Shown piece after piece: positions 1-64,000 of a DNA stretch of 64,000 nucleotides. The notes under the pieces were generated by a model. It did no database searches, had not been told where the DNA came from, and was given only the letters and a program-made list of their open reading frames with translations. Position 1 is the stretch's first letter. Every line of letters starts with the position of its first letter. Origin of the DNA: Sandaracinus amylolyticus (GTDB lineage Bacteria > Myxococcota_A > Polyangia > Polyangiales > Sandaracinaceae); contig NZ_CP011125.1 of the NCBI RefSeq assembly GCF_000737325.1, forward strand, positions 7,254,001 to 7,318,000. The letters run 5' to 3'. A program made the translations under genes and the position numbers.

Positions 1-2123
1 CGCGGGAACTCCTCGGCCGCGCGCTGGTACGCGGCCGCGGCCTCGCCGTGCTCGCCGCGGCCCGCGAGCTGCTCGCCGAGCGCGAACACGGCCTGGAGGA
101 TGAGCGTGTCGAGGCGCTGCTGCGCCTGCGCGTTCTGGAACGACGGCGCGGTCTTCAGACGTCGCGCCCAGGTCTCGATGTTCGCGTAGTCCTGCGCGCG
201 ATTGAACGAGTCGAGGATCAGCTCGCCCGCGGTCGCCGCATACTCGCTCTGCGGGAATCGCTCGAGCAGCTGACCGAACAGGCGCACTGCAGGGTCGTAG
301 ATCCCGCGGTCGTAATAGAGCCGTCCCTGGCGGAACAAGATCTCCGGCAGATCCGGGTCGTTGGGGAAGAGCTCGACGTAGAGCTCGATCGCCTCCGAGA
401 ACTTCACGTCGTTCTCGGTCTCTCCGCACGGGTCCTCCGCAGCACCCTCCGCGGGCGGCTGTGCCGGCGGCTGCACCGGAGGCCGCGCCGGCGTGGTGCC
501 GCGCGTGCGGGTGCACGTCTCGAGCTGCCCTTCCCTCACCCGCTCGAACGCGCCGATCGCGTTGTAGAGCGCGTCGCGCGTGTGCTCACCCTGAGGGTTC
601 CTGCGCGCGGCCGCGAGGTACTCGTCGCCTGCCTCCGGATACCGCTCGAGGCGATGGAACAGGATCTCCGCGCGATAGAAGTGCAGGTCGTACGCGCTCT
701 CGCTCTCGGGGAAGTGCTCGAGATAGAGGTCGTATCCGCGCTCCGCCCACTCGAATCGAGTGCGCTGATCGTCGCGCTGTCCGAGCTCGTGCCAGCGCAT
801 CGCGCGCACGCGAATGGCACGCTCGATTCGCGTCCTCGCCGCTTCGACGACCTCGGGGTCGCTCTGCTGCTGCGCCCAGGATCCGCCGGGCAGATATCCG
901 TCAGCCAGCGCGGTGAGCGCCTCGAGCGTGTGCTGCGAGTCGTCGAGCGCCGCGTATCCCGCCGCGATCTGCTGTGCCCAGAGCGGCGCGTCCTCGCTCG
1001 CCGGCTCCATCTCGAGCAACAAGCGATACGCGGCGATGCCCTGGTCGTAGCGCGCGTCGTCCATGTAGCGGAGCGACAGGCGCGACAGCACGCGCCCCGC
1101 ATATCGCTCGCCGCCGATCTCCTCGAGGAAACGGAACACGTCCTGCGCGGTGTTGCGCTCGTCCTCGGTGAAGACCTGGATCAGATAGTCGAGCGCCTCA
1201 CTCTGGAGATCGCGGAGACGTCGTCGCTGCGCGCTCGTGAGCTGGCCGCGATCGCGCCCGAGATCGAGCACCTGACGAAAGCGCGTCGCCGCTTCCGTCG
1301 TGCGGTTCATGCGCCACAGACACCACGCGCTCTTGAAGAGCGCCATGTCGTAGAGCTCGCTGTCGCGATAGCGCAGCACCTGCTCGAACTCGGGCAGCGC
1401 CGCCTCGAACTCGAGGTTCGCGAACGCCGCCTCCGCGAGCGCCATGTGCGCGTCGGGGACGAACCGGCTCTGCGGGAAGTCGCGCAGGATGCGTCGATAG
1501 AGCGCCAGCGCGCCCTCGAGATCCTGCAGCTCCGTGAGCGCGTACGCCTTCATGTAGAGCACGAAGTCGTAGCGGTCGTAGCCGCGATGCTGCTCGAGGA
1601 TGCGATCGTAGAGCGTGATCGCAGGGCGGTAGTCGGGCGCGGGCTCGGCGCCGCGATTCTCCTCGGGCACTTGCTGCCACGCCGCGAAGCGCTCGAGGTA
1701 CTGAGAGCGCGCGAGCTCCCAGCGCAGCTCGGCGAGGCGCAGCAGCGCGTCGGGCATCTCCGCCGCGGTCTCGGGCTCCTCGCGCACGAATTCCTCGAGC
1801 AGCGCGATCGCCTGATCGCGCCGCTCGCCTGCCAGGCGCTCGCGATCGCGCAGCAGTGTCTCGAGCTGCGCGTCGTGCCACTCGCGCGCGGCGGCACCGA
1901 GCGCGTCGGGCCGCTCGCGCAGATAGAGCCGCTCCTCGAGATCCTCGGGCGCGCCGCCCTCGTCGTCGCCGCGCAGCTGCGCGCGCTCGTCCTCGGTCGG
2001 ACCCTCCGTCTCGATCCGCGACTCCGCCGCCGGCGTCTGGAAGCGCGCGCCGGCCTGCCCACGCTGTGCGCTCGCGGGCGAGGCGAGCGCGAGCAGGAGC
2101 GTGAGCACGACGACGCGCTTCAT
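1..2123 (-). CDS. Exported TPR-repeat protein, 3' end cut by window edge
   Basis: The reading frame is open from an ATG at 2123 down to base 1 (over 700 codons), so the C-terminus lies outside the window. It starts with a Sec signal peptide (MKRVVVLTLLLALASPASA), followed by an acidic stretch and then many degenerate TPR-like helix pairs with recurring small/aromatic positions. A Pro-rich spacer with Cys (near bases 430-500) separates two TPR blocks. The start overlaps the stop of the preceding gene (ATGA), so it is probably translationally coupled to it. Role by context: a periplasmic scaffold working with the barrel and TPR proteins upstream, resembling myxobacterial gliding or envelope-complex TPR proteins. 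The exact family is not identified. Confidence 0.8.
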   Translation of the reverse strand, partial: MKRVVVLTLLLALASPASAQRGQAGARFQTPAAESRIETEGPTEDERAQLRGDDEGGAPEDLEERLYLRERPDALGAAAREWHDAQLETLLRDRERLAGERRDQAIALLEEFVREEPETAAEMPDALLRLAELRWELARSQYLERFAAWQQVPEENRGAEPAPDYRPAITLYDRILEQHRGYDRYDFVLYMKAYALTELQDLEGALALYRRILRDFPQSRFVPDAHMALAEAAFANLEFEAALPEFEQVLRYRDSELYDMALFKSAWCLWRMNRTTEAATRFRQVLDLGRDRGQLTSAQRRRLRDLQSEALDYLIQVFTEDERNTAQDVFRFLEEIGGERYAGRVLSRLSLRYMDDARYDQGIAAYRLLLEMEPASEDAPLWAQQIAAGYAALDDSQHTLEALTALADGYLPGGSWAQQQSDPEVVEAARTRIERAIRVRAMRWHELGQRDDQRTRFEWAERGYDLYLEHFPESESAYDLHFYRAEILFHRLERYPEAGDEYLAAARRNPQGEHTRDALYNAIGAFERVREGQLETCTRTRGTTPARPPVQPPAQPPAEGAAEDPCGETENDVKFSEAIELYVELFPNDPDLPEILFRQGRLYYDRGIYDPAVRLFGQLLERFPQSEYAATAGELILDSFNRAQDYANIETWARRLKTAPSFQNAQAQQRLDTLILQAVFALGEQLAGRGEHGEAAAAYQRAAEEFP

Positions 2124-4144
2124 TCCGCGGCCTCGCTCTCGGGCTCGGGCGGCGCCTCGGCCTCGCTCTCCGACTCCTCGCTCTCCGACTCCTCGTCCTC
2201 TTCGTACTCGTCTTCCCAGTACTCGCCCTCGAAGGGCCAGTACTCCTCGTCGTCGCGCAGGAGGCCCTGGATGCGCAGCGGATCCTGCAGCTCCGCGGGG
2301 AAGCGCCCGGCCGCGAGGCTCTCGATCTGGATCTCGATGCGGCGCTTGCTGCCCATCACCGCGTCGATGCGCCCGATGCGCGCGCGACGAAGGCTCTGCG
2401 CGAGACGATCGCGCAGCTCGGTGATCGAGCGCACCGCGACGTCGTTCGCCGCGTCGATCATCCGCGCACGCAGCGCGGCCGCGCGCGCCGGCAGGTGGTA
2501 TGCGGCGCGACGATCGCGACGCAGCATGCCGTCGAGATCGGTCGCCGCAGCGTCGGCGCTCGTCGGGGCTCCGCCGCTCGCCGCGATCATCTGTCGCATC
2601 GAGCGCTCGATCTGCTCGACGCGATCGCCGAGCCCCCGCAGCTCCTGCTCGAGCGGCTCGAGCCGATCCCGCGCCGCACCGGCGCGCCGCATCGTGTCGA
2701 GCTGATCGGTCATCGCGCGCAACGCTGCGCGTGCGCCCGCGAGATCGCGCGCCAGCGCCGCCGCCTCGTCCTCCGGCGCATCGGCTCGTGCCGCCGCCGC
2801 CTCGGGCGCTTCGCTGCCCGACAGCCGCGCTTCGATCGCGGCGATCTGATCGGCGACGCTCGCCGAGCGCGCCGCTTCCGCGTCGAGTGTGCGGATCTCC
2901 GCGTAGAGCCGGAAGAACGTGGGATCCACGCGCAGCAGACCGAGCAGCAGCTCGCGCGCCTCGGGCTCGGGCGCGATCTGCCCTTCCGGCACCGGCGGCG
3001 CCGGCGGTCGCGACTCGATCTCGAGCAGCTCCTCGAAGATGCGCGCGCGCCGCGACGGCGACGCGAGGATCCGATCGAGCTCGTCCCGGATCGGCTCGAA
3101 GCGCGCCGCGAACGCGACGAACCGGCGATCCGCCTCGTCGAACTCGCAGCGCGCGAGGTGCACGTAGCCGCGCAAGAGCGCCGCCTCGTCGACGAAGGGC
3201 GAGCTCGGGAAGCGCGCGCCGAGCTGATCGAGGAGATCGACCGCGGTCTCCGCGTCGCCTCCCTCGTACATCGACCACGCGGCCTCGAAGAGCGCCTCGC
3301 TGACGCGCTCCGAGTCGTTCGGCACCTGGAAGTAGTAGTAGAACGCGTCCTCGGCGCGCCGCCCTTCGTGCGCCACGCGACCGAGCGCGAGCCACGTGAG
3401 ATCGCGGATCTCGAAGTAGCGGCGATCGACGTAGAACGTGAATCGATCGGTGTCCGGCGTGGTCGCGATCGAGCAGAAGCGCGCCTCCGCGTCGTCGAGC
3501 GCGCCCCGTCGCGCCGCGATCACGCCGCGCAGGTACTGCGCGTTCGCATAGAAGCGCGAGCGTCGCGTGACTTCCGCGAGCTGGGCGTCCGCCGCCGCGA
3601 GATCGTCCGCGTCGTAGCGCTCGCGCCCGCGCAGATAACGCAGCTCGTTCGCCGCATCGGGCGGCAGCGGATCGGCGCCCACGCCCTCGAGCGATGCGAC
3701 GATCCCAGCGAGATCCGCGCCCGCGAGCGCGACGTCGACCGCGCGTCGATACGCCGGCCCGAAGTACGGATCGCTCGGACCGCGCGCGAGGATGCGCTCG
3801 AGCACGCGATACGCAGTGCGGAGCGCGCCCATCTCCTGGAGCGCGCCGGCGAGCATGAACTCGGCCTGGCGCATCTCCTCGGTCTCGGCGAAGTCCGCGA
3901 AGCGCGGCGACTCCGTCGCTTCCCAGAGCACGAGCGCGGCCTCGTCCCACCGCTCCTGCACGACGAGCGCCTCGCCGCGCTGCACCAGCTCGCGCAGCGC
4001 CTCGATCGATCCCGTCTCCGCGGCGAGCAGGCGACGATCGGCGAGCGAGCGATAGTAGTCGGCGAGCGTCGTTCCTTCCTGCGCCGCCGCGCGGCCACCG
4101 CCGCACAGCGCGAGGAGCAACGCGAGGCCGACGGCGCGCCGCAT
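2120..4144 (-). CDS. Exported TPR protein with acidic C-terminus (GltC-like by context)
   Basis: 674 residues. A signal peptide (MRRAVGLALLLALCGGGRAAA) is followed by about 370 residues of TPR-like repeats, a coiled-coil-prone region around residues 410-520 rich in Ala/Glu/Arg, and a strongly acidic Glu/Ser-rich C-terminal tail. A GAGGAG ribosome site lies about 10 nt before the ATG. It starts 6 nt after the preceding gene and its stop overlaps the next start (ATGA), so the four genes 5661-1 look like one operon. Size, export signal, TPR content and an outer-membrane barrel in the same operon resemble the Myxococcus GltA/B/C gliding set. That link is inference, and another envelope-assembly role is possible. 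Confidence 0.8.
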   Translation of the reverse strand: MRRAVGLALLLALCGGGRAAAQEGTTLADYYRSLADRRLLAAETGSIEALRELVQRGEALVVQERWDEAALVLWEATESPRFADFAETEEMRQAEFMLAGALQEMGALRTAYRVLERILARGPSDPYFGPAYRRAVDVALAGADLAGIVASLEGVGADPLPPDAANELRYLRGRERYDADDLAAADAQLAEVTRRSRFYANAQYLRGVIAARRGALDDAEARFCSIATTPDTDRFTFYVDRRYFEIRDLTWLALGRVAHEGRRAEDAFYYYFQVPNDSERVSEALFEAAWSMYEGGDAETAVDLLDQLGARFPSSPFVDEAALLRGYVHLARCEFDEADRRFVAFAARFEPIRDELDRILASPSRRARIFEELLEIESRPPAPPVPEGQIAPEPEARELLLGLLRVDPTFFRLYAEIRTLDAEAARSASVADQIAAIEARLSGSEAPEAAAARADAPEDEAAALARDLAGARAALRAMTDQLDTMRRAGAARDRLEPLEQELRGLGDRVEQIERSMRQMIAASGGAPTSADAAATDLDGMLRRDRRAAYHLPARAAALRARMIDAANDVAVRSITELRDRLAQSLRRARIGRIDAVMGSKRRIEIQIESLAAGRFPAELQDPLRIQGLLRDDEEYWPFEGEYWEDEYEEDEESESEESESEAEAPPEPESEAAE

Positions 4145-4150
4145 GCTCGA

Positions 4151-4966
4151 TCAGCTCCTCGGAAGCGCGCGCGTCGCGACGCGCACCCGCGTGCGGATCT
4201 CGAAGCGACCTTCGCCGCCCGAGCGGAACTCGCGCGCGATGTCGGAGTCGTCCTCGAGCACGATCGTGATCTCGGTGAGGCGATCGCGGACGACGATGAA
4301 GCGGAACGACTCGCGCTGCGTGGTGCGGTACTCGGTGTCCTCGCGCGAGCGCTGCTCCATGTCGATCGTCAGCACGTGCGGCCCCGGCGCGAGCGCGCCT
4401 TCGAAGAGCTGACGTCCTTGATCGCCGCCCTCGAGCTCGCCGTCGGTGCGATGCACCGGCGTGCCGTCGAGCTCGAGCACGAACCGCGTGAGCGTCTGCT
4501 CGCCGCCGGTGCGGTCCTGCACCGTGATCGTCATGCGCGTCTGGAAGAGCTCCTGGCCGACGATCGCGACGCGCGACCGCGCCTGCACCATCTCGTCCAT
4601 GAGCTGCACGTACTCCTGACGGAGCGGCGACAGATCGGGCGGCATCGGGCCGGGATCGGCGGCCGCCGCGGGCGGCGTCGGGCTCGGCGGAGGGGGCACG
4701 ACCTGCGCGGCCGGCGGCGTCCCGCTCGTGGTCGTGGGCGTGGGCGTGGTCGTGGTCGTGGGCGGGGTCGTAGGCGGCGCCGTCGGATCGGCCGCAGGGG
4801 CTTCGGTCGTCGCCGGGCTCTCCTCGGGCGGCGGCTCCGCGCTCTCCGCGGGCTGCGTCGTCGCCCCGCGCGCGCCGCGACGACCGCGGCGTCGCTGCGC
4901 ATCGGCGTCGCTCGCAGCGCCGAGCACCAGCGCCACGGCCAGAGCGATCGCGAACGGACGAAGCAT
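4151..4966 (-). CDS. Exported Pro/Thr-rich protein with C-terminal beta domain
   Basis: 271 residues. Signal peptide MLRPFAIALAVALVLGAASDADA, a basic RRRGRRG patch, then about 75 residues of Pro/Thr/Ala-rich low-complexity linker, and a C-terminal half (from about residue 110) rich in alternating hydrophobic residues that looks like a beta-sandwich. In myxobacteria, proteins like this beside outer-membrane barrels are often mislabelled dihydrolipoamide acetyltransferase because of the Ala/Pro linker; no lipoyl or catalytic motif is present here. The start is set by GGAG 6 nt upstream. An ATG at 4978 overlapping the previous stop is the alternative. It probably bridges the periplasm between the barrel and the TPR proteins (inference). 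Confidence 0.75.
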   Translation of the reverse strand: MLRPFAIALAVALVLGAASDADAQRRRGRRGARGATTQPAESAEPPPEESPATTEAPAADPTAPPTTPPTTTTTPTPTTTSGTPPAAQVVPPPPSPTPPAAAADPGPMPPDLSPLRQEYVQLMDEMVQARSRVAIVGQELFQTRMTITVQDRTGGEQTLTRFVLELDGTPVHRTDGELEGGDQGRQLFEGALAPGPHVLTIDMEQRSREDTEYRTTQRESFRFIVVRDRLTEITIVLEDDSDIAREFRSGGEGRFEIRTRVRVATRALPRS

Positions 4967-4977
4967 CGCCGACTCCA

Positions 4978-5661
4978 TCACGACTCGAAGGGGATGAAGA
5001 TCGAGAGCCCCAGCGTCGCGGTCAGGTTGTTCACGATCGCCGACTCGCCGAGGAGCTCCTGCTCGAGGATCTGATCGCGCAGATCGATGCGGATCGAGAA
5101 CCACTCGCCGAAGAAGAACTTCACGCCGATCCCGAAGCTGCCGGTGAGACCGCGCGACGTCTGGTTGTCGGTGACGCCGCCACCGAGCGCGATGTTGAAG
5201 TCGAAGCGCCCGATGTCGGCGCCGAACCAGCGCATCTTTCCGTACGCGAGCGTCCAGAGCAGATGCGCCTGGTAGATGTAGACCGGCTGATCGAGGCGGA
5301 TCAGCGTGACGCCGCGATCGTTCTCGATGATTCGGACGAGCTCGGACTCCGCGCGCGAGTAGGCGAACGACGCCTCGAGCCCGATGTCCTCGGTGACGTG
5401 GTACGTGAGCGCGCCCTGCAGCAGGTACGACGCGCTGAGCAGATCGGCGGCGTACACACCGCCCATCGCGCTCAGCTCGAAGCGCCCGGCCTTCTGGAAG
5501 ATCCGCTCGCGCACGCCGCGATAACGACGTCGCGCGTTGAGCTCGTCGCGGATCGCCTCGTCGATGCACGCCGAGGTCGTCGTCGTGTCCTGCGCCGACG
5601 CGATCGATGGAACGAGCGCGCTCGCGAACAGCGCGAGTGTCAGCACGCATCGCTCGATCAT
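4978..5661 (-). CDS. Small outer-membrane beta-barrel protein (myxobacterial type)
   Basis: 227 residues. Signal peptide MIERCVLTLALFASALVPSIASA, then a short helical/charged segment and about 170 residues of amphipathic strands with Gly and aromatic belts, ending in a strand with a terminal aromatic/hydrophobic pattern (SIFIPFES). This layout matches the myxobacterial 'outer membrane beta-barrel domain' proteins, whose members include GltA/GltB of the gliding machinery. It is the first gene of the 5661-1 operon. Its start faces the plus-strand gene at 5873 across 211 bp that should hold both promoters, although no convincing -35/-10 pair stands out. Confidence 0.8.
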   Translation of the reverse strand: MIERCVLTLALFASALVPSIASAQDTTTTSACIDEAIRDELNARRRYRGVRERIFQKAGRFELSAMGGVYAADLLSASYLLQGALTYHVTEDIGLEASFAYSRAESELVRIIENDRGVTLIRLDQPVYIYQAHLLWTLAYGKMRWFGADIGRFDFNIALGGGVTDNQTSRGLTGSFGIGVKFFFGEWFSIRIDLRDQILEQELLGESAIVNNLTATLGLSIFIPFES

Positions 5662-5872
5662 CGCGCGCTCGGAGCTCGTTCGTGGAGCGCAGCGCACGCG
5701 CGGCCGGACCGGCATCGGCCTCGATTGGTATCCCCGCCCGCATCTCCGAGTCAATGCCGTTACGTGCCAAGGGGCTGCACACCTCGCCCCGGGTCTCGCG
5801 CCCCCGACGTCCATGCCGTGACGCGCTTTCGTCGTTCGCGAGCGAGCACGGTCGGGGTACCCTCGTCGCGCG

Positions 5873-8578
5873 ATGAGCGCGCAGGGAGATGCCGCTCCGA
5901 CGTACGTGCTCTGGTTGGGGGACGACGTCGGGCCACTGCACCGAGAGCTCGCCGTTCGCGGCGTCGACGTCGTGAGGGCGCCCGCGACGATGACCGCGCG
6001 CGAGATCGCGGCGCTCGCGCCCGACCTCGTGGTGCTCGGCGCGAGCGCGATCGAGCGCGCCGAGTCGCTCGCCGCGGAGCTCGAGGTGGAGCGTCCGGTG
6101 AGCCCGCCGCCGCTCGTGGTGCTCGAGCCCGGGATCGACACCGAGCTCGAGCGACGGTACGGCGTGGTCGCGAGCCTCGACTCGACGATCGCCACGTCGC
6201 AGCTCGCGCCGCGCGTCGAGGGGCTGCTCGCGAAGCTCGCGTCGTCGCACGGGCAGTGGTCGCTCTCGCTCGCGCCGCGCGAGGTCGAGGGATTCGCGAC
6301 GCGCGCGAAGGAAGATCGTCGCGCGGGCGTGCTCCTCTGCGGCAGCCCGCCCGCGGCGATCGCGATGACCGCCGACGGATCGTGCGCGCCGTCGCTCGCG
6401 AGCTTCGTCGAGCGCACGTCGTCGAACGCGAGCCTCACGCTGCGCTTCTACGAGCGCGCGCCGGGGCGGCTCACCGTGCTCGGCCCCGAGGTAGGGCCCG
6501 AGGAGAGGAAGCGACGCGCGACGACGCGCCTCGACGGCCTCGCGGTGATCGTGATCGAGGGCGGCGGAGGGTCGTGGTCGGCGGTCGCGGAGGCGCTGCG
6601 CGACGTCGGCGCGAACGCGCGCGTGGTCTCGGCGCGCAAGGACGCCCTCGAAGAGGCGCGCACCGCCGACCCGGCGGCGATCGTGGTGCCGACGGCGGCG
6701 CTCGCGACGCCGGGCGGGCGCACCATCCTCGAAGATCCGCGGCTCGCGTCGGCTGCGCTGATCGTGGTGGCGCCCGAGCGCCTCGCGCGCAGCGGCACGG
6801 CGCTCGTGGTCGCGACGGTGATCGACGCGTGCGCGCACGAGCTCGCGCTGCGCGCGCGGGCGCTGGACGCGCCGCTGATCGAGCGCGTCGAGACGCTCGG
6901 GCCCGCGCGATGGCTGAAGACCCTCGCGCGCAGCGAGGACGCTGTGCGCATGCGGGTGCGCGGCGCGACCGGCCAGGGCGAGCTCGTGCTCGCGTCGGGA
7001 CGGATCAAGGACGCGAGCTTCACGCCGCGCGATCAGGGCGCGAGCCCGCTGCAGGGCGCGGCCGCGGTGCGTGCCGTCGTGGCGACGAGCTACGGGACGC
7101 TGCTCGCGAACCGCGCCGACACGCCGCCGCACGAGCGCGCGCCGTTGCGCACCGCGAACGCGGTCCCGAGCGTGAAGCGCGCACTGCCGGCCCCCGCACC
7201 GCGCGCAGCCGCGCGACCTGCGCCCGTCGCGAGCGCGGCGCGCGTCGCGGCACCGAGCGCGAACGGCGCGCGCATCGAGCCCGCGGCCGCGCACCGCACG
7301 AGCGCCGCGGCGCGCCTCGAGGCGCAGCCCGCGGTCACGTCGAACGGGATCGCATCGAGCGCCGCCTCGTCGAACGCGGCCACATCGAGCGCGGTGCGCG
7401 TCGACGCCGGAGCGATCGAGCACGAAGAGCGCACCGCGACCGCGGGGCCCGAGATCGTTCGCGCGAAGCTGACGGAGTCAGCTCACGACGACGCGCAGCG
7501 CGACTCCATCGGATCGCGCATCACCCGGCCGGCCGAGGTCGCGCGCGTCGAGGACGACGAGGACGACGAGCCGACCATGCTCGCCGTGCGTCCTGCCTGG
7601 CTCGCGGCGCTCGCGAGCGAGCCGAGGCCCGCGGAGCGCGAGCCCAGCGTCACGACCGGCGAAGAGCTCACGACGATCGCGATGGGCTCCGGCCGAGCGC
7701 TCGCCGACGATGCGGCGCCGAGCACGCCGGAGCCGGTCGTCGCTCTCCCGCCGAACGAGCCCGCGATCACGCCGCGCGGTCCGAGCTTGCCGGCGCCGCA
7801 GCCGCGCTCGCGCACGCCGCTGCTCGCGCTCGCGGGGCTCGTCGTGATCGGGCTCGGGGTCGGCGCGTGGGTCGCGCGCGATCGTCTGTTGCCGCAGCAG
7901 CTCCCCGACGCGCCGATCGCGGTCGCCGCGGCACCACATGCGACGCCGATCGAGCCGAGCTCCGCGGCACCGACGGCACTCGTCGAGCCCAGCCCCGCCG
8001 CGCCGAGCGAAGCGATCGAGCCCGACGCGCCGATCGAGCCCGTCGCTGCGCCCGAGGCCACGGCGCCCGAGCCCACCGCGCCCGAGGCCACCGCGCCCGA
8101 GCCCACGCCGCCCGCAGTCCCCGACGCGCCCGCGGCCGAGCCCACGACCGCCGCGCCGCCGACCGGCGAGGGCGCGATCGTCGACGCGCGCGCCGCCGCG
8201 CGGATCGTGCTCCAGGCCGATCAGGCGATGCGCGCGCGGCAATACCAGCGCGCGCTCGAGCTCGCCGATCAGGCGCTCGCGCTCGATCCCACCAACGCGC
8301 GTGCCTTCTACGATCACGCCGTCGCGGTGCTGCGCCTCGGTCGCGACGCCGAAGCGCTCGAGTGGGCAGAGCGCGGCACGCGCCTCGACCGCGAAGAGCC
8401 GCTCTTCTGGCTGCTCATCGGCGACATCCACCAGCAGAACGGACGCCGCGTCCGCGCGCGTGATGCGTGGGAGCGCTGCATGCGCATCGCGTCCGGTCAC
8501 GAGTCGTGCGCGCGCCGGCTCGGCACGGGCACGACCGCGACGCCGAGCACCGCGCCGAGCGAGCCGGCACCCGAATAG
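5873..8578 (+). CDS. Membrane-anchored receiver-like protein with C-terminal TPRs
   Basis: 901 residues. Two degenerate receiver-like alpha/beta segments are visible (about 10-115 and 220-320), followed by a segment around 350-410 recalling the DUF4388 fold found in myxobacterial response regulators. Then come about 230 residues of Ala/Pro/Ser/Thr-rich linker, one transmembrane helix near 647-667, a second low-complexity linker with repeated APEPT/APEAT units, and two or three TPRs at about 770-880. The N-terminal part therefore lies in the cytoplasm and the TPRs outside it. No phospho-acceptor signature or output domain is clear. The architecture parallels the minus-strand protein at 30550-32625. 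A 22-nt gap with an AGGAGG site leads to the next gene. Confidence 0.75.
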   Translation: MSAQGDAAPTYVLWLGDDVGPLHRELAVRGVDVVRAPATMTAREIAALAPDLVVLGASAIERAESLAAELEVERPVSPPPLVVLEPGIDTELERRYGVVASLDSTIATSQLAPRVEGLLAKLASSHGQWSLSLAPREVEGFATRAKEDRRAGVLLCGSPPAAIAMTADGSCAPSLASFVERTSSNASLTLRFYERAPGRLTVLGPEVGPEERKRRATTRLDGLAVIVIEGGGGSWSAVAEALRDVGANARVVSARKDALEEARTADPAAIVVPTAALATPGGRTILEDPRLASAALIVVAPERLARSGTALVVATVIDACAHELALRARALDAPLIERVETLGPARWLKTLARSEDAVRMRVRGATGQGELVLASGRIKDASFTPRDQGASPLQGAAAVRAVVATSYGTLLANRADTPPHERAPLRTANAVPSVKRALPAPAPRAAARPAPVASAARVAAPSANGARIEPAAAHRTSAAARLEAQPAVTSNGIASSAASSNAATSSAVRVDAGAIEHEERTATAGPEIVRAKLTESAHDDAQRDSIGSRITRPAEVARVEDDEDDEPTMLAVRPAWLAALASEPRPAEREPSVTTGEELTTIAMGSGRALADDAAPSTPEPVVALPPNEPAITPRGPSLPAPQPRSRTPLLALAGLVVIGLGVGAWVARDRLLPQQLPDAPIAVAAAPHATPIEPSSAAPTALVEPSPAAPSEAIEPDAPIEPVAAPEATAPEPTAPEATAPEPTPPAVPDAPAAEPTTAAPPTGEGAIVDARAAARIVLQADQAMRARQYQRALELADQALALDPTNARAFYDHAVAVLRLGRDAEALEWAERGTRLDREEPLFWLLIGDIHQQNGRRVRARDAWERCMRIASGHESCARRLGTGTTATPSTAPSEPAPE

Positions 8579-8600
8579 CGAACCGACACCAGGAGGACGG

Positions 8601-9608
8601 ATGGCGAGCACCCCGAGCGAGAAGATCGACGCCGCGAGCGAGCCCCGCCCGTTCGCATCCAAGCTGCCCGAGGGCCGCCAGCGCTTCCTCGCGCACACGA
8701 TCGAGCACGCGCTCGCGTGCGGTCGCCGCACGCACGCCGACTTCCTGCGTCACTTCCCGCCCGCGGCGATCATGCACGCCCTGCAGGATCACCCCGATCT
8801 CCGCGCGAGCATCATCGAGGTCGCGACCGGTGTCCGCTTCAAGATCGCGGTGAAGAAGTCCGCCGAGGCATGCGGCGTCGATCTGCAGATCGCGCTCGAC
8901 GAAGGCGAGACCCAGCCGAACGTCGTCGTGCAGCAGCTCCACCCCGACGATCGCGTGCGCTACCTCGATGCGCGCGCGCTGTGGAGGTTCCTCTCCGAGG
9001 GCGCGTTCTGGACGACCAGCGCACAGAAGGATCGCGCGCGCCACGCGATCGCGGCCGAGCACATCGCGTTCATGCTCGATCGCGCGCTCGTCGATCAGCT
9101 CCTCACGCACCGCGACATCGTCGAGGGCATCACGGTGACGCGGCTGAGCGAGCTCCTGCCGCGCACCGAGCTCGAGATGCTGCTCGCCGCGGCGCTGAAG
9201 GTCGGCAGCGAGAACAAGCCCTTCGTCGAGAAGACGCTGCTGACGATCACACCGATCACCACGCTGGTGCGGCACATCCCGCTCGACTGGATCTGGGAGC
9301 AGGTCGTCGTGCCGCGCATCGCGGAGGTGCACGGCCTCGTGCCCGAAGCGACCACGATGAGCCCGCCGGTGCAGCCTCCGCCGCCGCTCATGATCGCGTC
9401 GGCGAGCGCGCCGAGCAGCAGCGAGACCGACATCGAGGTGAAGGTCACGATGGACGAGCCCGAGCCCGCGGCGTCGGCGATGGACGTCGAGGTCGACGAG
9501 ATCCTCGGCAGCATGGGCGAGCCCGAGGGCAAGAGCGGCGTGAAGAGCACGAGCGGCCCCGGCACCGGCCGCATCGCGATCCCGAAGCCCGCGCTCAAGC
9601 GCGGATGA
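8601..9608 (+). CDS. Conserved-looking protein of unknown function
   Basis: 335 residues, not recognised. The first 245 residues look globular and mostly helical, with no signal peptide or membrane segment. The tail is Pro/Ser/Glu-rich and disordered, ending in a short basic stretch. AGGAGG sits 4 nt before the ATG, giving a strong ribosome site. It follows the TPR membrane protein by 22 nt, so co-transcription is likely. Its last 14 bases overlap the 3' end of the convergent minus-strand gene, leaving no room for a terminator between them. Confidence 0.75.
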   Translation: MASTPSEKIDAASEPRPFASKLPEGRQRFLAHTIEHALACGRRTHADFLRHFPPAAIMHALQDHPDLRASIIEVATGVRFKIAVKKSAEACGVDLQIALDEGETQPNVVVQQLHPDDRVRYLDARALWRFLSEGAFWTTSAQKDRARHAIAAEHIAFMLDRALVDQLLTHRDIVEGITVTRLSELLPRTELEMLLAAALKVGSENKPFVEKTLLTITPITTLVRHIPLDWIWEQVVVPRIAEVHGLVPEATTMSPPVQPPPPLMIASASAPSSSETDIEVKVTMDEPEPAASAMDVEVDEILGSMGEPEGKSGVKSTSGPGTGRIAIPKPALKRG

Positions 9609-10407
9609 CGCGATCGAGCGGGCGCACGAGCTGCGCCCGCGCCGAGTCGTCGATCGGCGGCTCGACGCCGAACGCGTCCGGCACGCGGTCGCGCGGCATC
9701 CGGAACGTGCCGAACATCACGTCCCAGATCGCCAGGACACCGCCGAAATTCGAGCCCTGCGCCTCGCGCTCGATCGCGTGGTGCCAGCGATGGAAGTCCG
9801 GCGTCGCGATCACGTATCGCAGCGGCCCGAGCGAGAGCCGCACGGCGCTGTGCAGGTAGAGCGTGTGGAGCAGCAGCGCGGGCCCGATCGCGACGAACAC
9901 CCGCGGGTCGAAGCCGAGCAACAGGATCGGCAGCGTCACCGCGACGTTGTCGACGAGGTCGTCGAGCGGGTGCATGCGCGCGGCAGCGAGCCAGTCGAGC
10001 TCGCGCGCCGAGTGGTGGATCGCGTGGAGCGGAAAGAAGCGCGCGTGATGGCGCGCGCGATGGCTCCAATAGGACACGAAGTCGGCGATGACGATCGCAG
10101 TCGCGAATTGTACGAGCAGCGGCCATCGCCCGAAGGGCAGCGGACTGCGCGCGTGGAACACGTCGAGCAGCGCCGTGAGGTCTCCGAGCCCCAGCGCGAG
10201 CGCGACGAGCGCCGCGAACGTCAGCGTCGCTGCGCGCGTGAGAAAGCCCGTGCCGAGCGGCGTCACGAGCCAATAGAGCCAGTCGACGCGCCGAGCGCGC
10301 GAGAGCACCCGAGGCGCAGGCACCGCGCTCGGCCGGAGACGCTGCGCGAGCGCGCAGAGCGGCGCGATCACGAGGAACCCGACGTAGACGATCGCGAGCG
10401 AGCGCAC
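9595..10407 (-). CDS. Sterol desaturase / fatty acid hydroxylase superfamily membrane enzyme
   Basis: 270 residues. The three histidine boxes of the membrane diiron superfamily are present: HRARHH (HX3HH), HAIHH (HX2HH) and HRWHH (HX2HH), placed between hydrophobic segments. Family members use O2 to desaturate or hydroxylate sterols or acyl chains (ERG3, ERG25). As the last gene of a sterol operon that already has a Rieske/dehydrogenase pair for C4 demethylation, a C5-desaturase-like role is the most attractive guess, but fatty-acyl hydroxylation cannot be excluded. It begins with GTG immediately after the TAG of the radical SAM gene, with no spacing, so it depends on read-through or coupling. 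Confidence 0.85.
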   Translation of the reverse strand: MRSLAIVYVGFLVIAPLCALAQRLRPSAVPAPRVLSRARRVDWLYWLVTPLGTGFLTRAATLTFAALVALALGLGDLTALLDVFHARSPLPFGRWPLLVQFATAIVIADFVSYWSHRARHHARFFPLHAIHHSARELDWLAAARMHPLDDLVDNVAVTLPILLLGFDPRVFVAIGPALLLHTLYLHSAVRLSLGPLRYVIATPDFHRWHHAIEREAQGSNFGGVLAIWDVMFGTFRMPRDRVPDAFGVEPPIDDSARAQLVRPLDRVIRA

Positions 10408-11943
10408 CTATCGCTGCAGCTCCTCGATCCGCGGGAATCGCGACCACGGGTCGGACCGCCGATCGAGCGCGTTGTACTCGCAGAAGCTGCGCGCGCGGCC
10501 CTGCGTGTCCGTGATGTGATGGCAGCAGCTCGCGATGCGATCCTGGTCGTACGAGTGACGATCCATGAACGGCTTGATCGCGATCGAGAACATGTCGGTC
10601 GACTTCACGAGCCGACCACCGATCCACCCGGCGACCTTGTGGATCACCGAGCGATCGTCGGTGCCGACGACCTCGCGGATCTCCGACGTCGACATCAGCG
10701 TCTTGTAGGCGACGCGCTCCATCGCCTTCTCCATGTCGACGTAGCGCACGACGTTGTGGACCATCCCGAAGCGCCGCAGGAACACCGTGATCCACCCGCA
10801 ATTCGGGTGACTGCACGGGATCGGCACGAAGTCCTCGCGGCGCATCCGCAGCCGCGCGCGCTCGTGCACGGCGCGCGCGACGTCCGAGAGCGTGAGCCGC
10901 TCCATCGGATCCATGTCGAGCTCGTAGCGCCCCGACCACGTCACCGGCTGCAGCGCGACCAGCTTCACCGCGTGGTGCGCGAGCGCGACGTCGACCACGT
11001 CCCCGAGCTCCGCCTCGTTCACGCCGCGCGCGATCGTCATCGTGAGCTGCATCGGGACCCCGAGCGCGTCGAGCGACTCGATGATCCTGCGCCGCAGATC
11101 GGCCGGCTCGGCGCCGCGGATCGTCTGGTTCGCAGTGCGCGAGAGCGCGTCGAACTGCAGGAGCACCATGATCTTGTCGGCGAACGGCGCGAACCTCGCG
11201 CGCTCCTCCTCCTTCGCGAGGCGGAGCCCGTTCGTCGGTACGTAGATCTTCCCGACGCCGTCCAGCCGATACAGGAAGTCGATCATCTCCCAGAATTGCG
11301 GGTGGAGCGTCGACTCACCGCCCGTGACTTGCACCGAGTCGAGGCGGCCCTTCTGCTCGATGAGCGCGAGAATCGTCTTCTGGAACTCGGCGAGCGGCAG
11401 ATATCGATCGCCCGCGCTCTCCGAATAACAGACCTTGCAGGCGAGATTGCACGCGTCGGTCACCTCGACGAGGATCGTGCAAGTCCGATTGGCACTCTGA
11501 TCGGTGCCATCGCCGGTGTCGCAGCTCTCGCCCGGCGCACAACAGCCGGTCGCGGCGCCCAGGAATTCGGGGATGTGGAACGTGCGGTCCTCGGCGAACC
11601 GGCGCCCCACACGATCCTTGTTCGAGAGCGCGTAGTAGCGCGCATCGCTCTCGACGAGCGCCTCGCTCGCGCCGTGGTCGGGACAGCGCTTGGTCATGAT
11701 CACGCGCCCTGCCCGCTCGAACACGAGCGCCGGCACGTGCGCGAGGCACGTCGGGCAGAGGCTCACGGTGGTCTTCAGCGGGCGATCGACGTCGCGCGCG
11801 CCGAGCGTCGTGACCGCGCGATCGGCATCCATCTCGGCGAGCTCGCGCGAGAGCCGCGCGATGCGCTCGGCGCGCGAGACCGGCGCCGGCGCCATCCCGA
11901 GACGCAGCTTCTTCTTCGGAGTCGTCGTGTTCCCGTCAGCCAC
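10408..11943 (-). CDS. Radical SAM protein of the COG1964 / tetraether synthase (Tes)-like group
   Basis: 511 residues. The N-terminus carries the zinc- or rubredoxin-like pattern LCPTC...CPDHG typical of COG1964. A Cys-rich stretch (GCCAPGESC) precedes the radical SAM cluster motif CNLACKVC (C165, C169, C172), followed by GGESTLH. The C-terminal half has PIPCSHPNC and a final SCCHH...FCEYN block, both Cys sets resembling those of archaeal tetraether synthase. Such enzymes join unactivated carbons of lipid chains; bacterial relatives are candidates for membrane-spanning lipids. The GTG start is chosen because GGAG lies 7 nt upstream and GTGGCTGA overlaps the preceding stop. The family is convincing; the substrate is unknown. 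Confidence 0.85.
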   Translation of the reverse strand: MADGNTTTPKKKLRLGMAPAPVSRAERIARLSRELAEMDADRAVTTLGARDVDRPLKTTVSLCPTCLAHVPALVFERAGRVIMTKRCPDHGASEALVESDARYYALSNKDRVGRRFAEDRTFHIPEFLGAATGCCAPGESCDTGDGTDQSANRTCTILVEVTDACNLACKVCYSESAGDRYLPLAEFQKTILALIEQKGRLDSVQVTGGESTLHPQFWEMIDFLYRLDGVGKIYVPTNGLRLAKEEERARFAPFADKIMVLLQFDALSRTANQTIRGAEPADLRRRIIESLDALGVPMQLTMTIARGVNEAELGDVVDVALAHHAVKLVALQPVTWSGRYELDMDPMERLTLSDVARAVHERARLRMRREDFVPIPCSHPNCGWITVFLRRFGMVHNVVRYVDMEKAMERVAYKTLMSTSEIREVVGTDDRSVIHKVAGWIGGRLVKSTDMFSIAIKPFMDRHSYDQDRIASCCHHITDTQGRARSFCEYNALDRRSDPWSRFPRIEELQR

Positions 11944-12649
11944 CGCTCTGCTCCATGACGAACGCCGACGCGGCGTACACCAGACGACGCGCAAAAGGCA
12001 CGCGCGAGCCCAGTCGCGCGAGGAACGTGCGCGTCTGTCGCGCGGAGAACGCGCTCGTCGCAGCGGCCTCGGCGCGCTCGTGCATCTCGACGATCACGCG
12101 CCGCTCGATCTCGGTCGTGAGCGCGATCAGCGCGTCGTGGGTCGTGCGCACGTGACGCGCTTCGTCCGCGTGGACGCGCTCGACGACCGACAGAACGTGG
12201 TCGCGACGCCGCAGCGCGCACGCCTCGACGTGGTAGTCGAGCGAGCGCATGACGCGCTTCTCGAGGTGATGCGCGTGCGCGAGGAAGTGCGCGACCTTGA
12301 GACGGATCACGTCGCGCCCGTCGCCGTCGTGGATCGCCCACGAGATCGGCGTGTGCGCGCGGATCGCGTGGTTGAACACGTCGCGCTCGTCGACGTCGTG
12401 CACCGGCTCGCCGAGCCTCTCGATCGCGCGGGTGTACAGCGCCGCGTGGCCTCGCTCGTCGCCGGCGTGGCGCTTCAGCTGCTCGGCGAGCTCCGGCCAC
12501 CAGGCGCGCACCGCGCCGTGCGGGAAGTAGTCGGTGACGGTCTCGGGATGACGCTCGCCCGCGCGATAGAGCGCGAGCGCCCACGCGTGCACCGCCGGCT
12601 GATCGACGATGTCGAGGTGCCAGCGCAGCTTCGCCGCATGCTCGAGCAT
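11936..12649 (-). CDS. Ferritin-like diiron protein
   Basis: 237 residues, all-helical, soluble. Two EX2H motifs are visible (ERGH in DERGHAALY and EARH in HADEARHVRTTH), with extra Glu/His positions (LEKR, DYH) between them, as expected for a four-helix diiron bundle. It could be an oxidase, desaturase or oxygenase; no closer family is recognised. The ATG overlaps the preceding TGA by one base, and its end overlaps the radical SAM start by 8 nt. This tight coupling suggests it works with the radical SAM enzyme on a lipid substrate (inference). Confidence 0.75.
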   Translation of the reverse strand: MLEHAAKLRWHLDIVDQPAVHAWALALYRAGERHPETVTDYFPHGAVRAWWPELAEQLKRHAGDERGHAALYTRAIERLGEPVHDVDERDVFNHAIRAHTPISWAIHDGDGRDVIRLKVAHFLAHAHHLEKRVMRSLDYHVEACALRRRDHVLSVVERVHADEARHVRTTHDALIALTTEIERRVIVEMHERAEAAATSAFSARQTRTFLARLGSRVPFARRLVYAASAFVMEQSGG

Positions 12650-12840
12650 CAGTGACCGCTGCACGTCAGGAAGATCAGGAACGCGCCCGCGAGCACGATC
12701 GCGATCACGACCCCGAGCACGACGAGGATCGTCGCGCCGACGACGCCCATCCCCGCGAAACAGCCGACTGCCGCGGTCTTCGCGAGCTCGGCGTCGTCTC
12801 CACTCGGATCACGGGGCGGCGGTGCTTGCTCGGACGTCAT
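12649..12840 (-). CDS. Small single- or two-helix membrane protein
   Basis: 63 residues. A short polar N-terminus is followed by about 35 hydrophobic residues (from TAAVGCFAGMG to LIFLTC), enough for one long or two short membrane helices. No family recognised. It overlaps the Lgt-like gene by 32 nt and ends exactly at the start of the ferritin-like gene (TGATG). The overlaps on both sides support it as a real gene, perhaps a small subunit or anchor for a neighbouring enzyme. Confidence 0.6.
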   Translation of the reverse strand: MTSEQAPPPRDPSGDDAELAKTAAVGCFAGMGVVGATILVVLGVVIAIVLAGAFLIFLTCSGH

Positions 12841-13597
12841 CGGAGCGCTCCGTGGTCGAGACGGTCTGCGGCGCAGGCAGGCGGCGCACGAGGCCGAACA
12901 CGCCGCACGCGATCATCGCGAGGGCGAAGAGCTGGTAGGCGGAGAGCGAGAGCAGATATTCGCGCGAGTCGCGCAGTGGCTCGACACCGAATCGGAAGAC
13001 GCCGTACGCGAGGAGATGGATCGCGAAGAGCCGCCCTCGCAGCACCCCGCGCCGCAGCAGCACGACGAACACGACGCCGAGCACGAGGTGGAACGCGAGC
13101 TCGAAGAGCGCAGTCGGATGGCGCAGCACGCCGTGCTCGTCGGGCAGACCGAGCGCGCTCTCGGTCGGCAGACCGTTGCAACACCCGGCGAACCAACATC
13201 CCACCCGCCCGATCGCGATCGAGAACGGCAGCACCGCCGCGAAGCGATCGTTCGGCGGCTCACGATGTCCGAACACCGGCTTGAGCAGCTCGGCAGTGAG
13301 GAACCCGAAGAGCAGCCCGCCGGTGATCGAACGTCCGGTCGCGAAGATCGCGACGGGAGACTCGATCGGCTCGATGGGCCAGCGCAGGTCGCCGATGATC
13401 GCGGCGACCTTCGCGCCGATCAGCGCCCCGATCAACGTGGCGAGCTGCAGCCCCTGATAGCGGCGCCGCACCGCGGGATCGGTGAACGTGCGCCCCGATG
13501 GAAAGAGCACCGCGAGCGCGAGCCCGGCGAGCACCGGCAGCACGTACGCGGGATGGAATCCGCGCGACAGCGTCTCGATCAGCTCGCCCCCCGGCAC
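12809..13597 (-). CDS. Divergent prolipoprotein diacylglyceryl transferase (Lgt) family protein
   Basis: 262 residues with about seven membrane segments. The Lgt signature is present in the form GRVGCWFAGCCNG, then HPTALFE, and a late Arg/Glu block (FRFGVEPLR). The region where classical Lgt has a His-Gly-Gly reads SITGGLLFG, so that His appears absent by eye. Lgt moves a diacylglyceryl group from phosphatidylglycerol to lipoprotein cysteines. A specialised paralogue placed among lipid-modifying genes may instead act on, or use, an unusual lipid. It starts with GTG, 45 nt after the C8-isomerase-like gene; this is the longest gap inside the operon, and an internal promoter cannot be ruled out. 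Confidence 0.8.
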   Translation of the reverse strand: MPGGELIETLSRGFHPAYVLPVLAGLALAVLFPSGRTFTDPAVRRRYQGLQLATLIGALIGAKVAAIIGDLRWPIEPIESPVAIFATGRSITGGLLFGFLTAELLKPVFGHREPPNDRFAAVLPFSIAIGRVGCWFAGCCNGLPTESALGLPDEHGVLRHPTALFELAFHLVLGVVFVVLLRRGVLRGRLFAIHLLAYGVFRFGVEPLRDSREYLLSLSAYQLFALAMIACGVFGLVRRLPAPQTVSTTERSDDVRASTAAP

Positions 13598-13642
13598 GAT
13601 GCGGGAGCGTAGTACGCGCGGTCCGCTCGGCGGAAGAGCGCG

Positions 13643-14206
13643 TCAGATCTTCCCGCGCGCGAGGTTCCCCACGACCGCCTTCGCGTAGACCTTGAACGTG
13701 CGCGCGACGCTCGTCGCGTCGAGCGTGCTGGACAGCGAGTCGGCGAGCCCGAACGGCAGCATCGCGGGGATCAGCCCTCGTGCGTACTCGAGCGCGAAGC
13801 ACTTGTCGGGCATCCGATAGCCCTTCGCCGCGCCGCGCGGGAGCACGTTGCGATCACCGGGGCGATAGACTTCCTTCTCGAACGAGCCCTCGCGATAGCT
13901 CCACTGCTCGCCCTCGAGGATCATGAAGTGATCCTCGGCCGCGAATCGCCCCGAGAATCCCTCGGTCCCGATCGGCGTGCCGAAGATCATGATGTACTCG
14001 GTGATCGACGAGTGGAGCACCATCATCTGCCCCATCGCGCCGCCGGCGACGTTGAAGATCCACTCGCGATCCTTCGCCGGCAGGATGTGCCCCGGATAGC
14101 GCTCGGAGAGCTCGTTCGCGATCTGCGTGATGATCCCGTCGAGCGGCTGACCGACCGCGCGGCGCGCCACGTCGTGGAGGATCTCGGGCTCGAAGATGTA
14201 TCCCAT
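13643..14206 (-). CDS. ERG2 / sigma-1 receptor-like sterol C8 isomerase
   Basis: 187 residues starting MGYIFEPEILHDVA, the ERG2-type opening. The body matches the ERG2/sigma-1 fold closely: LHSSITEYIMIFGTPIGTEG, SGRF, the cupin-like turn with EGEQWSYREG, PGD, then EYARGLIPAMLPFGLADSL. Known members shift the C8 double bond to C7 during ergosterol synthesis; acidic residues in the barrel act in catalysis. The N-terminal membrane helix of eukaryotic relatives is missing, so this form looks soluble or peripheral. The ATG overlaps the CYP51 stop (TGATG). ERG2 homologues are uncommon in bacteria, and operon position strongly supports a sterol role. Confidence 0.9.
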   Translation of the reverse strand: MGYIFEPEILHDVARRAVGQPLDGIITQIANELSERYPGHILPAKDREWIFNVAGGAMGQMMVLHSSITEYIMIFGTPIGTEGFSGRFAAEDHFMILEGEQWSYREGSFEKEVYRPGDRNVLPRGAAKGYRMPDKCFALEYARGLIPAMLPFGLADSLSSTLDATSVARTFKVYAKAVVGNLARGKI

Positions 14207-15993
14207 CAGTCCGTCTCTTCGATTCGAATCACGTGATTCGGGCAGTACTGCGCGGCCTTCCGCACCTTGTCGTGCAGCTCCGCCGGCGGCCGCGCGACCT
14301 TGAGCATCACCTTGTGGTCCTTGGGGCTGACCGCGAACACCTCGGGCGCTTCGGTCGCGCACACCGCGTGTCCCTGGCACAGATCACGATCGACCTTCAC
14401 GCGCAGCGAAGATCCCGCGCTCGTGCTCGGCGTCGCCGCGACGTGCGCGTGCGCCGGACACCCCGCCGCCGCGGCGGCCTGCTGCACCGCCTGAGGCACT
14501 TCCTTCGCGCCGTTCAGCTCGTGCGCGATCGCGTCCTTGGCCGCCGCCGCGAGCTCGGTGCCCATCTCCATCGTGACGCTCGGCTGCGCGCGCCGGCGAT
14601 AACGAACGCGACAGGGCTCCTTCGGCCCGATCACCAGCCCCTGGAAGCTGGGCGCGATCGCGTCCCCGCACAGGCCGAATTCGAACTGTCCGAGCAAGAG
14701 CGCGAGAATCGCCTTGATCTGCAGGATCGCGAACGCGTTCCCCAGGCACTTGTGGCGCCCGCCGCCGAACGCGATGTACGCGAAGTCCTTCTTGTCCTCT
14801 TCGCGCCCCGGCAGATAGCGATCGGGATCGAACGCGTCGGGATCGCGGAACACGGTCGGAATGCGGTGCGAGACCGTCGGCGACACGACGATCCACGTGC
14901 CCTTCGGGATGAAGAACTGCTTGTACGTGAAGTCCTGCTTCACGACGCGCACGAGCATGAAGAGCGGCGGATGCAGCCGCAGCGCTTCCTTCACCGCGTT
15001 CTCGATCGTCGTCAGCTCGCGCAGCGCGGCGTGGCTGACCGGGCGCCCGCCGCCGAACACCCGATCGACCTCCTCGACACAGCGCTGGAGCTGCGTCGGA
15101 TTCTGCAGCAGCTCGAGCAGCGTCCACGCGGTCGTGACCGAGCTCGTGTGGTGCCCCGCGAAGATCCCCGCGAGGAGCAGCCCGGTGATCTCGTGCTCGC
15201 TGAGCGGCCGACCGTCGGCGTAATTCGACTCCATCAGCGTCTGGAGGAAGTCCTCCCCAGTGCGCTGATGCGCGCGGCGATCGCGGACGATGCCCGTGAT
15301 CATCTCGACCATCCGCACGCGCGCTTTGTCGCGCTTGCGGAAGGCGGGCACCGGCAGGTGAGGATCGATGTACGCGAGCGGCGTCACGCCTCCTTCGAGG
15401 TCGTGATAGACGCGCGCGAACTCCTCGCTCATGCCCTCGCGGAACTCTTTGCCGAGGAGACAGCGGCTCGACGTGAAATTCGTGAGCACGCGACAGAACT
15501 CGACGAAGTCGACGACTCCGCTCGTGCCCCACTCGCGCGTGCTCGCCGCGGTCTCGTGCACCACGGCCTCGCCGTAGGTGCGCATGCGACGATCCTTCAG
15601 CGCGGGCAGCAGCATCTTCAGCTGCTCCGCCATCTTCTCCGGCGTGGCGTCGTAGACGACGTCCTTGCCGAAGACGGGCGTCATGATCTTGTACGCCTCG
15701 GTCGGGCTCAGCACCGCGTCGGGCGCGCGGAACACGGCCTCGTGCGCCTCGGGCCCGAACATCGCGACCATCTCGCGGTTGAACACGCTGAACGCGGCGA
15801 CCTCGCCGAGCTCGCGGTTCGCCCTGAAGAGCAGCTCGATCGTGGCGCGCACGAATTCGACGCTGTGCCCCACCACCGGCAGCCCGCCCGACAGGCGCGG
15901 TGCCGGAAGGAGCCCACTCGGAGCCTCGTCGCGACGGCGCGTCGCGCGACGGACGGTCTCGTCCACCAGACTGCGGAGCTGCATGGGTCCCAT
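14206..15993 (-). CDS. cyp51: Sterol 14-alpha-demethylase CYP51 fused to 3Fe-4S ferredoxin
   Basis: 595 residues. Residues 1 to about 460 are a P450 of the CYP51 type: the I-helix AGIFAGHHTSS, KEALRLHPP (ExxR) and heme loop FGGGRHKCLGN with ligand C416. An Ala-rich linker of about 60 residues leads to a small ferredoxin domain with cysteines C539, C545 and C584 (LCQGHAVC...CPN), the spacing of 3Fe-4S ferredoxins. This is the same arrangement as the Methylococcus capsulatus CYP51-ferredoxin fusion. It removes the 14-methyl group of lanosterol-type sterols and carries its own electron donor. The ATG overlaps the preceding TGA by one base, giving direct coupling to the squalene synthase fusion. 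Confidence 0.95.
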   Translation of the reverse strand: MGPMQLRSLVDETVRRATRRRDEAPSGLLPAPRLSGGLPVVGHSVEFVRATIELLFRANRELGEVAAFSVFNREMVAMFGPEAHEAVFRAPDAVLSPTEAYKIMTPVFGKDVVYDATPEKMAEQLKMLLPALKDRRMRTYGEAVVHETAASTREWGTSGVVDFVEFCRVLTNFTSSRCLLGKEFREGMSEEFARVYHDLEGGVTPLAYIDPHLPVPAFRKRDKARVRMVEMITGIVRDRRAHQRTGEDFLQTLMESNYADGRPLSEHEITGLLLAGIFAGHHTSSVTTAWTLLELLQNPTQLQRCVEEVDRVFGGGRPVSHAALRELTTIENAVKEALRLHPPLFMLVRVVKQDFTYKQFFIPKGTWIVVSPTVSHRIPTVFRDPDAFDPDRYLPGREEDKKDFAYIAFGGGRHKCLGNAFAILQIKAILALLLGQFEFGLCGDAIAPSFQGLVIGPKEPCRVRYRRRAQPSVTMEMGTELAAAAKDAIAHELNGAKEVPQAVQQAAAAAGCPAHAHVAATPSTSAGSSLRVKVDRDLCQGHAVCATEAPEVFAVSPKDHKVMLKVARPPAELHDKVRKAAQYCPNHVIRIEETD

Positions 15994-18900
15994 CACCGTC
16001 CGTTCGCGATCGACGAAGCCGATCCGCTCGCGCGGCGCGCCGTCGCGCCGTCGTCGTAGAGCCGCGCGTACCGAGCGCGCAGCGCGTCGTCGTCGGCGAC
16101 GAAGCGCACGCACTCCGCGATGATCGACTCCACCTCTTCGCGCGAGATCTTCACCGCCTGACCGGGGACGAACATCGCGTCGTTGCCGCGCCCGACGACG
16201 AGCGTCCGCGCCGCCATCCAGAGCGGCAGGAGGCAGAAGAGTCGGATTCCGGTGTGCTGCGGCGGAATCGAGAGCGCATATCGCAGCGCGCCATCGAGCT
16301 GGCGGCGCGCCACGTCGAAGAGCGGCGCGACCGCCGCGTGCGCCTTCGCGCGCACCGCGTCGTCGCAGAGATTCGAGATCGTGATGCCCTGCGCCGCGAC
16401 CGCGGTGCGCGGGACGAAGCTCCACGCGCGCTCGCGATCGTCGGTCACGTCCTTGAGGATGTTCACGAGCTGCAGGCCGGACGCGAACGCCTCCGCGTCC
16501 TCGCGCAGCTTCAGCTCGAGCGCCGCGTCACCGCCGATCTCGGCGACGAACAGGTCGGTCAGCAGATGTCCGACCGTGCCCGCGACGTAATAACAATAGC
16601 GCTCGAGATCGCTCGTCGTGTGCAGCGCGATGAATCCGTCGTCGCCCTTGCGACGGTGCGAATAGAGATTCATCCCGCGCGCCATCTCGCTGACCCAGCG
16701 GATGCACGCGTCCTTCGTCGCGTCGCTCTGCGCGGCGAACACGCGCATCACCACGCGCGAGCGACGCGCGAGCGAGAGCTCGGGATCGTCGTGCTCGATC
16801 GTGTCGAACGCGCGCTCGAACGGCTCGGCATCGGCGCCGTTCTCGAGCACGTCGAGGAACATCGCGAAGAGCCGATCGCGATCGCGCGGATCGACCAGCG
16901 GGTGATCCTCGATCGTGTCCGCGATGCGGCAGAGCAGATAGCCGAGCGTGACCGCGACCTCGAGCTTGCCGGGCAGCATCGCGATCGGCTTGCTGAAGGT
17001 GCGCGACACCTCCGCGAGCGCCTGCTTGCAATAGGCCCAGTCCGCGTCGGCGATCTCGGCCGACACCGACGCGCTCGCCGTGGTCGTGCCCGTCTTCGCG
17101 CGGGTGCGCCCGAGCGCGGGCCGCTCGACGCGGCGCAGGTCGTAGCTCGCGAGCGCCTCACCGACGTCGGCCGCGTCCTGCCACGCGAGGTCCTCGCGCG
17201 CGACCGCGCTGGCGAGCGCGCGCACCGCACGGACCATCGCGTCGCTCGAGGGCGCGCGCGCCGCACACAGCGCACGGACGACCGCCGACGCGTGCGCGAG
17301 CGACGCGCTCTCTCCGGACCACACCGCCGCGTTCGCCGCTAGCCACTTCAGCGCGCGACGCACCGTCGGCTCGCCGGGATTGCCGTCGATCGCGATCAGC
17401 GCGTCGAGCGCGAGCGCAGTGCGCACCACGACGTGCGGCGCGCCGCCGCCGCCGAGCTTCGCGATCGCGGGCCAGCTCCCGTCTTCGCTCTGGCGAGCAC
17501 GGATCCACGCACCCGCGCGCGCGAGCGCGCCCTCGAGGTCCGCGTCCGACGCGCTCGGACGGCGCCGCAGGACGGCGTCGATCGCACGACACGCGAGCGC
17601 GGTCGCCTCGAGATCGCCTTCGTGATCACGCGGGATGTCGCGCGCGGTGCGCGTCGCGAAGCCGCCATGCGACGTCTGACACTCGAGCAGCGCGCGCACG
17701 CCTTCGGCGAGGTCGGTGATCGGCTCTTCGCCCCACGCGGTTCCGTCGAGGAGCAGGAGCAGCAGATCGGCGAGCGCCTCGGTGCGCCACGAGCCGGTCT
17801 CGATCAAGCGCGGCACACCTTCCACGGCGAGGCGACGCCGCGCGATCGTCATGCGCGCGGCCATCGCGGGCCGCATCGTGCCCGACGTGATCACGCGGAT
17901 CATGCGCGCGGCGGGCGCCGCGACCTCCGCGTCGGGAACGCTTCCGAGCACACGCGCGATCGCCTCGAGCTCGGTCAGCAACACGCCGTGCGTGCGCGCC
18001 ATCGCGTCCTGCACCGGCACGTCCGCGGCATCGCTCGCGCGCGGCTCGTCCGCCTCGGGCGGCTGCAGCGGATCGGCCGTGCGCACGAAGCGCGAGAGCA
18101 CGGGGATCGGATGCGTCGGCGTGCTCTCGCCGCGATATCGATCACGCAGTCGGCGCGGAACCGCGATCGCCGCGGGCCACTGCATCCACTCGCCGTACTG
18201 CGAGAGCGCGCCCGGCACGCGGAGGAGATCACCGTCCTTCGTCGCGTCCGCGACGGTCGCGCCGATCGCCTGCGCCGCGATCTTGAGGAACGCGCTGCCG
18301 AAGCTCCGGCGTCGCAGATCCGACGCCGCGAGGATCATCATCGTGCGGCGCCGCTCCGCGTCGCTCGCGCGCAGCGTGCGGAACATCGCGCGGCGCACCT
18401 CCGTCGCGCTCGCGTCCTCGCGGCGGAAGCAGTGATAGAGCGCGTTCGAGAGCAGCTCGGGGATGTACCCGCGGCGCTCGCGCGCGTACTCCTCGACGTT
18501 CGCGGCGCGCGCCACGGCGCGCGCGTCGAGCATGCCCATCGTCATGCCGATCGCGGTCATCGGGTGCACGTGACCGAGCGCGTCGCCGACGAGCATCGTG
18601 TCGCCGCGGCCGAACTCCGCGCGCGGACGGAATCGATTCGCCGCCCAGCCGCTCGGGCCACGCTCGATCGCCGCGCGGAACGCCGGGACCATCTTCGGCG
18701 GCAGCACCGCGTGGAACGCGTCCCAGAGGAAGCCCGGGGTGCGCGCGCGCGCGCCGAGGCTCACCGGCACGTCGAGACAGCCGCGGACCACGTCGTCGCT
18801 GATGCGATAGAAGAGCGCAGGCCCCGGACCGCCGAGCACGACGTGCCCGAATCCCTCGAAGGGCAGCTCGCAATTCCGCAGCTCGACCGCCGCCATGTAC

Positions 18901-19433
18901 GAGAGCAGCGTGCTGTTCTCGCGGTATCCGAGCGACTGCCGCACCACCGATCCGCGCCCGTCGGCGCCGATGATGCGCCCCGCGCGCAGCTCGAACGCGG
19001 TGTGCGACTCGCGATCTTCGCAGCGCAGGAGATCGCCCTCGACGGCGGTCACGCGTGCCATCGAGATCCACTCGATGCCCGGCACGCCACGCGCGACGTC
19101 GCGGATCGCCTCGACGATCTCCGAGTGCTCGGCCGACAAGGCGATGCCCTCGGCATACGGCATCTCGATCGGCGCGCTGCGATCGTCGGGACAGATCACG
19201 AACCCGTAGCCAGTGCGCGCGTGCGCCCCGTCGAGGTGCCCGATCCGCAGCTCGTCGAGCACCTCGACCGCCGTCGGATGGAGCCACTCGCCCGCGAAGC
19301 GCCGCGCGGCGCGCGGATCTGCCTCGAGGAGCGCGACCTTCGCGCCGCGACGCGCGAACGCGATCGCGGTGGTCGCACCGACCGGACCGCCGCCCACGAC
19401 GGCGACGTCGTAGCTGCTTCGACTCGCACGCAT
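15993..19433 (-). CDS. Fusion: squalene-epoxidase-like flavoprotein, degenerate toroid, squalene synthase
   Basis: 1146 residues in one frame. (1) Residues 1 to about 370: FAD monooxygenase with GGGPVGA at 14-20, GEWLHP, and GDALGHVHPMTAIGMTMG, close to the GD...HPLTGGGMT block of squalene epoxidase. (2) About 520-790: helical repeats with QW-like units (CQTSHGGF, RQSEDGSWP) recalling half a terpene-cyclase toroid, but without DXDD or DCTAE, so probably non-catalytic. (3) About 800-1115: squalene synthase with SRTF, DTIED (839-843), YCYYVAGTVGHLL and NILKDVTDD (N991, D995, D999), the two metal-binding motifs. It should join two farnesyl diphosphates to squalene. A GAGG site lies 5 nt before the ATG. 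I know of no described fusion of this kind. Confidence 0.9.
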   Translation of the reverse strand: MRASRSSYDVAVVGGGPVGATTAIAFARRGAKVALLEADPRAARRFAGEWLHPTAVEVLDELRIGHLDGAHARTGYGFVICPDDRSAPIEMPYAEGIALSAEHSEIVEAIRDVARGVPGIEWISMARVTAVEGDLLRCEDRESHTAFELRAGRIIGADGRGSVVRQSLGYRENSTLLSYMAAVELRNCELPFEGFGHVVLGGPGPALFYRISDDVVRGCLDVPVSLGARARTPGFLWDAFHAVLPPKMVPAFRAAIERGPSGWAANRFRPRAEFGRGDTMLVGDALGHVHPMTAIGMTMGMLDARAVARAANVEEYARERRGYIPELLSNALYHCFRREDASATEVRRAMFRTLRASDAERRRTMMILAASDLRRRSFGSAFLKIAAQAIGATVADATKDGDLLRVPGALSQYGEWMQWPAAIAVPRRLRDRYRGESTPTHPIPVLSRFVRTADPLQPPEADEPRASDAADVPVQDAMARTHGVLLTELEAIARVLGSVPDAEVAAPAARMIRVITSGTMRPAMAARMTIARRRLAVEGVPRLIETGSWRTEALADLLLLLLDGTAWGEEPITDLAEGVRALLECQTSHGGFATRTARDIPRDHEGDLEATALACRAIDAVLRRRPSASDADLEGALARAGAWIRARQSEDGSWPAIAKLGGGGAPHVVVRTALALDALIAIDGNPGEPTVRRALKWLAANAAVWSGESASLAHASAVVRALCAARAPSSDAMVRAVRALASAVAREDLAWQDAADVGEALASYDLRRVERPALGRTRAKTGTTTASASVSAEIADADWAYCKQALAEVSRTFSKPIAMLPGKLEVAVTLGYLLCRIADTIEDHPLVDPRDRDRLFAMFLDVLENGADAEPFERAFDTIEHDDPELSLARRSRVVMRVFAAQSDATKDACIRWVSEMARGMNLYSHRRKGDDGFIALHTTSDLERYCYYVAGTVGHLLTDLFVAEIGGDAALELKLREDAEAFASGLQLVNILKDVTDDRERAWSFVPRTAVAAQGITISNLCDDAVRAKAHAAVAPLFDVARRQLDGALRYALSIPPQHTGIRLFCLLPLWMAARTLVVGRGNDAMFVPGQAVKISREEVESIIAECVRFVADDDALRARYARLYDDGATARRASGSASSIANGR

Positions 19434-19455
19434 GACTGCCTCGCTCCTGACAGCG

Positions 19456-20631
19456 TCAATACACGAAGGGAATCATCTTGAAGGTCGCGCGCTTGCAGTA
19501 CTGCTCCCACAGAGGGCCGTACTTCTCGCGACACTTCTTGTCGTCTCGCCACGCGCGGTGGACGAGCAGACAGATGAGCCAGGTGGGCAACAGGAACGGG
19601 ACGAACGACTCGCCCCACGCCAGCAGCACGAACGACCAATAGACGAGGATCTCGCCCGTGTAGTTCAGCTTGCGGCCGATCCCCCAGAAGCCGGAGACCA
19701 GGATCTTCCCGCCGATCGTCTCCGCGGGACGACCCCAGATCTTCACGCTCGGATCGCGCTTGAACTCGTCCTTCTGCTGGTTCGATCCGCGGAAGATCCA
19801 GAGCCCGAGCACGAACATCAGCGGCAGTGCGACCAGCGCCCAGGGCGGGAGATCACCGGTCTCGTCGACGAGGTACCAGCCCGTGACCGAGTACGCGAAG
19901 GGCACGAATGCGTAGTCACCCCACACGAGCATGAAGCCGAAACGCTCGGCCACGATGTCCCACGTGTAGAGCATTCCGTACTCGAACTGGAAGTAGTTGA
20001 AGACGTACACGAACGTGAACGCCTGATAGAGGATCATCGCCTGCGAGAGCTCGCCGTACTTCGCGTACTGCACCGCGGCGAACGACATGTTCAAGAGCGC
20101 CAGTCCGATCAGCGACGGGCGATAGCTGAACATCTTCGCGTCGAGGCTCATCCACTTCGGATTGAGCTCCACGCCGTACCAGAGGTCCTCGATCAGCCCG
20201 AGCGCGCTCTGCGTGCCCGCCGCGCTCCCGGTCGCGTTGCCGTGCGCGTCGACGCCGGTGATGCGCGGGGTGGGATCGGCGCGGTGACGGTGTGCGCCGG
20301 GCTTGTCCTTGCCGCTCGCGAAGAGCTGCGCCGTCATGACGAACGAGAGCACGTTCGCGGCGACGAAGAGCCCCCAGAAGTGGCGATGCAGCAGCGTGAG
20401 ATCGATGAAGCCGAGCCAGGTCCCGACCGCTGCCAGCCCGGCCGTGATCAGGAAGAGCGCGAGCCCGTTCAGCTTGTACGAGATGCGGCTCCCGTCGGAC
20501 AGCACGACGCCCTGGCGCACCGGTCCTGGCACGATCATCGAGCCGACGAACAGATACAGCACGAACCCCAGCGCGAGCACCGCGCCGAGGAGCAGATTTC
20601 CGAGATCGCTGACGGGAAGAGGAGCGTGCAT
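19456..20631 (-). CDS. Sterol C14-reductase family membrane protein (ERG24/ERG4-like)
   Basis: 391 residues with about nine membrane segments. The family's C-terminal signature is clear: RKLNYTGEILVYWSF, then LLVHRAWRDDKKCREKYG, WEQYC and a final MIPFVY, as in ERG24, ERG4 and 7-dehydrocholesterol reductase. Earlier, GVELNPK and FNYFQFEYGMLYTWDI fit the conserved membrane core that binds NADPH and sterol. Because CYP51 leaves a C14 double bond, C14 reduction is the likeliest job; C7 or C24(28) reduction would need experimental exclusion. It sits 17 nt after the cyclase fusion and 22 nt before the squalene synthase fusion. No clear Shine-Dalgarno is seen before the ATG. Confidence 0.9.
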   Translation of the reverse strand: MHAPLPVSDLGNLLLGAVLALGFVLYLFVGSMIVPGPVRQGVVLSDGSRISYKLNGLALFLITAGLAAVGTWLGFIDLTLLHRHFWGLFVAANVLSFVMTAQLFASGKDKPGAHRHRADPTPRITGVDAHGNATGSAAGTQSALGLIEDLWYGVELNPKWMSLDAKMFSYRPSLIGLALLNMSFAAVQYAKYGELSQAMILYQAFTFVYVFNYFQFEYGMLYTWDIVAERFGFMLVWGDYAFVPFAYSVTGWYLVDETGDLPPWALVALPLMFVLGLWIFRGSNQQKDEFKRDPSVKIWGRPAETIGGKILVSGFWGIGRKLNYTGEILVYWSFVLLAWGESFVPFLLPTWLICLLVHRAWRDDKKCREKYGPLWEQYCKRATFKMIPFVY

Positions 20632-20648
20632 ATCGAGATTCGTTTGGC

Positions 20649-23600
20649 TCAGACGTGGAGTCGGCTCGGACGACTCGCGCTCTCGCCGCCGTGCTCGCGG
20701 AACTTCGCTCGCTCGGCGCGGCGCGACTCGTACAGACCGAGCGCCCAGACCGGGAAATAACGGCGATAGAGCACGTAATCGAGCAGCGCCGTGTGGAAGA
20801 AGATCCCCTCGGCCTCCTGCTTCGGCCACGCGCCGTCGTCGGACTGCTTCGACGCGAGCCAGCGCGCGGCGCGCTCGATCGGCGCGAAGTCGGGATGGCG
20901 CGCCTCGAGCAGCGCCGTCATCGCCCACGCGGTCTGCACCGCCTGGCCCTCGTCGTGGTCGACGTAGCGGCCGACGATCACGCTCGAGCGATGCTCGCCC
21001 CACGCGCCGTCGGCGCGCTGACGCTCCTCGAGGAAGCGGCACGCGCGGCGAATGCGTGGATCGTGCGGCGGAACGCCACCCGCGAGCAGGCCGCGCACGC
21101 CGAACATCGTGCCGTACACGAAGTGCACGCCCCACATGCCGGGCCACGATCCATCGGGACGCTGCGTGCGCGTGAGCGACGCGACGGCGCGCGCGATCGC
21201 GGTCTCGCACTCGTGCGCGAGCTCGCTCTGCGGCCAGCGGTGGACGAACGCAGCGAGCGCCGTGACGCACGACGCCGTGCACTCGACATACGACTTCTCG
21301 GTCATCGAGTCGCCGAACATCTCGGCGGGGTTGATCCACTCGAGCGAGACGTCGGTGCGGCGGGCCTCGTAGCTCCCGAAGCCACCATCGGTGTTCTGGC
21401 AGCGCAACACGAAGCGCGCCGCCGCCTCCATCGCTTCGCGCGTCGGGCTCCCCTCGGGCGACTCGAGCCGCGCGAGCATCGCCTCGGCGGTGCAGTCGCT
21501 CACCGGCCATCCGTGCCAGACACCGGCGAAGCAATATCCGCCGGTCGGATCGATGCGATCGTGATGGCGCTCGCGCCCAGTGCCGCGCGGGATCTGCTGC
21601 GTGACGAGGAACGTGTCGGCGCGGCGAAGGGCATCGCGCACGTCGTTCCCGCAGTGCGGCGCGGCCGCGGCCATCGCCTGCGCGGCGAACGCGGTGTCCC
21701 ACGACGCGCTGCGCGCGCCGGTGACGCGCGCGCCGTCGAGCTCGTCCTCCCACACCCATCCTTCGAATCGCTCCGCAGCGATGCGCAGATCGGGATCGTT
21801 CGGATCTTCGATGAACAGCGCGACCTGATCGAGCAGCCCGCTGACCGGGGAGATGCAGGTGTGGTTGGTCGAGCGGAGCTCGTAGCGGATGTGCTCGCGC
21901 AGCTCGGCGAGCACCGTCGCGCGCTTCTCGCGCGACTGCAGGCGATCGACCGCGCCGAGCACGCGATATCCGACGTGCAGCGCAGGAGTCCACGGCGTGT
22001 GGATCTCGGCGGTGCGCAGCGTCTCTCGCGCCTTCGCCCAGTCGACGGACTCCCACCCTCCCGGGAAGATCTCGTCGCGAATCGCGAGGATCCGCGGCGT
22101 GACCGGCGCGCTCCACTTCTCGCCGTAGAGCACGGCCATGCCGAGATAGATGAGGCGCGTGTGGCAGTAGAAGCGGCTCGGATGGAACGGCAGCCAGCGC
22201 GGCGCGCGCCACGCCTCGGGCAATACCGCGCTGACTCCCTCCCACGAGTAGAGGTTCAGCACCGCGAGCCAGAGCTTTCCCCAGCTCGGCACCGCGACCG
22301 CGCCGCCCTCACGGCGGATGAACTCGTGCGCACGCGCGATCAGCGGGTCGTCCTTCGCGAGGCCGAGCAGACGGCACGCGACGAAGACGAGGAGCGTCAC
22401 GAACAGATAGGGCTCGCTCTTCTCGTGCAGGCCCCACGTTCCGTCCGCGAGGCGCGTGCGCTCGAAGTGCTTGAGCACCGACGCGCGACGCTCCGCGCTC
22501 AACGGGCGGCCCATCGCGTGCCAGCCCATCACGTACTGCGCGGCGAGCATCGGGCACCACACGACCTCGCCCTCGAACGAGCCGTCGTCGGCCTGCTCCG
22601 CGATCAGCGCGCGCGCGCCGCGGCGCAGTGAGTCACGCGCGGAGAAGTCCTCGTTGCCCGAGCGCGGCAGTCCGACGACTTCCGCCTTCGCGGTCGACGC
22701 TCGCAGTGCCGCCCCGTATCGCTCCTCCGCGGTGCGCGGGGCGCCGAGGCCCTGCTTCGTGCGCGCGGGCAGCGCGTTCGTGAGGTGCAGCGTGCCTCCG
22801 AAGAGCCACGCCATCCGCTGCCCGAGATCGCTCGCGACGCGCCCGGTGTGGCGCACGTTCCCGGTCGCGATCGCGTCCTTCACGAAGTCGCGCGAGCTGC
22901 GCAGCATCGTGCGGAGGAACGCGCGCCCGAACCCGACGTGACTGCGATCCTCGCCCGAGAGGAACCCCATCGAGCGCAGTCGCTCGCGCGGCTTCTCGCG
23001 CCACAGCTCGTAGATCGCGCGGCGCATCGCGATCGACTCTTCCGCGTCGTCCGCGAACACCTCGTAGAGCCCGACCGCGAGCATCTCGCGCACCCGGGTG
23101 CGGCGCGTGCGCTCGCGCCGATAGGCCGCGAAGCTGGGCGATTTCGCGATCGCGACCGCGTCTTCGAGCGCGAGCGTGAGCCCGATCGCAGGCAGCGGCG
23201 GATGCGTGCCGGCAGCGTCGCCGATCAGCGCGAGGCCTTCGCGCCCGAGGTCACCGCGGGGCCTGAGATCGACGCTCGCCCACGAGGGGGCGCTCTCCGC
23301 GAGCGCACGACCGAACGCCTCGCGCAGACCGTTCGGCAGCACGGCCGAATACGCCTCGAAGAGCGCCACTCCGCCCTCGCGCGGGATCGCGAGCGAGTGC
23401 GGCACTTCGCAGAGCACACGCACACGGTGCGCGTCGATGCGATAGGCCATCACCGGCCCGGGGCCGCCGAGGAAGATGTGCAGGAATCCCTCGAACGGCA
23501 GCGCGTGGTGCTCCACCGCGATCCCGGCGATGCGCGAGCTCGCCGCGACGCCGTGCGCGAGCGGGCCGGGCGACGTCGCGAGCGGCCCCGATGCGACACG

Positions 23601-24086
23601 ACCGCTCGCGCCGATGATCGACGGAGCGCTGACGGTGCGCGAGGTCGTGTGCGACGAGGTCCCGATGCGACGCTCGTACGTGAGGCTCTGTCCCTCGATG
23701 CGCGTCGCGCGCGCCCACGGCACGAGCTCGATGTGCTCGTGGTGCTCGCAGTGCGCGCGCAGCGTCTCGACGAGCACGGCGTGCTCGACCGCCATGCCGA
23801 AATGCCCGGCGGCGTACGGCAGCGCGATGGGCTCGCTGCCGTCCTCGGGGAACACGACGTAGCCCTTGCCGGTCGCGTACGGCGTCGCGGGCGTCAGATC
23901 GACCCCGAGCGAGTCGAGGATCGCGAGCGCCGGCGGATGGAGCCACTCGCCCGCGAGGCGATCCGAGCTGCGCGGATCGGCCTCGAGCAAGAGCACGCGC
24001 AGCCCTCTGCGCGCATGCGCGAGCGCGCTCGCACAGCCCGCCGGGCCGGCGCCGACGATCGCGACGTCGTAGTGCGAGCCGCTCAT
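20649..24086 (-). CDS. Fusion: squalene-epoxidase-like flavoprotein and oxidosqualene cyclase
   Basis: 1145 residues. Residues 1 to about 400 form an FAD monooxygenase with GAGPAG at 12-17, GEWLHP, and GDAAGTHPPLPAIGLTLALEDA, paralogous to the N-terminus of the squalene synthase fusion. From about residue 475 to the end is a full oxidosqualene cyclase: PSWGKLWLAVLNLYSWEG, FHPSRFYCHTRLIYLGM, the catalytic DCTAE at 864-868, QNTDGGFGSYE and other QW repeats. V862 two residues before DCTAE is the lanosterol-synthase-type residue (Ile in cycloartenol synthase), while H858 is the cycloartenol-type His. One chain may therefore epoxidise squalene and cyclise the product. A stand-alone cyclase is the norm; this fusion is unusual. 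Confidence 0.92.
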   Translation of the reverse strand: MSGSHYDVAIVGAGPAGCASALAHARRGLRVLLLEADPRSSDRLAGEWLHPPALAILDSLGVDLTPATPYATGKGYVVFPEDGSEPIALPYAAGHFGMAVEHAVLVETLRAHCEHHEHIELVPWARATRIEGQSLTYERRIGTSSHTTSRTVSAPSIIGASGRVASGPLATSPGPLAHGVAASSRIAGIAVEHHALPFEGFLHIFLGGPGPVMAYRIDAHRVRVLCEVPHSLAIPREGGVALFEAYSAVLPNGLREAFGRALAESAPSWASVDLRPRGDLGREGLALIGDAAGTHPPLPAIGLTLALEDAVAIAKSPSFAAYRRERTRRTRVREMLAVGLYEVFADDAEESIAMRRAIYELWREKPRERLRSMGFLSGEDRSHVGFGRAFLRTMLRSSRDFVKDAIATGNVRHTGRVASDLGQRMAWLFGGTLHLTNALPARTKQGLGAPRTAEERYGAALRASTAKAEVVGLPRSGNEDFSARDSLRRGARALIAEQADDGSFEGEVVWCPMLAAQYVMGWHAMGRPLSAERRASVLKHFERTRLADGTWGLHEKSEPYLFVTLLVFVACRLLGLAKDDPLIARAHEFIRREGGAVAVPSWGKLWLAVLNLYSWEGVSAVLPEAWRAPRWLPFHPSRFYCHTRLIYLGMAVLYGEKWSAPVTPRILAIRDEIFPGGWESVDWAKARETLRTAEIHTPWTPALHVGYRVLGAVDRLQSREKRATVLAELREHIRYELRSTNHTCISPVSGLLDQVALFIEDPNDPDLRIAAERFEGWVWEDELDGARVTGARSASWDTAFAAQAMAAAAPHCGNDVRDALRRADTFLVTQQIPRGTGRERHHDRIDPTGGYCFAGVWHGWPVSDCTAEAMLARLESPEGSPTREAMEAAARFVLRCQNTDGGFGSYEARRTDVSLEWINPAEMFGDSMTEKSYVECTASCVTALAAFVHRWPQSELAHECETAIARAVASLTRTQRPDGSWPGMWGVHFVYGTMFGVRGLLAGGVPPHDPRIRRACRFLEERQRADGAWGEHRSSVIVGRYVDHDEGQAVQTAWAMTALLEARHPDFAPIERAARWLASKQSDDGAWPKQEAEGIFFHTALLDYVLYRRYFPVWALGLYESRRAERAKFREHGGESASRPSRLHV

Positions 24087-24093
24087 CCCGACT

Positions 24094-25227
24094 TCACATC
24101 TGCGCCATCAGGCGCGCAGCGGCCGACTGCACCATCGGCGTGTCGCCGAGCTTGACCATCCAGTCGAGCGCGTCGGTCCGCACGATCCTGCGGAACACAC
24201 CGCCGCCCCAGAACGAGAGTTGGAAGGTCGCGCGACAGGCACGCTCGTAGTCGCGCATCGCGTCCTTCTCGGACAGGCGCCCATTGAGCACGTCCGCGAC
24301 CGCTTCCGCGCCGAGCATGCCCGAGCGCATGCCCTGATAGATGCCCTCGGCCGTCGCCGGGTGCGTCATCAGACCGGCCTCGCCGATCACCACGCGCCCC
24401 GGCGCCGTGAGCTTCTCGATCTCGAGCGACCACACGACCGGATGGCCCTTCCAGCCGCCGATCTGCGTCGCACCCTTCAGGCGCTCTCGATAGTGCTTGT
24501 CGAGGAACTCGGTGAAGAGCTGCCGCGCGTTCTTCTTCTCGCCGTTCTCTCCGTCCTCGTAGGTGATGCCGATGTTCACGCGGCGCTCACCCTCGGGGAA
24601 GAGCCAGCCGTAGTAGGGCTCCACCATCCGATCGAAGATCATCTCGACGTGATGGGCCTTGAACGGGACGTCGTCCCACCACCCCATGATCGCCTGGATG
24701 ACCTTGCGCGGGCGCTGCTCGGGGAGGCCGACGCGGCAGTGCGATCCACCCGCGACGAGCGTGTACTTCGCGCGCACCTCGCGGCCGTCCGCGGCGCGGA
24801 TGCCGACCACGCGGCCGTTCTCCTCGATCGCCTCGGTGACGTGGAAGTCGGGCACGAAGCGCGTGCCGCGCGCGACGGCCTTCTTCAGCAGCACGTGATC
24901 GAGCACGCGGCGCTGACACACGATCGCGGCGCCGACGTCGCCCGCCGACTGCGTGCTGTCGTAGCCGCCCGGCGTGACGATGCGGATGCCCTTGATCCAG
25001 TAGCCGTGCGGCTCGACCTCGTGCCACACGCCGAGCTGCTTCAGCGTCTCGATGCCCTTCGGCGAGACACCGCTGCCGCACGTCTTGTCGCGCGGGAAGT
25101 CGTGCTTGTCGACGAGCACCACGTTGCGCACGCCGAGCGTGCCGAGGTGCGCGGCCGCCGCGGTGCCCGCAGGGCCCGCGCCGAGGATGACGACGTTCGC
25201 GTCGATCTTCTCTGCCACGACGCTCAC
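24094..25227 (-). CDS. Geranylgeranyl reductase family FAD oxidoreductase
   Basis: 377 residues. N-terminal dinucleotide site GAGPAGTAAAAHLG, then DKTCGSGVSPKG and GWLFPEG, and the FAD-pyrophosphate block GEAGLMTHPATAEGIYQGMRSG, all typical of geranylgeranyl-reductase-type flavoproteins that saturate isoprenoid double bonds. In this operon a sterol side-chain (C24) reductase is a reasonable hypothesis, as is reduction of prenyl chains. GTG at 25227 overlaps the Rieske stop (GTGA). GGAGGA lies close to it, so the GTG at 25218 may be the true start. It ends 7 nt before the cyclase fusion. Confidence 0.85.
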   Translation of the reverse strand: MSVVAEKIDANVVILGAGPAGTAAAAHLGTLGVRNVVLVDKHDFPRDKTCGSGVSPKGIETLKQLGVWHEVEPHGYWIKGIRIVTPGGYDSTQSAGDVGAAIVCQRRVLDHVLLKKAVARGTRFVPDFHVTEAIEENGRVVGIRAADGREVRAKYTLVAGGSHCRVGLPEQRPRKVIQAIMGWWDDVPFKAHHVEMIFDRMVEPYYGWLFPEGERRVNIGITYEDGENGEKKNARQLFTEFLDKHYRERLKGATQIGGWKGHPVVWSLEIEKLTAPGRVVIGEAGLMTHPATAEGIYQGMRSGMLGAEAVADVLNGRLSEKDAMRDYERACRATFQLSFWGGGVFRRIVRTDALDWMVKLGDTPMVQSAAARLMAQM

Positions 25228-26402
25228 TCCTCCGCGCCGTCCGCGGCCGCTTCCGCGACACTGGCGCGCTCGAGCGCTTCACGACGCTGCAGTCGGACGA
25301 GCTCGCGCTGCTCCTTCTTCGCGCGCTCGGCCGCGAGGTACTCCTCCCACTTGCGCACGGTGAGCGCTTGGAACGCATTCACCGCGGGGCTGAGCTCGAC
25401 GACGGGCGCGTCCCAGTGACGCTCGTGACCTTCCTGCTCGCCCTGCGTCACGCGACCGTCCTGGCGGAGCAGCGGCTTCACCAGGAGCTCGTTCGAGATC
25501 TTCAGGAACGGGCGCATCACGCGCTTCGGCAGCTTGATCTTCGTGAACGGGACCACGAAGTGATCGAAGTAGAAGAGGAAGAACACGCGCGTCGTGCGCT
25601 CGTCGATCGGGAGCACGAAGAGCCAGTGCTTGATCTTGCCGTCCGTATTCGACCACTGATACGGATACTGATAAGCGAGCTCCATCGAGTTCGTGTCGAT
25701 CGACGCGCGATCCACGAAGAGCCCGCTGATCTTCCCGCGGCCGACCTTCGTGTCGTACGCGAGCTGCACGCTGTCGCCGACGGTCTCGAGCTTCGTCAGC
25801 TTCGCGCCGGTGAACGGCGCGTAGTCGCGATGCAGGAACTCGTGCGTGAAGTCCGAGACGTTGTCGATGATCAGCGAGTGGTGAGCCTGCCAGGTGAAGT
25901 CCACCGGCACGCACTCCCACCGATTGTCGCCCTCGAGCTCCGGGATCTCCGGCATCGGCGTCGCGTCGGCGCGCTCGGGATCACCGAAGAACATCCACAC
26001 GAGGCCGTAGCGAACACGCACCGGGAACGTGCGCAGCTTGCACTGCGGCATCTTCTTGCCGAAGAGCGTGTGCGGCACGTCGACGAGCTCGCCCGCGCCG
26101 TTGTAGCCCCAGCCGTGGTACTCGCAGACGATGCGCTCGCCCGCGACGGTGCCGAGCGTGAGCGGCACCTGGCGGTGCGCACAGCGGTTCTCCACCGCGT
26201 GCAGGCGGCCCTTCTCGTCGCGGTAGAGCGCGGCGGACTGGCCCCAGAACTTCACCTCGACGATCTGCTTCTTCGCGATCTTCGAGTCGTGCTCGACCGC
26301 GTACCAGTAGTTCGGATCGAGGCCCGCGGCGCGGACCTTCTGGCGGCGGTTGGTGGCCTCTTCGAACGACGGCGGGCCCTGGCGCTCTTCCTTGCTCGAC
26401 AT
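25224..26402 (-). CDS. sdmA: Rieske-type oxygenase, SdmA-like sterol C4 demethylase
   Basis: 392 residues. The Rieske cluster motif is CAHRQ...CEYHGW (CXH then CX2H) at about residues 72-93. The catalytic domain has the mononuclear iron region NVSDFTHEFLHRDY with DX2HX4H. This is the ring-hydroxylating oxygenase layout also used by SdmA, which oxidises the C4 methyl group of sterols in Methylococcus. The adjacent upstream gene carries an SdmB-like dehydrogenase, which supports the assignment. GAGGAG is placed 7 nt before the ATG. The C-terminal 60 residues are charged and helical, of unknown role. Confidence 0.85.
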   Translation of the reverse strand: MSSKEERQGPPSFEEATNRRQKVRAAGLDPNYWYAVEHDSKIAKKQIVEVKFWGQSAALYRDEKGRLHAVENRCAHRQVPLTLGTVAGERIVCEYHGWGYNGAGELVDVPHTLFGKKMPQCKLRTFPVRVRYGLVWMFFGDPERADATPMPEIPELEGDNRWECVPVDFTWQAHHSLIIDNVSDFTHEFLHRDYAPFTGAKLTKLETVGDSVQLAYDTKVGRGKISGLFVDRASIDTNSMELAYQYPYQWSNTDGKIKHWLFVLPIDERTTRVFFLFYFDHFVVPFTKIKLPKRVMRPFLKISNELLVKPLLRQDGRVTQGEQEGHERHWDAPVVELSPAVNAFQALTVRKWEEYLAAERAKKEQRELVRLQRREALERASVAEAAADGAEE

Positions 26403-26429
26403 CTGCGCTCTCTCCTCGACTGACGTTCT

Positions 26430-29057
26430 TCAGCTGCCGGTCGCGGCGCGATTCGACGACTCCGATGCTGCGGAGTCCGTCGTCGCGCGGGCCGGGGGCG
26501 ACTTGCGCGCTGCGCTCTCCGCGACACCGACGGTGCCGGGGCGCGCGGGGACGAGCCCACGACGCGCGAAGTCCGCGTACGCCTCGTGGATCGCGGTGCG
26601 GATGCTCGTCGGCTCGTAGCCGAGCTCGACCTGCGCCTTCGTGGTGTCCGCGTGGCGCTGCGCGCGGAGGATGCGAATCGCAGCCGGCGTGAAGCGGCGC
26701 GGCGTGCTCGGCGCGAACGTGTCGAGCGCGACCTGGGAGACCGCCGCGATGCCCTGCATCACCGGGCCCGGGATGCGCAGGCGCGGGCGCGGACGACCGG
26801 ACACTTCCTCGAAGATGTCCATGAGGTCGTCGACCGTCGCGAACTGCGTGCTGATGATGTACTTCTGGCCGCGCCGACCGCGGTGCATCGCGAGGAAATG
26901 CCCCTCGCAGATGTCGCGCGCTGCGACGAAGTCGAACCCGCCCGGCGGATACGCGCGCAGTCGGCCGTTCGCATAGTCGACGAGCGTCAGGCCCATGCGC
27001 GAAGGCTTGTAGTCGTGGGGCCCGAGGATCGCGCACGACGTCGCGATCACCGCGTCGAGGCCCTCGACGCACGCCTTCAGCACCTCGTGCTCGACCTGCA
27101 CCTTCGTGCGCGCATAGGGCAGCACGTCATCGAAGGGATAGAAGACGTCGTCTTCGTTCCCGGGGCGCTGCGGGTTCTCGGGGTCGTAGCCGACCGCGCT
27201 GAACGACCCGGTGACGACGACGCGCTCGTAGTGGTTGTCGATCGCGGCGCGCAGCAGGTTCCGCGTGCCGAGGACGTTGCACTCGAAGATGTCGCGCTCG
27301 AGCTCGGGCGTCGCGACGACCGTCGAGACCTGCGCCGCCGCGTGATACGCGGTCGTGCAGCCGCGCATCAGCTCGACGAGGCGCTTGGCGTCGCGGAGAT
27401 CGCCGTAGACCTTCTCGATCTGCAGGCCCTCGAGCGCCTCGTTGTTGCTGCCCTGACGGAGCAGCACGCGCACGTCGCGGCCCTCGGCCAGCAGGCGGCG
27501 CACCAGGTTCGCGCCGAGGTGCCCCGCGGCGCCGGTGACGAAGACCTTGCCGCCGAACTCGCGGTGCGGCTGTCGCTCGTAACGCTTCTGCGTGCCCGAA
27601 TCGCTGCTCGTCATGCTGCTCTCCCCGCTCGTGCTCTCTCCGCTCGACATCGACGCTCGCGCGCTCTCCGGCATCGGAGGCGTCGGCGGGCGGCGCGCCG
27701 GGCGCGTCGTCGTGGGTGTCGTGATCGCGATCGGCTCGACCTTCGCGATCGGCCGCGCGCGCAAGGTCGCGAGCGCTTCCTTCGCGGCGCGCAGGTTCAC
27801 CTCGCGGCGATCGGCGATCGTGTTCGCGACCTGCTCGACCTCGCTGCCCGTCGCGCCGGCTTCGACCGCGACGTTGCGCGCGTGCAGGCGCATGTGACCG
27901 CTCTGGATGCCCTCGGCCGCGAGCGCGCGCAGCGCGCCGAGGTTCTGCGCGAGGCCCGCCGCCGCGACGATCGCCGCGAGCTCCGGCGCGCGCTCGATCT
28001 TCGCGATGCGGCGGTTGACCTGCACCTGCGGGTGCACGCGGATCACGCCGCCGACCGTACCGACCGCCATCGGCAGCGTCATGCGACCGACCAGCGCGCC
28101 GTCCTCCGCACGCCAGCGCGCCATCGCGGTGTAGCGGCCGTCCTGCGCGGCGTACGCGTGCGCGCCGGCCTCGACCGCGCGCCAGTCCTGCCCGAGGGCG
28201 ATCAGGACGGCATCGACGCCGTTCATGATCCCCTTGTTGTGCGTCGCGGCGCGCCACGGGCAGCGCTCGGCGAACACGCTCGCCTCTTCGATGGCGCGCG
28301 CCAGCGCTTCGCCGCTCGAGGCGCCCTGCCCTTCGAGCGCGGAGAACGGCACGCGACCTTCGACGGTCACGGTGCGCCGATCGGTGAGGTTCGAGAGGAT
28401 GCGCAGCGCGACGCGGCCCCCGGTGAGCTCGGCGACGCGCGGCGCGAGGCGCTCGCACATCGTGTTGATCGCGTTCGCGCCCATCGCGTCGCGCACGTCG
28501 ACGACGAGGTGCACGACCATCATCGCGCCGCACGGATCGTCCTCGCCGAGGCGCGCGAGGTGTCGGATCTCGACGTCGCGCGCGCCGCCGCCCGCGGCGG
28601 TCAGCGAGGGATGACCGGAGTTCGCGCTCGCGATCAGCTCGTCCTTCGCGGCGAGCACGGCACGCTCGGCGACCTCCGGATCCGGCACCTCCAGCACCTG
28701 GATCTGCCCGATCATCACGGGCTCGCTCACGGTCGCCCGCACGCCGCCGCCGGCGCGCAGCAGCTTCGACGCGTAGCTCGCGGCGGCGATCACGCTCGGC
28801 TCCTCGACCGCCATCGGCGCGAGCACGTCGCGCGCCGGCTCGCCGTCGAGCGCGATGCGCATGTTCACGCAGAGGCCGAGCGGCATCCCGAGCACGCCGA
28901 GCGCGTTCTCGACCATGCGATCCGCCTGCCCCTCGGCGAGGCCGCGATCCGGCGAGAGCGACGCGAGCTCGTCCTCGCGCGCCCCGATCACCTGCGCGAC
29001 GCGCGCGCGGCGATCCCGCATCGAGAGCCGATAGAACCCCGAGAGCTCGCTCGTCAC
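26430..29057 (-). CDS. Fusion: class II HMG-CoA reductase and SdmB-like NAD(P) dehydrogenase
   Basis: 875 residues. Residues 1 to about 425 are a class II HMG-CoA reductase: ENALGVLGMPLGLCVN, RDAMGANAINTMCE, the catalytic lysine block THNKGIMNGVDAVLIALG and the late GHMRLHARN with the catalytic His. A Pro/Thr/Ser linker of about 70 residues follows in frame. From about 500 is an extended short-chain dehydrogenase with GAAGHLG (509-515) and PYARTK (YX3K), of the 3-beta-HSD/SdmB type that works with SdmA in C4 demethylation. One chain thus joins the mevalonate-forming step to a late sterol step. GTG start, GGAGG 7 nt upstream, GTGA overlap with fni. Met codons inside the linker could allow a separate second product. 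Confidence 0.92.
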   Translation of the reverse strand: MTSELSGFYRLSMRDRRARVAQVIGAREDELASLSPDRGLAEGQADRMVENALGVLGMPLGLCVNMRIALDGEPARDVLAPMAVEEPSVIAAASYASKLLRAGGGVRATVSEPVMIGQIQVLEVPDPEVAERAVLAAKDELIASANSGHPSLTAAGGGARDVEIRHLARLGEDDPCGAMMVVHLVVDVRDAMGANAINTMCERLAPRVAELTGGRVALRILSNLTDRRTVTVEGRVPFSALEGQGASSGEALARAIEEASVFAERCPWRAATHNKGIMNGVDAVLIALGQDWRAVEAGAHAYAAQDGRYTAMARWRAEDGALVGRMTLPMAVGTVGGVIRVHPQVQVNRRIAKIERAPELAAIVAAAGLAQNLGALRALAAEGIQSGHMRLHARNVAVEAGATGSEVEQVANTIADRREVNLRAAKEALATLRARPIAKVEPIAITTPTTTRPARRPPTPPMPESARASMSSGESTSGESSMTSSDSGTQKRYERQPHREFGGKVFVTGAAGHLGANLVRRLLAEGRDVRVLLRQGSNNEALEGLQIEKVYGDLRDAKRLVELMRGCTTAYHAAAQVSTVVATPELERDIFECNVLGTRNLLRAAIDNHYERVVVTGSFSAVGYDPENPQRPGNEDDVFYPFDDVLPYARTKVQVEHEVLKACVEGLDAVIATSCAILGPHDYKPSRMGLTLVDYANGRLRAYPPGGFDFVAARDICEGHFLAMHRGRRGQKYIISTQFATVDDLMDIFEEVSGRPRPRLRIPGPVMQGIAAVSQVALDTFAPSTPRRFTPAAIRILRAQRHADTTKAQVELGYEPTSIRTAIHEAYADFARRGLVPARPGTVGVAESAARKSPPARATTDSAASESSNRAATGS

Positions 29058-30178
29058 TGGCGCGCCTCCGCATCCACGACACCGGGCATCGCAGCGCCCG
29101 GCGCGATCGCGCGCACCGCGCGCAGCTCCGCGACGTCACGCGCGCCGCAGCAGAACGCGATCACCTTCAGCTCGAAGATCAGCGTCTCGAGCACCCGCAC
29201 CACTGCGTCCTCGCTCTCGTCGGCCGCCGCGAGCAGCGGCTTCGCGAGCGCGGCCGCATCGGCGCCGAGCGCGATCGCGACCGCGACGTCCATGCCGTGG
29301 CGCACGCCGCCCGAGGCGATCACGGTGCGCGCATCTCCGAGCGCGCGTCGGCAGATGCGCACGCTCTCCGCGGTGCTCACGCCGAAGCCCGCGAGCCGCT
29401 CGCCGACCTCGGCTTGCATCGACGCGGCCGGTGCGCGGTGGCTCTCGACGCGCGCCCACGACGTGCCGCCGGTGCCCGCGACCTCGACGCCGGCGAACGG
29501 AAGACGCGCGATCTTGCGCGCCGCGCGCTCGCTGATCCCTGCGCCGACTTCCTTCGCGATCGCCGGCACACCGAGCTCGGGCAGCGTGCCCTCGAGCCGC
29601 GCGATCAAGCCCTTGAAGCGCGTGTCGCCCTCGGGCTGGATCGCTTCCTGGAGCGCGTTGAGGTGCACGTCGATCGCATCCGCGCCGACGCGCTCGATCG
29701 CGCTGCGGATCTCCGACGTCCCGACGCCGTAGTTGAGCTGCACCGCGCCGACGTTCGCGATCAGGAGCGGCAGCTCCGGCGCGCTCGCGCGCACGTCGAA
29801 CGTCGCGCCGAGCTCGGGGCGAACGATCATCGCGCGCTGCGAGCCCAGCGCCATGCCGAGGCCACAGCGCGCGGCCGCGCGCGCGAGGCGACGATTGACG
29901 AGCCCGGCGCGATCGGTGCCACCGGTCATCGCGCCGACGAGGATCGGCGCGCGCAGCTTCTTCCCGAAGAGCGTGACGGAGAGATCGACGTCCTCGAGAT
30001 CGACCTCGGGCAGTGCGTCGTACTCGAGCGTCCATCCGCCGAGCCCGGTCGCTGGGCCCCGAGAGCCGACGTCGGCGCGCAGACAGAGATCGAGATGATG
30101 GTCTTTGCGCGTCGAGATGAGCTCGCGCGCGCTCTCGATACCGCTCGTCGTCGCGACGTTCCCCAAACGCACCTCCAC
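29054..30178 (-). CDS. fni: Type 2 isopentenyl-diphosphate isomerase
   Basis: 374 residues. FMN-dependent IDI-2 signatures appear in order: STRKDHHLDL, GAMTGG, HLNALQE, KEVGAGIS, GTGGTSWA and SGGVRHG. It interconverts isopentenyl and dimethylallyl diphosphate, which feeds the farnesyl diphosphate needed by the squalene synthase further down the operon. This is the promoter-proximal gene of the 14-gene run. GTG at 30178 has GGAG 4 nt upstream; a second GTG at 30172 has better spacing. The next gene starts inside its stop codon. Confidence 0.95.
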   Translation of the reverse strand: MEVRLGNVATTSGIESARELISTRKDHHLDLCLRADVGSRGPATGLGGWTLEYDALPEVDLEDVDLSVTLFGKKLRAPILVGAMTGGTDRAGLVNRRLARAAARCGLGMALGSQRAMIVRPELGATFDVRASAPELPLLIANVGAVQLNYGVGTSEIRSAIERVGADAIDVHLNALQEAIQPEGDTRFKGLIARLEGTLPELGVPAIAKEVGAGISERAARKIARLPFAGVEVAGTGGTSWARVESHRAPAASMQAEVGERLAGFGVSTAESVRICRRALGDARTVIASGGVRHGMDVAVAIALGADAAALAKPLLAAADESEDAVVRVLETLIFELKVIAFCCGARDVAELRAVRAIAPGAAMPGVVDAEARQ

Positions 30179-30549
30179 CGTACTCCGGAGGGCGCGGACG
30201 GTAACGGATGCTCGAGTCGATGTCGACGTATCCGATCGCGAATTAGCCTTGTGATCGCAAGCAATTCACGCTTGCAGACGCAAGCAACGAATCGTTGTGA
30301 TCACAAGAGTCGTGTCGTTGCGATCACAACGATCCACCGGAGAACAAGAGTTGCGGGAACAAGCATTCTCGCGCTGCGCGCGGGAGCAGCGTGGGAGTCG
30401 AGGTGCGAAGTCGAATTCGCACTCTCGACCCGCAGCAGGGCAGTCGCGTCGATCGGAGAGGACCCGAGCGCACGGGACGCACCCGCGTGATCGGCCGCGG
30501 GAGTCGCGCACCCGACTGTGAGGACACGCCCTCGGACGAGGGCGTGCGA
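30179..30549. other. 371-bp intergenic control region of the sterol operon
   Basis: This is the longest non-coding stretch in the window. It holds the four-site palindrome array at 30249-30329 and is visibly richer in A/T there than its surroundings. No convincing sigma-70 -35/-10 pair was found on the minus strand. The remainder (30340-30549) shows scattered AACAAG/TTGCGG motifs but no gene I can support. Confidence 0.6.
30249..30329. promoter_or_regulatory. Array of four 12-bp palindromic operator-like sites at 23-bp pitch
   Basis: Sites are at 30249-30260 (TTGTGATCGCAA), 30272-30283 (TTGCAGACGCAA), 30295-30306 (TTGTGATCACAA, a perfect palindrome) and 30318-30329 (TTGCGATCACAA). The consensus is TTGYGATCRCAA, each start exactly 23 bp from the next, about two helical turns, so bound dimers would sit on nearly one face. 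The array lies 71-151 bp upstream of the fni start. The cognate regulator is unknown, and none is encoded inside the operon. Confidence 0.75.
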
Positions 30550-32625
30550 TCACTGCCCGAGGCGCTCGCGGGCGTCGGCGCGCTGGGGCTCCAGCTCGAG
30601 CGCGGTGCGCCACGCGCTCTGCGCGCGCGCGGTGTCGCCGGTCGCCCGGTACGCGTCGCCGAGCACGACGTGGTACTCGGCGCGACGGCGACGCATCGAG
30701 ACCGCGCGCTCGGCGTGCCGGAGCGCGTTCGCGCCGTCCCCCGCGGCGACGAGCGCGCGCGCGAGCGCGATCAGCGCATGCGGGTTGTCGCGATCGGCCG
30801 CGACCGCCTGCTCGAGCAGCGCGCGCGCACCGCCACGATCGCTGCGCGCGAGGAGCTGCGCCTCGCGCACGAGCGCGTCCGAGCCCTCGCGATCGTTCGC
30901 AGGGACATCGTCGGCGGGAGCGACCGCGGGCGCATCGTCGATCGCGGGCGCATCGTCGATCGCAGGCGCGTCGTCGATCGCGGGCGCGGGATCGATCGCG
31001 GGCGCGGGGTCGGTCGCGGGCGCGGGATCGATCGCCGCGGGCCCGAGCGGCGGCGGCACGGTCGGCGACGTGTCGCTCGAGAGCGCGACCGGGCTGCCAC
31101 CGTCGGCGCGCTGCGCGAGGTGCGCGATCACGAGCCCCGCGACGACCGCGAGCAGCACGACGAGCCCGACGAGCGCGGGAATGACGCTCGCTCTGCGGCG
31201 CGGCATCGCCTTCGCGCGCAGCGTCGACGCGCGATCCTCGATCGGCGCGCGCGCCGGGGGCCGCATCGCGAGCAGCGCGCTCGACGAGATGTGCTCACCG
31301 GTCGCGCTGCGTGCGCCGGCGGGCGCATCGCTGGGAGGCGCGCCGCTCGGGCGCGCGGCGGGCGCGGCGGGAGGCTGGCTCGCGCTCGTCGCGACGGCCG
31401 GAGGCGGCGCGCTCGGCGTCGGCGCGGTCGGTTGCGCGATCGTGCTCGGATCGATCGCGGGCCGCGGGGGATCGCTCTTGGGCGGCGTCGTCGAGAGCGG
31501 CGTGAGCTTCTTCGGGCGCGCAGGACGCGGCGGCGACGAGAGCGGGCGCGGTGCGCGCGGCGTCCCGCCCGGCGGCGAGGGCGGCGCGTGCCTCTCGGCG
31601 GTCGCCAGATCCCAGTCGGCGCGCCCTTCGCTGCGATTGCGTGCGAGCGCGCGCTCGATCTCGACCTCGGGCACCCTGCGCCGCGCGGTCTGTCGATACG
31701 CCTCGGCGGTGAGCGCGTCGAGGTCGCTCTCGACGCCACCGCTGCCGAGCACCGGAGGAAGCGGCGCATCGGGCGCGCCCACGCTCGGCGCGTCGCCCTC
31801 GGGTCCTTCGGCGTCGGGCGCGGCTTCCTCGCTCGCAACCGGCGCTCCTCCGTGATCGAGCGCCGCCATCATCTCCGGTGTGCGCAGCAGGCTGCGATCG
31901 GCGGCGCTCAGGCGGCGCCATCGCGCGAGCTCCGCGCTGTGCTGGCGCTTGGTCTGGAGATCCTCGTCCCAGTCGGGCAGCGGCGTGCCGGCGCGCGCCT
32001 CCGCCTCGCTCACGTCGCGCTCGACGGTGGGCGAGTCGTCCTGCGACCACGACGGGATCGAGAGGCGCAGCGGATCGTTCGGCTCGGTCGGAGGCGCAGA
32101 CAGCGGCTCGCTCAACATCCGCCGCGAGATGCCCTCGTGCGGCGTGCGCGAGAGGCGCAGCTCGCGCGAGCCGAGCCCGACGAGCCCGTCGAGCTCCGAC
32201 GGCGAGCGCGACACGTGCCCGCGCTCCGCGATGCGCCGCGCGTTCTCCGCGAGCAGGTGATGCAGCTCACCCGCCATCTCTTCGGCGTCCCCGCGCCGCA
32301 CGACGATCCCGCTCGCGCCGTACTGGAACGGTGCGAGGCGTCGATCGAGCGGCTCGGGATCCGTCGCGACGACGACGGGCGTCTGGCCCGCGCGTCGCGC
32401 GTCGTCGATGCCGCGCGCGCCGTCGTCGCTCGCCGCGTCGCCGACGAGCAGCACGAGGTTCGGCCGCTCGCTGCGCACCGCGGGCTCGAGCGCGCCCTCG
32501 ATCACGATCGGCTCGATTCCGCGCCGCTCGAGCGCGGCGCAGAGCGAATCGAGGTCGGGCTCACCCGCGCCCGCGATCAGCACGCGCGGTCGCGTTCGCG
32601 TGCCCGGCTCGTCGCGGTCCTCCAC
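30550..32625 (-). CDS. Receiver-like, single-pass membrane, TPR protein
   Basis: 691 residues. Residues about 14-125 resemble a response-regulator receiver (RVLIAGAGEPDLDSL...LVLLVGDAAS...PVVVATD). A long Pro/Ala/Ser-rich region follows, then a membrane helix near 478-503, an 18-bp-unit repeat encoding PAIDPAPAIDDAPAIDD, and TPRs from about 590 to the end. It has the same plan as the 901-residue protein at 5873, suggesting a local family of receiver-membrane-TPR proteins. GTG start with GGAGG 8 nt upstream. It lies just upstream of the sterol operon on the same strand, separated by 371 bp. Confidence 0.75.
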   Translation of the reverse strand: MEDRDEPGTRTRPRVLIAGAGEPDLDSLCAALERRGIEPIVIEGALEPAVRSERPNLVLLVGDAASDDGARGIDDARRAGQTPVVVATDPEPLDRRLAPFQYGASGIVVRRGDAEEMAGELHHLLAENARRIAERGHVSRSPSELDGLVGLGSRELRLSRTPHEGISRRMLSEPLSAPPTEPNDPLRLSIPSWSQDDSPTVERDVSEAEARAGTPLPDWDEDLQTKRQHSAELARWRRLSAADRSLLRTPEMMAALDHGGAPVASEEAAPDAEGPEGDAPSVGAPDAPLPPVLGSGGVESDLDALTAEAYRQTARRRVPEVEIERALARNRSEGRADWDLATAERHAPPSPPGGTPRAPRPLSSPPRPARPKKLTPLSTTPPKSDPPRPAIDPSTIAQPTAPTPSAPPPAVATSASQPPAAPAARPSGAPPSDAPAGARSATGEHISSSALLAMRPPARAPIEDRASTLRAKAMPRRRASVIPALVGLVVLLAVVAGLVIAHLAQRADGGSPVALSSDTSPTVPPPLGPAAIDPAPATDPAPAIDPAPAIDDAPAIDDAPAIDDAPAVAPADDVPANDREGSDALVREAQLLARSDRGGARALLEQAVAADRDNPHALIALARALVAAGDGANALRHAERAVSMRRRRAEYHVVLGDAYRATGDTARAQSAWRTALELEPQRADARERLGQ
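30922..31036. repeat. Tandem 18-bp coding repeats (Ala-Pro-Ala-Ile-Asp)
   Basis: About six imperfect 18-bp units built on ATCGCGGGCGC plus ATCGTCG or GGGATCG. They encode Pro-Ala-Ile-Asp-Asp-Ala/Pro-Ala-Thr-Asp repeats in the linker between the membrane helix and TPRs of the receiver-like protein. Copy number could vary between strains. Confidence 0.7.
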
Positions 32626-32680
32626 TCCTACGTCCTCCTCGGACTCCCCAGGCCGCTCTCAGTCGCTCACGCGCAGCAGG

Positions 32681-33589
32681 TCAGCACAGATACCGCTCGC
32701 CGCCGTCGCACAGGATCGTCACGACGCGCTGCCCCGGCCGCAGCCGTCGCGCGACCTCCACCGCGGCGTGCACGTTCGCGCCCGAGCTCGGACCGAGCAG
32801 CAGACCTTCTTCGCGCGCGAGCCGGCGCGTCATGCGATCGGCCGCGAGGTCGGTCACCGTGATCACCTCGTCGATCATCGATCGATCGAGCACCTCGGGG
32901 ATGAAGCCCGCGCCGAGCCCCTGGATGCCGTGCAGGCCCGGCTTGCTGCCCGAGAGCACCGCGCTGCCGCGCGGCTCGACCGCGACGATGCGCACCTCGG
33001 GACGACGGCTCTTCAGCACGCGCGCGATCCCGGTGAGCGTGCCGCCGGTGCCGACGCCCGCGACGAAGACGTCGATCTCGCCCTTCGTCGCGCGCCAGAT
33101 CTCCTCGGCGGTCGTGCGCTCGTGCGACTCGGGGTTCGCGGCGTTCTGGAACTGCCGCGGCATGATCGCGTTCTGCGTCTCGGCGAGGATGCGCTCGGCG
33201 CGCTCGACCGCGCCCGCCATGCCCTCCTGCGCCGGCGTGAGCACCACCTCGGCGCCGTACGCGCGGAGGATCTGGCGGCGCGCCATGCTCATGTCCTCCG
33301 GCATCACGAGCACGCAGCGATAGCCGCGCACCGACGCGATCATCGCGAGGCTGATCCCGGTGTTGCCGCTGGTCGCTTCGATGATCGTCGCGCCCTCGGA
33401 GATCTCCCCGGCGCGCTCCGCAGCGAGGATCATCTCGAGCGCGGGGCGATCCTTCACGCTGCCCGCGGGATTGTTGCGCTCGAGCTTGCCGCACACTTCG
33501 GCGCCGTTCTTCGGCGACAGGCGCGGGAGTCGGAGGAGCGGCGTCCGGCCGACCAGATCGAGCACGCCATCGTAGATGCGATCGTCCAC
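32681..33589 (-). CDS. cysK: Cysteine synthase (O-acetylserine sulfhydrylase)
   Basis: 302 residues. PLP-enzyme motifs in order: NPAGSVKDRPA with the PLP lysine, TSGNTGISLA, the GTGGTLTG phosphate-binding loop, and GPSSGAN. It makes cysteine from O-acetylserine and sulfide; a cystathionine beta-synthase-like or CysM substrate range cannot be excluded. GTG start. It begins 12 nt after the three-domain phosphatase gene, so co-transcription is likely although no functional link is evident. Confidence 0.9.
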   Translation of the reverse strand: MDDRIYDGVLDLVGRTPLLRLPRLSPKNGAEVCGKLERNNPAGSVKDRPALEMILAAERAGEISEGATIIEATSGNTGISLAMIASVRGYRCVLVMPEDMSMARRQILRAYGAEVVLTPAQEGMAGAVERAERILAETQNAIMPRQFQNAANPESHERTTAEEIWRATKGEIDVFVAGVGTGGTLTGIARVLKSRRPEVRIVAVEPRGSAVLSGSKPGLHGIQGLGAGFIPEVLDRSMIDEVITVTDLAADRMTRRLAREEGLLLGPSSGANVHAAVEVARRLRPGQRVVTILCDGGERYLC

Positions 33590-33601
33590 GTCGAGCCCAC
33601 T

Positions 33602-35923
33602 CTAGCGAGACTCGGTCGCGCTGTCTCTTCTCGTGTGCTCGCCCGCGGCGTATGTCCGGACGAACACCTCTTGCGCGTCGCTCTCGACGGCCCTCGGCCC
33701 GCGTGCGCGACGCACCTCCGCGAGCGCTCGCTCGGCGTCGAGCCCGAGGTCGATCAGCACGCACGCGGCGACGAGACCGCTGCGCCCGAGGCCGCCCATG
33801 CAGTGCACGACGATGGTCTCTCCGCGCGCGAGCCGCTCGTCGATCACGCGACAGAGCGCGCGCACGTCGGGCTCGGCGGGCGCGCCCTGATCGCGGATCG
33901 GGAACGCGATCGTCTCGAGGCCACGACCCGCCGCGCGCGCGGCGAGATCCGGCACGCCTGCCCACGCGAGCTCGGGCGCGCCGAGCAGCGTGACGAGCGT
34001 GCGCGTGCCCATCGCGCGCAGCGTGTCGAGGTCTGCGTCGAGATCGCGATCACGATCGAGGCGGCCGGGACAGATCGTGAGGCCGAGCTGGCCGCGGTGG
34101 GAGCGCGGGAGCGCGACGAGGTCGACACGCAGGGTGCGATCGCGGCGCGCGTCGTCGAGGATGGCGCGCGCGTGCGACGCGGCGGCATGCAGCGCGAGCC
34201 GCTTCTGCAGCGGCGAGGCTTCGTCGAACGAGAGCGTGTGCGCCGCGTAGCGCAGCGCGGCGACGTGGAGCTGCGTCGGATCACGATCCTCGCGGACCAG
34301 CGATGCAGCGATGCGACGCAGCACGCGCAGGATCTCCCAGGAGCGAGCGAGCGCGGGAGTCGCGGCGATCGCGGCGGGCGGCGCGCCGAGCGGCGCGCGG
34401 AGATCCTGGACGGCATAGAGCGCGTCGACCATGTCGCGCCCGGTCGCGAGCGCGCGCTCGTCGTCGATGCACGTGAAGAGGTAGAGCAGATCGTTCTCGA
34501 GCTTCACGACGTCGTTGAGCACGTGGCCGCGCTTGGTGTGGAAGAAGTCGATCAGCCACACGTTCTCGCGCTCGTCGACGAGCACGTTGGCGCCGTTGAG
34601 ATCGCCGTGCACGTACGAGACGTAGTGGTGCTCGCCCGGCGTGGTGCCGAGCTCGTCGAGCCCGTGCGAGTAGAACGCGATCAGATCGTCGACGTCGCGC
34701 GCATCGTCGGCTGCTGCGACCGCGCGCGCGTTCTTCGCGACCGAGGCCGCATGCGCGGGCGAGAAGCGGTAGTACGCGAGAAGCGGGAGCGGCTCGTAAC
34801 GCGCGGCCGCGTAGAAGCGTCCGAGCACCTCTTCGAGCGCGACCGAGAGCACGCGCTCGATGCGCTCGATCGGCGCGTCGCCATCGACGAGCGACTTGAG
34901 CGTGCGCACCCGCCGACCGCCCATCGCGGCGTACGACCAGCGAAGCCCTCCGAGCGCGTCGTGATCGACCACGCCGAGCAAGCGCGGCGCGTCGTTGCCG
35001 AGGATCGGCTCGACGCGCTCGAACGCGGCGCGCTCCTCGCCGATCAGCGCGCGCGGGCCGATCTTGAGCACCGAGGGTGCTTGGCGATGGCCGAGCGCGT
35101 CCTCGCTCTCGGCGGCGAACACGCGCGCGCCCGAGAACCCACCGCTCAGCGACGCGAGCGTCACCTTCGCGCTCTCGCGATAGAGATGCGAGACGATCGC
35201 GCGCTCCTCGTCCTCGAGCTGCGCGCCCTCGATCACGATCGACGATGCGAGGCGACGGCGCGACGACGCGAAGCGAGCGTCGGGAAGGAGCCACTCGGCG
35301 AGCTCGCCGACGGAATCGAACACGTCGACGGCGAGCACGCGGCGCAGCTGCTCGAGCGCGTGGAAGTGCGCGGCGCGCGATGCGCTCGCGGTGAGCGCGC
35401 TCGACGTCGCGAGCGAGCGCAGGCCGAGGCGCGTGCGGAGATCGTAGAGCAGGAACGTGATCTTCGCGTCCGTCCACACTCCGATGACGGCGACGCGCGG
35501 ATCGTCCTCGCCCGCGAGGAGCTCGCGGAGGTGCATCGCGAGCGACGTCTCCTGGACGTCGGCGAGCCCGATCGCGTCGACGAAGCGCTCGTCGTCGCGC
35601 GCGCTCTGCTCGAGATCGAGCACGAGCTCCGCGCCCCGCGTGCCGCGCACGCAGTGCGAGCCGAACGTGTCGAGGTGCGCGCGCTGCGCGGGGTCGGTCG
35701 CGTCGTGCCAGTCGCGCACGTGGAGGATCGCGAGCTCGCGCGGATCGCGGGCGCGCGCCCACTGCATCAGCTGCGCGAGCGGTCCGTTCGTCGGGTCGGC
35801 GCCGAGCAGACGTGACGCCTCCCGGTGCCCGACGTGGAGCAGGTTCGGCGGCGCGGCGTGCGGCGCGATCGGCTCGACGAAGTCGCGCTGGATGCACTGG
35901 GTGATCAGGACTGCGCGGGGCAT
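33602..35923 (-). CDS. Three-domain protein: isochorismatase-like, kinase-like, dual-specificity phosphatase
   Basis: 773 residues. (1) About 1-190, an isochorismatase/cysteine-hydrolase fold (MPRAVLITQCIQRDF...VAVIGVWTDAKITF); the usual catalytic Cys position reads Lys by eye. (2) About 220-560, a phosphotransferase-like domain with glycine-rich GGFSGARVFAAE and catalytic loop HGDLNGANVL (H439, D441, N443) and IDFF (D459), like aminoglycoside or choline kinases. (3) About 600-760, a dual-specificity phosphatase with P-loop HCMGGLGRSG (C708, R714). It may control phosphorylation of a small molecule or protein in both directions, but no substrate can be proposed. The ATG at 35923 was chosen because upstream sequence belongs to a different frame usage. 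Confidence 0.85.
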   Translation of the reverse strand: MPRAVLITQCIQRDFVEPIAPHAAPPNLLHVGHREASRLLGADPTNGPLAQLMQWARARDPRELAILHVRDWHDATDPAQRAHLDTFGSHCVRGTRGAELVLDLEQSARDDERFVDAIGLADVQETSLAMHLRELLAGEDDPRVAVIGVWTDAKITFLLYDLRTRLGLRSLATSSALTASASRAAHFHALEQLRRVLAVDVFDSVGELAEWLLPDARFASSRRRLASSIVIEGAQLEDEERAIVSHLYRESAKVTLASLSGGFSGARVFAAESEDALGHRQAPSVLKIGPRALIGEERAAFERVEPILGNDAPRLLGVVDHDALGGLRWSYAAMGGRRVRTLKSLVDGDAPIERIERVLSVALEEVLGRFYAAARYEPLPLLAYYRFSPAHAASVAKNARAVAAADDARDVDDLIAFYSHGLDELGTTPGEHHYVSYVHGDLNGANVLVDERENVWLIDFFHTKRGHVLNDVVKLENDLLYLFTCIDDERALATGRDMVDALYAVQDLRAPLGAPPAAIAATPALARSWEILRVLRRIAASLVREDRDPTQLHVAALRYAAHTLSFDEASPLQKRLALHAAASHARAILDDARRDRTLRVDLVALPRSHRGQLGLTICPGRLDRDRDLDADLDTLRAMGTRTLVTLLGAPELAWAGVPDLAARAAGRGLETIAFPIRDQGAPAEPDVRALCRVIDERLARGETIVVHCMGGLGRSGLVAACVLIDLGLDAERALAEVRRARGPRAVESDAQEVFVRTYAAGEHTRRDSATESR

Positions 35924-36092
35924 CTCGACGATTGTCAGCGGAGTGAGCGCGCGGGGGAAGGCTCCGGTCGCTCGCGCTCTCTCGGATCGCGACCGAAGCT
36001 CGCCAGCACTTCGTGCGAATCGCCACGAGGAGTGGCGATCTCCCGCGATCGACACTCTCGATCTTCGCGTCGAGGAGAGATCGACGCTCGGC

Positions 36093-37013
36093 TCATCCCT
36101 CGCGAGCGAACTCGCTCGGACTGCCGCCCGTGAGGCGCGTGAATGCCGTGCTGAATGCGCTCGCCGACTGGTAGCCGACGCGCCCGGCGACCTCGGCGAG
36201 CGATGGGCGCTCGCGACGGAGGATCTCCTTCGCGATCGCCATGCGCCACTCGAGCACGTACTGCATCGGCGGCATGCCCACGGTGCGCGTGAAGCGCTCC
36301 GCGAACACCGCGCGCGACATGCCGGCGACACGCGCGAGCTCGGCGACCGTCCACCGTCGCGCGACGTCGGCATGGACGAGACGCAGCGATCGCGCGAGCG
36401 CCGGGTCCGAGAGCCCCGCGAGCAGTCCGTGCTCTTCCGCGGCGATCGACGCGAACCGGAAGCGCAGCGCCTCGACGAGAAGCACCTCGACGAGCCGCTC
36501 GAGCATGAGCTCGCGGCCGGGCCGCTCGGCGCGCGTCTCCTCGTCGATCAGCTCGGCGATGCGCATGAGACGCACGGCCCCCGGCTCCGCGCGCGGGATG
36601 TGCACGAACGACGGCAGCAGCGGGACGAGGAACGCAGCGTTCGACGGATGGAACCGGAAGTAGCCGCCGAGCATGCGCATCGTCGGCGGCCCCGAAGCGA
36701 CACCGTGTCGGAGCTCTCGGATGTCGATCGGGACGGTGGGTGTCGGTCGAGCGTCGAGGTCGCTCGCGAGCGTGAACCCCGGCGTCGAGGGCAGGAGGAC
36801 GAAGTCGCCCTCGCGAAGCTCGACCACACCGAGACCGTCGAGGTCGAGCGAGCACGCTCCTTCGAGGACCAGGCAGAACGCAGGATCGTGCTGCGCGGCG
36901 TAGCGCACGCTCCAGCGCCCAGCTCCGCTGATCAGCTTCGAGAGGACCGCCTGCGGGCGCAACAGCGCGATGACGGTCGCGAGCGGATCGGCGGCGTTCG
37001 AGCTCGACGTCAT
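36093..37013 (-). CDS. AraC-family transcription regulator
   Basis: 306 residues. The N-terminal cupin-type ligand domain (about 1-190: WSVRYAAQHDPAFCLVLEG, LREGDFVLLPS) precedes two HTH motifs (WTVAELARVAGMSRAVFAERF and PSLAEVAGRVGYQSASAFSTAF) ending in GGSPSEF, the AraC C-terminal signature. It is divergent from the SDR gene at 37137 with 123 bp between them, an arrangement typical of AraC proteins that control an adjacent oxidoreductase. An ATG at 37025 is an alternative start. Confidence 0.9.
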   Translation of the reverse strand: MTSSSNAADPLATVIALLRPQAVLSKLISGAGRWSVRYAAQHDPAFCLVLEGACSLDLDGLGVVELREGDFVLLPSTPGFTLASDLDARPTPTVPIDIRELRHGVASGPPTMRMLGGYFRFHPSNAAFLVPLLPSFVHIPRAEPGAVRLMRIAELIDEETRAERPGRELMLERLVEVLLVEALRFRFASIAAEEHGLLAGLSDPALARSLRLVHADVARRWTVAELARVAGMSRAVFAERFTRTVGMPPMQYVLEWRMAIAKEILRRERPSLAEVAGRVGYQSASAFSTAFTRLTGGSPSEFAREG

Positions 37014-37136
37014 GGCGCGCAGCATTCTCGCGCGACGATGCCGCCGCGGCACTCGCGTCCATCGCCGGACGATCGCGAATGGAATCCGGACTCCGCGTGA
37101 TGGTGTGCCGCGCACGCTCGCTCCACGTCTCTGCGC

Positions 37137-37880
37137 ATGAAGACCGTGCTGATCACTGGCTCCTCTTCCGGTTATGGCCTCGAGACCGCGCGCCACTTCC
37201 ACGCGCGCGGCTGGAACGTCGTCGCAACGATGCGCACGCCGCGGGAGGACGTGCTGCCGCGCTCCGAGCGCATCCGCGTGCTCGCGCTCGACGTGACGAA
37301 GCCCGAGAGCATCGCCGCCGCGCTCGAGGCCGCGGGGCCGATCGACGTCGTCGTGAACAACGCGGGCATCGGCGCGCTCGGCGCGTTCGAGGCCACGCCC
37401 ATGACCCTCGTGCGCGAGCTGTTCGAGACCAACACGTTCGGCGTGATGGCGGTGACGCAGGCGGTGCTGCCTCGCTTCCGATCGCGGCGATCGGGCGTGA
37501 TCATCAACGTGACCTCGAGCGTGACGCTCGCGCCGATGCCGCTCGTCGCTGCCTACACCGCGAGCAAGACCGCGATCGAAGGGTTCACCGCGTCGCTCGC
37601 GTTCGAGCTCGAGCCGTTCGACGTGCGCGTCCGTCTCGTCGAACCCGGCTACTGCCCCACCACGCGATTCGCGAGCCACACGCCCGACATCGCGACGCTG
37701 ATCCCCGATGCGTACGCGTCGTTCGCGCAGCGTGTGCTCGCAGGGTTCGGAGAGCAGTCGGTCGTGACGACCGAGCACGACGTCGCCGAGGCCGTGTTCC
37801 GCGCCGCGACCGATCCGTCGGCGCCGCTGCACAATCCCGCGGGACCCGACGCGGTGGCGCTGGCCCGCGCGAGCGCCTGA
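37137..37880 (+). CDS. Short-chain dehydrogenase/reductase
   Basis: 247 residues, classical SDR: cofactor site TGSSSGYG, NNAG, catalytic Ser in VTSSVT and YTASK. Arg in the RTPRED region after the second strand suggests an NADP preference (inference). Substrate unknown. It is probably regulated by the divergent AraC protein. It converges on the HD-GYP gene; the 50-bp gap contains a 7-bp hairpin and a dispersed repeat copy. Confidence 0.88.
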   Translation: MKTVLITGSSSGYGLETARHFHARGWNVVATMRTPREDVLPRSERIRVLALDVTKPESIAAALEAAGPIDVVVNNAGIGALGAFEATPMTLVRELFETNTFGVMAVTQAVLPRFRSRRSGVIINVTSSVTLAPMPLVAAYTASKTAIEGFTASLAFELEPFDVRVRLVEPGYCPTTRFASHTPDIATLIPDAYASFAQRVLAGFGEQSVVTTEHDVAEAVFRAATDPSAPLHNPAGPDAVALARASA

Positions 37881-37883
37881 CGC

Positions 37884-37927
37884 CTTCGCGCGCTCCCGTT
37901 CGGGACCTGCGGGACGAGCACCGCAGG
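37884..37927. repeat. Intergenic dispersed repeat copy with small hairpin
   Basis: The stretch reads TTCGCGCGCTCCCGTTCGGG followed by ACCTGCGGGACGAGCACC. The reverse complement of 53433-53473 matches it at about 34 of 40 positions. A perfect 7-bp stem (CCTGCGG/CCGCAGG, 37906-37912 with 37921-37927) lies at one end and may stop transcription between the convergent genes. Confidence 0.55.
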
Positions 37928-37930
37928 GCT

Positions 37931-39895
37931 TCAGTAGCTGAGATCGCCCTCGACCTTCTTGAAGACCTCGGCCTCCGCGAAGATGCGCACGAGCTCGCCG
38001 TCGACGTGGCCGTCCTTCACCTCGAAGCCGAGGATGCTCAGCGCGCGATCGACCGGCATGGCCTTCTTGTACGGTCGGTCGCGCGCGGTGAGCGCGTCGA
38101 AGATGTCGGCGATCGTCATGATCTTCGACGGCAGCGGGATCTGCTCGCTCCCGAGGCCCTTCGGGTATCCGCGCCCGTTCAGCTTCTCGTGGTGCGCGCC
38201 CGCGATCTCGGGGATGCGCGTGAAGCTCTTTCCCCACGGGATGCTCGAGAGGAAGTCGAACGTGTGCACGACGTGCGAGCGGATCTCCTCGATCTCGCGA
38301 TCGTGGAGCGAGCCCTTCGTCACCTGCAGCGAGACCACTTCGTCGCTCGTGAGCAGCGGGTGCGCGTGCCCGCACGCGTCGACGTAGGTGCGCTGTCCGA
38401 GCTCCGCGATGCGCGTGAAGTCGCCTTCCTTCAGCACGGTCGGCTCGTTCGCCTCCTGCACCGTGCGCCACGCGATCTCGAGCTCCTCGGCGCGTGCCGC
38501 CAGCTCTTCGTCGATGCGCTTCAGATCGCTCGCGCCCGCGCCCGCGATCTGCGCGTCGAGCTTGCGCTTCCAGCCCTCCGCCTCGAGCGACTTGCGCACG
38601 TAGTCGAAGCGCAGCCGGACCTGATCGAGCTGGTGCGGATAGAGCTTCTTCGCCTTCACCAGCACTTCTTCGCGGACACCGATCTTCCCGAAGTCGTGCA
38701 GCAATGACGCGTACTCGAGCTCCTTCAGGTCGCGCCGCGTGAAGCGCATGTCCTTGTAGGGCCCGCTCGTGATGCGATCGACCGCCTCCGCGAGCCCGCA
38801 CGAGAGCACCGACACGCGCAGCGAGTGACCGCTCGTCGTCGGGTCGCGCTGCTCGATCGCCTGCACGCTGGCGCGCACGAAGCCGTCGAAGATGCGCCGG
38901 ATCTCGTCGTAGAGGAGCGCGTTCTCGAGCGCGATGCCGGCCTGCGACGCGAGCGTCGCGAGCAGATCCTCGCTGCGCTGATCGAAGGGCACGACCTCGC
39001 GGTCCACGCTCTCGACCGTCAGCCGGTTCTGCGGATCGCGCTTCTTGTTGATCAGCTGGATGACGCCGATCACGTCGTCCTCCGCGCTGATCATCGGCAT
39101 CGCGATCATCGAGCGCGTGCGGTAGCCCACCTTGCGATCGAAGCTGGGATCGAACCCGAAGGGCTCGTCGCTGCCGATCGTGTAGACGTCGGGGATGTTG
39201 ATCGGCTTGCGGTTCACCGCGGCCGCGCCGGCGACGCTGCGCGTCGTCAGCGGGATCGTGAACTCTCGGCTCTCGAACGTGACCGACTCGTTCTGCGAGA
39301 GCTTGAAGCGCAGGCGCTTCTCGCGGCTGCCCGGCGTGACCGACTCGAGCACGTAGATGCTGCCGGCGTCCGCGCCGGTGATGAACCGGCTCTTCTCGAG
39401 GATCAGCGTGAGCAGCCGATCGAGATCGCGCTCTTGGCTGATCGCGCGCGAGATCTCGATCAGCTCGCCGAGCTCGTAGCGATAGCGCGTGAGCCACCGA
39501 CCACGACGCTCCGCCGCGACGCGCAGCTCCACGCGCTCGAGCGCGCCGTGCAGCGCGACGAAGAGCGCATCGGGCGACGCGAGATCCGGCACGTGCGCGA
39601 TCACCGCGTTCTTCGGCAGCGCGTCGAGCATACCGTCGGGGAGCTGCCCGACCAGCAGGACGCCCGCGTGGCCCGCCGCGATGCGCGGCAGGTACGGGTC
39701 GAGCGGCGCGCGGCGCAGCGTCGACGCCGACACGCCGATCACGAGGCCCTCGCCGCGCTGCACCTCGACCGCGACGCCGTGCAGCTCGACGCGCAGACCG
39801 TCGCCCAGCCTCGGCTCGACCTCGACCGCCCGCATCAGGATGACCGGCGCGAGGTCGGTCATCTCCGTGTCGTTGGTGCGATCGCGATCCTGCAT
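37931..39895 (-). CDS. GAF / HD-GYP domain protein (cyclic di-GMP phosphodiesterase-like)
   Basis: 654 residues from the ATG at 39895, which follows a GGGGGAG site; an ATG at 39943 is possible. A GAF domain lies at about 135-325 (SIYVLE, GYRTRSMIAMPM, GVIQLINKK). The HD-GYP domain follows, with HSLRVSVLS, LLHDFGKIGV, HHEKLNGRGYP and DIFDALTARDRPY. A roughly 110-residue insert with coiled-coil character separates the HD and GYP halves. The residue before GXGYP is Asn (N573) where Asp is usual, so activity may differ. It lies 51 nt downstream of phoH on the same strand and is probably co-transcribed. Confidence 0.88.
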   Translation of the reverse strand: MQDRDRTNDTEMTDLAPVILMRAVEVEPRLGDGLRVELHGVAVEVQRGEGLVIGVSASTLRRAPLDPYLPRIAAGHAGVLLVGQLPDGMLDALPKNAVIAHVPDLASPDALFVALHGALERVELRVAAERRGRWLTRYRYELGELIEISRAISQERDLDRLLTLILEKSRFITGADAGSIYVLESVTPGSREKRLRFKLSQNESVTFESREFTIPLTTRSVAGAAAVNRKPINIPDVYTIGSDEPFGFDPSFDRKVGYRTRSMIAMPMISAEDDVIGVIQLINKKRDPQNRLTVESVDREVVPFDQRSEDLLATLASQAGIALENALLYDEIRRIFDGFVRASVQAIEQRDPTTSGHSLRVSVLSCGLAEAVDRITSGPYKDMRFTRRDLKELEYASLLHDFGKIGVREEVLVKAKKLYPHQLDQVRLRFDYVRKSLEAEGWKRKLDAQIAGAGASDLKRIDEELAARAEELEIAWRTVQEANEPTVLKEGDFTRIAELGQRTYVDACGHAHPLLTSDEVVSLQVTKGSLHDREIEEIRSHVVHTFDFLSSIPWGKSFTRIPEIAGAHHEKLNGRGYPKGLGSEQIPLPSKIMTIADIFDALTARDRPYKKAMPVDRALSILGFEVKDGHVDGELVRIFAEAEVFKKVEGDLSY

Positions 39896-39946
39896 GCGCT
39901 CCCCCGACCCGCTCGCAGAAGCGCGCGAGCGGGCATCACGCATGCA

Positions 39947-41044
39947 TCATCGCTGATCGTCGGCCGGACCGACAGTACCCTCGCGAGTCCCCGAGTCGGG
40001 CGCGCCCTCGGCTTCCATCTCCGCGAGGGCCTCGCGCTCCGCCTTCGCGCGCTCGCGCGCGGCATCACGCGCCTCGTACGCGCGCACGATCCGCGCGACG
40101 AGCGGATGACGCACGACGTCGGCGTCGCTGAAGTACGTGAACGCGATCCCGGGCACGCGATCGAGCACGCGCGTCGCATCGGCGAGACCGCTGCGCGCAC
40201 CGCTCGGCAGATCGACCTGCGTCACGTCGCCGGTGACCACCGCCTTCGAGCCGAAGCCGAGGCGCGTGAGGAACATGCGCATCTGATCGCTGGTCGAGTT
40301 CTGCGCCTCGTCGAGGATGACGAACGCGTCGTTGAGCGTGCGACCGCGCATGAACGCGAGCGGCGCGACCTCGATGACGCCGCGCTGCACGAGCATCTGC
40401 GCGCGCTCGAAGTCCATCATGTCGTGGAGCGCGTCGTAGAGCGGACGGAGGTACGGATTGACCTTCTCCGCGAGATCGCCGGGCAGGAAGCCGAGCTTCT
40501 CGCCCGCCTCGACCGCGGGGCGCGTGAGCACGATGCGCTTCACGCGCTTCTCGAGCAGCGCGCGCACCGCCATCGCCATCGCGAGGTAGGTCTTGCCCGT
40601 GCCCGCGGGGCCGATGCCGAAGACGATGTCGTTCTCGCGCATCTGCTGCACGTAGCCGTGCTGCGTCGGGCCCTTCGCCGTGATCGTGCGGCGCGGGGTC
40701 GCGAGGACGACGTCGTTCATGAAGTCGCCGAGGCGCACCTCGGGGTTCGCCTTGAGCGTGCGGATCGATCGCTCGACCTCGCGCTCCGAGAAGCCCTTGT
40801 TCTTCTCGAGCATCGAGAGGATCTCCATCAGCGCGCGCTCGGCGTTCTCGACCGCCTCGCGCGTGCCGCGGAGGTGGATCGTGTTGCCGCGTACGCCCGC
40901 CGTGATCTCGAACTCGCTCTCGAGGATGTCGAGGTGGTTCGCGCCGGGACCGGTCAGCCGCACCAACAGATCGGGCTCGTCGACCTCGACCTCGGCGTGG
41001 ATGTTGTCCTCGTTCGCGCTCTCCCTCGGAGTCGTCTGGGCCAT
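39947..41044 (-). CDS. phoH: PhoH-like ATPase (PhoL/YbeZ type)
   Basis: 365 residues. The N-terminal KH-like domain (about 20-110: [16 protein letters not shown]...GNTIHLRGT) precedes a P-loop ATPase with [19 protein letters not shown] (Walker A), [18 protein letters not shown], and FVILDEAQN (Walker B). The PhoH hallmark [10 protein letters not shown] is present. Members bind RNA and act in RNA processing with YbeY. The start ATG has no clear Shine-Dalgarno. Divergent from the ATP-grasp gene with 174 bp between. Confidence 0.93.
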
Positions 41045-41218
41045 TCGTGAGGCTGAAGCTAGCACGTCGTCGCCGATCCAGAACGGGCCTGGCAGATCGC
41101 GCAGCTCGCGCGCGCTCGCGTGTATGCGCGCGCGTAGAGCGCGAAATCGACGTTCGTGGGGAGAAATCTTGCGACAGCCGCTTGAGTGACGAGATCCGCT
41201 CGTGTTGACTGAGGTGCC

Positions 41219-42370
41219 ATGAGCGACAAGCCGCTGGGAGAAGACGAGCGCCCCCCACCGTCGCCACGAGCCCGACGCAGACCACGCGTCGCCGTGCTCT
41301 GCTGCGATCCCGCCTCGCCGCTGAAGGCTCGAGGCGACGAGGACTTCGACTACGAGCACGCCGACGCGTCCGATCGCGCGTTCCTCCGCGCGCTCGAGGA
41401 CGCGGGCTACGAAGCGAGCTGGCACCCGGTGCACCTCGCGAACGTCGACACGGTCGTCGACGCGCTCGACTGCGACGTGGTGTTCAACCTGTGCGACGGG
41501 TCGGGTCAGGGCATCGACAACTATCCAGGTGTCGAGGCCATCGACGCGATCGAGCGGCGCGGGCTGCCCTACACCGGATCGCGGCGCGAGCCGTATCGCA
41601 CGTCGATCTCGAAGGTCACGATGAAGACGCGCTTCGTCGCGGCGGGCGTGCCCACGCCGAAGTGGCAGCTCCTCGCGTCGCCCGACGAGCCGCTGCTCGA
41701 CGATCTGCGGGGCGTGCCGCTCTTCGTGAAGCCGCACGACGCGGGCGGGAGCGCGGGCGTGCACCTCTCGTCGATCATCGCGGCCGACGACGAGCTCGCG
41801 CTGCGCGCGCGCGTCGAGGAGATCTTCCGCGACTACGGCTCGGCGCTGGTCGAGGAGTACGTCGACGGCCGCGAGATCACGGTCGGGCTGCTCGGATCGG
41901 GCGAGCGCGCGAAGGCGCTTCCGCCGCTCGAGGTGCGCTTCGGTGACGCGTTCCCGCCGGGCAAGGGGATCCGCACCCACGAGACGAAGTGGGACACGAG
42001 CTCGCCGCTCTACGGGAGCTTCGAGCTGCTGTGTCCGGCGCCGCTCACGCTCGCGGAGACGCGGCGCGTGCTGCGCGTGGCGCGCGACGCGTACCGCGCG
42101 ATCGACGGAGCGGGCTACGGGCGCGTCGACATGCGCGTCGATCACCGCGGGCCGTTCGTGCTCGAGGTGAACATGAACTGCTCGCTCGAGTACGGAGAGA
42201 GCTCGGCCGACTGCGCGATGTACCCGTTCGCCGCGCAGGCGGCGGGGCTCGCGTTCCCCGAGCTGCTGCGGCGCCTGGTGGAGGACGCGAAGCGCTTCCA
42301 TCGCGCGGCGTCTCCGGCGCGGCGCGCGCGGCGGGTCGTCTCGCTCGAAGCGCGGCGCCGTCGTCGCTGA
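41219..42370 (+). CDS. ATP-grasp ligase related to D-alanine-D-alanine ligase
   Basis: 383 residues. ATP-grasp features: PYTGSRREPYRTSISKVTMK, VPLFVKPHDAGGSAGVHL, EEYVDGREITVGLLGSG and EVNMNCSL with the metal-binding Glu/Asn. The N-terminal domain carries VVFNLCDG. The resemblance to Ddl is clear, but the C-terminal end is Arg-rich and the Ddl Ser/Gly substrate loops are not all visible, so the product may be another peptide or amide bond. GAGG 4 nt before the ATG. First of three same-strand genes. Confidence 0.82.
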   Translation: MSDKPLGEDERPPPSPRARRRPRVAVLCCDPASPLKARGDEDFDYEHADASDRAFLRALEDAGYEASWHPVHLANVDTVVDALDCDVVFNLCDGSGQGIDNYPGVEAIDAIERRGLPYTGSRREPYRTSISKVTMKTRFVAAGVPTPKWQLLASPDEPLLDDLRGVPLFVKPHDAGGSAGVHLSSIIAADDELALRARVEEIFRDYGSALVEEYVDGREITVGLLGSGERAKALPPLEVRFGDAFPPGKGIRTHETKWDTSSPLYGSFELLCPAPLTLAETRRVLRVARDAYRAIDGAGYGRVDMRVDHRGPFVLEVNMNCSLEYGESSADCAMYPFAAQAAGLAFPELLRRLVEDAKRFHRAASPARRARRVVSLEARRRRR

Positions 42371-42400
42371 GCGAGCGCTCGCGCGTAGACTGCGCGCGAC

Positions 42401-43126
42401 ATGACCACGCTCGTCCTGCACCAACCGCCCCCGCGCCCGTGGGGCATGCCCAGCTTCAGCCCCTTCTGCACGAAGCTCGAGACGTACTTGCGCATGGCCG
42501 GGATCCCGCACGAAGTGCGTCCACCCGACATGCGGCGCGCGCCGAAGGGCAAGATCCCGTACGTCGAGATCGACGGTCGTTTGATCGGCGACTCGCAGCT
42601 CGTGATCGACGAGCTCGTGCGCCGTCACGGCGACACGCTCGACGCGCAGCTCGACTCGAAGCAGCGCGCGATCGGGCACGCGGTGCGACGGATGCTCGAG
42701 GAGGGCACGTACTTCACGACGCTGCACCTGCGGTGGATCGACGAAGATGGTTTCCGCGTGCTGCGGCCCGAGTTCGGGAAGATGTTCCCGCCGGCGCTGC
42801 GCCCGCTGCTGTTCCCGATGGTCCGCAGGAGCGTCCGCAGCGCGCTGCGCGGACAGGGCACGGGGCGCCACACGAAGGACGAGATCGTCTCGTTCGCACG
42901 GCGTGATCTGGACGCGCTCTCCGCGATCCTCGGCGAGAGCGAGTACCTGCTCGGCGATCGACCGAGCTCGTACGACGCGACGGCGTACGCGTTCTGCGAG
43001 AGCGCGCTCGGGTTCCCGCATCCGTCGGGCGTGCTCGAGCACGCGCGCAGCAAGCCGAACCTCGTCGCGTATCGAGCGCGCATGCGCGAGCGGTGGTTCC
43101 CGGAGCTCGGCCCGGTGCGGTCGTGA
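42401..43126 (+). CDS. Glutathione S-transferase family protein
   Basis: 241 residues. Thioredoxin-like N-terminal part with SPFCTKLETYLRMAGIPHEV and the cis-Pro/gamma-Glu site GKIPYVEIDG...GDSQLVIDEL, then an all-helical C-terminal half with LGDRPSSYDATAYAF. The pattern is nearest the FAX/metaxin-like GST subgroup. Substrate unknown. Its stop overlaps the next start (GTGA). Confidence 0.85.
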   Translation: MTTLVLHQPPPRPWGMPSFSPFCTKLETYLRMAGIPHEVRPPDMRRAPKGKIPYVEIDGRLIGDSQLVIDELVRRHGDTLDAQLDSKQRAIGHAVRRMLEEGTYFTTLHLRWIDEDGFRVLRPEFGKMFPPALRPLLFPMVRRSVRSALRGQGTGRHTKDEIVSFARRDLDALSAILGESEYLLGDRPSSYDATAYAFCESALGFPHPSGVLEHARSKPNLVAYRARMRERWFPELGPVRS

Positions 43127-43569
43127 CGCGCTTCGAGGAGCTGGCGTGGGATCAGCTGTCGGCGCACGCGCTCTACGAAGCGCTCGCGCTGCGACAGCGC
43201 GTGTTCGTCGTGGAGCAGGACTGCGTGTACCTCGACGCCGACGGCAAGGATCGCATCGCGCGCCACCTCTTCGCGTGGGAAGGCGCGCAGCTCGTCGCGT
43301 ACGCGCGGCTCTTGCCCGAGGGCGCGCGCTTCGCGGAGCGATCGATCGGGCGCGTCGTGGTCGCGCCCGAGGCGCGCGGTCGCGGGCTCGCACGCACGCT
43401 GATGGAGCGCGCGATCGCGTCGATCCGCGAAGCGCACGGTCCGGTGCCGATCGCGCTCTCCGCGCAGGCGCACCTCGAGCGCTTCTACGCGAGCCTCGGC
43501 TTCGCGCGCACCAGCGCGGTGTACGACGAGGACGGGATTCCCCACGTCGACATGCGCAACGACGCGTGA
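43123..43569 (+). CDS. GNAT acetyltransferase, ElaA-like
   Basis: 148 residues from GTG at 43123, which overlaps the GST stop. The ElaA-type opening ALYEALALRQRVFVVEQDC is followed by the acetyl-CoA loop RVVVAPEARGRGLARTLM and HLERFYASLGF. It likely acetylates a small amine or protein N-terminus; the substrate is not predictable. The gene ends 11 nt before a strong hairpin. Confidence 0.88.
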   Translation: MTRFEELAWDQLSAHALYEALALRQRVFVVEQDCVYLDADGKDRIARHLFAWEGAQLVAYARLLPEGARFAERSIGRVVVAPEARGRGLARTLMERAIASIREAHGPVPIALSAQAHLERFYASLGFARTSAVYDEDGIPHVDMRNDA

Positions 43570-43580
43570 CGGAAAGAACG

Positions 43581-43612
43581 AACGCGCCGGGAGGTGGACC
43601 TCCCGGCGCGTT
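43581..43612 (+). terminator. Perfect 14-bp stem hairpin between convergent genes
   Basis: AACGCGCCGGGAGG (43581-43594) pairs perfectly with CCTCCCGGCGCGTT (43599-43612) around a 4-nt loop. No long T run follows on either strand. It lies between the ends of the GNAT gene and the zincin gene, so it probably serves both directions. Confidence 0.8.
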
Positions 43613-43637
43613 CTGGTGAGCTCACCCGCTCAGTGCT

Positions 43638-46600
43638 TCAGGGCTGCGCGCCGAAGCCGAGCTGCCAGGTGAGACGGCGGATCAGATCGATGTTGTCGAT
43701 GTAGCGGCGGAGCTCGGCGGCCGAGCCCGCGCCCGCGTCCGAGAGCGCCTGCGCGCGGAGCAGCATCGCCGCGCCGACGCCGGTCTCGCGCGTCGCGCCA
43801 CCCGGCACGCCGTCGGCGTCCACCGGGTAGCTCACCGCGACGTAGGTGAGACCGCTCTCGGGATCCAGGAACTCGATCACCGGCAGCGTCGGGTCGATCT
43901 CGACCTCCTCCGCGCCGCCGCGCACGAAGATGCGCGAGCGGTTGAGGAACGTCTGGTCGTAGGTCTGCGGGATGTACGCCATGCCGTAGACCGCCGAGTA
44001 CAGCTGGATCGAGAACGACGCGTTCGGGTCGACCGGCGTCGACGGCATCGTGCCGTTCTGCATCTCGAGCGGCGTCGGATAACGCAGCTCACCCGACACG
44101 TCGCGAGGCGCCACGACGGTCCAGTCCTCCGCGAGCACGCCCTCCATGAACGCCGTCAGCGAGGGGCCGAACGACGAGCCGAAGTTGATCTGGTACTGGC
44201 GGATGTCCGCGTCGGTATCGCGACCGAGGAAGTACGTCGTCGGATCGACGAGCACCTGGAGCGCGATGATCTTGTCGTAGAAGTAGCCGACGCGGTCGAG
44301 CTGATCGAACCAGTAGTAGCCCGCGTTGAAGTCCCACGTCGTCTCGATCGCGCGTCCGTCGAACGGGTCGACCTCGAGCGCGACCGTGTCGCCGAACGCC
44401 GCGGGGAGCAGCGCGGTCGAGCCGTCACCGCGCGTCGCCTGCGTGTACTCGCCGGGCTCCGGCGTCGTCACGACGCGCGTGAGCAGCTGGAAGCCCGCGC
44501 CGACCGCGAGCGTCCACGAGCCCATGCCGTCGGGGCGCGTCCAGAACGCGTCGTACCCCGCCGAGCCACCGAAGATGTCCTGGAAGACACCGCGGTAGAG
44601 CGCGTAGATCTGGTTCGCGCGCTGGAGCTTCTCGAAGTAGCGGCCGTGCACGCGCGAGGCGAGCGACTCGGGCGAGAAGCCCAGGCGGCCACGACGGAAG
44701 CTGTTGAAGATGTAGTAGTTCCAGTAGTTGTCGATGACGCTCTGGACCGACTCGTACGCGTCCGCGCCCTGATCGTAGCGCTGGCAGTCGGGGTTCAGGT
44801 CCGCCTGCTCGTCGGAGCAGAACATGTACGGGACGATCGGGCGGCCGTCGGGATCGACGAGCGGGTCGCGGATGCCCTGGAACGCCAGCGAGCTGTCGGG
44901 ACGAAGGCTCGTGTAGCGCACGTCCTCGCGCTGCTGCAGGCGCTCGACGCCGCCGACGATCTCCGGCCAGTCGGTGTACACGAACGCGCTCGGCTCACCG
45001 CCGGTGAACGACTCGAAGCGGAGCGGCACGGGCCAGCCCGCGCTCTGGATGAACGCGACCCACGCGACCTCGCCGGGCGTCGCGGCGTTCGAGAAGACCT
45101 CGACGAGATCGCCGTAGCCCATCTTCACGGCGGCCGAGTCGTAGTGGCTGATGCCGTGCGGATCGGTGACGACGAAGTTCACGCCGTAGTCCATCACGGT
45201 CGAGTACTGGTACTCGAGGATGCGGCCGTCGCGCTCCTGCGACGTCAGCGGGTCCCACGCGCGCGGCTCCATCGTGCCGTCGTCGCGGAGCTCCCAGTAG
45301 CGCGGGAGGTAGTTCAGCGCGTCGTAGCTGCCGCTGAAGTTGTGGCGCAGGCCGATGGTGTGGCCGACCTCGTGCGCGGTGACCGCGTCGAAGATCGGGT
45401 GGCGCAGCATCGCGCGCACGAGGTTGTAGTTCAGCTCGCCGTCCTCGCCGCGCAGCTGGTACTCCTCGCCGTACCAGACCATCGGACGGTTCTCGTCCGC
45501 CGCGCGGACGATCTCGCGCGCGAGGCCGAGCAGGCCCTCGTCGGCGAACTCGGCGCCGACGACGCAGTGGTCGTGCTGCATGCGCTCACGCGCACGCGCG
45601 AGCGCGCGCTGGTTGGCGAGGCTGCCACCGCGGAGCGGCGACACCTGCTCGAGCAGGCCCTCGGTGACCGGCAGCTCGGGGTCGATGCCGCCCGCCATGC
45701 GGACCTCGTCGGTCGTCATCATGCGCTCGATGTCGGTGCCGACGAGACGGCCGAGCGCCGCGTCACCACGGTCGACGCCGTCGCCGAACGCGCCCTGCTG
45801 GTGCAGGCGGCGTTCCGCGTTCTCCATCGCCTCGATGAATTCCGCGGGGCTCGAGGGCGCGCGCGACGCGGGACGGCCGCTCTGCGCCCACGAGAAGTCC
45901 ATCGCCTCGTTGATGTCGTGCGCGTCGAGACCGTCGATCTCGATCACGTGGTCGTGCGCGGTGCGGCCGGTGAGCTCCGAGCCGGGCGCCTCCTGGCGCT
46001 CGATCCACGCCTGCACCTGCGCGCCCGCCGTGACGTCCGACTCGTCGAGGTCGCCGTTGATCACCGCGATGATGTCGCGCGCGAACGTGGTCAGCGTCTC
46101 CATGGCCGCGCCGTAGATGAACGCGTTGCCCATGATGATCTCGCCGGTCAGCGGATCCGCCGACGACGGGCCGTAGCCGAGCGGGCTCGAGAGGTGCGCG
46201 TCGCTGACCCAGCCGATCATCGAGTAACGGAGGTCGCCGGGGCGCGGCGACGTGCCGGGCGCGCCGCACGCCGCGTGATCGGTGTCCGCCACGGGGTTGT
46301 GGCAGAGCACGAACATCTGCTGGTGGTCCTCGCGCATGCGCTCGCCCGCGCACGCGCCGGAGTCGCCGCCGTTCTCACGGCACTCGACCTCGCGGAGGCT
46401 CGCGACGGTGTCGCGGAACGCGCGGTTCCACTCGTCCGAGAGGTGCTGCGCGTCCGGCACGAGGTCCGCCGGGAAGTTCGAGCTGAGGTAGTACGCGATC
46501 GGGCGCACCTGGCGCTCGCGGTACGGGATCGTGCACGCGCCGCGCAGCGAGCCGGTCGCGGTGTCGATCGAGCGCATCGCGCGCGCGAGATCGAGATCGC

Positions 46601-47669
46601 ACACCGAGCCGCCGCCGCCGCACTGGTCGTCCGCGCTGCAGCCCACGAGCGTGCCGTCCGCGTTGCGGCGGTGGCTCTGCTGCCAGAGGTTGTGGCGGTT
46701 CGCGAAGCGGAAGCGGGCCGGCTCGACCACGCCGTAGTGCGCGTCGTAGCCGGCGCGCTCGGTCACGAAGTAGCCGAAGCGCTCCATGCGGTCGCCCGTG
46801 TAGAGCTGCGGCTCGTAGTCGCGATCCTCGTGATCGACGCGGAGGAACGAGTTGCGCACGGTGACCTCACCGGGCGCGCAGTCGAGGTGCCCCTGATAGA
46901 GCATGTAGCAGGAGGGCACCGGGCCGAGGCCCTCGATCTCGACCGTCGTGGGACGGACGAACATCTTGTTGACGATGTCGATGTACTGGACGGGCTGCTC
47001 GCCATCGACCCACGTGCGCGTGAGGACGTTCTCCCACGTGCCGTCCGCCTGACGCGCCTCGAAGCGGGGCGCGTGCGGGTGCGAGGGATCCTCGACGTAG
47101 TAGGCAGCCGGCTCGGTCTCGATGCCGTCGAAGACGCGCGCGAGGACGAGGAAGCTGTTGTCGGTGATCAGGTTCTCCGACCAGTCGACGCGGATGTAAT
47201 CGCGCTGGTACCAGGGGCGGTCGGTGCTGTTCTCGGTGAGGATGTTGAGCTCCTCGCCGGTCACCGGGTTGTACGCGCGGCGGATGTCGAAGTGGGACTC
47301 GATGCGGTACATCGCGACGGGCGCACCGGTCTCCGTCGCGTCGCCCGAGATGCCGTTGGTCTCGCTGCCCGCGATGTACTCGTACGCGCGGCGCGCGACC
47401 AGGAACTCTTCCTGGACCTCCCAGCGGATGCGCTCGAGCTCGCCCTGCTCGCCGACGAACGTGTAGCCAGCGGAGTACGGCGAATCGATCACCGTCTGCT
47501 GGTAGTACCATTCGCTGTCCTCGAGCACGCTGCGATGCAGTGCGCCCGGCTGGACCTGATTGATGGGGTCGCGGCCCTCTGCGCAGCCCGCCACGGTCGC
47601 GCCTGACAGCGCGCTGATGGCGAGCAGGGCGAGTGCCTGAGCTCGGTGCAAGGTGCGGGACATCGACAT
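43638..47669 (-). CDS. Giant zinc metalloprotease lipoprotein
   Basis: 1343 residues. Signal peptide with lipobox ATVAGC (C29), so an outer-surface lipoprotein is expected. The zincin motif HEVGHTIGLRH (H766, E767, H770, H776) is followed further on by STVMDYG, a Met-turn-like segment (metzincin-type pattern). The long N-terminal part (about 30-700) has mixed beta character with several Cys pairs. The C-terminal 500 residues have no recognised domain. It is probably a secreted endopeptidase used in predation or surface processing (inference). AAGGAG lies 3 nt before ATG 47669 and 9 nt before ATG 47663; either may be used. Confidence 0.85.
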   Translation of the reverse strand: MSMSRTLHRAQALALLAISALSGATVAGCAEGRDPINQVQPGALHRSVLEDSEWYYQQTVIDSPYSAGYTFVGEQGELERIRWEVQEEFLVARRAYEYIAGSETNGISGDATETGAPVAMYRIESHFDIRRAYNPVTGEELNILTENSTDRPWYQRDYIRVDWSENLITDNSFLVLARVFDGIETEPAAYYVEDPSHPHAPRFEARQADGTWENVLTRTWVDGEQPVQYIDIVNKMFVRPTTVEIEGLGPVPSCYMLYQGHLDCAPGEVTVRNSFLRVDHEDRDYEPQLYTGDRMERFGYFVTERAGYDAHYGVVEPARFRFANRHNLWQQSHRRNADGTLVGCSADDQCGGGGSVCDLDLARAMRSIDTATGSLRGACTIPYRERQVRPIAYYLSSNFPADLVPDAQHLSDEWNRAFRDTVASLREVECRENGGDSGACAGERMREDHQQMFVLCHNPVADTDHAACGAPGTSPRPGDLRYSMIGWVSDAHLSSPLGYGPSSADPLTGEIIMGNAFIYGAAMETLTTFARDIIAVINGDLDESDVTAGAQVQAWIERQEAPGSELTGRTAHDHVIEIDGLDAHDINEAMDFSWAQSGRPASRAPSSPAEFIEAMENAERRLHQQGAFGDGVDRGDAALGRLVGTDIERMMTTDEVRMAGGIDPELPVTEGLLEQVSPLRGGSLANQRALARARERMQHDHCVVGAEFADEGLLGLAREIVRAADENRPMVWYGEEYQLRGEDGELNYNLVRAMLRHPIFDAVTAHEVGHTIGLRHNFSGSYDALNYLPRYWELRDDGTMEPRAWDPLTSQERDGRILEYQYSTVMDYGVNFVVTDPHGISHYDSAAVKMGYGDLVEVFSNAATPGEVAWVAFIQSAGWPVPLRFESFTGGEPSAFVYTDWPEIVGGVERLQQREDVRYTSLRPDSSLAFQGIRDPLVDPDGRPIVPYMFCSDEQADLNPDCQRYDQGADAYESVQSVIDNYWNYYIFNSFRRGRLGFSPESLASRVHGRYFEKLQRANQIYALYRGVFQDIFGGSAGYDAFWTRPDGMGSWTLAVGAGFQLLTRVVTTPEPGEYTQATRGDGSTALLPAAFGDTVALEVDPFDGRAIETTWDFNAGYYWFDQLDRVGYFYDKIIALQVLVDPTTYFLGRDTDADIRQYQINFGSSFGPSLTAFMEGVLAEDWTVVAPRDVSGELRYPTPLEMQNGTMPSTPVDPNASFSIQLYSAVYGMAYIPQTYDQTFLNRSRIFVRGGAEEVEIDPTLPVIEFLDPESGLTYVAVSYPVDADGVPGGATRETGVGAAMLLRAQALSDAGAGSAAELRRYIDNIDLIRRLTWQLGFGAQP

Positions 47670-47944
47670 CGACTCCTTCGGCCGCGGGCATCTTCGAAGC
47701 GGCGGCGGGCCCGCTCCGCAAGAAGCGTGCTCACGTCGTCGTCGCGGCAATTGCCGGATCAGCGCGTGTGCGAGCGAGCGAGACGTCGAGTCGCGTCGTT
47801 AGCGCGTTGACGATCGATCGTTACGAACGCGCTCGAACGAGCGACCGCGCGCGGTCGGAATGCACGCGTCTCCCGCGAACGCGCATTTCTCTGCGTGGCA
47901 CATGGGTTGCGATGCGGCGCGCCCTCGTTGCCCGGAGCACCGAC

Positions 47945-49228
47945 GTGAAGCGTTTCGTATCTCCTCTGCGGTTCTTCCTCCTCTGCGCTGCGCTCCTGAC
48001 GCCAGCGCTCGCCGCGAGCGCGCAGGACTCGAGCGGAGAGGGCGAAGGTGAGAGTGAACTCACGAGCTCCGCACCTGCCGAGGCAGCGACGGAAGGAGAA
48101 GAGTCCGTCGCGGCGACGACGGCCGCGGAGAGCGAGTCGGCGACGACTCCGACCGTCGAAGAAGATCTCGCGGCCGAAGCGGCGGCGAGCGCCGAGCCCG
48201 CGCAGGAAGAAGCGGCCGCTCAGGAAGAGGCCGCCGCGCCCGCGCCGGAGCCTTCGCCGTTCCGCGGCTCGCTCTTCTCGTGGCAGCACGGGCTCAACGT
48301 CAACACGTTCGTTCCCGACGCACAGCTCACGCAGAACCCGCGCTACTACTGGTCGTTCTTCCTCCAGCCTCGCTATTACCTCGATCGTCAGAACTTCCTC
48401 GTGCTCTCGCTCGGTCTGTCGGTTGAATTCACCGACAGCGACATCGCGACGACCGAGCGCGAACCGCAGTTCAGCGACGTCGTGCTCGAGTGGCGTCACA
48501 TCGAGCAGTGGGAAGGGTTCGTGTTCATCCCGTCGGTCCGCCTCGCGGCGCCGACCTCGCTCGCGAGCATCGCGGCGGACCGCATCGTCAACACCGGTGT
48601 CGGCCTCACCGTCGTCCGCGTGTTCCCCGAGCTCGCGAGCTTCACGGTCGCCGTGACCGGCGGATACCGGCACTGGTTCGCGACGACCAACGTGCCGACC
48701 GCGAACTTCTCGACGGGATATCAGTGCTCGACGACCGACCGGTTCGGGGGAGCCAGCGACGACTGCGATCAGGTCAGCGGCCTCACGACGGAGCGCGATC
48801 GTCTGTTCGCCGCGCTGACGCTGACCGTGATGCCGATCCCCGGGCTCACGATCCTCACGCAGTACGCCGGCCTTTGGATGTACGGGCACGAGCTGGTCGA
48901 CGTCCCGGGCATCGAGTCGTTCAACACGACGCACTGGCGCAACGCCCACTATTGGACGCTCGCGGTAGGCTACGACGTGCTGCCCTGGCTCAACTTGCAG
49001 GTCGGCTATCAGGGCTCGCCCGGCTTCACGCCTTGGCTCAATCAGTCCGCGCAGATCCAGCACCCGTTCTATTACTTCGACGACAGCGAGGTCTATCTCT
49101 CGGCGACCGTCGCGCTCGACGTGATGGTCGACGAGTTCATCGGCGAGGACGAAGGCGAGGTCTCGCCCGAGCAGCTGCAGCGCCGCCGTCAGGGTCTCGC
49201 GTCGCGCGGTGCGATGATCGGCTTCTGA
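47945..49228 (+). CDS. Outer-membrane beta-barrel-like exported protein
   Basis: 427 residues from GTG at 47945, favoured by GGAG 7 nt upstream; an ATG at 47912 is possible. Signal peptide FFLLCAALLTPALAASA, then about 90 residues of acidic Glu/Ala-rich low complexity, then about 310 residues of amphipathic strands with many Tyr/Trp (YYWSFFLQPRYYL, HWRNAHYWTLAVGYD), typical of an outer-membrane barrel. Two cysteines (YQCSTTD...DDC) may form a loop disulfide. Divergent from the zincin lipoprotein across 275 bp that hold no gene and no obvious promoter box. Function unknown. Confidence 0.8.
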   Translation: MKRFVSPLRFFLLCAALLTPALAASAQDSSGEGEGESELTSSAPAEAATEGEESVAATTAAESESATTPTVEEDLAAEAAASAEPAQEEAAAQEEAAAPAPEPSPFRGSLFSWQHGLNVNTFVPDAQLTQNPRYYWSFFLQPRYYLDRQNFLVLSLGLSVEFTDSDIATTEREPQFSDVVLEWRHIEQWEGFVFIPSVRLAAPTSLASIAADRIVNTGVGLTVVRVFPELASFTVAVTGGYRHWFATTNVPTANFSTGYQCSTTDRFGGASDDCDQVSGLTTERDRLFAALTLTVMPIPGLTILTQYAGLWMYGHELVDVPGIESFNTTHWRNAHYWTLAVGYDVLPWLNLQVGYQGSPGFTPWLNQSAQIQHPFYYFDDSEVYLSATVALDVMVDEFIGEDEGEVSPEQLQRRRQGLASRGAMIGF

Positions 49229-49247
49229 TCACCGAGCTCGAAATGCG

Positions 49248-49290
49248 AACGGGCCGCGCTCTCGAGAGGAGCGCGGCCCGTTTCGTTTTC
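49248..49290 (+). terminator. Intrinsic terminator, 14-bp stem plus T-rich tail
   Basis: AACGGGCCGCGCTC (49248-49261) pairs perfectly with GAGCGCGGCCCGTT (49269-49282), loop of 7 nt, followed by TCGTTTTC. It lies 20 nt after the outer-membrane protein stop and also covers the end of the convergent citrate synthase gene. Confidence 0.88.
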
Positions 49291-50389
49291 ACGCCGGCAC
49301 CGGGCCCACGTAGCGCGACGCAGGACGAATGAGACGTCCCGTGCGCCGCTGCTCCGCGACGTGCGCGCACCACCCCGCGACACGACCGATCGCGAACGTC
49401 GGCGAGAACGCGCGTCGATCGAGGCCAACCGCGTCGAGGATCACCGCCGTGTAGAACTCGACGTTCGCGCGCAGCGCGCGATCGGGCCGTCGCGCCGCGA
49501 GCCGCGCCTCCGCTTCCTTCTCGACCGCGCGCGCGAGCGCGAGCCGGCCCTTCGCGACCCCTGCGCGCTCGAGCTGCTCGATGCCCGCCTCGAGCACCGC
49601 GGCGCGCGGATCGCGCACGCGATAGATGCGGTGCCCCATGCCCATGATGCGACGGCCGGCATCGAGCTCCGCGTCGACCCACGCACCGGCGCGCTCGGGC
49701 GCGCCCACCGCGTCGAGCATGTCGAGCACCGGGCCCGGCGCGCCTCCGTGCAGCGGGCCCTTGAGCGCGCCGATCGCCGCGGTGATCGCGGACACGTCGT
49801 CGGAGCCCGTCGACGCGACCACGCGCGCCGCGAACGTCGACGCGTTCATGCCGTGATCGATCACGGTCACGAGGTAGCGATCGAGCGCGGCCGCGCGCGC
49901 GGGGTCGGGCGCCTCGCCCTGCACCATCCGCAGCACGTCGGACGCGTGCCAGCGCGACGCGTCCGGCGCGACGAGCGCCTCCCCGCGCTGCGTGCGTTGC
50001 CACGCGGCCGCCGCGACCGCGACGCTCGCGGTGAGCACGATCGCGCGCTCGAGCTCCGTCGCGCTCTCGGGGACCGCCGTCCGCGCGACCAGCGCGCGCA
50101 ACGCGTCCATGCCGTCGGCGTGGCGCAGCGCGGGATCGCGCGGATCGATCGCCGCGAACGCGCGCGCCCGCGCCTGCCCGAGCTGCGCGCGCACGCCGGC
50201 CGCATCGTCGGGGAACACGCCGGTCCAGAGCTGCCACGCCGCTTCCTCGAACGAGCGCGCGCCCGCCAGCGCCTCGACACGATGCCCGCGGATCCACAGC
50301 TCACCCGCCTGACCGTCGACGTGCGAGAGCTCGGTCTCCGCGACCACGACGCCCTCGAGCCCGCTCGCGATCCGTGCACCTTCGGTCAT
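49289..50389 (-). CDS. Citrate synthase, CitA-like
   Basis: 366 residues. Catalytic His segments DHGMNASTF and GPLHGG, GMGHRIYRVRDPRA, and NVEFYTAVILD, ending AGWCAHVAEQRRTGRLIRPASRYVGP. The usual catalytic Asp of NVD is Glu here (NVE), as in mycobacterial CitA-type enzymes from memory. It condenses acetyl-CoA, or possibly propionyl-CoA, with oxaloacetate. GGAGGAG 4 nt before the ATG. Divergent from the HTH-citrate synthase fusion across only 53 bp. Confidence 0.9.
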   Translation of the reverse strand: MTEGARIASGLEGVVVAETELSHVDGQAGELWIRGHRVEALAGARSFEEAAWQLWTGVFPDDAAGVRAQLGQARARAFAAIDPRDPALRHADGMDALRALVARTAVPESATELERAIVLTASVAVAAAAWQRTQRGEALVAPDASRWHASDVLRMVQGEAPDPARAAALDRYLVTVIDHGMNASTFAARVVASTGSDDVSAITAAIGALKGPLHGGAPGPVLDMLDAVGAPERAGAWVDAELDAGRRIMGMGHRIYRVRDPRAAVLEAGIEQLERAGVAKGRLALARAVEKEAEARLAARRPDRALRANVEFYTAVILDAVGLDRRAFSPTFAIGRVAGWCAHVAEQRRTGRLIRPASRYVGPVPA

Positions 50390-50431
50390 CACGCTCCTCC
50401 TTCGCCTCGACCCGACGCGCGAGACGTGAGA

Positions 50432-50480
50432 AACGTTGATGCATGGCAAACGTTGATCAACGTGGATCCACTGATCAACA
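50432..50480. promoter_or_regulatory. Palindromic operator-like repeats at the citrate synthase divergon
   Basis: AACGTTGAT at 50432 is repeated inside a perfect 14-bp palindrome ACGTTGATCAACGT (50450-50463), and a third related TGATCAAC follows at 50472. The palindrome overlaps the first codons of the HTH-citrate synthase gene and lies about 60 bp from the other gene's start. This is suited to repression by the HTH protein itself (inference). Confidence 0.65.
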
Positions 50481-51723
50481 TGATGCATTCGACGCTCACG
50501 CCTGGGTCACCGCCGACGAGGCGTGCGGGATGCTCGGCATCAAGCGGGGGACGCTCTATGCGTACGCGAGCCGTGGGCTGGTGCGCAGCGCGCCCGGCGA
50601 AGGACGCGAGCGGCGCTATCGCCGCGACGATCTCGAGCGGCTGCGCGCGCGCAGCCAGGCGCGAGCGGGCCACGCCGCAGTCGCCTCGGGCGCGCTGAGG
50701 TGGGGCGAGCCGGTCCTCGACACCGCGATCTCGGGCATCGGCGACGACGGGCCGCACTATCGCGGTCGCAGCGCGGTGGAGCTCGCGCGCAGCGGCGCGC
50801 GCTTCGAGGTCGTCGCGGAGTGGCTCTGGGCGGGACGCTGGGACGACGACGTTCGTTTCGAGGCGCGGGATCTCGGGATCGACGTGCGGCGCGCGGCGCG
50901 CCTCGTCGCGCAGGGCGCGCACCCGCTCGATCGACTGCTCGCGGGCGTCGCGCTGATCGGCGCGGCGGAGCGCGGCTCGCGCTTCGATCCCGGCGGCGAG
51001 GGCACGCTCGTGCGCGCGCGATCGCTGGTGCGGCGTCTCGCGGCGCTGCTCGCGCTCGCGCCGGGCGAGGAGGACCGCGTCGACGAAGCGCTCGCCGCGC
51101 CGACGATCGCGCACGCGGTCGCGATCGGGCTCGGGCTCCGCGCGACGAAGCGCGCCGCGTCGGCGATCGATCGTGCGCTCGTGGTGATGGCCGATCACGA
51201 GCTCAACGCGAGCACCTTCACCGCGCGCGTCGCGGCCGGCGCGGGCGCGGATCTCCACGCGTGCGTGCTCGCCGCGCTCGCGACGCTCACCGGGCCGACG
51301 CACGGCGGAAGCTGCGATCGCATGGAGGCGCTGCTCGCCGAGGCGCGCGAGCCGGAGGACGCAGCACGCATCCTCGCGGATCGGCGGCGCCGGGGCGATG
51401 CGCTGCCGGGGTTCGGGCATCCGCTCTACCCGTCGGGCGATCCGCGCACACCGCCGCTGCTCGAGGCGGCGGAGGAGCTCGCGCCGCGCAGCGTCGTGCT
51501 GCGCAAGGTGCGCGCGTTCACGAGCGCGATGTCGCTCGCGGGCGGAGAGCCGCCGACGGTCGACGCCGCGCTCGTCGCGGTCGCGGGCGCGCTCGGCGCG
51601 GGACCGGGCTCGGCCGCGGCGCTGATGGCGATCGGGCGCGCGGCAGGATGGATCGCCCACGCGATCGAGCAGCGCGAGGCGGGGTTCCAGCTGCGCCCCC
51701 GAGCGCGATACGTCTCGCGCTGA
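50443..51723 (+). CDS. DNA-binding HTH domain fused to citrate-synthase-like domain
   Basis: 426 residues. Residues about 20-75 form a MerR/excisionase-type helix-turn-helix (WVTADEACGMLGIKRGTLYAYASRGLVR...RRYRRDDLERL). The rest is a citrate-synthase fold with DHELNASTF and GPTHGG retained. GHRVY reads GHPLY and the catalytic-Asp region is TVDAALV, so activity is doubtful. It may be a metabolite-sensing regulator using the enzyme fold to read citrate, acyl-CoA or oxaloacetate. Divergent from the CitA-like gene with palindromes between them. No other in-frame start is close. Confidence 0.88.
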   Translation: MANVDQRGSTDQHDAFDAHAWVTADEACGMLGIKRGTLYAYASRGLVRSAPGEGRERRYRRDDLERLRARSQARAGHAAVASGALRWGEPVLDTAISGIGDDGPHYRGRSAVELARSGARFEVVAEWLWAGRWDDDVRFEARDLGIDVRRAARLVAQGAHPLDRLLAGVALIGAAERGSRFDPGGEGTLVRARSLVRRLAALLALAPGEEDRVDEALAAPTIAHAVAIGLGLRATKRAASAIDRALVVMADHELNASTFTARVAAGAGADLHACVLAALATLTGPTHGGSCDRMEALLAEAREPEDAARILADRRRRGDALPGFGHPLYPSGDPRTPPLLEAAEELAPRSVVLRKVRAFTSAMSLAGGEPPTVDAALVAVAGALGAGPGSAAALMAIGRAAGWIAHAIEQREAGFQLRPRARYVSR

Positions 51724-51762
51724 CTGGCCTGGGGGCGACGCGCGGGGTAGCGTCCGGGCCTC

Positions 51763-52071
51763 ATGCGCGGGAACGCGTCGTCGTTGAACGGTCGTCAGGC
51801 ACGTCATCTCCGGGCGCTCGCCCATCATCTCGACCCCGTCGTGCAGGTCGGGAAGGAGGGCGTGTCCGACGCCGTCGTGCGCGCCGCGTGGCAAGCGCTG
51901 CACGATCACGAGCTCATCAAGGTGAAGCTGCCGCAGCTCGAGAAGGACGAGCGACGCGAGATGGCGCAGCACCTGCGCCGCGCGCTCTCCGCGCAGATCG
52001 TCGACGAGATCGGGCGCGTGCTCGTGCTCTACCGGCGCCATCCGGAGCGGCCGAAGATCAAGCTGCCCTGA
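51763..52071 (+). CDS. yhbY: YhbY-family RNA-binding protein (CRM domain)
   Basis: 102 residues, single CRM domain: LNGRQARHLRALAHHLDPVVQVGKEG with the GXXG loop (GKEG), VRAAWQALHDHELIKVKL, and a C-terminal GRVLVLYRRHPERPKI. YhbY binds pre-50S ribosomal particles. It lies 39 nt downstream of the HTH-citrate synthase gene on the same strand. Confidence 0.9.
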   Translation: MRGNASSLNGRQARHLRALAHHLDPVVQVGKEGVSDAVVRAAWQALHDHELIKVKLPQLEKDERREMAQHLRRALSAQIVDEIGRVLVLYRRHPERPKIKLP

Positions 52072-52171
52072 TCGCGACGTTCCTCCGATCGCGGCGAGCG
52101 GCCCCGTCCGATCGTCGAGGGGAGCTTCCCGGACACTGGGCGGCGCCGGCATCCGGCAGGCTGGCCGCCCT

Positions 52172-53422
52172 ATGGACAGCAGTACGTTCCGCAGGAACGC
52201 GTCGCGTCTCGCGGCGCTCTCCTTCGTCCTCCTCTCCCTCGGGTGTGCGACCGGGTCGCTCTCGCGCGGAACCGCGAGCGACGGCACCGACGACACCACC
52301 GACTTCGACGCGCTGCGCCGGCGCCCTCATCCGCGTCGTGACGCGGGCGCCACGTCCGACGCAGGCCCCGTCGTCGTCGCCGACGCCGGCAGCACGCCGG
52401 CGCCGATCGACTCGGGCGTGCGCGACTCGGGCGTGCGCGACTCGGGCGTGATCGTCGCGCGTGACGCGGGCAGTACCACGCCCGCCGTGGACGCGGGCAC
52501 CGACGCGGGCACTCCTCCGACCACGCCGACCGCGTGGCGTCCCTTCGGCGCGAGCAGCCCGTGGAACACGCGCATCGCGTCGAACGTCGCGATCCGTCCC
52601 GACTCCGCGCAGCTGATCGAGCACCTCCGCACGAGCACGCGCTGGCCCGGCCTCGGCGTGAACGTGCGCCCGTGGGGCATCCCGATGTACTCCGCGTCGT
52701 CGTCGACGCCGCTCGTGCGCGTCGTCGCGAGCCTCAGCAACGAAGGCGAGAACCGCACGTTCTGGTGGCCGGTGCCCGCGGGCGCAGAGTCGGATCCCGA
52801 GGCCGACGGTCACCTGCTGATCGTCGATCGCGCGACCGGTCGCGAGTACGACTTCTGGAACGGGCGCCGTCAGGCCGACGGCTCGTGGACGTGCTCGCTC
52901 TGCGCGACCGCCGACATGAACGGCACCGGCGTGCGCCCGCCGAAGGGCGGATCGACGCCGTGGTACGAGTCGCACGGCTCGCGCGCGTGCGGCTTCCCGC
53001 TCGCCGCGGGTCTGATCACCGCGGAGGAGATGCGCGCAGGGCGCATCGATCACGCGCTCGCGATCGCGTACCCCGGCATCCGCCAGCGCTGGTTCCGCTC
53101 GCCCGCGAGCACCGGACATCCGGCGAACGGCATCGTCTCGCCCGATCGCGGCATCCCGTGCGGCGGCCGCATCCAGCTCGATCCGAGCGTGAACGTCGAC
53201 GCGCTCGGGCTCACGCCCTCGGCGCGCATCATCGCGCGTGCGCTGCAGGAGTACGGCGCGTACGTCGGTGACTACTCGGAGTCGATCAGCCTTTACGCCG
53301 ATGGCTCGCCCGAGGCGCGCGCCGCGTGGGACAGCGGTCTGCTCGACGAGGCGAGCGTGAACCGGATCCCGATCGAGCGCCTCCGCGTCGTCGAGTGGGG
53401 CACGCTGATCAGCGACGGCTGA
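52172..53422 (+). CDS. Secreted lipoprotein, paralogue A of a tandem pair
   Basis: 416 residues. Lipobox LSLGC (C25), then about 95 residues of Asp/Ala/Gly/Ser-rich linker including three DSGVR units, then a globular domain (about 120-416) starting WRPFGASSPWNTRI. Conserved blocks shared with the next gene include PPKGGSTPWYESHGSRACGF, RIDHALAIAYPGIRQRWF, STGHPANG and SPDRGIPCGGR. His/Asp residues and the overall pattern suggest a secreted hydrolase or carbohydrate-binding fold, but I do not recognise the family. Confidence 0.75.
   Translation: MDSSTFRRNASRLAALSFVLLSLGCATGSLSRGTASDGTDDTTDFDALRRRPHPRRDAGATSDAGPVVVADAGSTPAPIDSGVRDSGVRDSGVIVARDAGSTTPAVDAGTDAGTPPTTPTAWRPFGASSPWNTRIASNVAIRPDSAQLIEHLRTSTRWPGLGVNVRPWGIPMYSASSSTPLVRVVASLSNEGENRTFWWPVPAGAESDPEADGHLLIVDRATGREYDFWNGRRQADGSWTCSLCATADMNGTGVRPPKGGSTPWYESHGSRACGFPLAAGLITAEEMRAGRIDHALAIAYPGIRQRWFRSPASTGHPANGIVSPDRGIPCGGRIQLDPSVNVDALGLTPSARIIARALQEYGAYVGDYSESISLYADGSPEARAAWDSGLLDEASVNRIPIERLRVVEWGTLISDG
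52409..52450. repeat. 15-bp tandem coding repeat (Asp-Ser-Gly-Val-Arg)
   Basis: GACTCGGGCGTGCGC occurs twice exactly (52409-52423, 52424-52438) and a third time for 12 bases, encoding DSGVR repeats in the lipoprotein linker. Confidence 0.85.
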
Positions 53423-53432
53423 GCCGTACCGG

Positions 53433-53473
53433 AGTGCTCGTCACGCAGATCCCGGACGGGAGCGCGCGAAGCG
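53433..53473. repeat. Second copy of the dispersed intergenic repeat, opposite orientation
   Basis: GTGCTCGTCACGCAGATCCC and the following GGACGGGAGCGCGCGAAGCG match the reverse complement of 37884-37921 with few differences. A shorter piece (CGGGACGAGCACTCCGGCG) recurs near 54761-54780. All copies lie just after a stop codon, like REP-type elements. Confidence 0.55.
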
Positions 53474-53623
53474 CGTGGACGGTAGGGACCTGCGGGCGAG
53501 CCGACTCTTCGAGCTCGCGACATCCGCGAGCGACGCGCGCCCTCGGTCTCGGCCGAGCGGCGCGCGTCGTCGCTTTCGTGGGGCCGTTGCGTGGCGCGCG
53601 ACGTCGCGAGAGAGTCGCGCGCC

Positions 53624-54658
53624 ATGAGCACCAGGGAGCAGCTCGTCGCGATCACGATCGTCCTCGCGCTCGGCGGCGCATGTCAGCCAGGCGCGCTGAG
53701 CGGCGGCGCCGACGCGGGGCGCACGACCGGCGGCGAGTCCGACTCGGGCCAGCAGACCGGCGGTGGCGCGTGGCGCCCGTTCGCGAGCTCGAGCCCGTGG
53801 AACACGCGCATCCCCGACGACGTCGCGATCCGGCCCGACTCCGACGCGCTCATGGAGCACATGCGCACGAGCTCGGAATTCCCCGGGCTCAGCGTGTCGA
53901 TCCACCCGTGGAGCGTGCCGGTCTACGACGTCGACGCGTCGATGCCGCTCGTCCGCGTGATCACGCCGCTGAGCAACGAGGGCGAGGCGCACACGTTCAT
54001 GTGGCCGGTGCCCGCGGGCGCGCAGCCCGCGCCCGAAGGCGACGGCCACCTCGCGCTGATCGATCGCGCGTCGGGGCGCGCGTACGACTTCTTCCAGGCG
54101 CGGCCGCGGGGCGACGGAGCGTGGGACTGCGCGCTCTGCTCGACGATCGATCTGAGCGGCTCGGGCGTGCGGCCACCGAAGGGCGGATCGTCGCCGTGGT
54201 ACGAGTCGCACGGCTCGCGCGCGTGCGGCTTCCCGCTCATCGCCGGACTGGTGCGCGTCGAGGAGATCCGCGCGGGACGCATCGATCACGCGCTCGTGAT
54301 CGCGTACCCCGGGATCCGCCAGCGCTTCTTCACGTCGCCCGCGAGCACCGGGCATCCGGCGAACGGGCTCATCTCGCCCGATCGCGGCATCCCGTGCGGC
54401 GGGCGCGTGCAGCTCGATCCGAGCATCGACGTCGACGCGCTCGGTCTCTCTCCGACCGGCCGCATCATCGCGCGCGCGCTGCAGGAGTACGGCGCGTACG
54501 TCGGCGACTTCTCGGGCTCGATCAACCTCTACGCGGACGGCTCGCCCGACGCGCGCGCGGCGTGGGAGGGCGGGATGCTCTCCACCGGCGAGACGGGGCC
54601 GATCCGCTTCGAGGACATGCGCGTCGTCGAGTGGGGCGAGCTGCGCTCCGACGGCTGA
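53624..54658 (+). CDS. Secreted lipoprotein, paralogue B of a tandem pair
   Basis: 344 residues. Lipobox LGGAC (C20), a short Gly/Ser/Asp-rich linker, then the same globular domain as the preceding gene: WRPFASSSPWNTRI, PPKGGSSPWYESHGSRACGF, RIDHALVIAYPGIRQRFF, SPDRGIPCGGR and a common end VVEWGELRSDG. By eye roughly two thirds of the domain is identical, so the pair is a tandem duplication. The ATG at 53624 is preferred to a GTG at 53591 because it places the signal peptide at the N-terminus. Function unknown. Confidence 0.75.
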   Translation: MSTREQLVAITIVLALGGACQPGALSGGADAGRTTGGESDSGQQTGGGAWRPFASSSPWNTRIPDDVAIRPDSDALMEHMRTSSEFPGLSVSIHPWSVPVYDVDASMPLVRVITPLSNEGEAHTFMWPVPAGAQPAPEGDGHLALIDRASGRAYDFFQARPRGDGAWDCALCSTIDLSGSGVRPPKGGSSPWYESHGSRACGFPLIAGLVRVEEIRAGRIDHALVIAYPGIRQRFFTSPASTGHPANGLISPDRGIPCGGRVQLDPSIDVDALGLSPTGRIIARALQEYGAYVGDFSGSINLYADGSPDARAAWEGGMLSTGETGPIRFEDMRVVEWGELRSDG

Positions 54659-54660
54659 CG

Positions 54661-54692
54661 CTACGGATTCCGTAGCGCTACGGATTCCGTAG
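54661..54692. repeat. Tandem pair of 15-bp palindromes
   Basis: CTACGGATTCCGTAG occurs at 54661-54675 and 54678-54692, each a perfect inverted repeat with a single central T. They follow the lipoprotein stop by 2 nt and precede the terminator. They could be a protein-binding site or part of the termination region. Confidence 0.6.
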
Positions 54693-54706
54693 CGCATGAA
54701 CGAAAC

Positions 54707-54745
54707 GAGCCCCGCGACGTCGTGCGTCGCGGGGCTCTTCTCGTG
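54707..54745 (+). terminator. Intrinsic terminator, 13-bp stem
   Basis: GAGCCCCGCGACG (54707-54719) pairs perfectly with CGTCGCGGGGCTC (54725-54737), loop of 5 nt, followed by TTCTCGTGT. It ends the lipoprotein pair and faces the 3' end of the giant kinase-TPR gene. Confidence 0.85.
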
Positions 54746-54784
54746 TGTGGCGGCTCGCCCCGGGACGAGCACTCCGGCGATGAC

Positions 54785-57700
54785 TCAGTCGCCGATCGCG
54801 ACGCCGAGCTTGTGACGCAGCGCGAGGTACTGCTCGCTCACCGAGTAGAGGTGCAGCTCGCGGAGGCGATCCTTCTGCGGCACCGCGCTCGACTCCTCGG
54901 GGCTCGCGCGCACCAGCGCGCTCGCGATCTCGAGATCGTTCGCGACGATGAAGCCGATGCGGTCCGCCGTGAGATCGACGGCCGCGGTCCAGCGCTTGAG
55001 GTCGAGCTCGGGCGCCGCGCTCAGCAGCTTCTGCACGAGGCTGCGCAGGGTCTCCTGCTGCGGCCCGCTCAGGTGCTTCTTGAACGCCCCCATGTGCTCC
55101 TCGACCGAGCTCGCGAGGTCACCCGGGATCGGGAACTGCGGCACCACGCTCTTGATCGCCGCGAGCAGCCACGCGCGCAGGCCCGAGCCCGTCGGCACGA
55201 GGTGACGGAGCACCATGCCGCCCTTGGTGAACGCGAGGTGGCGCGCCGCGACGAACGAGAGCGCCTGCGCGGGTCCACCCGCGCGCGCGCCCTTGCCGAG
55301 ACCGACCGCGACCGGGCTCGCGAACACGAACGAGAGGCCGCCCGCGTCGTCGTCGCGGTAGTAGAGCTCGGGCAGCGCGATCCGAGTGACCTGCGACGCG
55401 TGGTGGAGCGAGCGCGCCATCTCCGCCGAGTCGCTCTTCGCGTCGCGCTTCTTCGACGCGTCGAGCCGGAACGCCGAGAGCGGCTGGCTGCGCACCGCGA
55501 TCACCGCAGGCGCGATCGTCGTGAAGATGTCGGTGAGCAGCGGATCCTGATCGGGATGCATGACGAGCTTCGCCCATGCGTCCTCGCTCATCGGATCCTT
55601 CGCCGCGAGCGGCTTGCGCGAGCGGTGCTTCTTGAAGAACGCCTCCTCGTCGGGCTCCGCGTTCTTCAGCGCGGTGAGCGCCTGGCAGAGGCACCAGCTC
55701 TCGTCGGGTTTCTTGCCCTCGGTGTAGAGCTTCCGCAGCGCCTGGTAGCTCTCGATGCGATAGGGGCTCAGCGTCAGCAGCTGCTGGTGCACCGACACCG
55801 CCTTGCTGAACCAGCGCTTCGGCTCGGCCGCGTAGATCTCCGCGAGCTGCTCGGCGCGACGACGGTTCGTCGGCTCGAGCTTCTGCGCCTGATCGAACGC
55901 GTCGACCGCGTCGCTCGCGCGGTTGAGGCGGTGCTTCAGCAGCTCGCCGAGCGCGTCCCAGAGGTGCGCGAGCTCCTCGCGGCTCGGGCGCTTGCCCTCC
56001 CCGAGGCCCTCGAGCTTCTTGATGCGGTTGCGGTACGCGCTCTCGAGACGCGTCCAGTCGGTCTTCTCGGTGAGCGCCGAGACGAGCCCCTCGAACGCCT
56101 TCGCGAGCAGCGGCGAGTGCTCGAGCGCCTGCTCGTAGTAGTCCGCCGCCTCGTCGAGCCGCTTGAGCTCGAAGTGCGAGATCGCGGCCGCGGTGTTGTA
56201 GTACTTCGCGAGCTGCGCCGGGTCTTCGACGAGATCCGCGATGCGCAGGATGACCTCGACGAGCTTCCCCCAGTCCCTCGTCTCCGAGTAGACCGCCATC
56301 AGCTTCGTCAGCAGGTTGCGATCGTCGCCCTTGAGCTCGAGCGCCGCGACGTAGCTCTTGCCCGCGCGCTGCTTGTCGCCGAGCTTCTGCAGCAGCACGT
56401 CGCCGGTCTCGACGAGGAGCGCGAAGCGATCGTCGTCGCTCGCCGACTCCATGCGGCGGCGCAGCGTCTTGATCACCTTCTCCCAGTCGCCCTTCGTCGC
56501 GAAGAGCTGCTTGAGCGCGTCGAGCGGCTCGGCCGCGCCCGGCAGGTGCTGCGTCGCCTCCTCGAGCGCGCTCGCCGCCTCGTCGAGCTGCTCGCTTCGA
56601 CGGAGCGCCTCGCCGAAGCGATAGAGCACGTTGCCGCGATCGGTGCCGACCAGATCCTTGCCGAACTTCGCGAGGATGTCGCGGTAGAGCTCCGCGGCCT
56701 CGTCCGCCTCGCCCGCGTCGAACGTCACCGCCGCGACGCGCTCGAGGACCTCGCGATCCTCCGGCGCGAACGCCTTCGCGTTGAGGTACGCGCGCTGCGC
56801 CTTGTCGAACTGCGAGAGCTTCCGGAACGCGTCGCCGCAGCGGACGCTCACGTCGCGCGCGACCTCCTTCGTCATCTCGCTCGTGCGCGCGAGCAGCGGC
56901 TCGTAGTGCTTCGCCGCCTCCTTGAAGTCGTTCGCGTCGAACGCGACGTCGCCGAGGCCGCGCGCGGCGGGCGTGCACGTCGCGTCGAGCTCGAGCGCCT
57001 TCTTGAACGCCTCGGTCGCCGCGGCCGGCTCCTTGAGACGATCACGACGCAGGAAGCCGAGGTCCGCGTAGAGCTTCGCCTGCGCGCTCGCGCCCGACGT
57101 GACCGCGATCTCGCGGAGCAGGATCTCCGCCGCGCCGTGCGCGTCGCCGCGCCCCGCGTAGATCGAGCGCAGCGCCGAGGCCGCCGCCGCGTTGTTCGAG
57201 TCGGCGTCGAGCGCGGACTTGTAGCGCGCGATCGCGCCGTCCTTGTCGCCCGAGTCCTCGAGGATGCGCGCCGCGCGCACGAAGAGCTCGGCCTTCTTCG
57301 CCGGCTCGCGCTCCGAGTCCGCGAGGCGCTCGACGGCCTCGAGCGCCGCGCGCACGTCGCCGGTCTGCGCGCGCAGGCGCGCGACGAAGTCGAGCGCTTC
57401 CGCGTGCTTGCTGTCGATCGCGAGCACGCGCTCCGCGACCGAGATCGCGCGATCGGGCGCGCCGACGTCGACCATCAGCACCTTGCTCGCCTGGAGCAGG
57501 AGGCCGATCTTGCGCGCGTCGTCCGCGCTGCCCTTCGCGTGGCGCTCGAGCGTCGCCGCGAGATCGTCGAAGCGGTGCAGCTGGCGATAGAGGCGCGCGA
57601 GCGCCGCGTTCGCGCCGTCGTGACCGGGCTCGATCGCGACGATCTGCTCGTACGTCTCCGCCGCCTTCGCGTGCTCGACGAACTCCTCTTCCTGGATGCT

Positions 57701-60163
57701 GCCGACGCGCTCGAGGATCGAGATCTTCTGGCGCGGCGTCGCGACAGCCTCGAGCTGCGCGCGCAGGTTCTCGAGGAGCTCCGCGAACCGGCCCTTCTGC
57801 GCGAGGATGCGCTCGAGGCCCTTGAGCGCGCCGAGGTGACGCGGCGCGATCGCGAGCGCCTTCTGGTAGCTCGTGATCGACTTCTCGCCGTCGGCGATCC
57901 GGTCCTCGTAGACCTCCGCGATCGCCGCGAGGGTCTCGGCCTTCTCCTCGCCGCGCTGGCTCTCGGCCTTCTTCTCCAGGAGCGCGACGAGCGCCGGCCA
58001 GTCCTTGCGCTCGCTGTACAGCGTCTCGAGCGCGTCGGTCGCCTTCGGGTGCGCGGGATCCGCCTCGAGCACCTTCTCGAAGATCTCCGCCGCGCGCGCG
58101 CCGTCGCCGAGTCGGCGATGCACGATCTCCGCGGCCTCCGCGAGGAAGTCGCGCGCCCGCGCCTGCGAGGTCGCGACCTCTGCGCGGCGCAGGAGGATCT
58201 GCGCGAGCTCCTGCCAGCTCTGCGCCTTGCGATAGAGCTCGACCGTTCCGTCGAGCGCCGCGTCGCTCGCGGGATCGAGCGCGAGCGCCTGGCCGAAGCA
58301 CGGCAGCGCGAAGTCGGGGCGCCCGAGGCGCTCCGCGTACCAGCGGCCCATCAGCACGTAGAGCGCGATGCGCGCGTCGCGATCCTCGCTCGCCTGCACC
58401 GCCTCGTTGAGCGCCGTGAGCGCCTCGTTCCAGCGCTCGGTCGAGCCCGACGCGAGACGCTCGATCTCGCGCTGCGCGCGCTCGTCGCGCGGCTCGTCGG
58501 TGAGCGCCTGCACCCACGCGACGAACGCGTTGTCCGCGTCGCCGAGCTGCTTCTCGTACGTCTCCGCGATCTCGCGGAGGATCTGCGCGCGCTCCGAGGG
58601 GACCTCTTCGCGCTCGCTCTTCTCGAGCAGGAGCTCGACGAGCCCTTCGGCGTCGCCGGTCTGGCGCTTGAGCTCCTCGAGCGCGACGCGCGCGATCTCG
58701 TCCTCGGGATCGACCTCGAGGATCTTGCGGTACGCGACCTCGGCCGCCTTCGCGTCGCCGAGATCGGTCTCGTTCAGGCGCGCGACGCGGAAGAGCAGCG
58801 ACTTCTTCGCCTCGACATCCTCGACCTTCGCGGCCGCCTCGGTGAAGACCTCCGCGGCCTTGCCCCACTCCTGCGCCGCGTCGACGAGCTGCTCGAGCTG
58901 CGCCGCGAGCGACTCGTCGGTCGGTGCGTCGAGCAGCGCGGCCTTCGCCTTCTCGAACGCGGCCTGATCGAGCTCTTCCTTCTTGCGCGCGGCCGGCGGG
59001 ATCGACGCGCGGCCGATCGACTCGAGCGCCTCGCGAAGCTCCTGCGCGCTCTGGTAACGAGCCGCGGGATCCTTCGCGAGCGCCTTCAGCACGATCTCGT
59101 CGAGCTCACGCGCGACCCAGCCGCGCGGCGCGTGCGTCGAGGGCGCGGCGGGCTCGGCGGTGAGGTGCTGCGCGATCACGTCGATCGCGGTCTCGCCGGT
59201 GAACGGCGCGCGCCCCGTGAGCGCCTCGTAGAGCACGACGCCGAGCGCGTAGAGATCGCCGCTCGGCACCGCGCGGCCGAGGCGCGCCTGCTCGGGCGCG
59301 AACGTCTTCGGCGTGCCCGCGAGCGGCACGATGCCGCTGCGCTCCGCGCTCGTGATCGGCGGACGCGCGAACAAGCGATCCGCGCCCGGATCGACGAGCA
59401 GACCGCTCGGCTCGTTGCGCATCTTGTCCGACGCGCTCGGCCGAAGCATGAAGACGTTCTCGCTCTTCACGCCGCCGTGGGCCATGCCCTTCGCGTGCAT
59501 CGCCTCGAGCGCCGCGAGCGCGCCGCGCACGATCGGGCGCGCCTCGTTGAAGTGCATCGGACCGGTGCGCGACAGGCGCGCCGCGAGCGACTGACCGTCG
59601 ACGTGCTCGGTCGCGACCCACGGGCGACCATCCTCGAGCTCGCCCGTCGCGACGATGCGACCGATGCCGCGCTCGTCGATCCGCGCGACCGCGCGCGCCG
59701 CGGTCAGCCAGCGCTTCGCGGCGGCGCGATCCTTCGCGTACACCGCGCGCAGCACCTTGAGCGCGACCTTCTCGCCGTCGGCTCCGTCCTTGGCTGCAGC
59801 GCCGTTCGAGCCGGCGCCCTTCTCCGCGAGATAGACGACGCCGATGCCGCCCTCGCCGAGCTTCTTCTGGATCTTGAAGCCGCCGACCACCGTGCCGGCC
59901 GCGAGCTCCTCGCTGGGGGCGACGTAGAGGTCGAGCCCCTCCTTCATGCCCTTCTTGACCAGCACGATCGCGTCGGCGAGCGCGGGGAGCGCGTCGTCGG
60001 CGCTGCAGCGCTCCACCAGCGCGCGTGCGAACGCGCCCTTGCCGCTGGTCGCACCGACCTCGTCGGGCGCGATGCCCAGCAGGTCGCTGGAGAGCTGCTT
60101 CATGTCGTCGAGCTCGAACAGCCGCTCGAGCTCCCCACGGAGGATGTCGATCGTCGCGGTCAT
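54785..60163 (-). CDS. Giant Ser/Thr kinase-like (probable pseudokinase) protein with TPR array
   Basis: 1792 residues. After a roughly 90-residue helical N-terminus comes a protein-kinase fold (about 95-400): glycine loop LGEGGIGVVYLAEKG, VALKVL lysine, then HGGVKSEN (H229-N236) where HRDLKXXN is expected, so the catalytic Asp is Gly. DFG reads DPG; GTPKTFAPEQ retains the APE motif. The remaining 1350 residues are TPR/HAT-type helical repeats, followed by a C-terminal domain of about 250 residues. It is probably a signalling scaffold rather than an active kinase. AAGGA lies about 4 nt before the ATG at 60163. It is monocistronic, with terminator and divergent ferredoxin gene on either side. 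Confidence 0.85.
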   Translation of the reverse strand: MTATIDILRGELERLFELDDMKQLSSDLLGIAPDEVGATSGKGAFARALVERCSADDALPALADAIVLVKKGMKEGLDLYVAPSEELAAGTVVGGFKIQKKLGEGGIGVVYLAEKGAGSNGAAAKDGADGEKVALKVLRAVYAKDRAAAKRWLTAARAVARIDERGIGRIVATGELEDGRPWVATEHVDGQSLAARLSRTGPMHFNEARPIVRGALAALEAMHAKGMAHGGVKSENVFMLRPSASDKMRNEPSGLLVDPGADRLFARPPITSAERSGIVPLAGTPKTFAPEQARLGRAVPSGDLYALGVVLYEALTGRAPFTGETAIDVIAQHLTAEPAAPSTHAPRGWVARELDEIVLKALAKDPAARYQSAQELREALESIGRASIPPAARKKEELDQAAFEKAKAALLDAPTDESLAAQLEQLVDAAQEWGKAAEVFTEAAAKVEDVEAKKSLLFRVARLNETDLGDAKAAEVAYRKILEVDPEDEIARVALEELKRQTGDAEGLVELLLEKSEREEVPSERAQILREIAETYEKQLGDADNAFVAWVQALTDEPRDERAQREIERLASGSTERWNEALTALNEAVQASEDRDARIALYVLMGRWYAERLGRPDFALPCFGQALALDPASDAALDGTVELYRKAQSWQELAQILLRRAEVATSQARARDFLAEAAEIVHRRLGDGARAAEIFEKVLEADPAHPKATDALETLYSERKDWPALVALLEKKAESQRGEEKAETLAAIAEVYEDRIADGEKSITSYQKALAIAPRHLGALKGLERILAQKGRFAELLENLRAQLEAVATPRQKISILERVGSIQEEEFVEHAKAAETYEQIVAIEPGHDGANAALARLYRQLHRFDDLAATLERHAKGSADDARKIGLLLQASKVLMVDVGAPDRAISVAERVLAIDSKHAEALDFVARLRAQTGDVRAALEAVERLADSEREPAKKAELFVRAARILEDSGDKDGAIARYKSALDADSNNAAAASALRSIYAGRGDAHGAAEILLREIAVTSGASAQAKLYADLGFLRRDRLKEPAAATEAFKKALELDATCTPAARGLGDVAFDANDFKEAAKHYEPLLARTSEMTKEVARDVSVRCGDAFRKLSQFDKAQRAYLNAKAFAPEDREVLERVAAVTFDAGEADEAAELYRDILAKFGKDLVGTDRGNVLYRFGEALRRSEQLDEAASALEEATQHLPGAAEPLDALKQLFATKGDWEKVIKTLRRRMESASDDDRFALLVETGDVLLQKLGDKQRAGKSYVAALELKGDDRNLLTKLMAVYSETRDWGKLVEVILRIADLVEDPAQLAKYYNTAAAISHFELKRLDEAADYYEQALEHSPLLAKAFEGLVSALTEKTDWTRLESAYRNRIKKLEGLGEGKRPSREELAHLWDALGELLKHRLNRASDAVDAFDQAQKLEPTNRRRAEQLAEIYAAEPKRWFSKAVSVHQQLLTLSPYRIESYQALRKLYTEGKKPDESWCLCQALTALKNAEPDEEAFFKKHRSRKPLAAKDPMSEDAWAKLVMHPDQDPLLTDIFTTIAPAVIAVRSQPLSAFRLDASKKRDAKSDSAEMARSLHHASQVTRIALPELYYRDDDAGGLSFVFASPVAVGLGKGARAGGPAQALSFVAARHLAFTKGGMVLRHLVPTGSGLRAWLLAAIKSVVPQFPIPGDLASSVEEHMGAFKKHLSGPQQETLRSLVQKLLSAAPELDLKRWTAAVDLTADRIGFIVANDLEIASALVRASPEESSAVPQKDRLRELHLYSVSEQYLALRHKLGVAIGD

Positions 60164-60272
60164 GGGGTCCTTCGGATTGGCCGAACGACAGCCGATCCGT
60201 GCGGAGATGGGGAGGAGGAAACGCAAACGCGGCGTACCGCGCACGCGCGGGGGGGCGCGGATCGTACACGGC

Positions 60273-60290
60273 TGGTCCAATTGGTCCAAG
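60273..60290. repeat. 9-bp direct repeat with central palindrome
   Basis: TGGTCCAAT and TGGTCCAAG are adjacent, forming CCAATTGG at the junction. The site lies in the 268-bp divergent region between the kinase-TPR gene and the ferredoxin and is a possible operator. Confidence 0.45.
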
Positions 60291-60392
60291 CCGCGCGAGC
60301 GAGATCACGCGTGCGTGTGCCGCGAAGAACGGGCAGGTGCGCGAGGGATCGAGGCGCTGCGCCACGCGCCAGCTCGGGCCCGCTCGCGGGTG

Positions 60393-60420
60393 TTGACCGA
60401 GCCGATGCCTCGTCCATACT
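60393..60420 (+). promoter_or_regulatory. Sigma-70-like promoter of the ferredoxin gene
   Basis: TTGACC (60393-60398) and CATACT (60415-60420) are separated by 16 bp. The predicted start of transcription falls about 5 nt before the ATG at 60432, and no Shine-Dalgarno is present, so the mRNA may be leaderless or nearly so. Confidence 0.55.
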
Positions 60421-60431
60421 CGCGGCCGCGT

Positions 60432-60728
60432 ATGACCAAGGTCCGTTTCCTGCCGTCCGGCTACGAGTGCGACGTGAAGGTGGGCACTGCCCTCGTGGAC
60501 ACGTGTGACGAGCATCCCGAGGCCGAGGTGCCGTTCTCGTGTCGCTCCGCGAGCTGCGGAACGTGCCGCGTGCGCGTGAAGGAGGGCATGGCGCTCCTCA
60601 GCAAGCCGCAGGACGACGAGCTCGACGTGCTCGAGGTGTTCGGCGACGGCAAGGACGTGCGCCTCTGCTGCCAGATCAACGTGGTCGGCGAGGGGAAGAT
60701 CACGCTCGAGGTCGTCGAGCCGGAGTGA
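60432..60728 (+). CDS. 2Fe-2S ferredoxin
   Basis: 98 residues, plant/vertebrate-type 2Fe-2S fold: cluster loop FSCRSASCGTC (CX4CX2C) and the fourth ligand in VRLCCQ, with the usual 30-residue spacing. It serves as a small electron carrier; the partner enzymes are unknown, though the window has a Rieske oxygenase and membrane oxygenases that need electrons. It is located 30 kb from the sterol operon. Confidence 0.92.
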   Translation: MTKVRFLPSGYECDVKVGTALVDTCDEHPEAEVPFSCRSASCGTCRVRVKEGMALLSKPQDDELDVLEVFGDGKDVRLCCQINVVGEGKITLEVVEPE

Positions 60729-60770
60729 TCGCGGAGCGCGCGTTCGCGTATCGTGGCGCCGGGGGGCTCC

Positions 60771-61307
60771 GTGAACGCGCGCATCAAGTACTTCTTCGTC
60801 GGCTCGTACGTCGCGACATACGCCTTCGCGTTCGCCGGAGGCATCGCGGCCGCAGTGCTCGGCGAGATCGATCGCGACCTCGAGATCGTCGGCACGGTGA
60901 TCCTGCTGCCCGCGCTCCCCGCGATGATCGGGTGGTTCGGGTGCGCGCTCTGGTGGGTCTACGACGCGTGGTCGAGCATCCCCGAGGAGCACCGCGAGGC
61001 GCCGCTCGTCGGGCGCGTGACGCCCGCGGTGGCGGTCGTGCTCTTCTTCGTGCCGTGCTTCAACGCGTTCCGGATCTTCGCGTGCAACATCGGCATCGCG
61101 AATTCGATCAACAGCGCGTCGCTCACGCGCGGGTCGCGCGAGCAGGTGCCGGTCGTGGTGCCGGTCCTCGCGGCGTGTCTGCACTTCGTGCCGTACTGCA
61201 ACCTGCTGCTCGGGCCCGTCGCGTGGGCCGCGTTCATGTGGATGGCGGACAAGGCGCGCGCCGATCTCGGGCGCGTCGACGCCGACGCCATCGCGCAGGT
61301 GTTCTAG
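60771..61307 (+). CDS. Integral membrane protein of unknown function
   Basis: 178 residues with about four hydrophobic segments (near 8-30, 42-66, 80-102 and 122-150). NAFRIFACNIGIANSINSAS between segments 3 and 4 is polar and may be a conserved loop. GTG at 60771 preceded by GGGGGG is preferred; GTG at 60753 is possible. It lies 42 nt after the ferredoxin and may be co-transcribed. It converges with the TPR gene, with a 16-bp GC palindrome (61319-61334) between and slightly into the stop. Confidence 0.7.
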   Translation: MNARIKYFFVGSYVATYAFAFAGGIAAAVLGEIDRDLEIVGTVILLPALPAMIGWFGCALWWVYDAWSSIPEEHREAPLVGRVTPAVAVVLFFVPCFNAFRIFACNIGIANSINSASLTRGSREQVPVVVPVLAACLHFVPYCNLLLGPVAWAAFMWMADKARADLGRVDADAIAQVF

Positions 61308-61334
61308 CGCCGTCGATCGCGCGCGGCCGCGCGC

Positions 61335-62114
61335 TCAGTCGTTGTCGATCTTGCCGCCGAGGATCGCGCGCTCGGCCGACGCGTCGAGCTTCGGCGGCGG
61401 CGACGACGACGTCGCGCCGCGCGCCATGCGCAGGTACATGTCGGCCGCCTTGTTGTCGGGGTCGACCTCGAGCGCGCTCTTCCAGCTCTCCATCGCGCGC
61501 TCGCCGTTGCCCATCGAGAGCAGCGTGACGCCGAGCGCGATGTACGCCGGCACGTAGCGCGGGCGCGCGTTGATCGCCTCTTCGAGCTCGAAGCGCGCGG
61601 CATCGAGATCGCCCGCCTGGCGATAGAGGTTCGCGAGCTTCACGCGCAGATCGGCGAACGTCGGGCAGAGCAGGATCGCCTTGCGCAGCTCGTGCATCGC
61701 GTCGGGCATCATGCCCGCGTCGGTGTAGGCCTGCGCGACCTCGGCGTGGAGGTTCGCGATCTTGCCCTTCACGAACGGGTCGAGCTGACCCGGCGAGTCC
61801 GCGCCGCGCGCGAGCGCCGCTTGGTAGATGCGCTTCGCCTCGTCGTAACGGCCGAGGTCGTTGTACGTGACCGCGAGGTTGAGCGCGGCCTCCGTGTAGT
61901 TCGGGTTGATCTGGAGCGCCTCTTCGAACGCTGCCTGTGCTTCCTCGAAGCGGCCGCGATCGTGGTGGATGACGCCCGTCATGTTGAGCACGTCCGCGAA
62001 CTTCGCGGTCTCGCGCTCGAGCACCTGCCGGAGGTAGTGCTCCGCCTTGTCGAACTCGCGCTTCTCGTAGTGCTCGCGACCGAGGGCGAGGAGCTGTTTC
62101 GTGCGTTCGTCCAT
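61335..62114 (-). CDS. Cytoplasmic TPR protein
   Basis: 259 residues, about six canonical TPRs covering residues 8-215 (for example ADVLNMTGVIHHDRGRFEEA and YVPAYIALGVTLLSMGNGER), then a short Ser/Pro tail. No signal peptide. No enzymatic domain, so it is an adaptor. It lies 54 nt downstream of bamD on the same strand and is probably in the same transcript. Confidence 0.85.
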   Translation of the reverse strand: MDERTKQLLALGREHYEKREFDKAEHYLRQVLERETAKFADVLNMTGVIHHDRGRFEEAQAAFEEALQINPNYTEAALNLAVTYNDLGRYDEAKRIYQAALARGADSPGQLDPFVKGKIANLHAEVAQAYTDAGMMPDAMHELRKAILLCPTFADLRVKLANLYRQAGDLDAARFELEEAINARPRYVPAYIALGVTLLSMGNGERAMESWKSALEVDPDNKAADMYLRMARGATSSSPPPKLDASAERAILGGKIDND

Positions 62115-62168
62115 CGGATACCGCTCGAGGACCGAATCGTATCGAGGTGACGGGAACGCGTAAAGAAC

Positions 62169-63275
62169 TCAGGGCTCTTCTTCGCGCTGCTGGTCCGCGA
62201 TGTCCTCTTCGATCTCGTCGGCGGCGCGCTCGCGCTCCTCGCGCTGGATGTCCTCCTCGATCGCGCCCGAGGTCCGGCCGCGCTCGAGATCCGCGGCCTC
62301 GACGTCCGTTCCGCGCACCTCGATGCCCATCTCGCTCGTGTCCTCGAGCGAGTCGGTGCCCGGCGTGCCCGAGCCGCCGAGGCCGCTGCGATCGTCGCCC
62401 GTGACGTCGTCGATGTCGGTGCCCGGCTCGATGCCGCGGCCGCCCGAGGGACGACGCGGCTGGTCCTCGGGCTCGGGCGCGTCCACCGGATCCGTGCTGC
62501 CCATCGTGCGCAGGTAGTTGCGCGCCTGCACCGCGTAGCCGCTGCGCGGGAAGCGATCGACGAGCTCGCCGAACGCGAGGCGCGCGTCGCGCTGCTCGCG
62601 CATGTGCAGGTACGTGCGGCCCATCAGCAGCAGCGCCTCGGGCACCACGCCGCTGCCGTCGTACTCGGAGAGCAGCGTCTGGATGCGCGAGATGGTCGCG
62701 TGGGGCTGGTCGCGGTTCAGGTAGTACGACGCGACGTAGAGCTCGTGCCGCGCCAGCAGATCGAGCACCTGACGCTCGATGCGGCGCGCGTCCTCGACGT
62801 GCTCGCTCTCCGGGTAGTCGGCGAGGAAGCGACGCACGACGCGCAGCGCCGAGCGCGTCGCGGCCTGATCACGCTCCTCCGGCGGCGGAGAGAGAAAGAA
62901 GTCCGTGGGGATCTGCTGGAAGTACGCGCGCGCGATCGAGTAGTTCGCGGTGTCGATCTCGGCGTGCGTCGGGCGCTGGCGGATGAACGAGCGGTACGCG
63001 CGGATCGCCTCGGTGTAGTGCTGCTGGGAGAGCTCGCAGTCGGCGAGTCGCAGCTCGGCGAGCGCGGCATAGCGGGAGTACGGGTACTCGCGCCTCACGT
63101 TCTGGAGCAGCGGGGCGGCGGTGAGACAGTCGTTGTCCTCCACCGCGGCGAGCGCGCGCTCGTAGTCGCGACGGGCGCTCTCGCCGTAGCTGAGCGCGGC
63201 CCCCTGCTGCGATCCGCCGCATGCGGCGAGCGCGAGAACGAGAGCGACGGGGGCGTAGAGACGGAGGTCCGGCAC
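62169..63275 (-). CDS. bamD: Outer membrane protein assembly factor BamD-like lipoprotein
   Basis: 368 residues. Lipobox ALAAC (C19), then about 230 residues of TPRs with the BamD pattern (YPYSRYAALAELRLADCELSQQHYTEAIRAYRSFIRQRPTH begins the core; key block DFFLSPPPEERDQAATRSALR and FLADYPESEH). The BAM complex inserts beta-barrels in the outer membrane. About 110 extra C-terminal residues, Gly/Asp then Glu/Arg-rich and probably disordered, are longer than in E. coli. GTG start. Confidence 0.88.
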   Translation of the reverse strand: MPDLRLYAPVALVLALAACGGSQQGAALSYGESARRDYERALAAVEDNDCLTAAPLLQNVRREYPYSRYAALAELRLADCELSQQHYTEAIRAYRSFIRQRPTHAEIDTANYSIARAYFQQIPTDFFLSPPPEERDQAATRSALRVVRRFLADYPESEHVEDARRIERQVLDLLARHELYVASYYLNRDQPHATISRIQTLLSEYDGSGVVPEALLLMGRTYLHMREQRDARLAFGELVDRFPRSGYAVQARNYLRTMGSTDPVDAPEPEDQPRRPSGGRGIEPGTDIDDVTGDDRSGLGGSGTPGTDSLEDTSEMGIEVRGTDVEAADLERGRTSGAIEEDIQREERERAADEIEEDIADQQREEEP

Positions 63276-63312
63276 GGCGCGCCGAGGCTAGATGAGCCCC
63301 GACACGTCGGCA

Positions 63313-63331
63313 ACCAGCTGAGGCAGCTGGT
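63313..63331 (-). terminator. 8-bp stem hairpin upstream of bamD
   Basis: ACCAGCTG and CAGCTGGT pair perfectly around AGG. It lies between the end of the TPR gene at 63358 and the bamD start, so it may stop transcription from upstream, or be a binding site. No T run follows. Confidence 0.4.
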
Positions 63332-63357
63332 CTCACCGCGCGCGCAGGGCGCCGTCG

Positions 63358-64000
63358 CTACCGCAGCTCGCGGAGCGCCTGCTCGACGCGCGCGCGATCG
63401 AGCTCGCCGCTGCCCGCGAGGGCGCGCTGGTAGTAGTCGCGGGCGCGCGTGGTGTCGCGACGGGCGCGCATCACGTCGCCGTAGAGCGCGAGCGCGGGCG
63501 CGTTGTTCGGGTGCTGCTGGAGCACGCGATCGAGGAAGCCGCTCGCGAGCACGTCGCGGTTCTGACGCATCGCGAGCTCGGCCGCGCGCACCAGGCCCGC
63601 GGGGTTGCGGGGATCGAGATCGGCCGCGTGGCGATACTGCTCGAACGCTTCCTCGTAGCGCTCGGTGCGCGCGAGCACGTCGCCGAGCGCGAGCGCGCTG
63701 CCGGGATCGTTCGCGACGAGCGCGAGCGCGCGGCGGATCTCCTGCTCCGCGCCCGCGAGATCGCCGCGCTGCACGAGCACACGACCGAGGCCCGAGTGCG
63801 CCGGCGCGTTGTCGGCGTGCGCGCTGATCGCCGCGCGGTACGCAGCCTCGGCCGCATCGACCTGGCCGGCGGCGAGCATCGCGTCGGCGGCGGCGACCTG
63901 CGCCTCGGGCCAGTCGGGGCGGCCCGCGACGGCGCGCGCGAGCAGCGTGCGGCCCTCGTCCGACGACGAGAGCAGCCGTCCGAGCTCGTACTGGATCTCG
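63358..64000 (-). CDS. TPR protein, 5' end outside the window
   Basis: The frame is open from the stop at 63358 to the window end (214 codons), so the N-terminus is missing. At least five TPRs are visible (APAHSGLGRVLVQRGDLAGA, ALALGDVLARTERYEEAFEQ, PALALYGDVMRARRDTTRAR). The gene ends 82 nt before bamD on the same strand. No other domain can be seen in this part. Confidence 0.8.
   Translation of the reverse strand, partial: EIQYELGRLLSSSDEGRTLLARAVAGRPDWPEAQVAAADAMLAAGQVDAAEAAYRAAISAHADNAPAHSGLGRVLVQRGDLAGAEQEIRRALALVANDPGSALALGDVLARTERYEEAFEQYRHAADLDPRNPAGLVRAAELAMRQNRDVLASGFLDRVLQQHPNNAPALALYGDVMRARRDTTRARDYYQRALAGSGELDRARVEQALRELR

Follow-up and report, generated by a model that had tools for sequence, protein, structure and literature searches.

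A co-inherited bacterial gene cassette uniting a Tes-fold radical SAM protein with a diiron protein, an Lgt-like protein and a cysteine-ending microprotein

The window analysed here, a stretch of 64,000 nucleotides from the soil myxobacterium Sandaracinus amylolyticus, contains a previously undescribed co-inherited gene set. Its core encodes an Lgt-like transferase, a microprotein with a C-terminal Cys, a presumed diiron oxygenase and a radical SAM enzyme with the fold of tetraether synthase (Tes), and our data support the view that these four genes form one functional unit. A literature search for a cassette of Lgt, radical SAM and ferritin genes found none. We consider it plausible, though still short of probable, that this is a self-contained, horizontally scattered cassette that modifies membrane lipids by a combination of oxygen and radical chemistry, with the Lgt-like protein probably lipidating the Cys of the microprotein.

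The four genes lie on the minus strand and, as originally predicted, overlap. The gene for the Lgt-like integral membrane protein (12809-13597, 262 amino acids) overlaps by 32 bp with that of the 63-amino acid microprotein (12649-12840), the stop codon of which in turn overlaps the ATG at which the ferritin-like gene probably starts (TGATG, 12649). From this ATG, the ferritin-like gene (11936-12649) encodes a MiaE/ADO-like, presumed diiron oxygenase of 237 amino acids; an alternative GTG start lies upstream at 12664. The radical SAM gene (10408-11943, 511 amino acids) starts with a GTG at 11943, giving an 8 bp overlap with the stop of the ferritin-like gene. Directly after its own stop begins a further minus-strand gene (9595-10407), encoding a 270-amino acid membrane protein of the fatty-acid-hydroxylase superfamily. 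This gene is a recurrent accessory member that travels with the cassette in many other genomes, and the unit usually extends beyond four genes; judged by its context, it is not a sterol gene. A second frequent accessory, found outside the Sandaracinaceae and G013, encodes a membrane protein of 110-140 amino acids with conserved D/H/E/H residues, for which there was no significant Pfam match.

The distribution of the genes argues for a functional unit. A survey of 379 Myxococcota genomes placed the radical SAM clade (E<1e-200) and the ferritin-like protein (E<1e-90) in exactly the same seven and in no others, and the order Lgt-microprotein-ferritin-radical SAM recurs in Myxococcota, Verrucomicrobia, Planctomycetes and Gammaproteobacteria. 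Furthermore, inter-locus distances correlate between the ferritin-like and Lgt-like proteins (r=0.90), the ferritin-like and radical SAM proteins (0.88) and the Lgt-like and radical SAM proteins (0.90; Mantel p=2e-4). This synteny, the identical presence sets and the co-evolving distances exclude a chance association of the four genes and bear out the co-occurrence that had been suggested as a check. The cassette is sporadic, being present in at least four bacterial phyla. Searches in the groups of known carriers returned only the starting genome in each case (1/293 Gammaproteobacteria, 1/178 genomes of the Lysobacter family and 1/239 of the Roseiconus family), which indicates a patchy distribution and makes the sample of carriers small. 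A search for the ferritin-like gene on plasmids gave no match.

The same distribution speaks against a role in sterol metabolism. The original prediction described the genes as embedded in the sterol operon and considered a sterol-lipid conjugating function. Within the window, the gene for the ERG2/sigma-1-receptor-type sterol C8 isomerase (erg2; 13643-14323, minus strand) indeed lies only 45 bp upstream of the cassette. It is the last sterol gene before it, and nothing sterol-specific follows downstream, so that the cassette is better described as appended to the 3' end of the operon. Sandaracinus makes cholesterol from a sterol cluster of this kind (PMC12004948), and the cassette directly follows erg2 in the sterol clusters of G000, the genome of the window, and G002. 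This arrangement is restricted to the genus of the window; other carriers mostly have the cassette away from sterol genes. In G004 and G008, which belong to the same family, the cassette and the oxidosqualene cyclase gene are located on different contigs, and seven carrier genomes do not encode any squalene cyclase. The cassette is thus neither confined to sterol producers nor consistently linked to sterol genes. A sterol role is rejected on this distribution; a sterol-tailoring or sterol-conjugating module is largely refuted already and, in our estimate, very improbable. Its position in Sandaracinus is consequently no ground for assigning the cassette genes to sterol synthesis.

The motifs previously noted in the radical SAM protein (LCPTC...CPDHG, CNLACKVC, PIPCSHPNC and CC...FCEYN) were all found, and nearly all of them are invariant among 17 homologues. 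The protein has a rubredoxin-like site (C63/C66/C87/H90), an N-terminal auxiliary cluster (C134/C135/C141/C155), the RS cluster (C165/C169/C172) and a C-terminal auxiliary cluster (C382/C473/C474/C488), accompanied by an invariant C377. The predicted structure aligned with the archaeal Tes, GDGT-MAS (Mj0619, PDB 7TOL/7TOM), over 413 residues covering all domains (model range 51-511; VIA Z 33.5 against 7tom), while the next match, MoaA, reached a Z-score of 18.3. The rubredoxin-like CxxC...CxxH, the RS CxxxCxxC and the ligands of the C-terminal cluster are shared with Tes. In contrast, the N-terminal [4Fe-4S] motif of Tes (C73xxxC77xxC80 plus His) is replaced by CC-x5-C...C (C134 C135 ... C141 ... 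C155), and C155 and C377 are additional invariant residues. Identity to Tes is only about 25%, the partner genes are different and the hosts are bacteria. All 17 clade members matched the NCBIfam Tes model NF045702 (best E 1.2e-60), but the protein of the window scored 192.8 bits, below the curated cut-off of 450, and the clade was separate with 100/100 support in a tree that contained only a partial Tes sequence and had a long branch. The proposed assignment to the tetraether synthase type hence holds for the fold and nearly all metal ligands, but not for the family cut-off, the clade or the N-terminal cluster.

These similarities raise the question of whether the cassette encodes a bacterial synthase of membrane-spanning lipids of the Tes/Mss type, in which the radical SAM protein would join two phospholipid chains end to end, with the microprotein, the Lgt-like protein and the diiron protein serving as presenting or accessory factors and no lipidation step involved. 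Such a function would agree with the conservation of the C-terminal cluster ligands, as this cluster is the place where the substrate-sulphur bond forms in Tes (PMC9433317), and with the Tes architecture and the action on membrane lipid chains reported for Mss, known here from the literature only (PMC13274423). However, the reported companion of Mss is Ger, and no Lgt-like protein, diiron protein or microprotein is reported with it; neither Tes nor Mss has a known need for such partners. Considering also the low Tes score, the separate clade and the altered N-terminal cluster, we regard this explanation as rather unlikely. The Tes fold by itself is no proof of a lipid substrate.

In the second enzyme of the cassette, the ferritin-like protein, all diiron ligands of the pattern E, ExxH, E, ExxH are present (E37, E70xxH73, E135 and E168xxH171, numbered from 12664), with E37 nearly invariant and the other ligands invariant among homologues. 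Its model (pLDDT 93) adopts a ferritin-like four-helix fold with ADO-type enzymes (aldehyde-deformylating oxygenase) and the tRNA hydroxylase MiaE as top matches at Z about 16 (about 14-16 over these enzyme types). Unlike these enzymes, it falls below the cut-off of every Pfam and NCBIfam family, has unique gene partners and carries additional invariant residues (H130, H132, H145, H195 and E199).

True Lgt, the prolipoprotein diacylglyceryl transferase, transfers a diacylglyceryl group to prolipoproteins. The Lgt-like protein matched the Pfam LGT family (PF01790) with 90.3 bits, above the gathering score of 24.9, but stayed below the cut-off of the equivalog TIGR00544 (50.5 versus 118.9 bits). 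Compared to the E. coli enzyme (PDB 5AZB), it retains the equivalents of R143 (R131), R239 (R202), E243 (E206) and R246 (R209); all four are invariant, and for R131 and R202, corresponding to the essential R143 and R239, this was seen in 15 Lgt-like sequences. In contrast, H103 is replaced by Thr, and N146 and E151 by Cys, which renders transferase activity uncertain. Among the homologues, the H103 position of the HGG motif is occupied by T, V, A or M. The protein is therefore, as predicted, an Lgt paralogue without the usual His, and it also differs from Lgt in that its gene adjoins the microprotein gene and is tied to the radical SAM gene. The lost His alone says little, since three other Lgt-family proteins of the genome lack it as well, with Tyr at this position in two of them, where alignable. 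As these three also show GC...GC(C), the GCxxxGCC motif and the missing His are weakened as marks of a special paralogue.

The strongest clue, missed by the original prediction, is the invariant Cys near the C-terminus of the 63-amino acid protein. The microprotein has a polar N-terminus and a single long hydrophobic helix, followed by Cys60 near its end (...FLIFLTC-SGH). In 19/19 homologous positions, a Cys is located 3-10 residues from the C-terminus, just past the transmembrane helix; the chance of a Cys within the last 10 residues is about 1e-11 (15 independent loci). The residues ahead of it are often FG[AIL]C or LxTC and only loosely resemble a lipobox. In G004 and G008 the Lgt-like gene is separated from the radical SAM gene, and each half is accompanied by a microprotein ending in xTCxGH. 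Basic residues preceding the helix suggest an N-in, C-out topology, although many of the microproteins also have a basic residue at the C-terminus, which counts against it.

The microprotein gene lies between genes for maturase-like enzymes, and its product, with an invariant Cys, a variable N-terminus and a conserved C-terminus, could also be the substrate of the radical SAM and diiron enzymes in a lipid-anchored RiPP-like system, the Lgt-like protein serving only as its anchoring enzyme. The second-tier structural matches of the radical SAM protein do include peptide maturases, SuiB and SkfB among them, but its match to Tes is far stronger than to any of them. Moreover, there is no leader/core pattern and no protease, and the conserved Cys sits at the distal end of the helix, which is probably periplasmic and thus beyond the reach of cytosolic enzymes. 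We therefore consider a RiPP-like system rather improbable.

Taken together, the unity of the cassette, the Tes fold and ligands, the full diiron set and an Lgt-fold partner pointing to membrane lipids make lipid joining or lipid tailoring the best general reading, and this part of the original prediction stands while its sterol link does not. In the lipid-modifying cassette that we favour, the Lgt-like protein would bind phosphatidylglycerol via its retained Arg residues and, on the outward-facing side of the membrane, transfer a diacylglyceryl group to the Cys of the microprotein. Judging from fold and ligands, the diiron and fatty-acid-hydroxylase-like proteins might oxidise a lipid chain with O2. 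The radical SAM protein could remove hydrogen from an unactivated carbon of the chain and form a C-C or C-S bond; as in Tes, its C-terminal [4Fe-4S] cluster would assist in this. It may be speculated further, with little confidence, that this constitutes a new lipoprotein biogenesis in which diacylglyceryl is added to the Cys of an anchor-only microprotein without a mature domain, and the radical SAM protein and diiron oxygenase then join or remodel the chains to yield a protein-tethered lipid that is genetically encoded and may span the membrane.

Tes belongs to a small number of known enzymes able to link two inert sp3 carbons in lipid tails. That a relative in bacteria is always found together with an Lgt-like transferase, a microprotein ending in Cys and a diiron oxygenase suggests that a class of bacterial membrane lipids or lipoproteins has gone unrecognised, which would affect the interpretation of lipid biomarkers and the known reach of Lgt-type chemistry. 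As the cassette is small and portable and its carriers include the cultured isolates Lysobacter dokdonensis, Pleionea sediminis and Roseiconus nitratireducens, it is directly testable.

Relatives of the radical SAM protein also occur outside the cassette. Most type-B relatives are devoid of two of the C-terminal cluster Cys and of a ferritin-like partner. A general rule that every pair of radical SAM and Lgt-like genes has a microprotein is only partly true: of the type-B/C loci in Myxococcota, L027/L084, L036/L086, L092, L102 and L110 showed a small membrane protein whose Cys is near the C-terminus, whereas at most loci none was found. The best NCBIfam match of the radical SAM protein itself was the (seleno)protein family TrsS (NF045646), for which we found no established substrate; with 222.4 bits it scored far below the cut-off of 490 and forms a distinct clade. 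A closer TrsS-type relative is encoded in the same genome (G000:C1:6.994 Mb), where an Lgt-like gene follows as well.

In Sandaracinus amylolyticus, for which PMC12004948 describes a sterol cluster, the sterol cluster of the window ends on the minus strand with an ERG2-type isomerase gene. Beginning 45 bp beyond it, five genes on the same strand each overlap or abut the next and encode an Lgt-like protein (12809-13597), a 63-codon microprotein (12649-12840), a ferritin-like protein (11936-12649), a radical SAM (rSAM) protein (10408-11943) and a fatty-acid-hydroxylase-like protein (9595-10407). The first four, here termed the cassette, are coupled as originally predicted. GC3 values of 0.84-0.91 fit real genes. 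The genome (10.33 Mb, single contig) shares its family with 'Sandaracinaceae bacterium SSF7'. Among the neighbouring minus-strand genes, 20649-24086 encodes a 1145-aa fusion of a squalene epoxidase-like FAD domain with oxidosqualene cyclase; in G002 (same genus) and the Sandaracinaceae G004 and G008 the cyclase lies within the same long open frames. In the 1146-aa protein at 15993-19433, squalene epoxidase-like and squalene synthase domains flank a central region that by eye resembles a prenyltransferase/cyclase toroid, while 14206-16107 encodes a cytochrome P450 (probably CYP51) with a fused C-terminal 4Fe-4S ferredoxin.

A scan of the genome collection with the rSAM protein yielded 14 rSAM loci. 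In nearly all loci on sufficiently long contigs the Lgt-like gene is followed in turn by the small membrane protein, ferritin-like and rSAM genes; the exceptions are G004/G008 and G013, in which the set is split across contigs. Homologues of the window's sterol genes adjoined none of these loci except in G002. Furthermore, squalene/oxidosqualene cyclase was absent from seven carrier genomes searched (G013, G253, G398, G399, G400, G402 and G404; the G253 contig is that of G403) and gave only marginal matches in G396 and G395. The sterol link is thus a local feature of one genus, which makes a sterol module, and with it the sterol-lipid conjugation that had been proposed, very unlikely.

The cassette is inherited as a unit. 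In 379 Myxococcota genomes, strong ferritin-like matches (E<1e-90) occurred in G000 (the window's genome), G002, G004, G013, G253, G290 and G363, and rSAM-clade matches (E<1e-200) in the same seven genomes and no other; G295 contains an rSAM fragment. Identical sets would arise by chance at about 5e-15, computed from these counts with kinship ignored. Pairwise distances for the ferritin-like, Lgt-like and rSAM proteins correlate at 0.88-0.90 (Mantel p=2e-4). Wider draws gave no carriers beyond the starting genome (Gammaproteobacteria 1/293, Lysobacter family 1/178, Roseiconus family 1/239). Being intact yet rare in distant phyla, the cassette suggests a self-sufficient function spread by horizontal transfer.

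The rSAM protein scored 222 bits against the NCBIfam model TrsS (cut-off 490) and 193 against tetraether synthase, Tes (cut-off 450). Its PDB match was the archaeal Tes, GDGT-MAS (E=5e-40), and its model (mean pLDDT 80) aligned to 7TOM with Z 33.5 across 413 residues, the next unrelated match being MoaA (Z 18.3). An alignment with a partial Tes sequence and eleven other Myxococcota relatives, read with the Tes cluster ligands from PMC9433317, showed that the cysteines of the rubredoxin site, the RS cluster and the C-terminal cluster are kept; the motif of the N-terminal cluster, by contrast, departs from that of Tes and is rearranged to C134, C135, C141, C155. The cassette clade received 100/100 support, and its two unlabelled rows (L053, L079) are carriers as well; the position of Tes, a long branch from a partial sequence, is unsure in this tree.

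No Pfam or NCBIfam family exceeded its cut-off for the ferritin-like protein. In seventeen homologues E70xxH73, E135 and E168xxH171 are invariant and E37 nearly so. The model (pLDDT 93) resembled both MiaE and aldehyde-deformylating oxygenase-type enzymes, with a Z of about 16; Foldseek alone returned nothing at E < 0.001. Although middling Z values come easily to helical bundles, a Z of 16 over 180-190 residues, taken with the complete ligand set, makes the protein likely a diiron oxygenase.

The Lgt-like protein matched Pfam LGT with 90 bits, under the Lgt equivalog cut-offs. Equivalents of R143, R239, E243 and R246 are invariant among homologues, whereas T/V/A/M replaces H103 and Cys replaces N146 and E151 (roles of H103, R143 and R239 in PMC8048626). 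The predicted lack of the usual His was therefore confirmed, yet three other Lgt-family proteins of this genome carry the Cys motif too and likewise have no such His, so the replacements alone are no proof that transferase activity is lost.

Each carrier that can be read at this point has, between its Lgt-like and ferritin-like genes, a gene for a small protein: the N-terminus is polar and variable, a long hydrophobic helix follows, and a Cys lies 3-10 residues short of the C-terminus. This Cys is present in 19/19 sequences (a Leu at -5 is shared by 17/19 and a Gly at -6 by 12/19), a conservation expected by chance at ~1e-11 (15 independent loci, 2% Cys assumed). In G004 and G008 the split Lgt-like and rSAM parts are each accompanied by a separate microprotein ending xTCxGH. 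Basic residues preceding the helix suggest an N-in orientation, in which the Cys would lie on the periplasmic side, as that of a lipobox does. Mainly because of this placement, the Lgt-like protein is proposed to act on this Cys, although its lipidation is rated less likely than not. A membrane lipid is a reasonably probable substrate of the cassette; C-C bond formation is, like the lipidation, rated less likely than not; a combined mechanism, worded broadly as C-C or C-S bond formation, comes somewhat closer to an even chance owing to that breadth. No cassette of such composition was found in the literature searched, which comprised papers outside subscription.

In most carriers the fatty-acid-hydroxylase-like gene adjoins the cassette. 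Carriers outside Sandaracinaceae and G013 encode a membrane protein of 110-140 aa on the upstream side of the Lgt-like gene (L018:7940-8335, L019:5241-5636, L022:4186-4524, L023:3312-3656, L024:7911-8243, L026:5009-5371 and, duplicated, L017:7203-8051). It has no significant Pfam match, and its invariant residues (D40, H44, R48, E54, H58, D94, H99, E106, H110) point to a possible new family of membrane metalloproteins.

Myxococcota also contain, more commonly than the cassette, related (type B) pairs of a TrsS-like rSAM and an Lgt-like gene, often adjacent, without a ferritin-like gene and with two C-terminal cluster Cys missing from the rSAM protein. The coupling of this rSAM superfamily to Lgt-like proteins therefore extends beyond the cassette. 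In other myxobacterial genomes, Tes/TrsS-like rSAM genes stand two or three in a row at L043:8491-13090 and L044:8883-12081, with no Lgt-like neighbour within the stretch read. The window's genome has a second COG1964-like rSAM/Lgt-like pair at L027:9173-11354 (C1, about 6.994-6.996 Mb), of a kind common in Myxococcota, and it is preceded by a gene whose product is a small membrane protein with two helices and the C-terminal end GIGACYATLFVG.

Follow-up and report, generated by a model that had tools for sequence, protein, structure and literature searches.

An HMG-CoA reductase fused to an SdmB-type dehydrogenase in the sterol gene cluster of Sandaracinus amylolyticus, and longer multi-enzyme chains in its relatives

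The window, by which we mean the whole stretch of 64,000 nucleotides analysed here from Sandaracinus amylolyticus, holds a sterol gene cluster in which one open reading frame joins a class II HMG-CoA reductase (HMGR) to an extended SDR of SdmB type. S. amylolyticus is a cholesterol producer, and the main text of PMC12004948 describes it as using SdmAB, inferred there, for C-4 demethylation, and as encoding a GGR-family sterol C-24 reductase (Bsr) in its sterol cluster. The order along the minus strand is IPP isomerase, HMGR-SdmB, SdmA-type Rieske oxygenase, GGR-type reductase, squalene epoxidase-oxidosqualene cyclase (SE-OSC), ERG24, squalene epoxidase-squalene synthase (SE-SQS) and the ERG2-like gene, and the features are as follows.

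29054..30178, minus strand: type 2 IPP isomerase (TIGR02151, E 2e-106), overlapping the start of the fusion by 4 nt
26430..29057, minus strand: HMGR-SdmB fusion gene of 875 aa, GTG start at 29057 and stop at 26430 (profile matches; conserved in five other genomes)
27753..29057, minus strand: class II HMG-CoA reductase domain, aa 1-435 (PF00368, TIGR00532, PDB matches, catalytic motifs)
27549..27752, minus strand: linker of 68 aa, rich in Ser, Pro and Thr, aa 436-503 (from its composition; predicted to be disordered)
27678..27692, minus strand: RPPTP motif of the linker, aa 456-460 (linker comparison)
27612..27614, minus strand: possible internal start, ATG at codon 482, with GGGGAG 6 nt upstream
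26553..27548, minus strand: extended SDR domain of SdmB type, aa 504-835 (NF052578, identity to Calothrix, tree)
25224..26402, minus strand: SdmA-type Rieske oxygenase (NF052579, E 1e-123, under the curated cut-off)
24094..25227, minus strand: geranylgeranyl-reductase family protein (TIGR02032), matching the published C-24 reductase Bsr (PMC12004948)
20649..24086, minus strand: squalene epoxidase-oxidosqualene cyclase fusion, 1145 aa (Pfam and NCBIfam profiles)
19456..20631, minus strand: ERG24-type sterol C-14 reductase (PF01222, E 5e-77; candidate ATG at 20631)
15993..19433, minus strand: fusion of squalene epoxidase, an unassigned region of about 300 aa and squalene synthase, 1146 aa (profile matches)
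13643..14380, minus strand: ERG2/sigma-1-receptor-like sterol C8 isomerase (PF04622, E 1e-73)

Some features of the surrounding cluster can be noted in passing. The middle region of about 300 aa in the 15993-19433 protein (minus strand) has weak similarity to terpene cyclases, the protein itself is conserved across Sandaracinaceae, and a gene without Pfam match at 14384-15532 (minus strand) has been kept beside the sterol cluster in four related genomes (G002, G004, G005 and G007). At 9595-10407 (minus strand), not far from the cluster, a protein of the fatty acid hydroxylase family is possibly a sterol C-5 desaturase or similar. Squalene epoxidase and oxidosqualene cyclase are joined in one frame also at a Calothrix rhizosoleniae locus (L015).

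The earlier note on this DNA had described a single polypeptide of near 93 kDa with a Pro/Ser linker of about 70 residues, and a single stop-free frame of 875 aa indeed lies at exactly the coordinates that it gave, on the minus strand, which it had not named, with a predicted mass of 93.5 kDa and a linker of 68 residues. The complete class II HMGR that the note saw is there as well. The N-terminal half passes the class II profile TIGR00532 of NCBIfam over its full length (343.6 bits, cut-off 260) and matches HMG-CoA_red of Pfam at aa 13-393 (E 8e-98), its nearest solved structures by sequence are PDB 6dio (E 1e-114) and 1qax (E 3e-109), and the catalytic Glu, Lys, Asp and His and the nucleotide motif are all present (VEEPSV, THNKG, GQDWRAVEAG, GHM and DAMGAN). 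AlphaFold modelling of the fusion (13 sequences, pTM 0.49) gave a good HMGR, an only moderate SDR and a disordered linker with a pLDDT of about 30. The fused HMGR is not the only one of the genome. A standalone copy, which falls in a different clade of the HMGR tree, is found at 1.0 Mb in a separate mevalonate operon together with an FPP-synthase-like protein, mevalonate kinase, diphosphomevalonate decarboxylase and a phosphomevalonate-kinase-like protein. The fused HMGR is therefore a second copy dedicated to the sterol cluster, and not the sole supply of mevalonate.

The C-terminal half, in which Pfam finds Epimerase/3Beta_HSD from about aa 505, has the glycine-rich motif and the YxxxK that the earlier note had pointed out, and its active-site residues are intact (GAAGHLG at 509-515, TGSFS with S618, and YARTK, i.e. 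Y648xxxK652). Its closest solved structure by sequence is 3wj7. The best NCBIfam model is that of SdmB (NF052578, 300.6 bits, E 2e-89), but the curated cut-off of this model is 600 bits, and we therefore call the half SdmB-type and not a certified member of SdmB. Since the SdmB homologue of Calothrix rhizosoleniae also stays under the cut-off (326 bits), the latter seems to be specific to methanotrophs. It could be argued from the low score, from a match to the HpnA model (228 bits) and from the lack of SdmA in three relatives that the half is another extended SDR, HpnA-like or of some other 3-beta-HSD type. We find this very improbable, because the SdmB model is the best one and scores the half far above the other SDRs of the genome (304 bits, with 196 for the next), which makes it the only SdmB candidate there; because an SdmA-type gene adjoins it, as the earlier note had observed; because PMC12004948, in its main text, assigns SdmAB to S. 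amylolyticus; and because the half is 62% identical to the SdmB-like protein of C. rhizosoleniae, whose locus also carries an SdmA-like gene. In the tree the SdmB halves and this Calothrix homologue form one clade with a support of 100/100; the NCBIfam model stood in for methanotroph SdmB, of which the tree contains no sequence.

The fusion of the two domains in one frame is real and not an assembly error. Chance stops are rare in DNA with a high GC content, and 33% of shuffled versions of the GC-rich linker stay free of stops, so that the open frame of the linker would by itself be weak evidence against two genes having been joined by a sequencing or assembly artefact. The same one-frame fusion is however found in five other Sandaracinaceae assemblies (G002, G003, G007, G008 and G009, the present genome being G000), which span several genera and in which both halves are 61-97% identical, and these independent genomes leave such an artefact with a practically negligible probability. 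One of these copies is found again in the MAG record SHBB01000200.1, whose contig equals that of G009 in length and is probably the same record, and in G004 the contig breaks inside the linker. The fusion of G002 is 95% identical to the present one, without indel in the linker, and dN/dS between the two is 0.10 for the HMGR and 0.13 for the SDR; both halves are thus under purifying selection. Wider searches, of a plasmid collection, of 57 genomes sampled over the whole phylum and of 38 genomes related to G073, turned up no further HMGR-SdmB fusion.

More elaborate fusions do occur in other Myxococcota. In G073 (JANQQN010000400.1) HMGR, FPP synthase (FPPS), squalene synthase (SQS) and SdmB follow each other in a single frame of 1579 codons, and after this frame come SdmA, a GGR-type reductase and SE-OSC. 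The same four-enzyme gene is likely present in G075, where an HMGR-FPPS frame leaves one contig and an SQS-SdmB frame starts another, as the two contig ends repeat the same approximately 40 residues. G074 has HMGR-FPPS-SQS as far as the end of its contig, and HMGR-FPPS fusions are found in G076, G077 and G016. The HMGRs of these longer fusions and those of Sandaracinaceae form one clade (100/98), and the sister of that clade, L078 from G070, is likewise an HMGR-FPPS. At L057:3468-8869 of G016 the HMGR-FPPS is followed by a fusion of squalene synthase with a terpene cyclase that is squalene/hopene-like, and among the more distant HMGRs there are fusions with a mevalonate-type GHMP kinase in G103 and G115 (L169:717-2981 and L171:529-2940).

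In all intact fusions, HMGR-FPPS-SQS-SdmB included, the linker that precedes SdmB contains RP[P/F]xP, in G003 as RPFTP. For the strict form RPPxP in five linkers the product of the shuffle probabilities is about 1e-8, a figure to be read with the fact that the motif was picked afterwards. HMGR-SdmB is most likely, as far as can be judged from the sequences, the remnant of a longer HMGR-FPPS-SQS-SdmB chain from which FPPS-SQS was lost. The simplest history would start with HMGR-FPPS, to which SQS and SdmB were added, and FPPS-SQS would then have been lost in Sandaracinaceae, where squalene synthase is supplied by another fusion; the HMGR tree by itself leaves the order of loss or gain of FPPS-SQS unsettled. 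One could go further and imagine a Myxococcota family of sterol multi-enzyme polypeptides, with up to four enzymes in a chain in addition to the SE-OSC and SE-SQS fusions, that form a physical sterol-making complex with the RPPxP linker as docking site, but this we regard as rather doubtful.

The frame need not give one product only. It might also, or mainly, give a free SdmB by initiation within the linker, and the fusion would then be a by-product of the loss of a stop codon between neighbours in an operon. The ATG at codon 482 has a pairing energy of -7.9 kcal/mol with its upstream GGGGAG, which is like real starts, and in G007 there is a GGAGG 5 nt before the linker ATG. The linkers of G000 and G002 also differ little at synonymous sites. 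This value lies only at the 2.3rd percentile of operon windows, and we have rejected it as proof of an internal start and keep it as a weak hint of a signal at the level of DNA or RNA. Taken together, these observations make a second, free SdmB product possible in some species. On the other hand, 12% of internal in-frame ATGs have sites as good as or better than codon 482, the RPPxP motif common to the linkers is a feature of the protein and argues for a linker that is translated, and in G003 no ATG lies between the two domains, so that a separate SdmB would there need a GTG without Shine-Dalgarno. We think it unlikely, but worth keeping in mind, that the frame also or mainly yields free SdmB, and prefer the reading of a single fused protein.

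As such a protein, the N-terminal class II HMGR would make mevalonate, and the C-terminal SDR would act as an NADP-dependent dehydrogenase/decarboxylase together with the neighbouring SdmA to remove C-4 methyls. The flexible linker would join two domains with unrelated substrates, each of which most likely works on its own, and the gain would most likely be co-expression at a fixed ratio from one start. Direct channelling between the halves is implausible because the HMGR and SdmB steps have no common intermediate. The earlier note had suggested that such a fusion would tie supply to demethylation, both enzymes using NAD(P)H, and it is true that most of the Sandaracinaceae examined have kept the two halves together, with their active sites intact. 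A coupling of this kind, whether by shared cofactor, proximity or feedback, does nevertheless not agree with the distance between the two steps, with the second, free HMGR of the genome, or with the partners of HMGR, which vary in the relatives (FPPS, FPPS-SQS, FPPS-SQS-SdmB and, more distantly, GHMP kinase). Nor are the halves inseparable. G005 and G006 have an intact HMGR beside a degenerate SDR without YxxxK, and no full-length SdmA was found in the genomes of G007, G008 and G009, although their fused SDR is intact. The two halves are thus not obligate functional partners, the suggestion of the earlier note is not upheld, and we consider coupling very unlikely.

In G005 the linker is rich in repeats and contains a stop, so that the degenerate SDR has a frame of its own, and in G006 the degenerate SDR is still fused (L052:7225-8130 and L053:1580-3865). 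The SdmA-like Rieske proteins of G003 and G005 are only distant ones. The relatives without SdmA may have another oxygenase partner; we considered whether PF04116 could mark a different C-4 oxygenase in these genomes and dropped it, since it is too widespread to be informative. Our preferred explanation, which we hold to be probable, is that the gene encodes a genuine bifunctional HMGR-SdmB in a cholesterol operon, with independent domains that are co-expressed, and that it is derived from a longer chain; the translation as one chain, the two activities and the evolutionary order are what we infer from the sequences.

Sterol synthesis in bacteria is relevant to the question of how eukaryotes acquired their sterols, and its enzymes have mostly been tested as separate parts. 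It seems partly to be built from fused multi-enzyme proteins, and early committed, middle and late enzymes in single myxobacterial chains point to a different organisation of the pathway. The set of fusions can be read as a series of evolutionary intermediates, and those who wish to produce sterols may find in it natural constructs of several enzymes. It is also a caution for tables of homologues, which may conceal an SdmB within a gene named HMG-CoA reductase.

Fusions of HMGR are already known. MvaE of Enterococcus is a natural fusion of acetyl-CoA acetyltransferase and a class II HMGR, but it joins near-consecutive steps and has its HMGR at the C-terminus, whereas here the HMGR is N-terminal and its partner acts far downstream. 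A Pfam scan found no thiolase domain in the present fusion, which is thus not of the MvaE type. The sterol cluster of S. amylolyticus shown in Fig. 2 of PMC12004948 is apparently the same as ours, with the GGR-type C-24 reductase, and the main text of that paper mentions neither HMGR nor fusion or fused proteins. HMGR-SdmB and the four-enzyme chains go unmentioned also in the main texts of the open-licence sterol papers, an absence that is no proof, and they are apparently unreported in the literature searched. The methods of PMC10070321 note SMO-OSC fusions, which are sterol-enzyme fusions too, with one in the window at 20649-24086, but these join consecutive steps and contain no HMGR or SdmB. 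The SdmB proteins of methanotrophs, Enhygromyxa and Calothrix treated in PMC10202945 are like our SDR in fold, catalytic motifs, best profile and SdmA neighbour. That paper describes SdmB as a protein on its own and does not speak of any fusion, and the C. rhizosoleniae homologue is a free frame of 348 aa, whereas in S. amylolyticus the SDR follows an HMGR in the same frame, as its C-terminal half.
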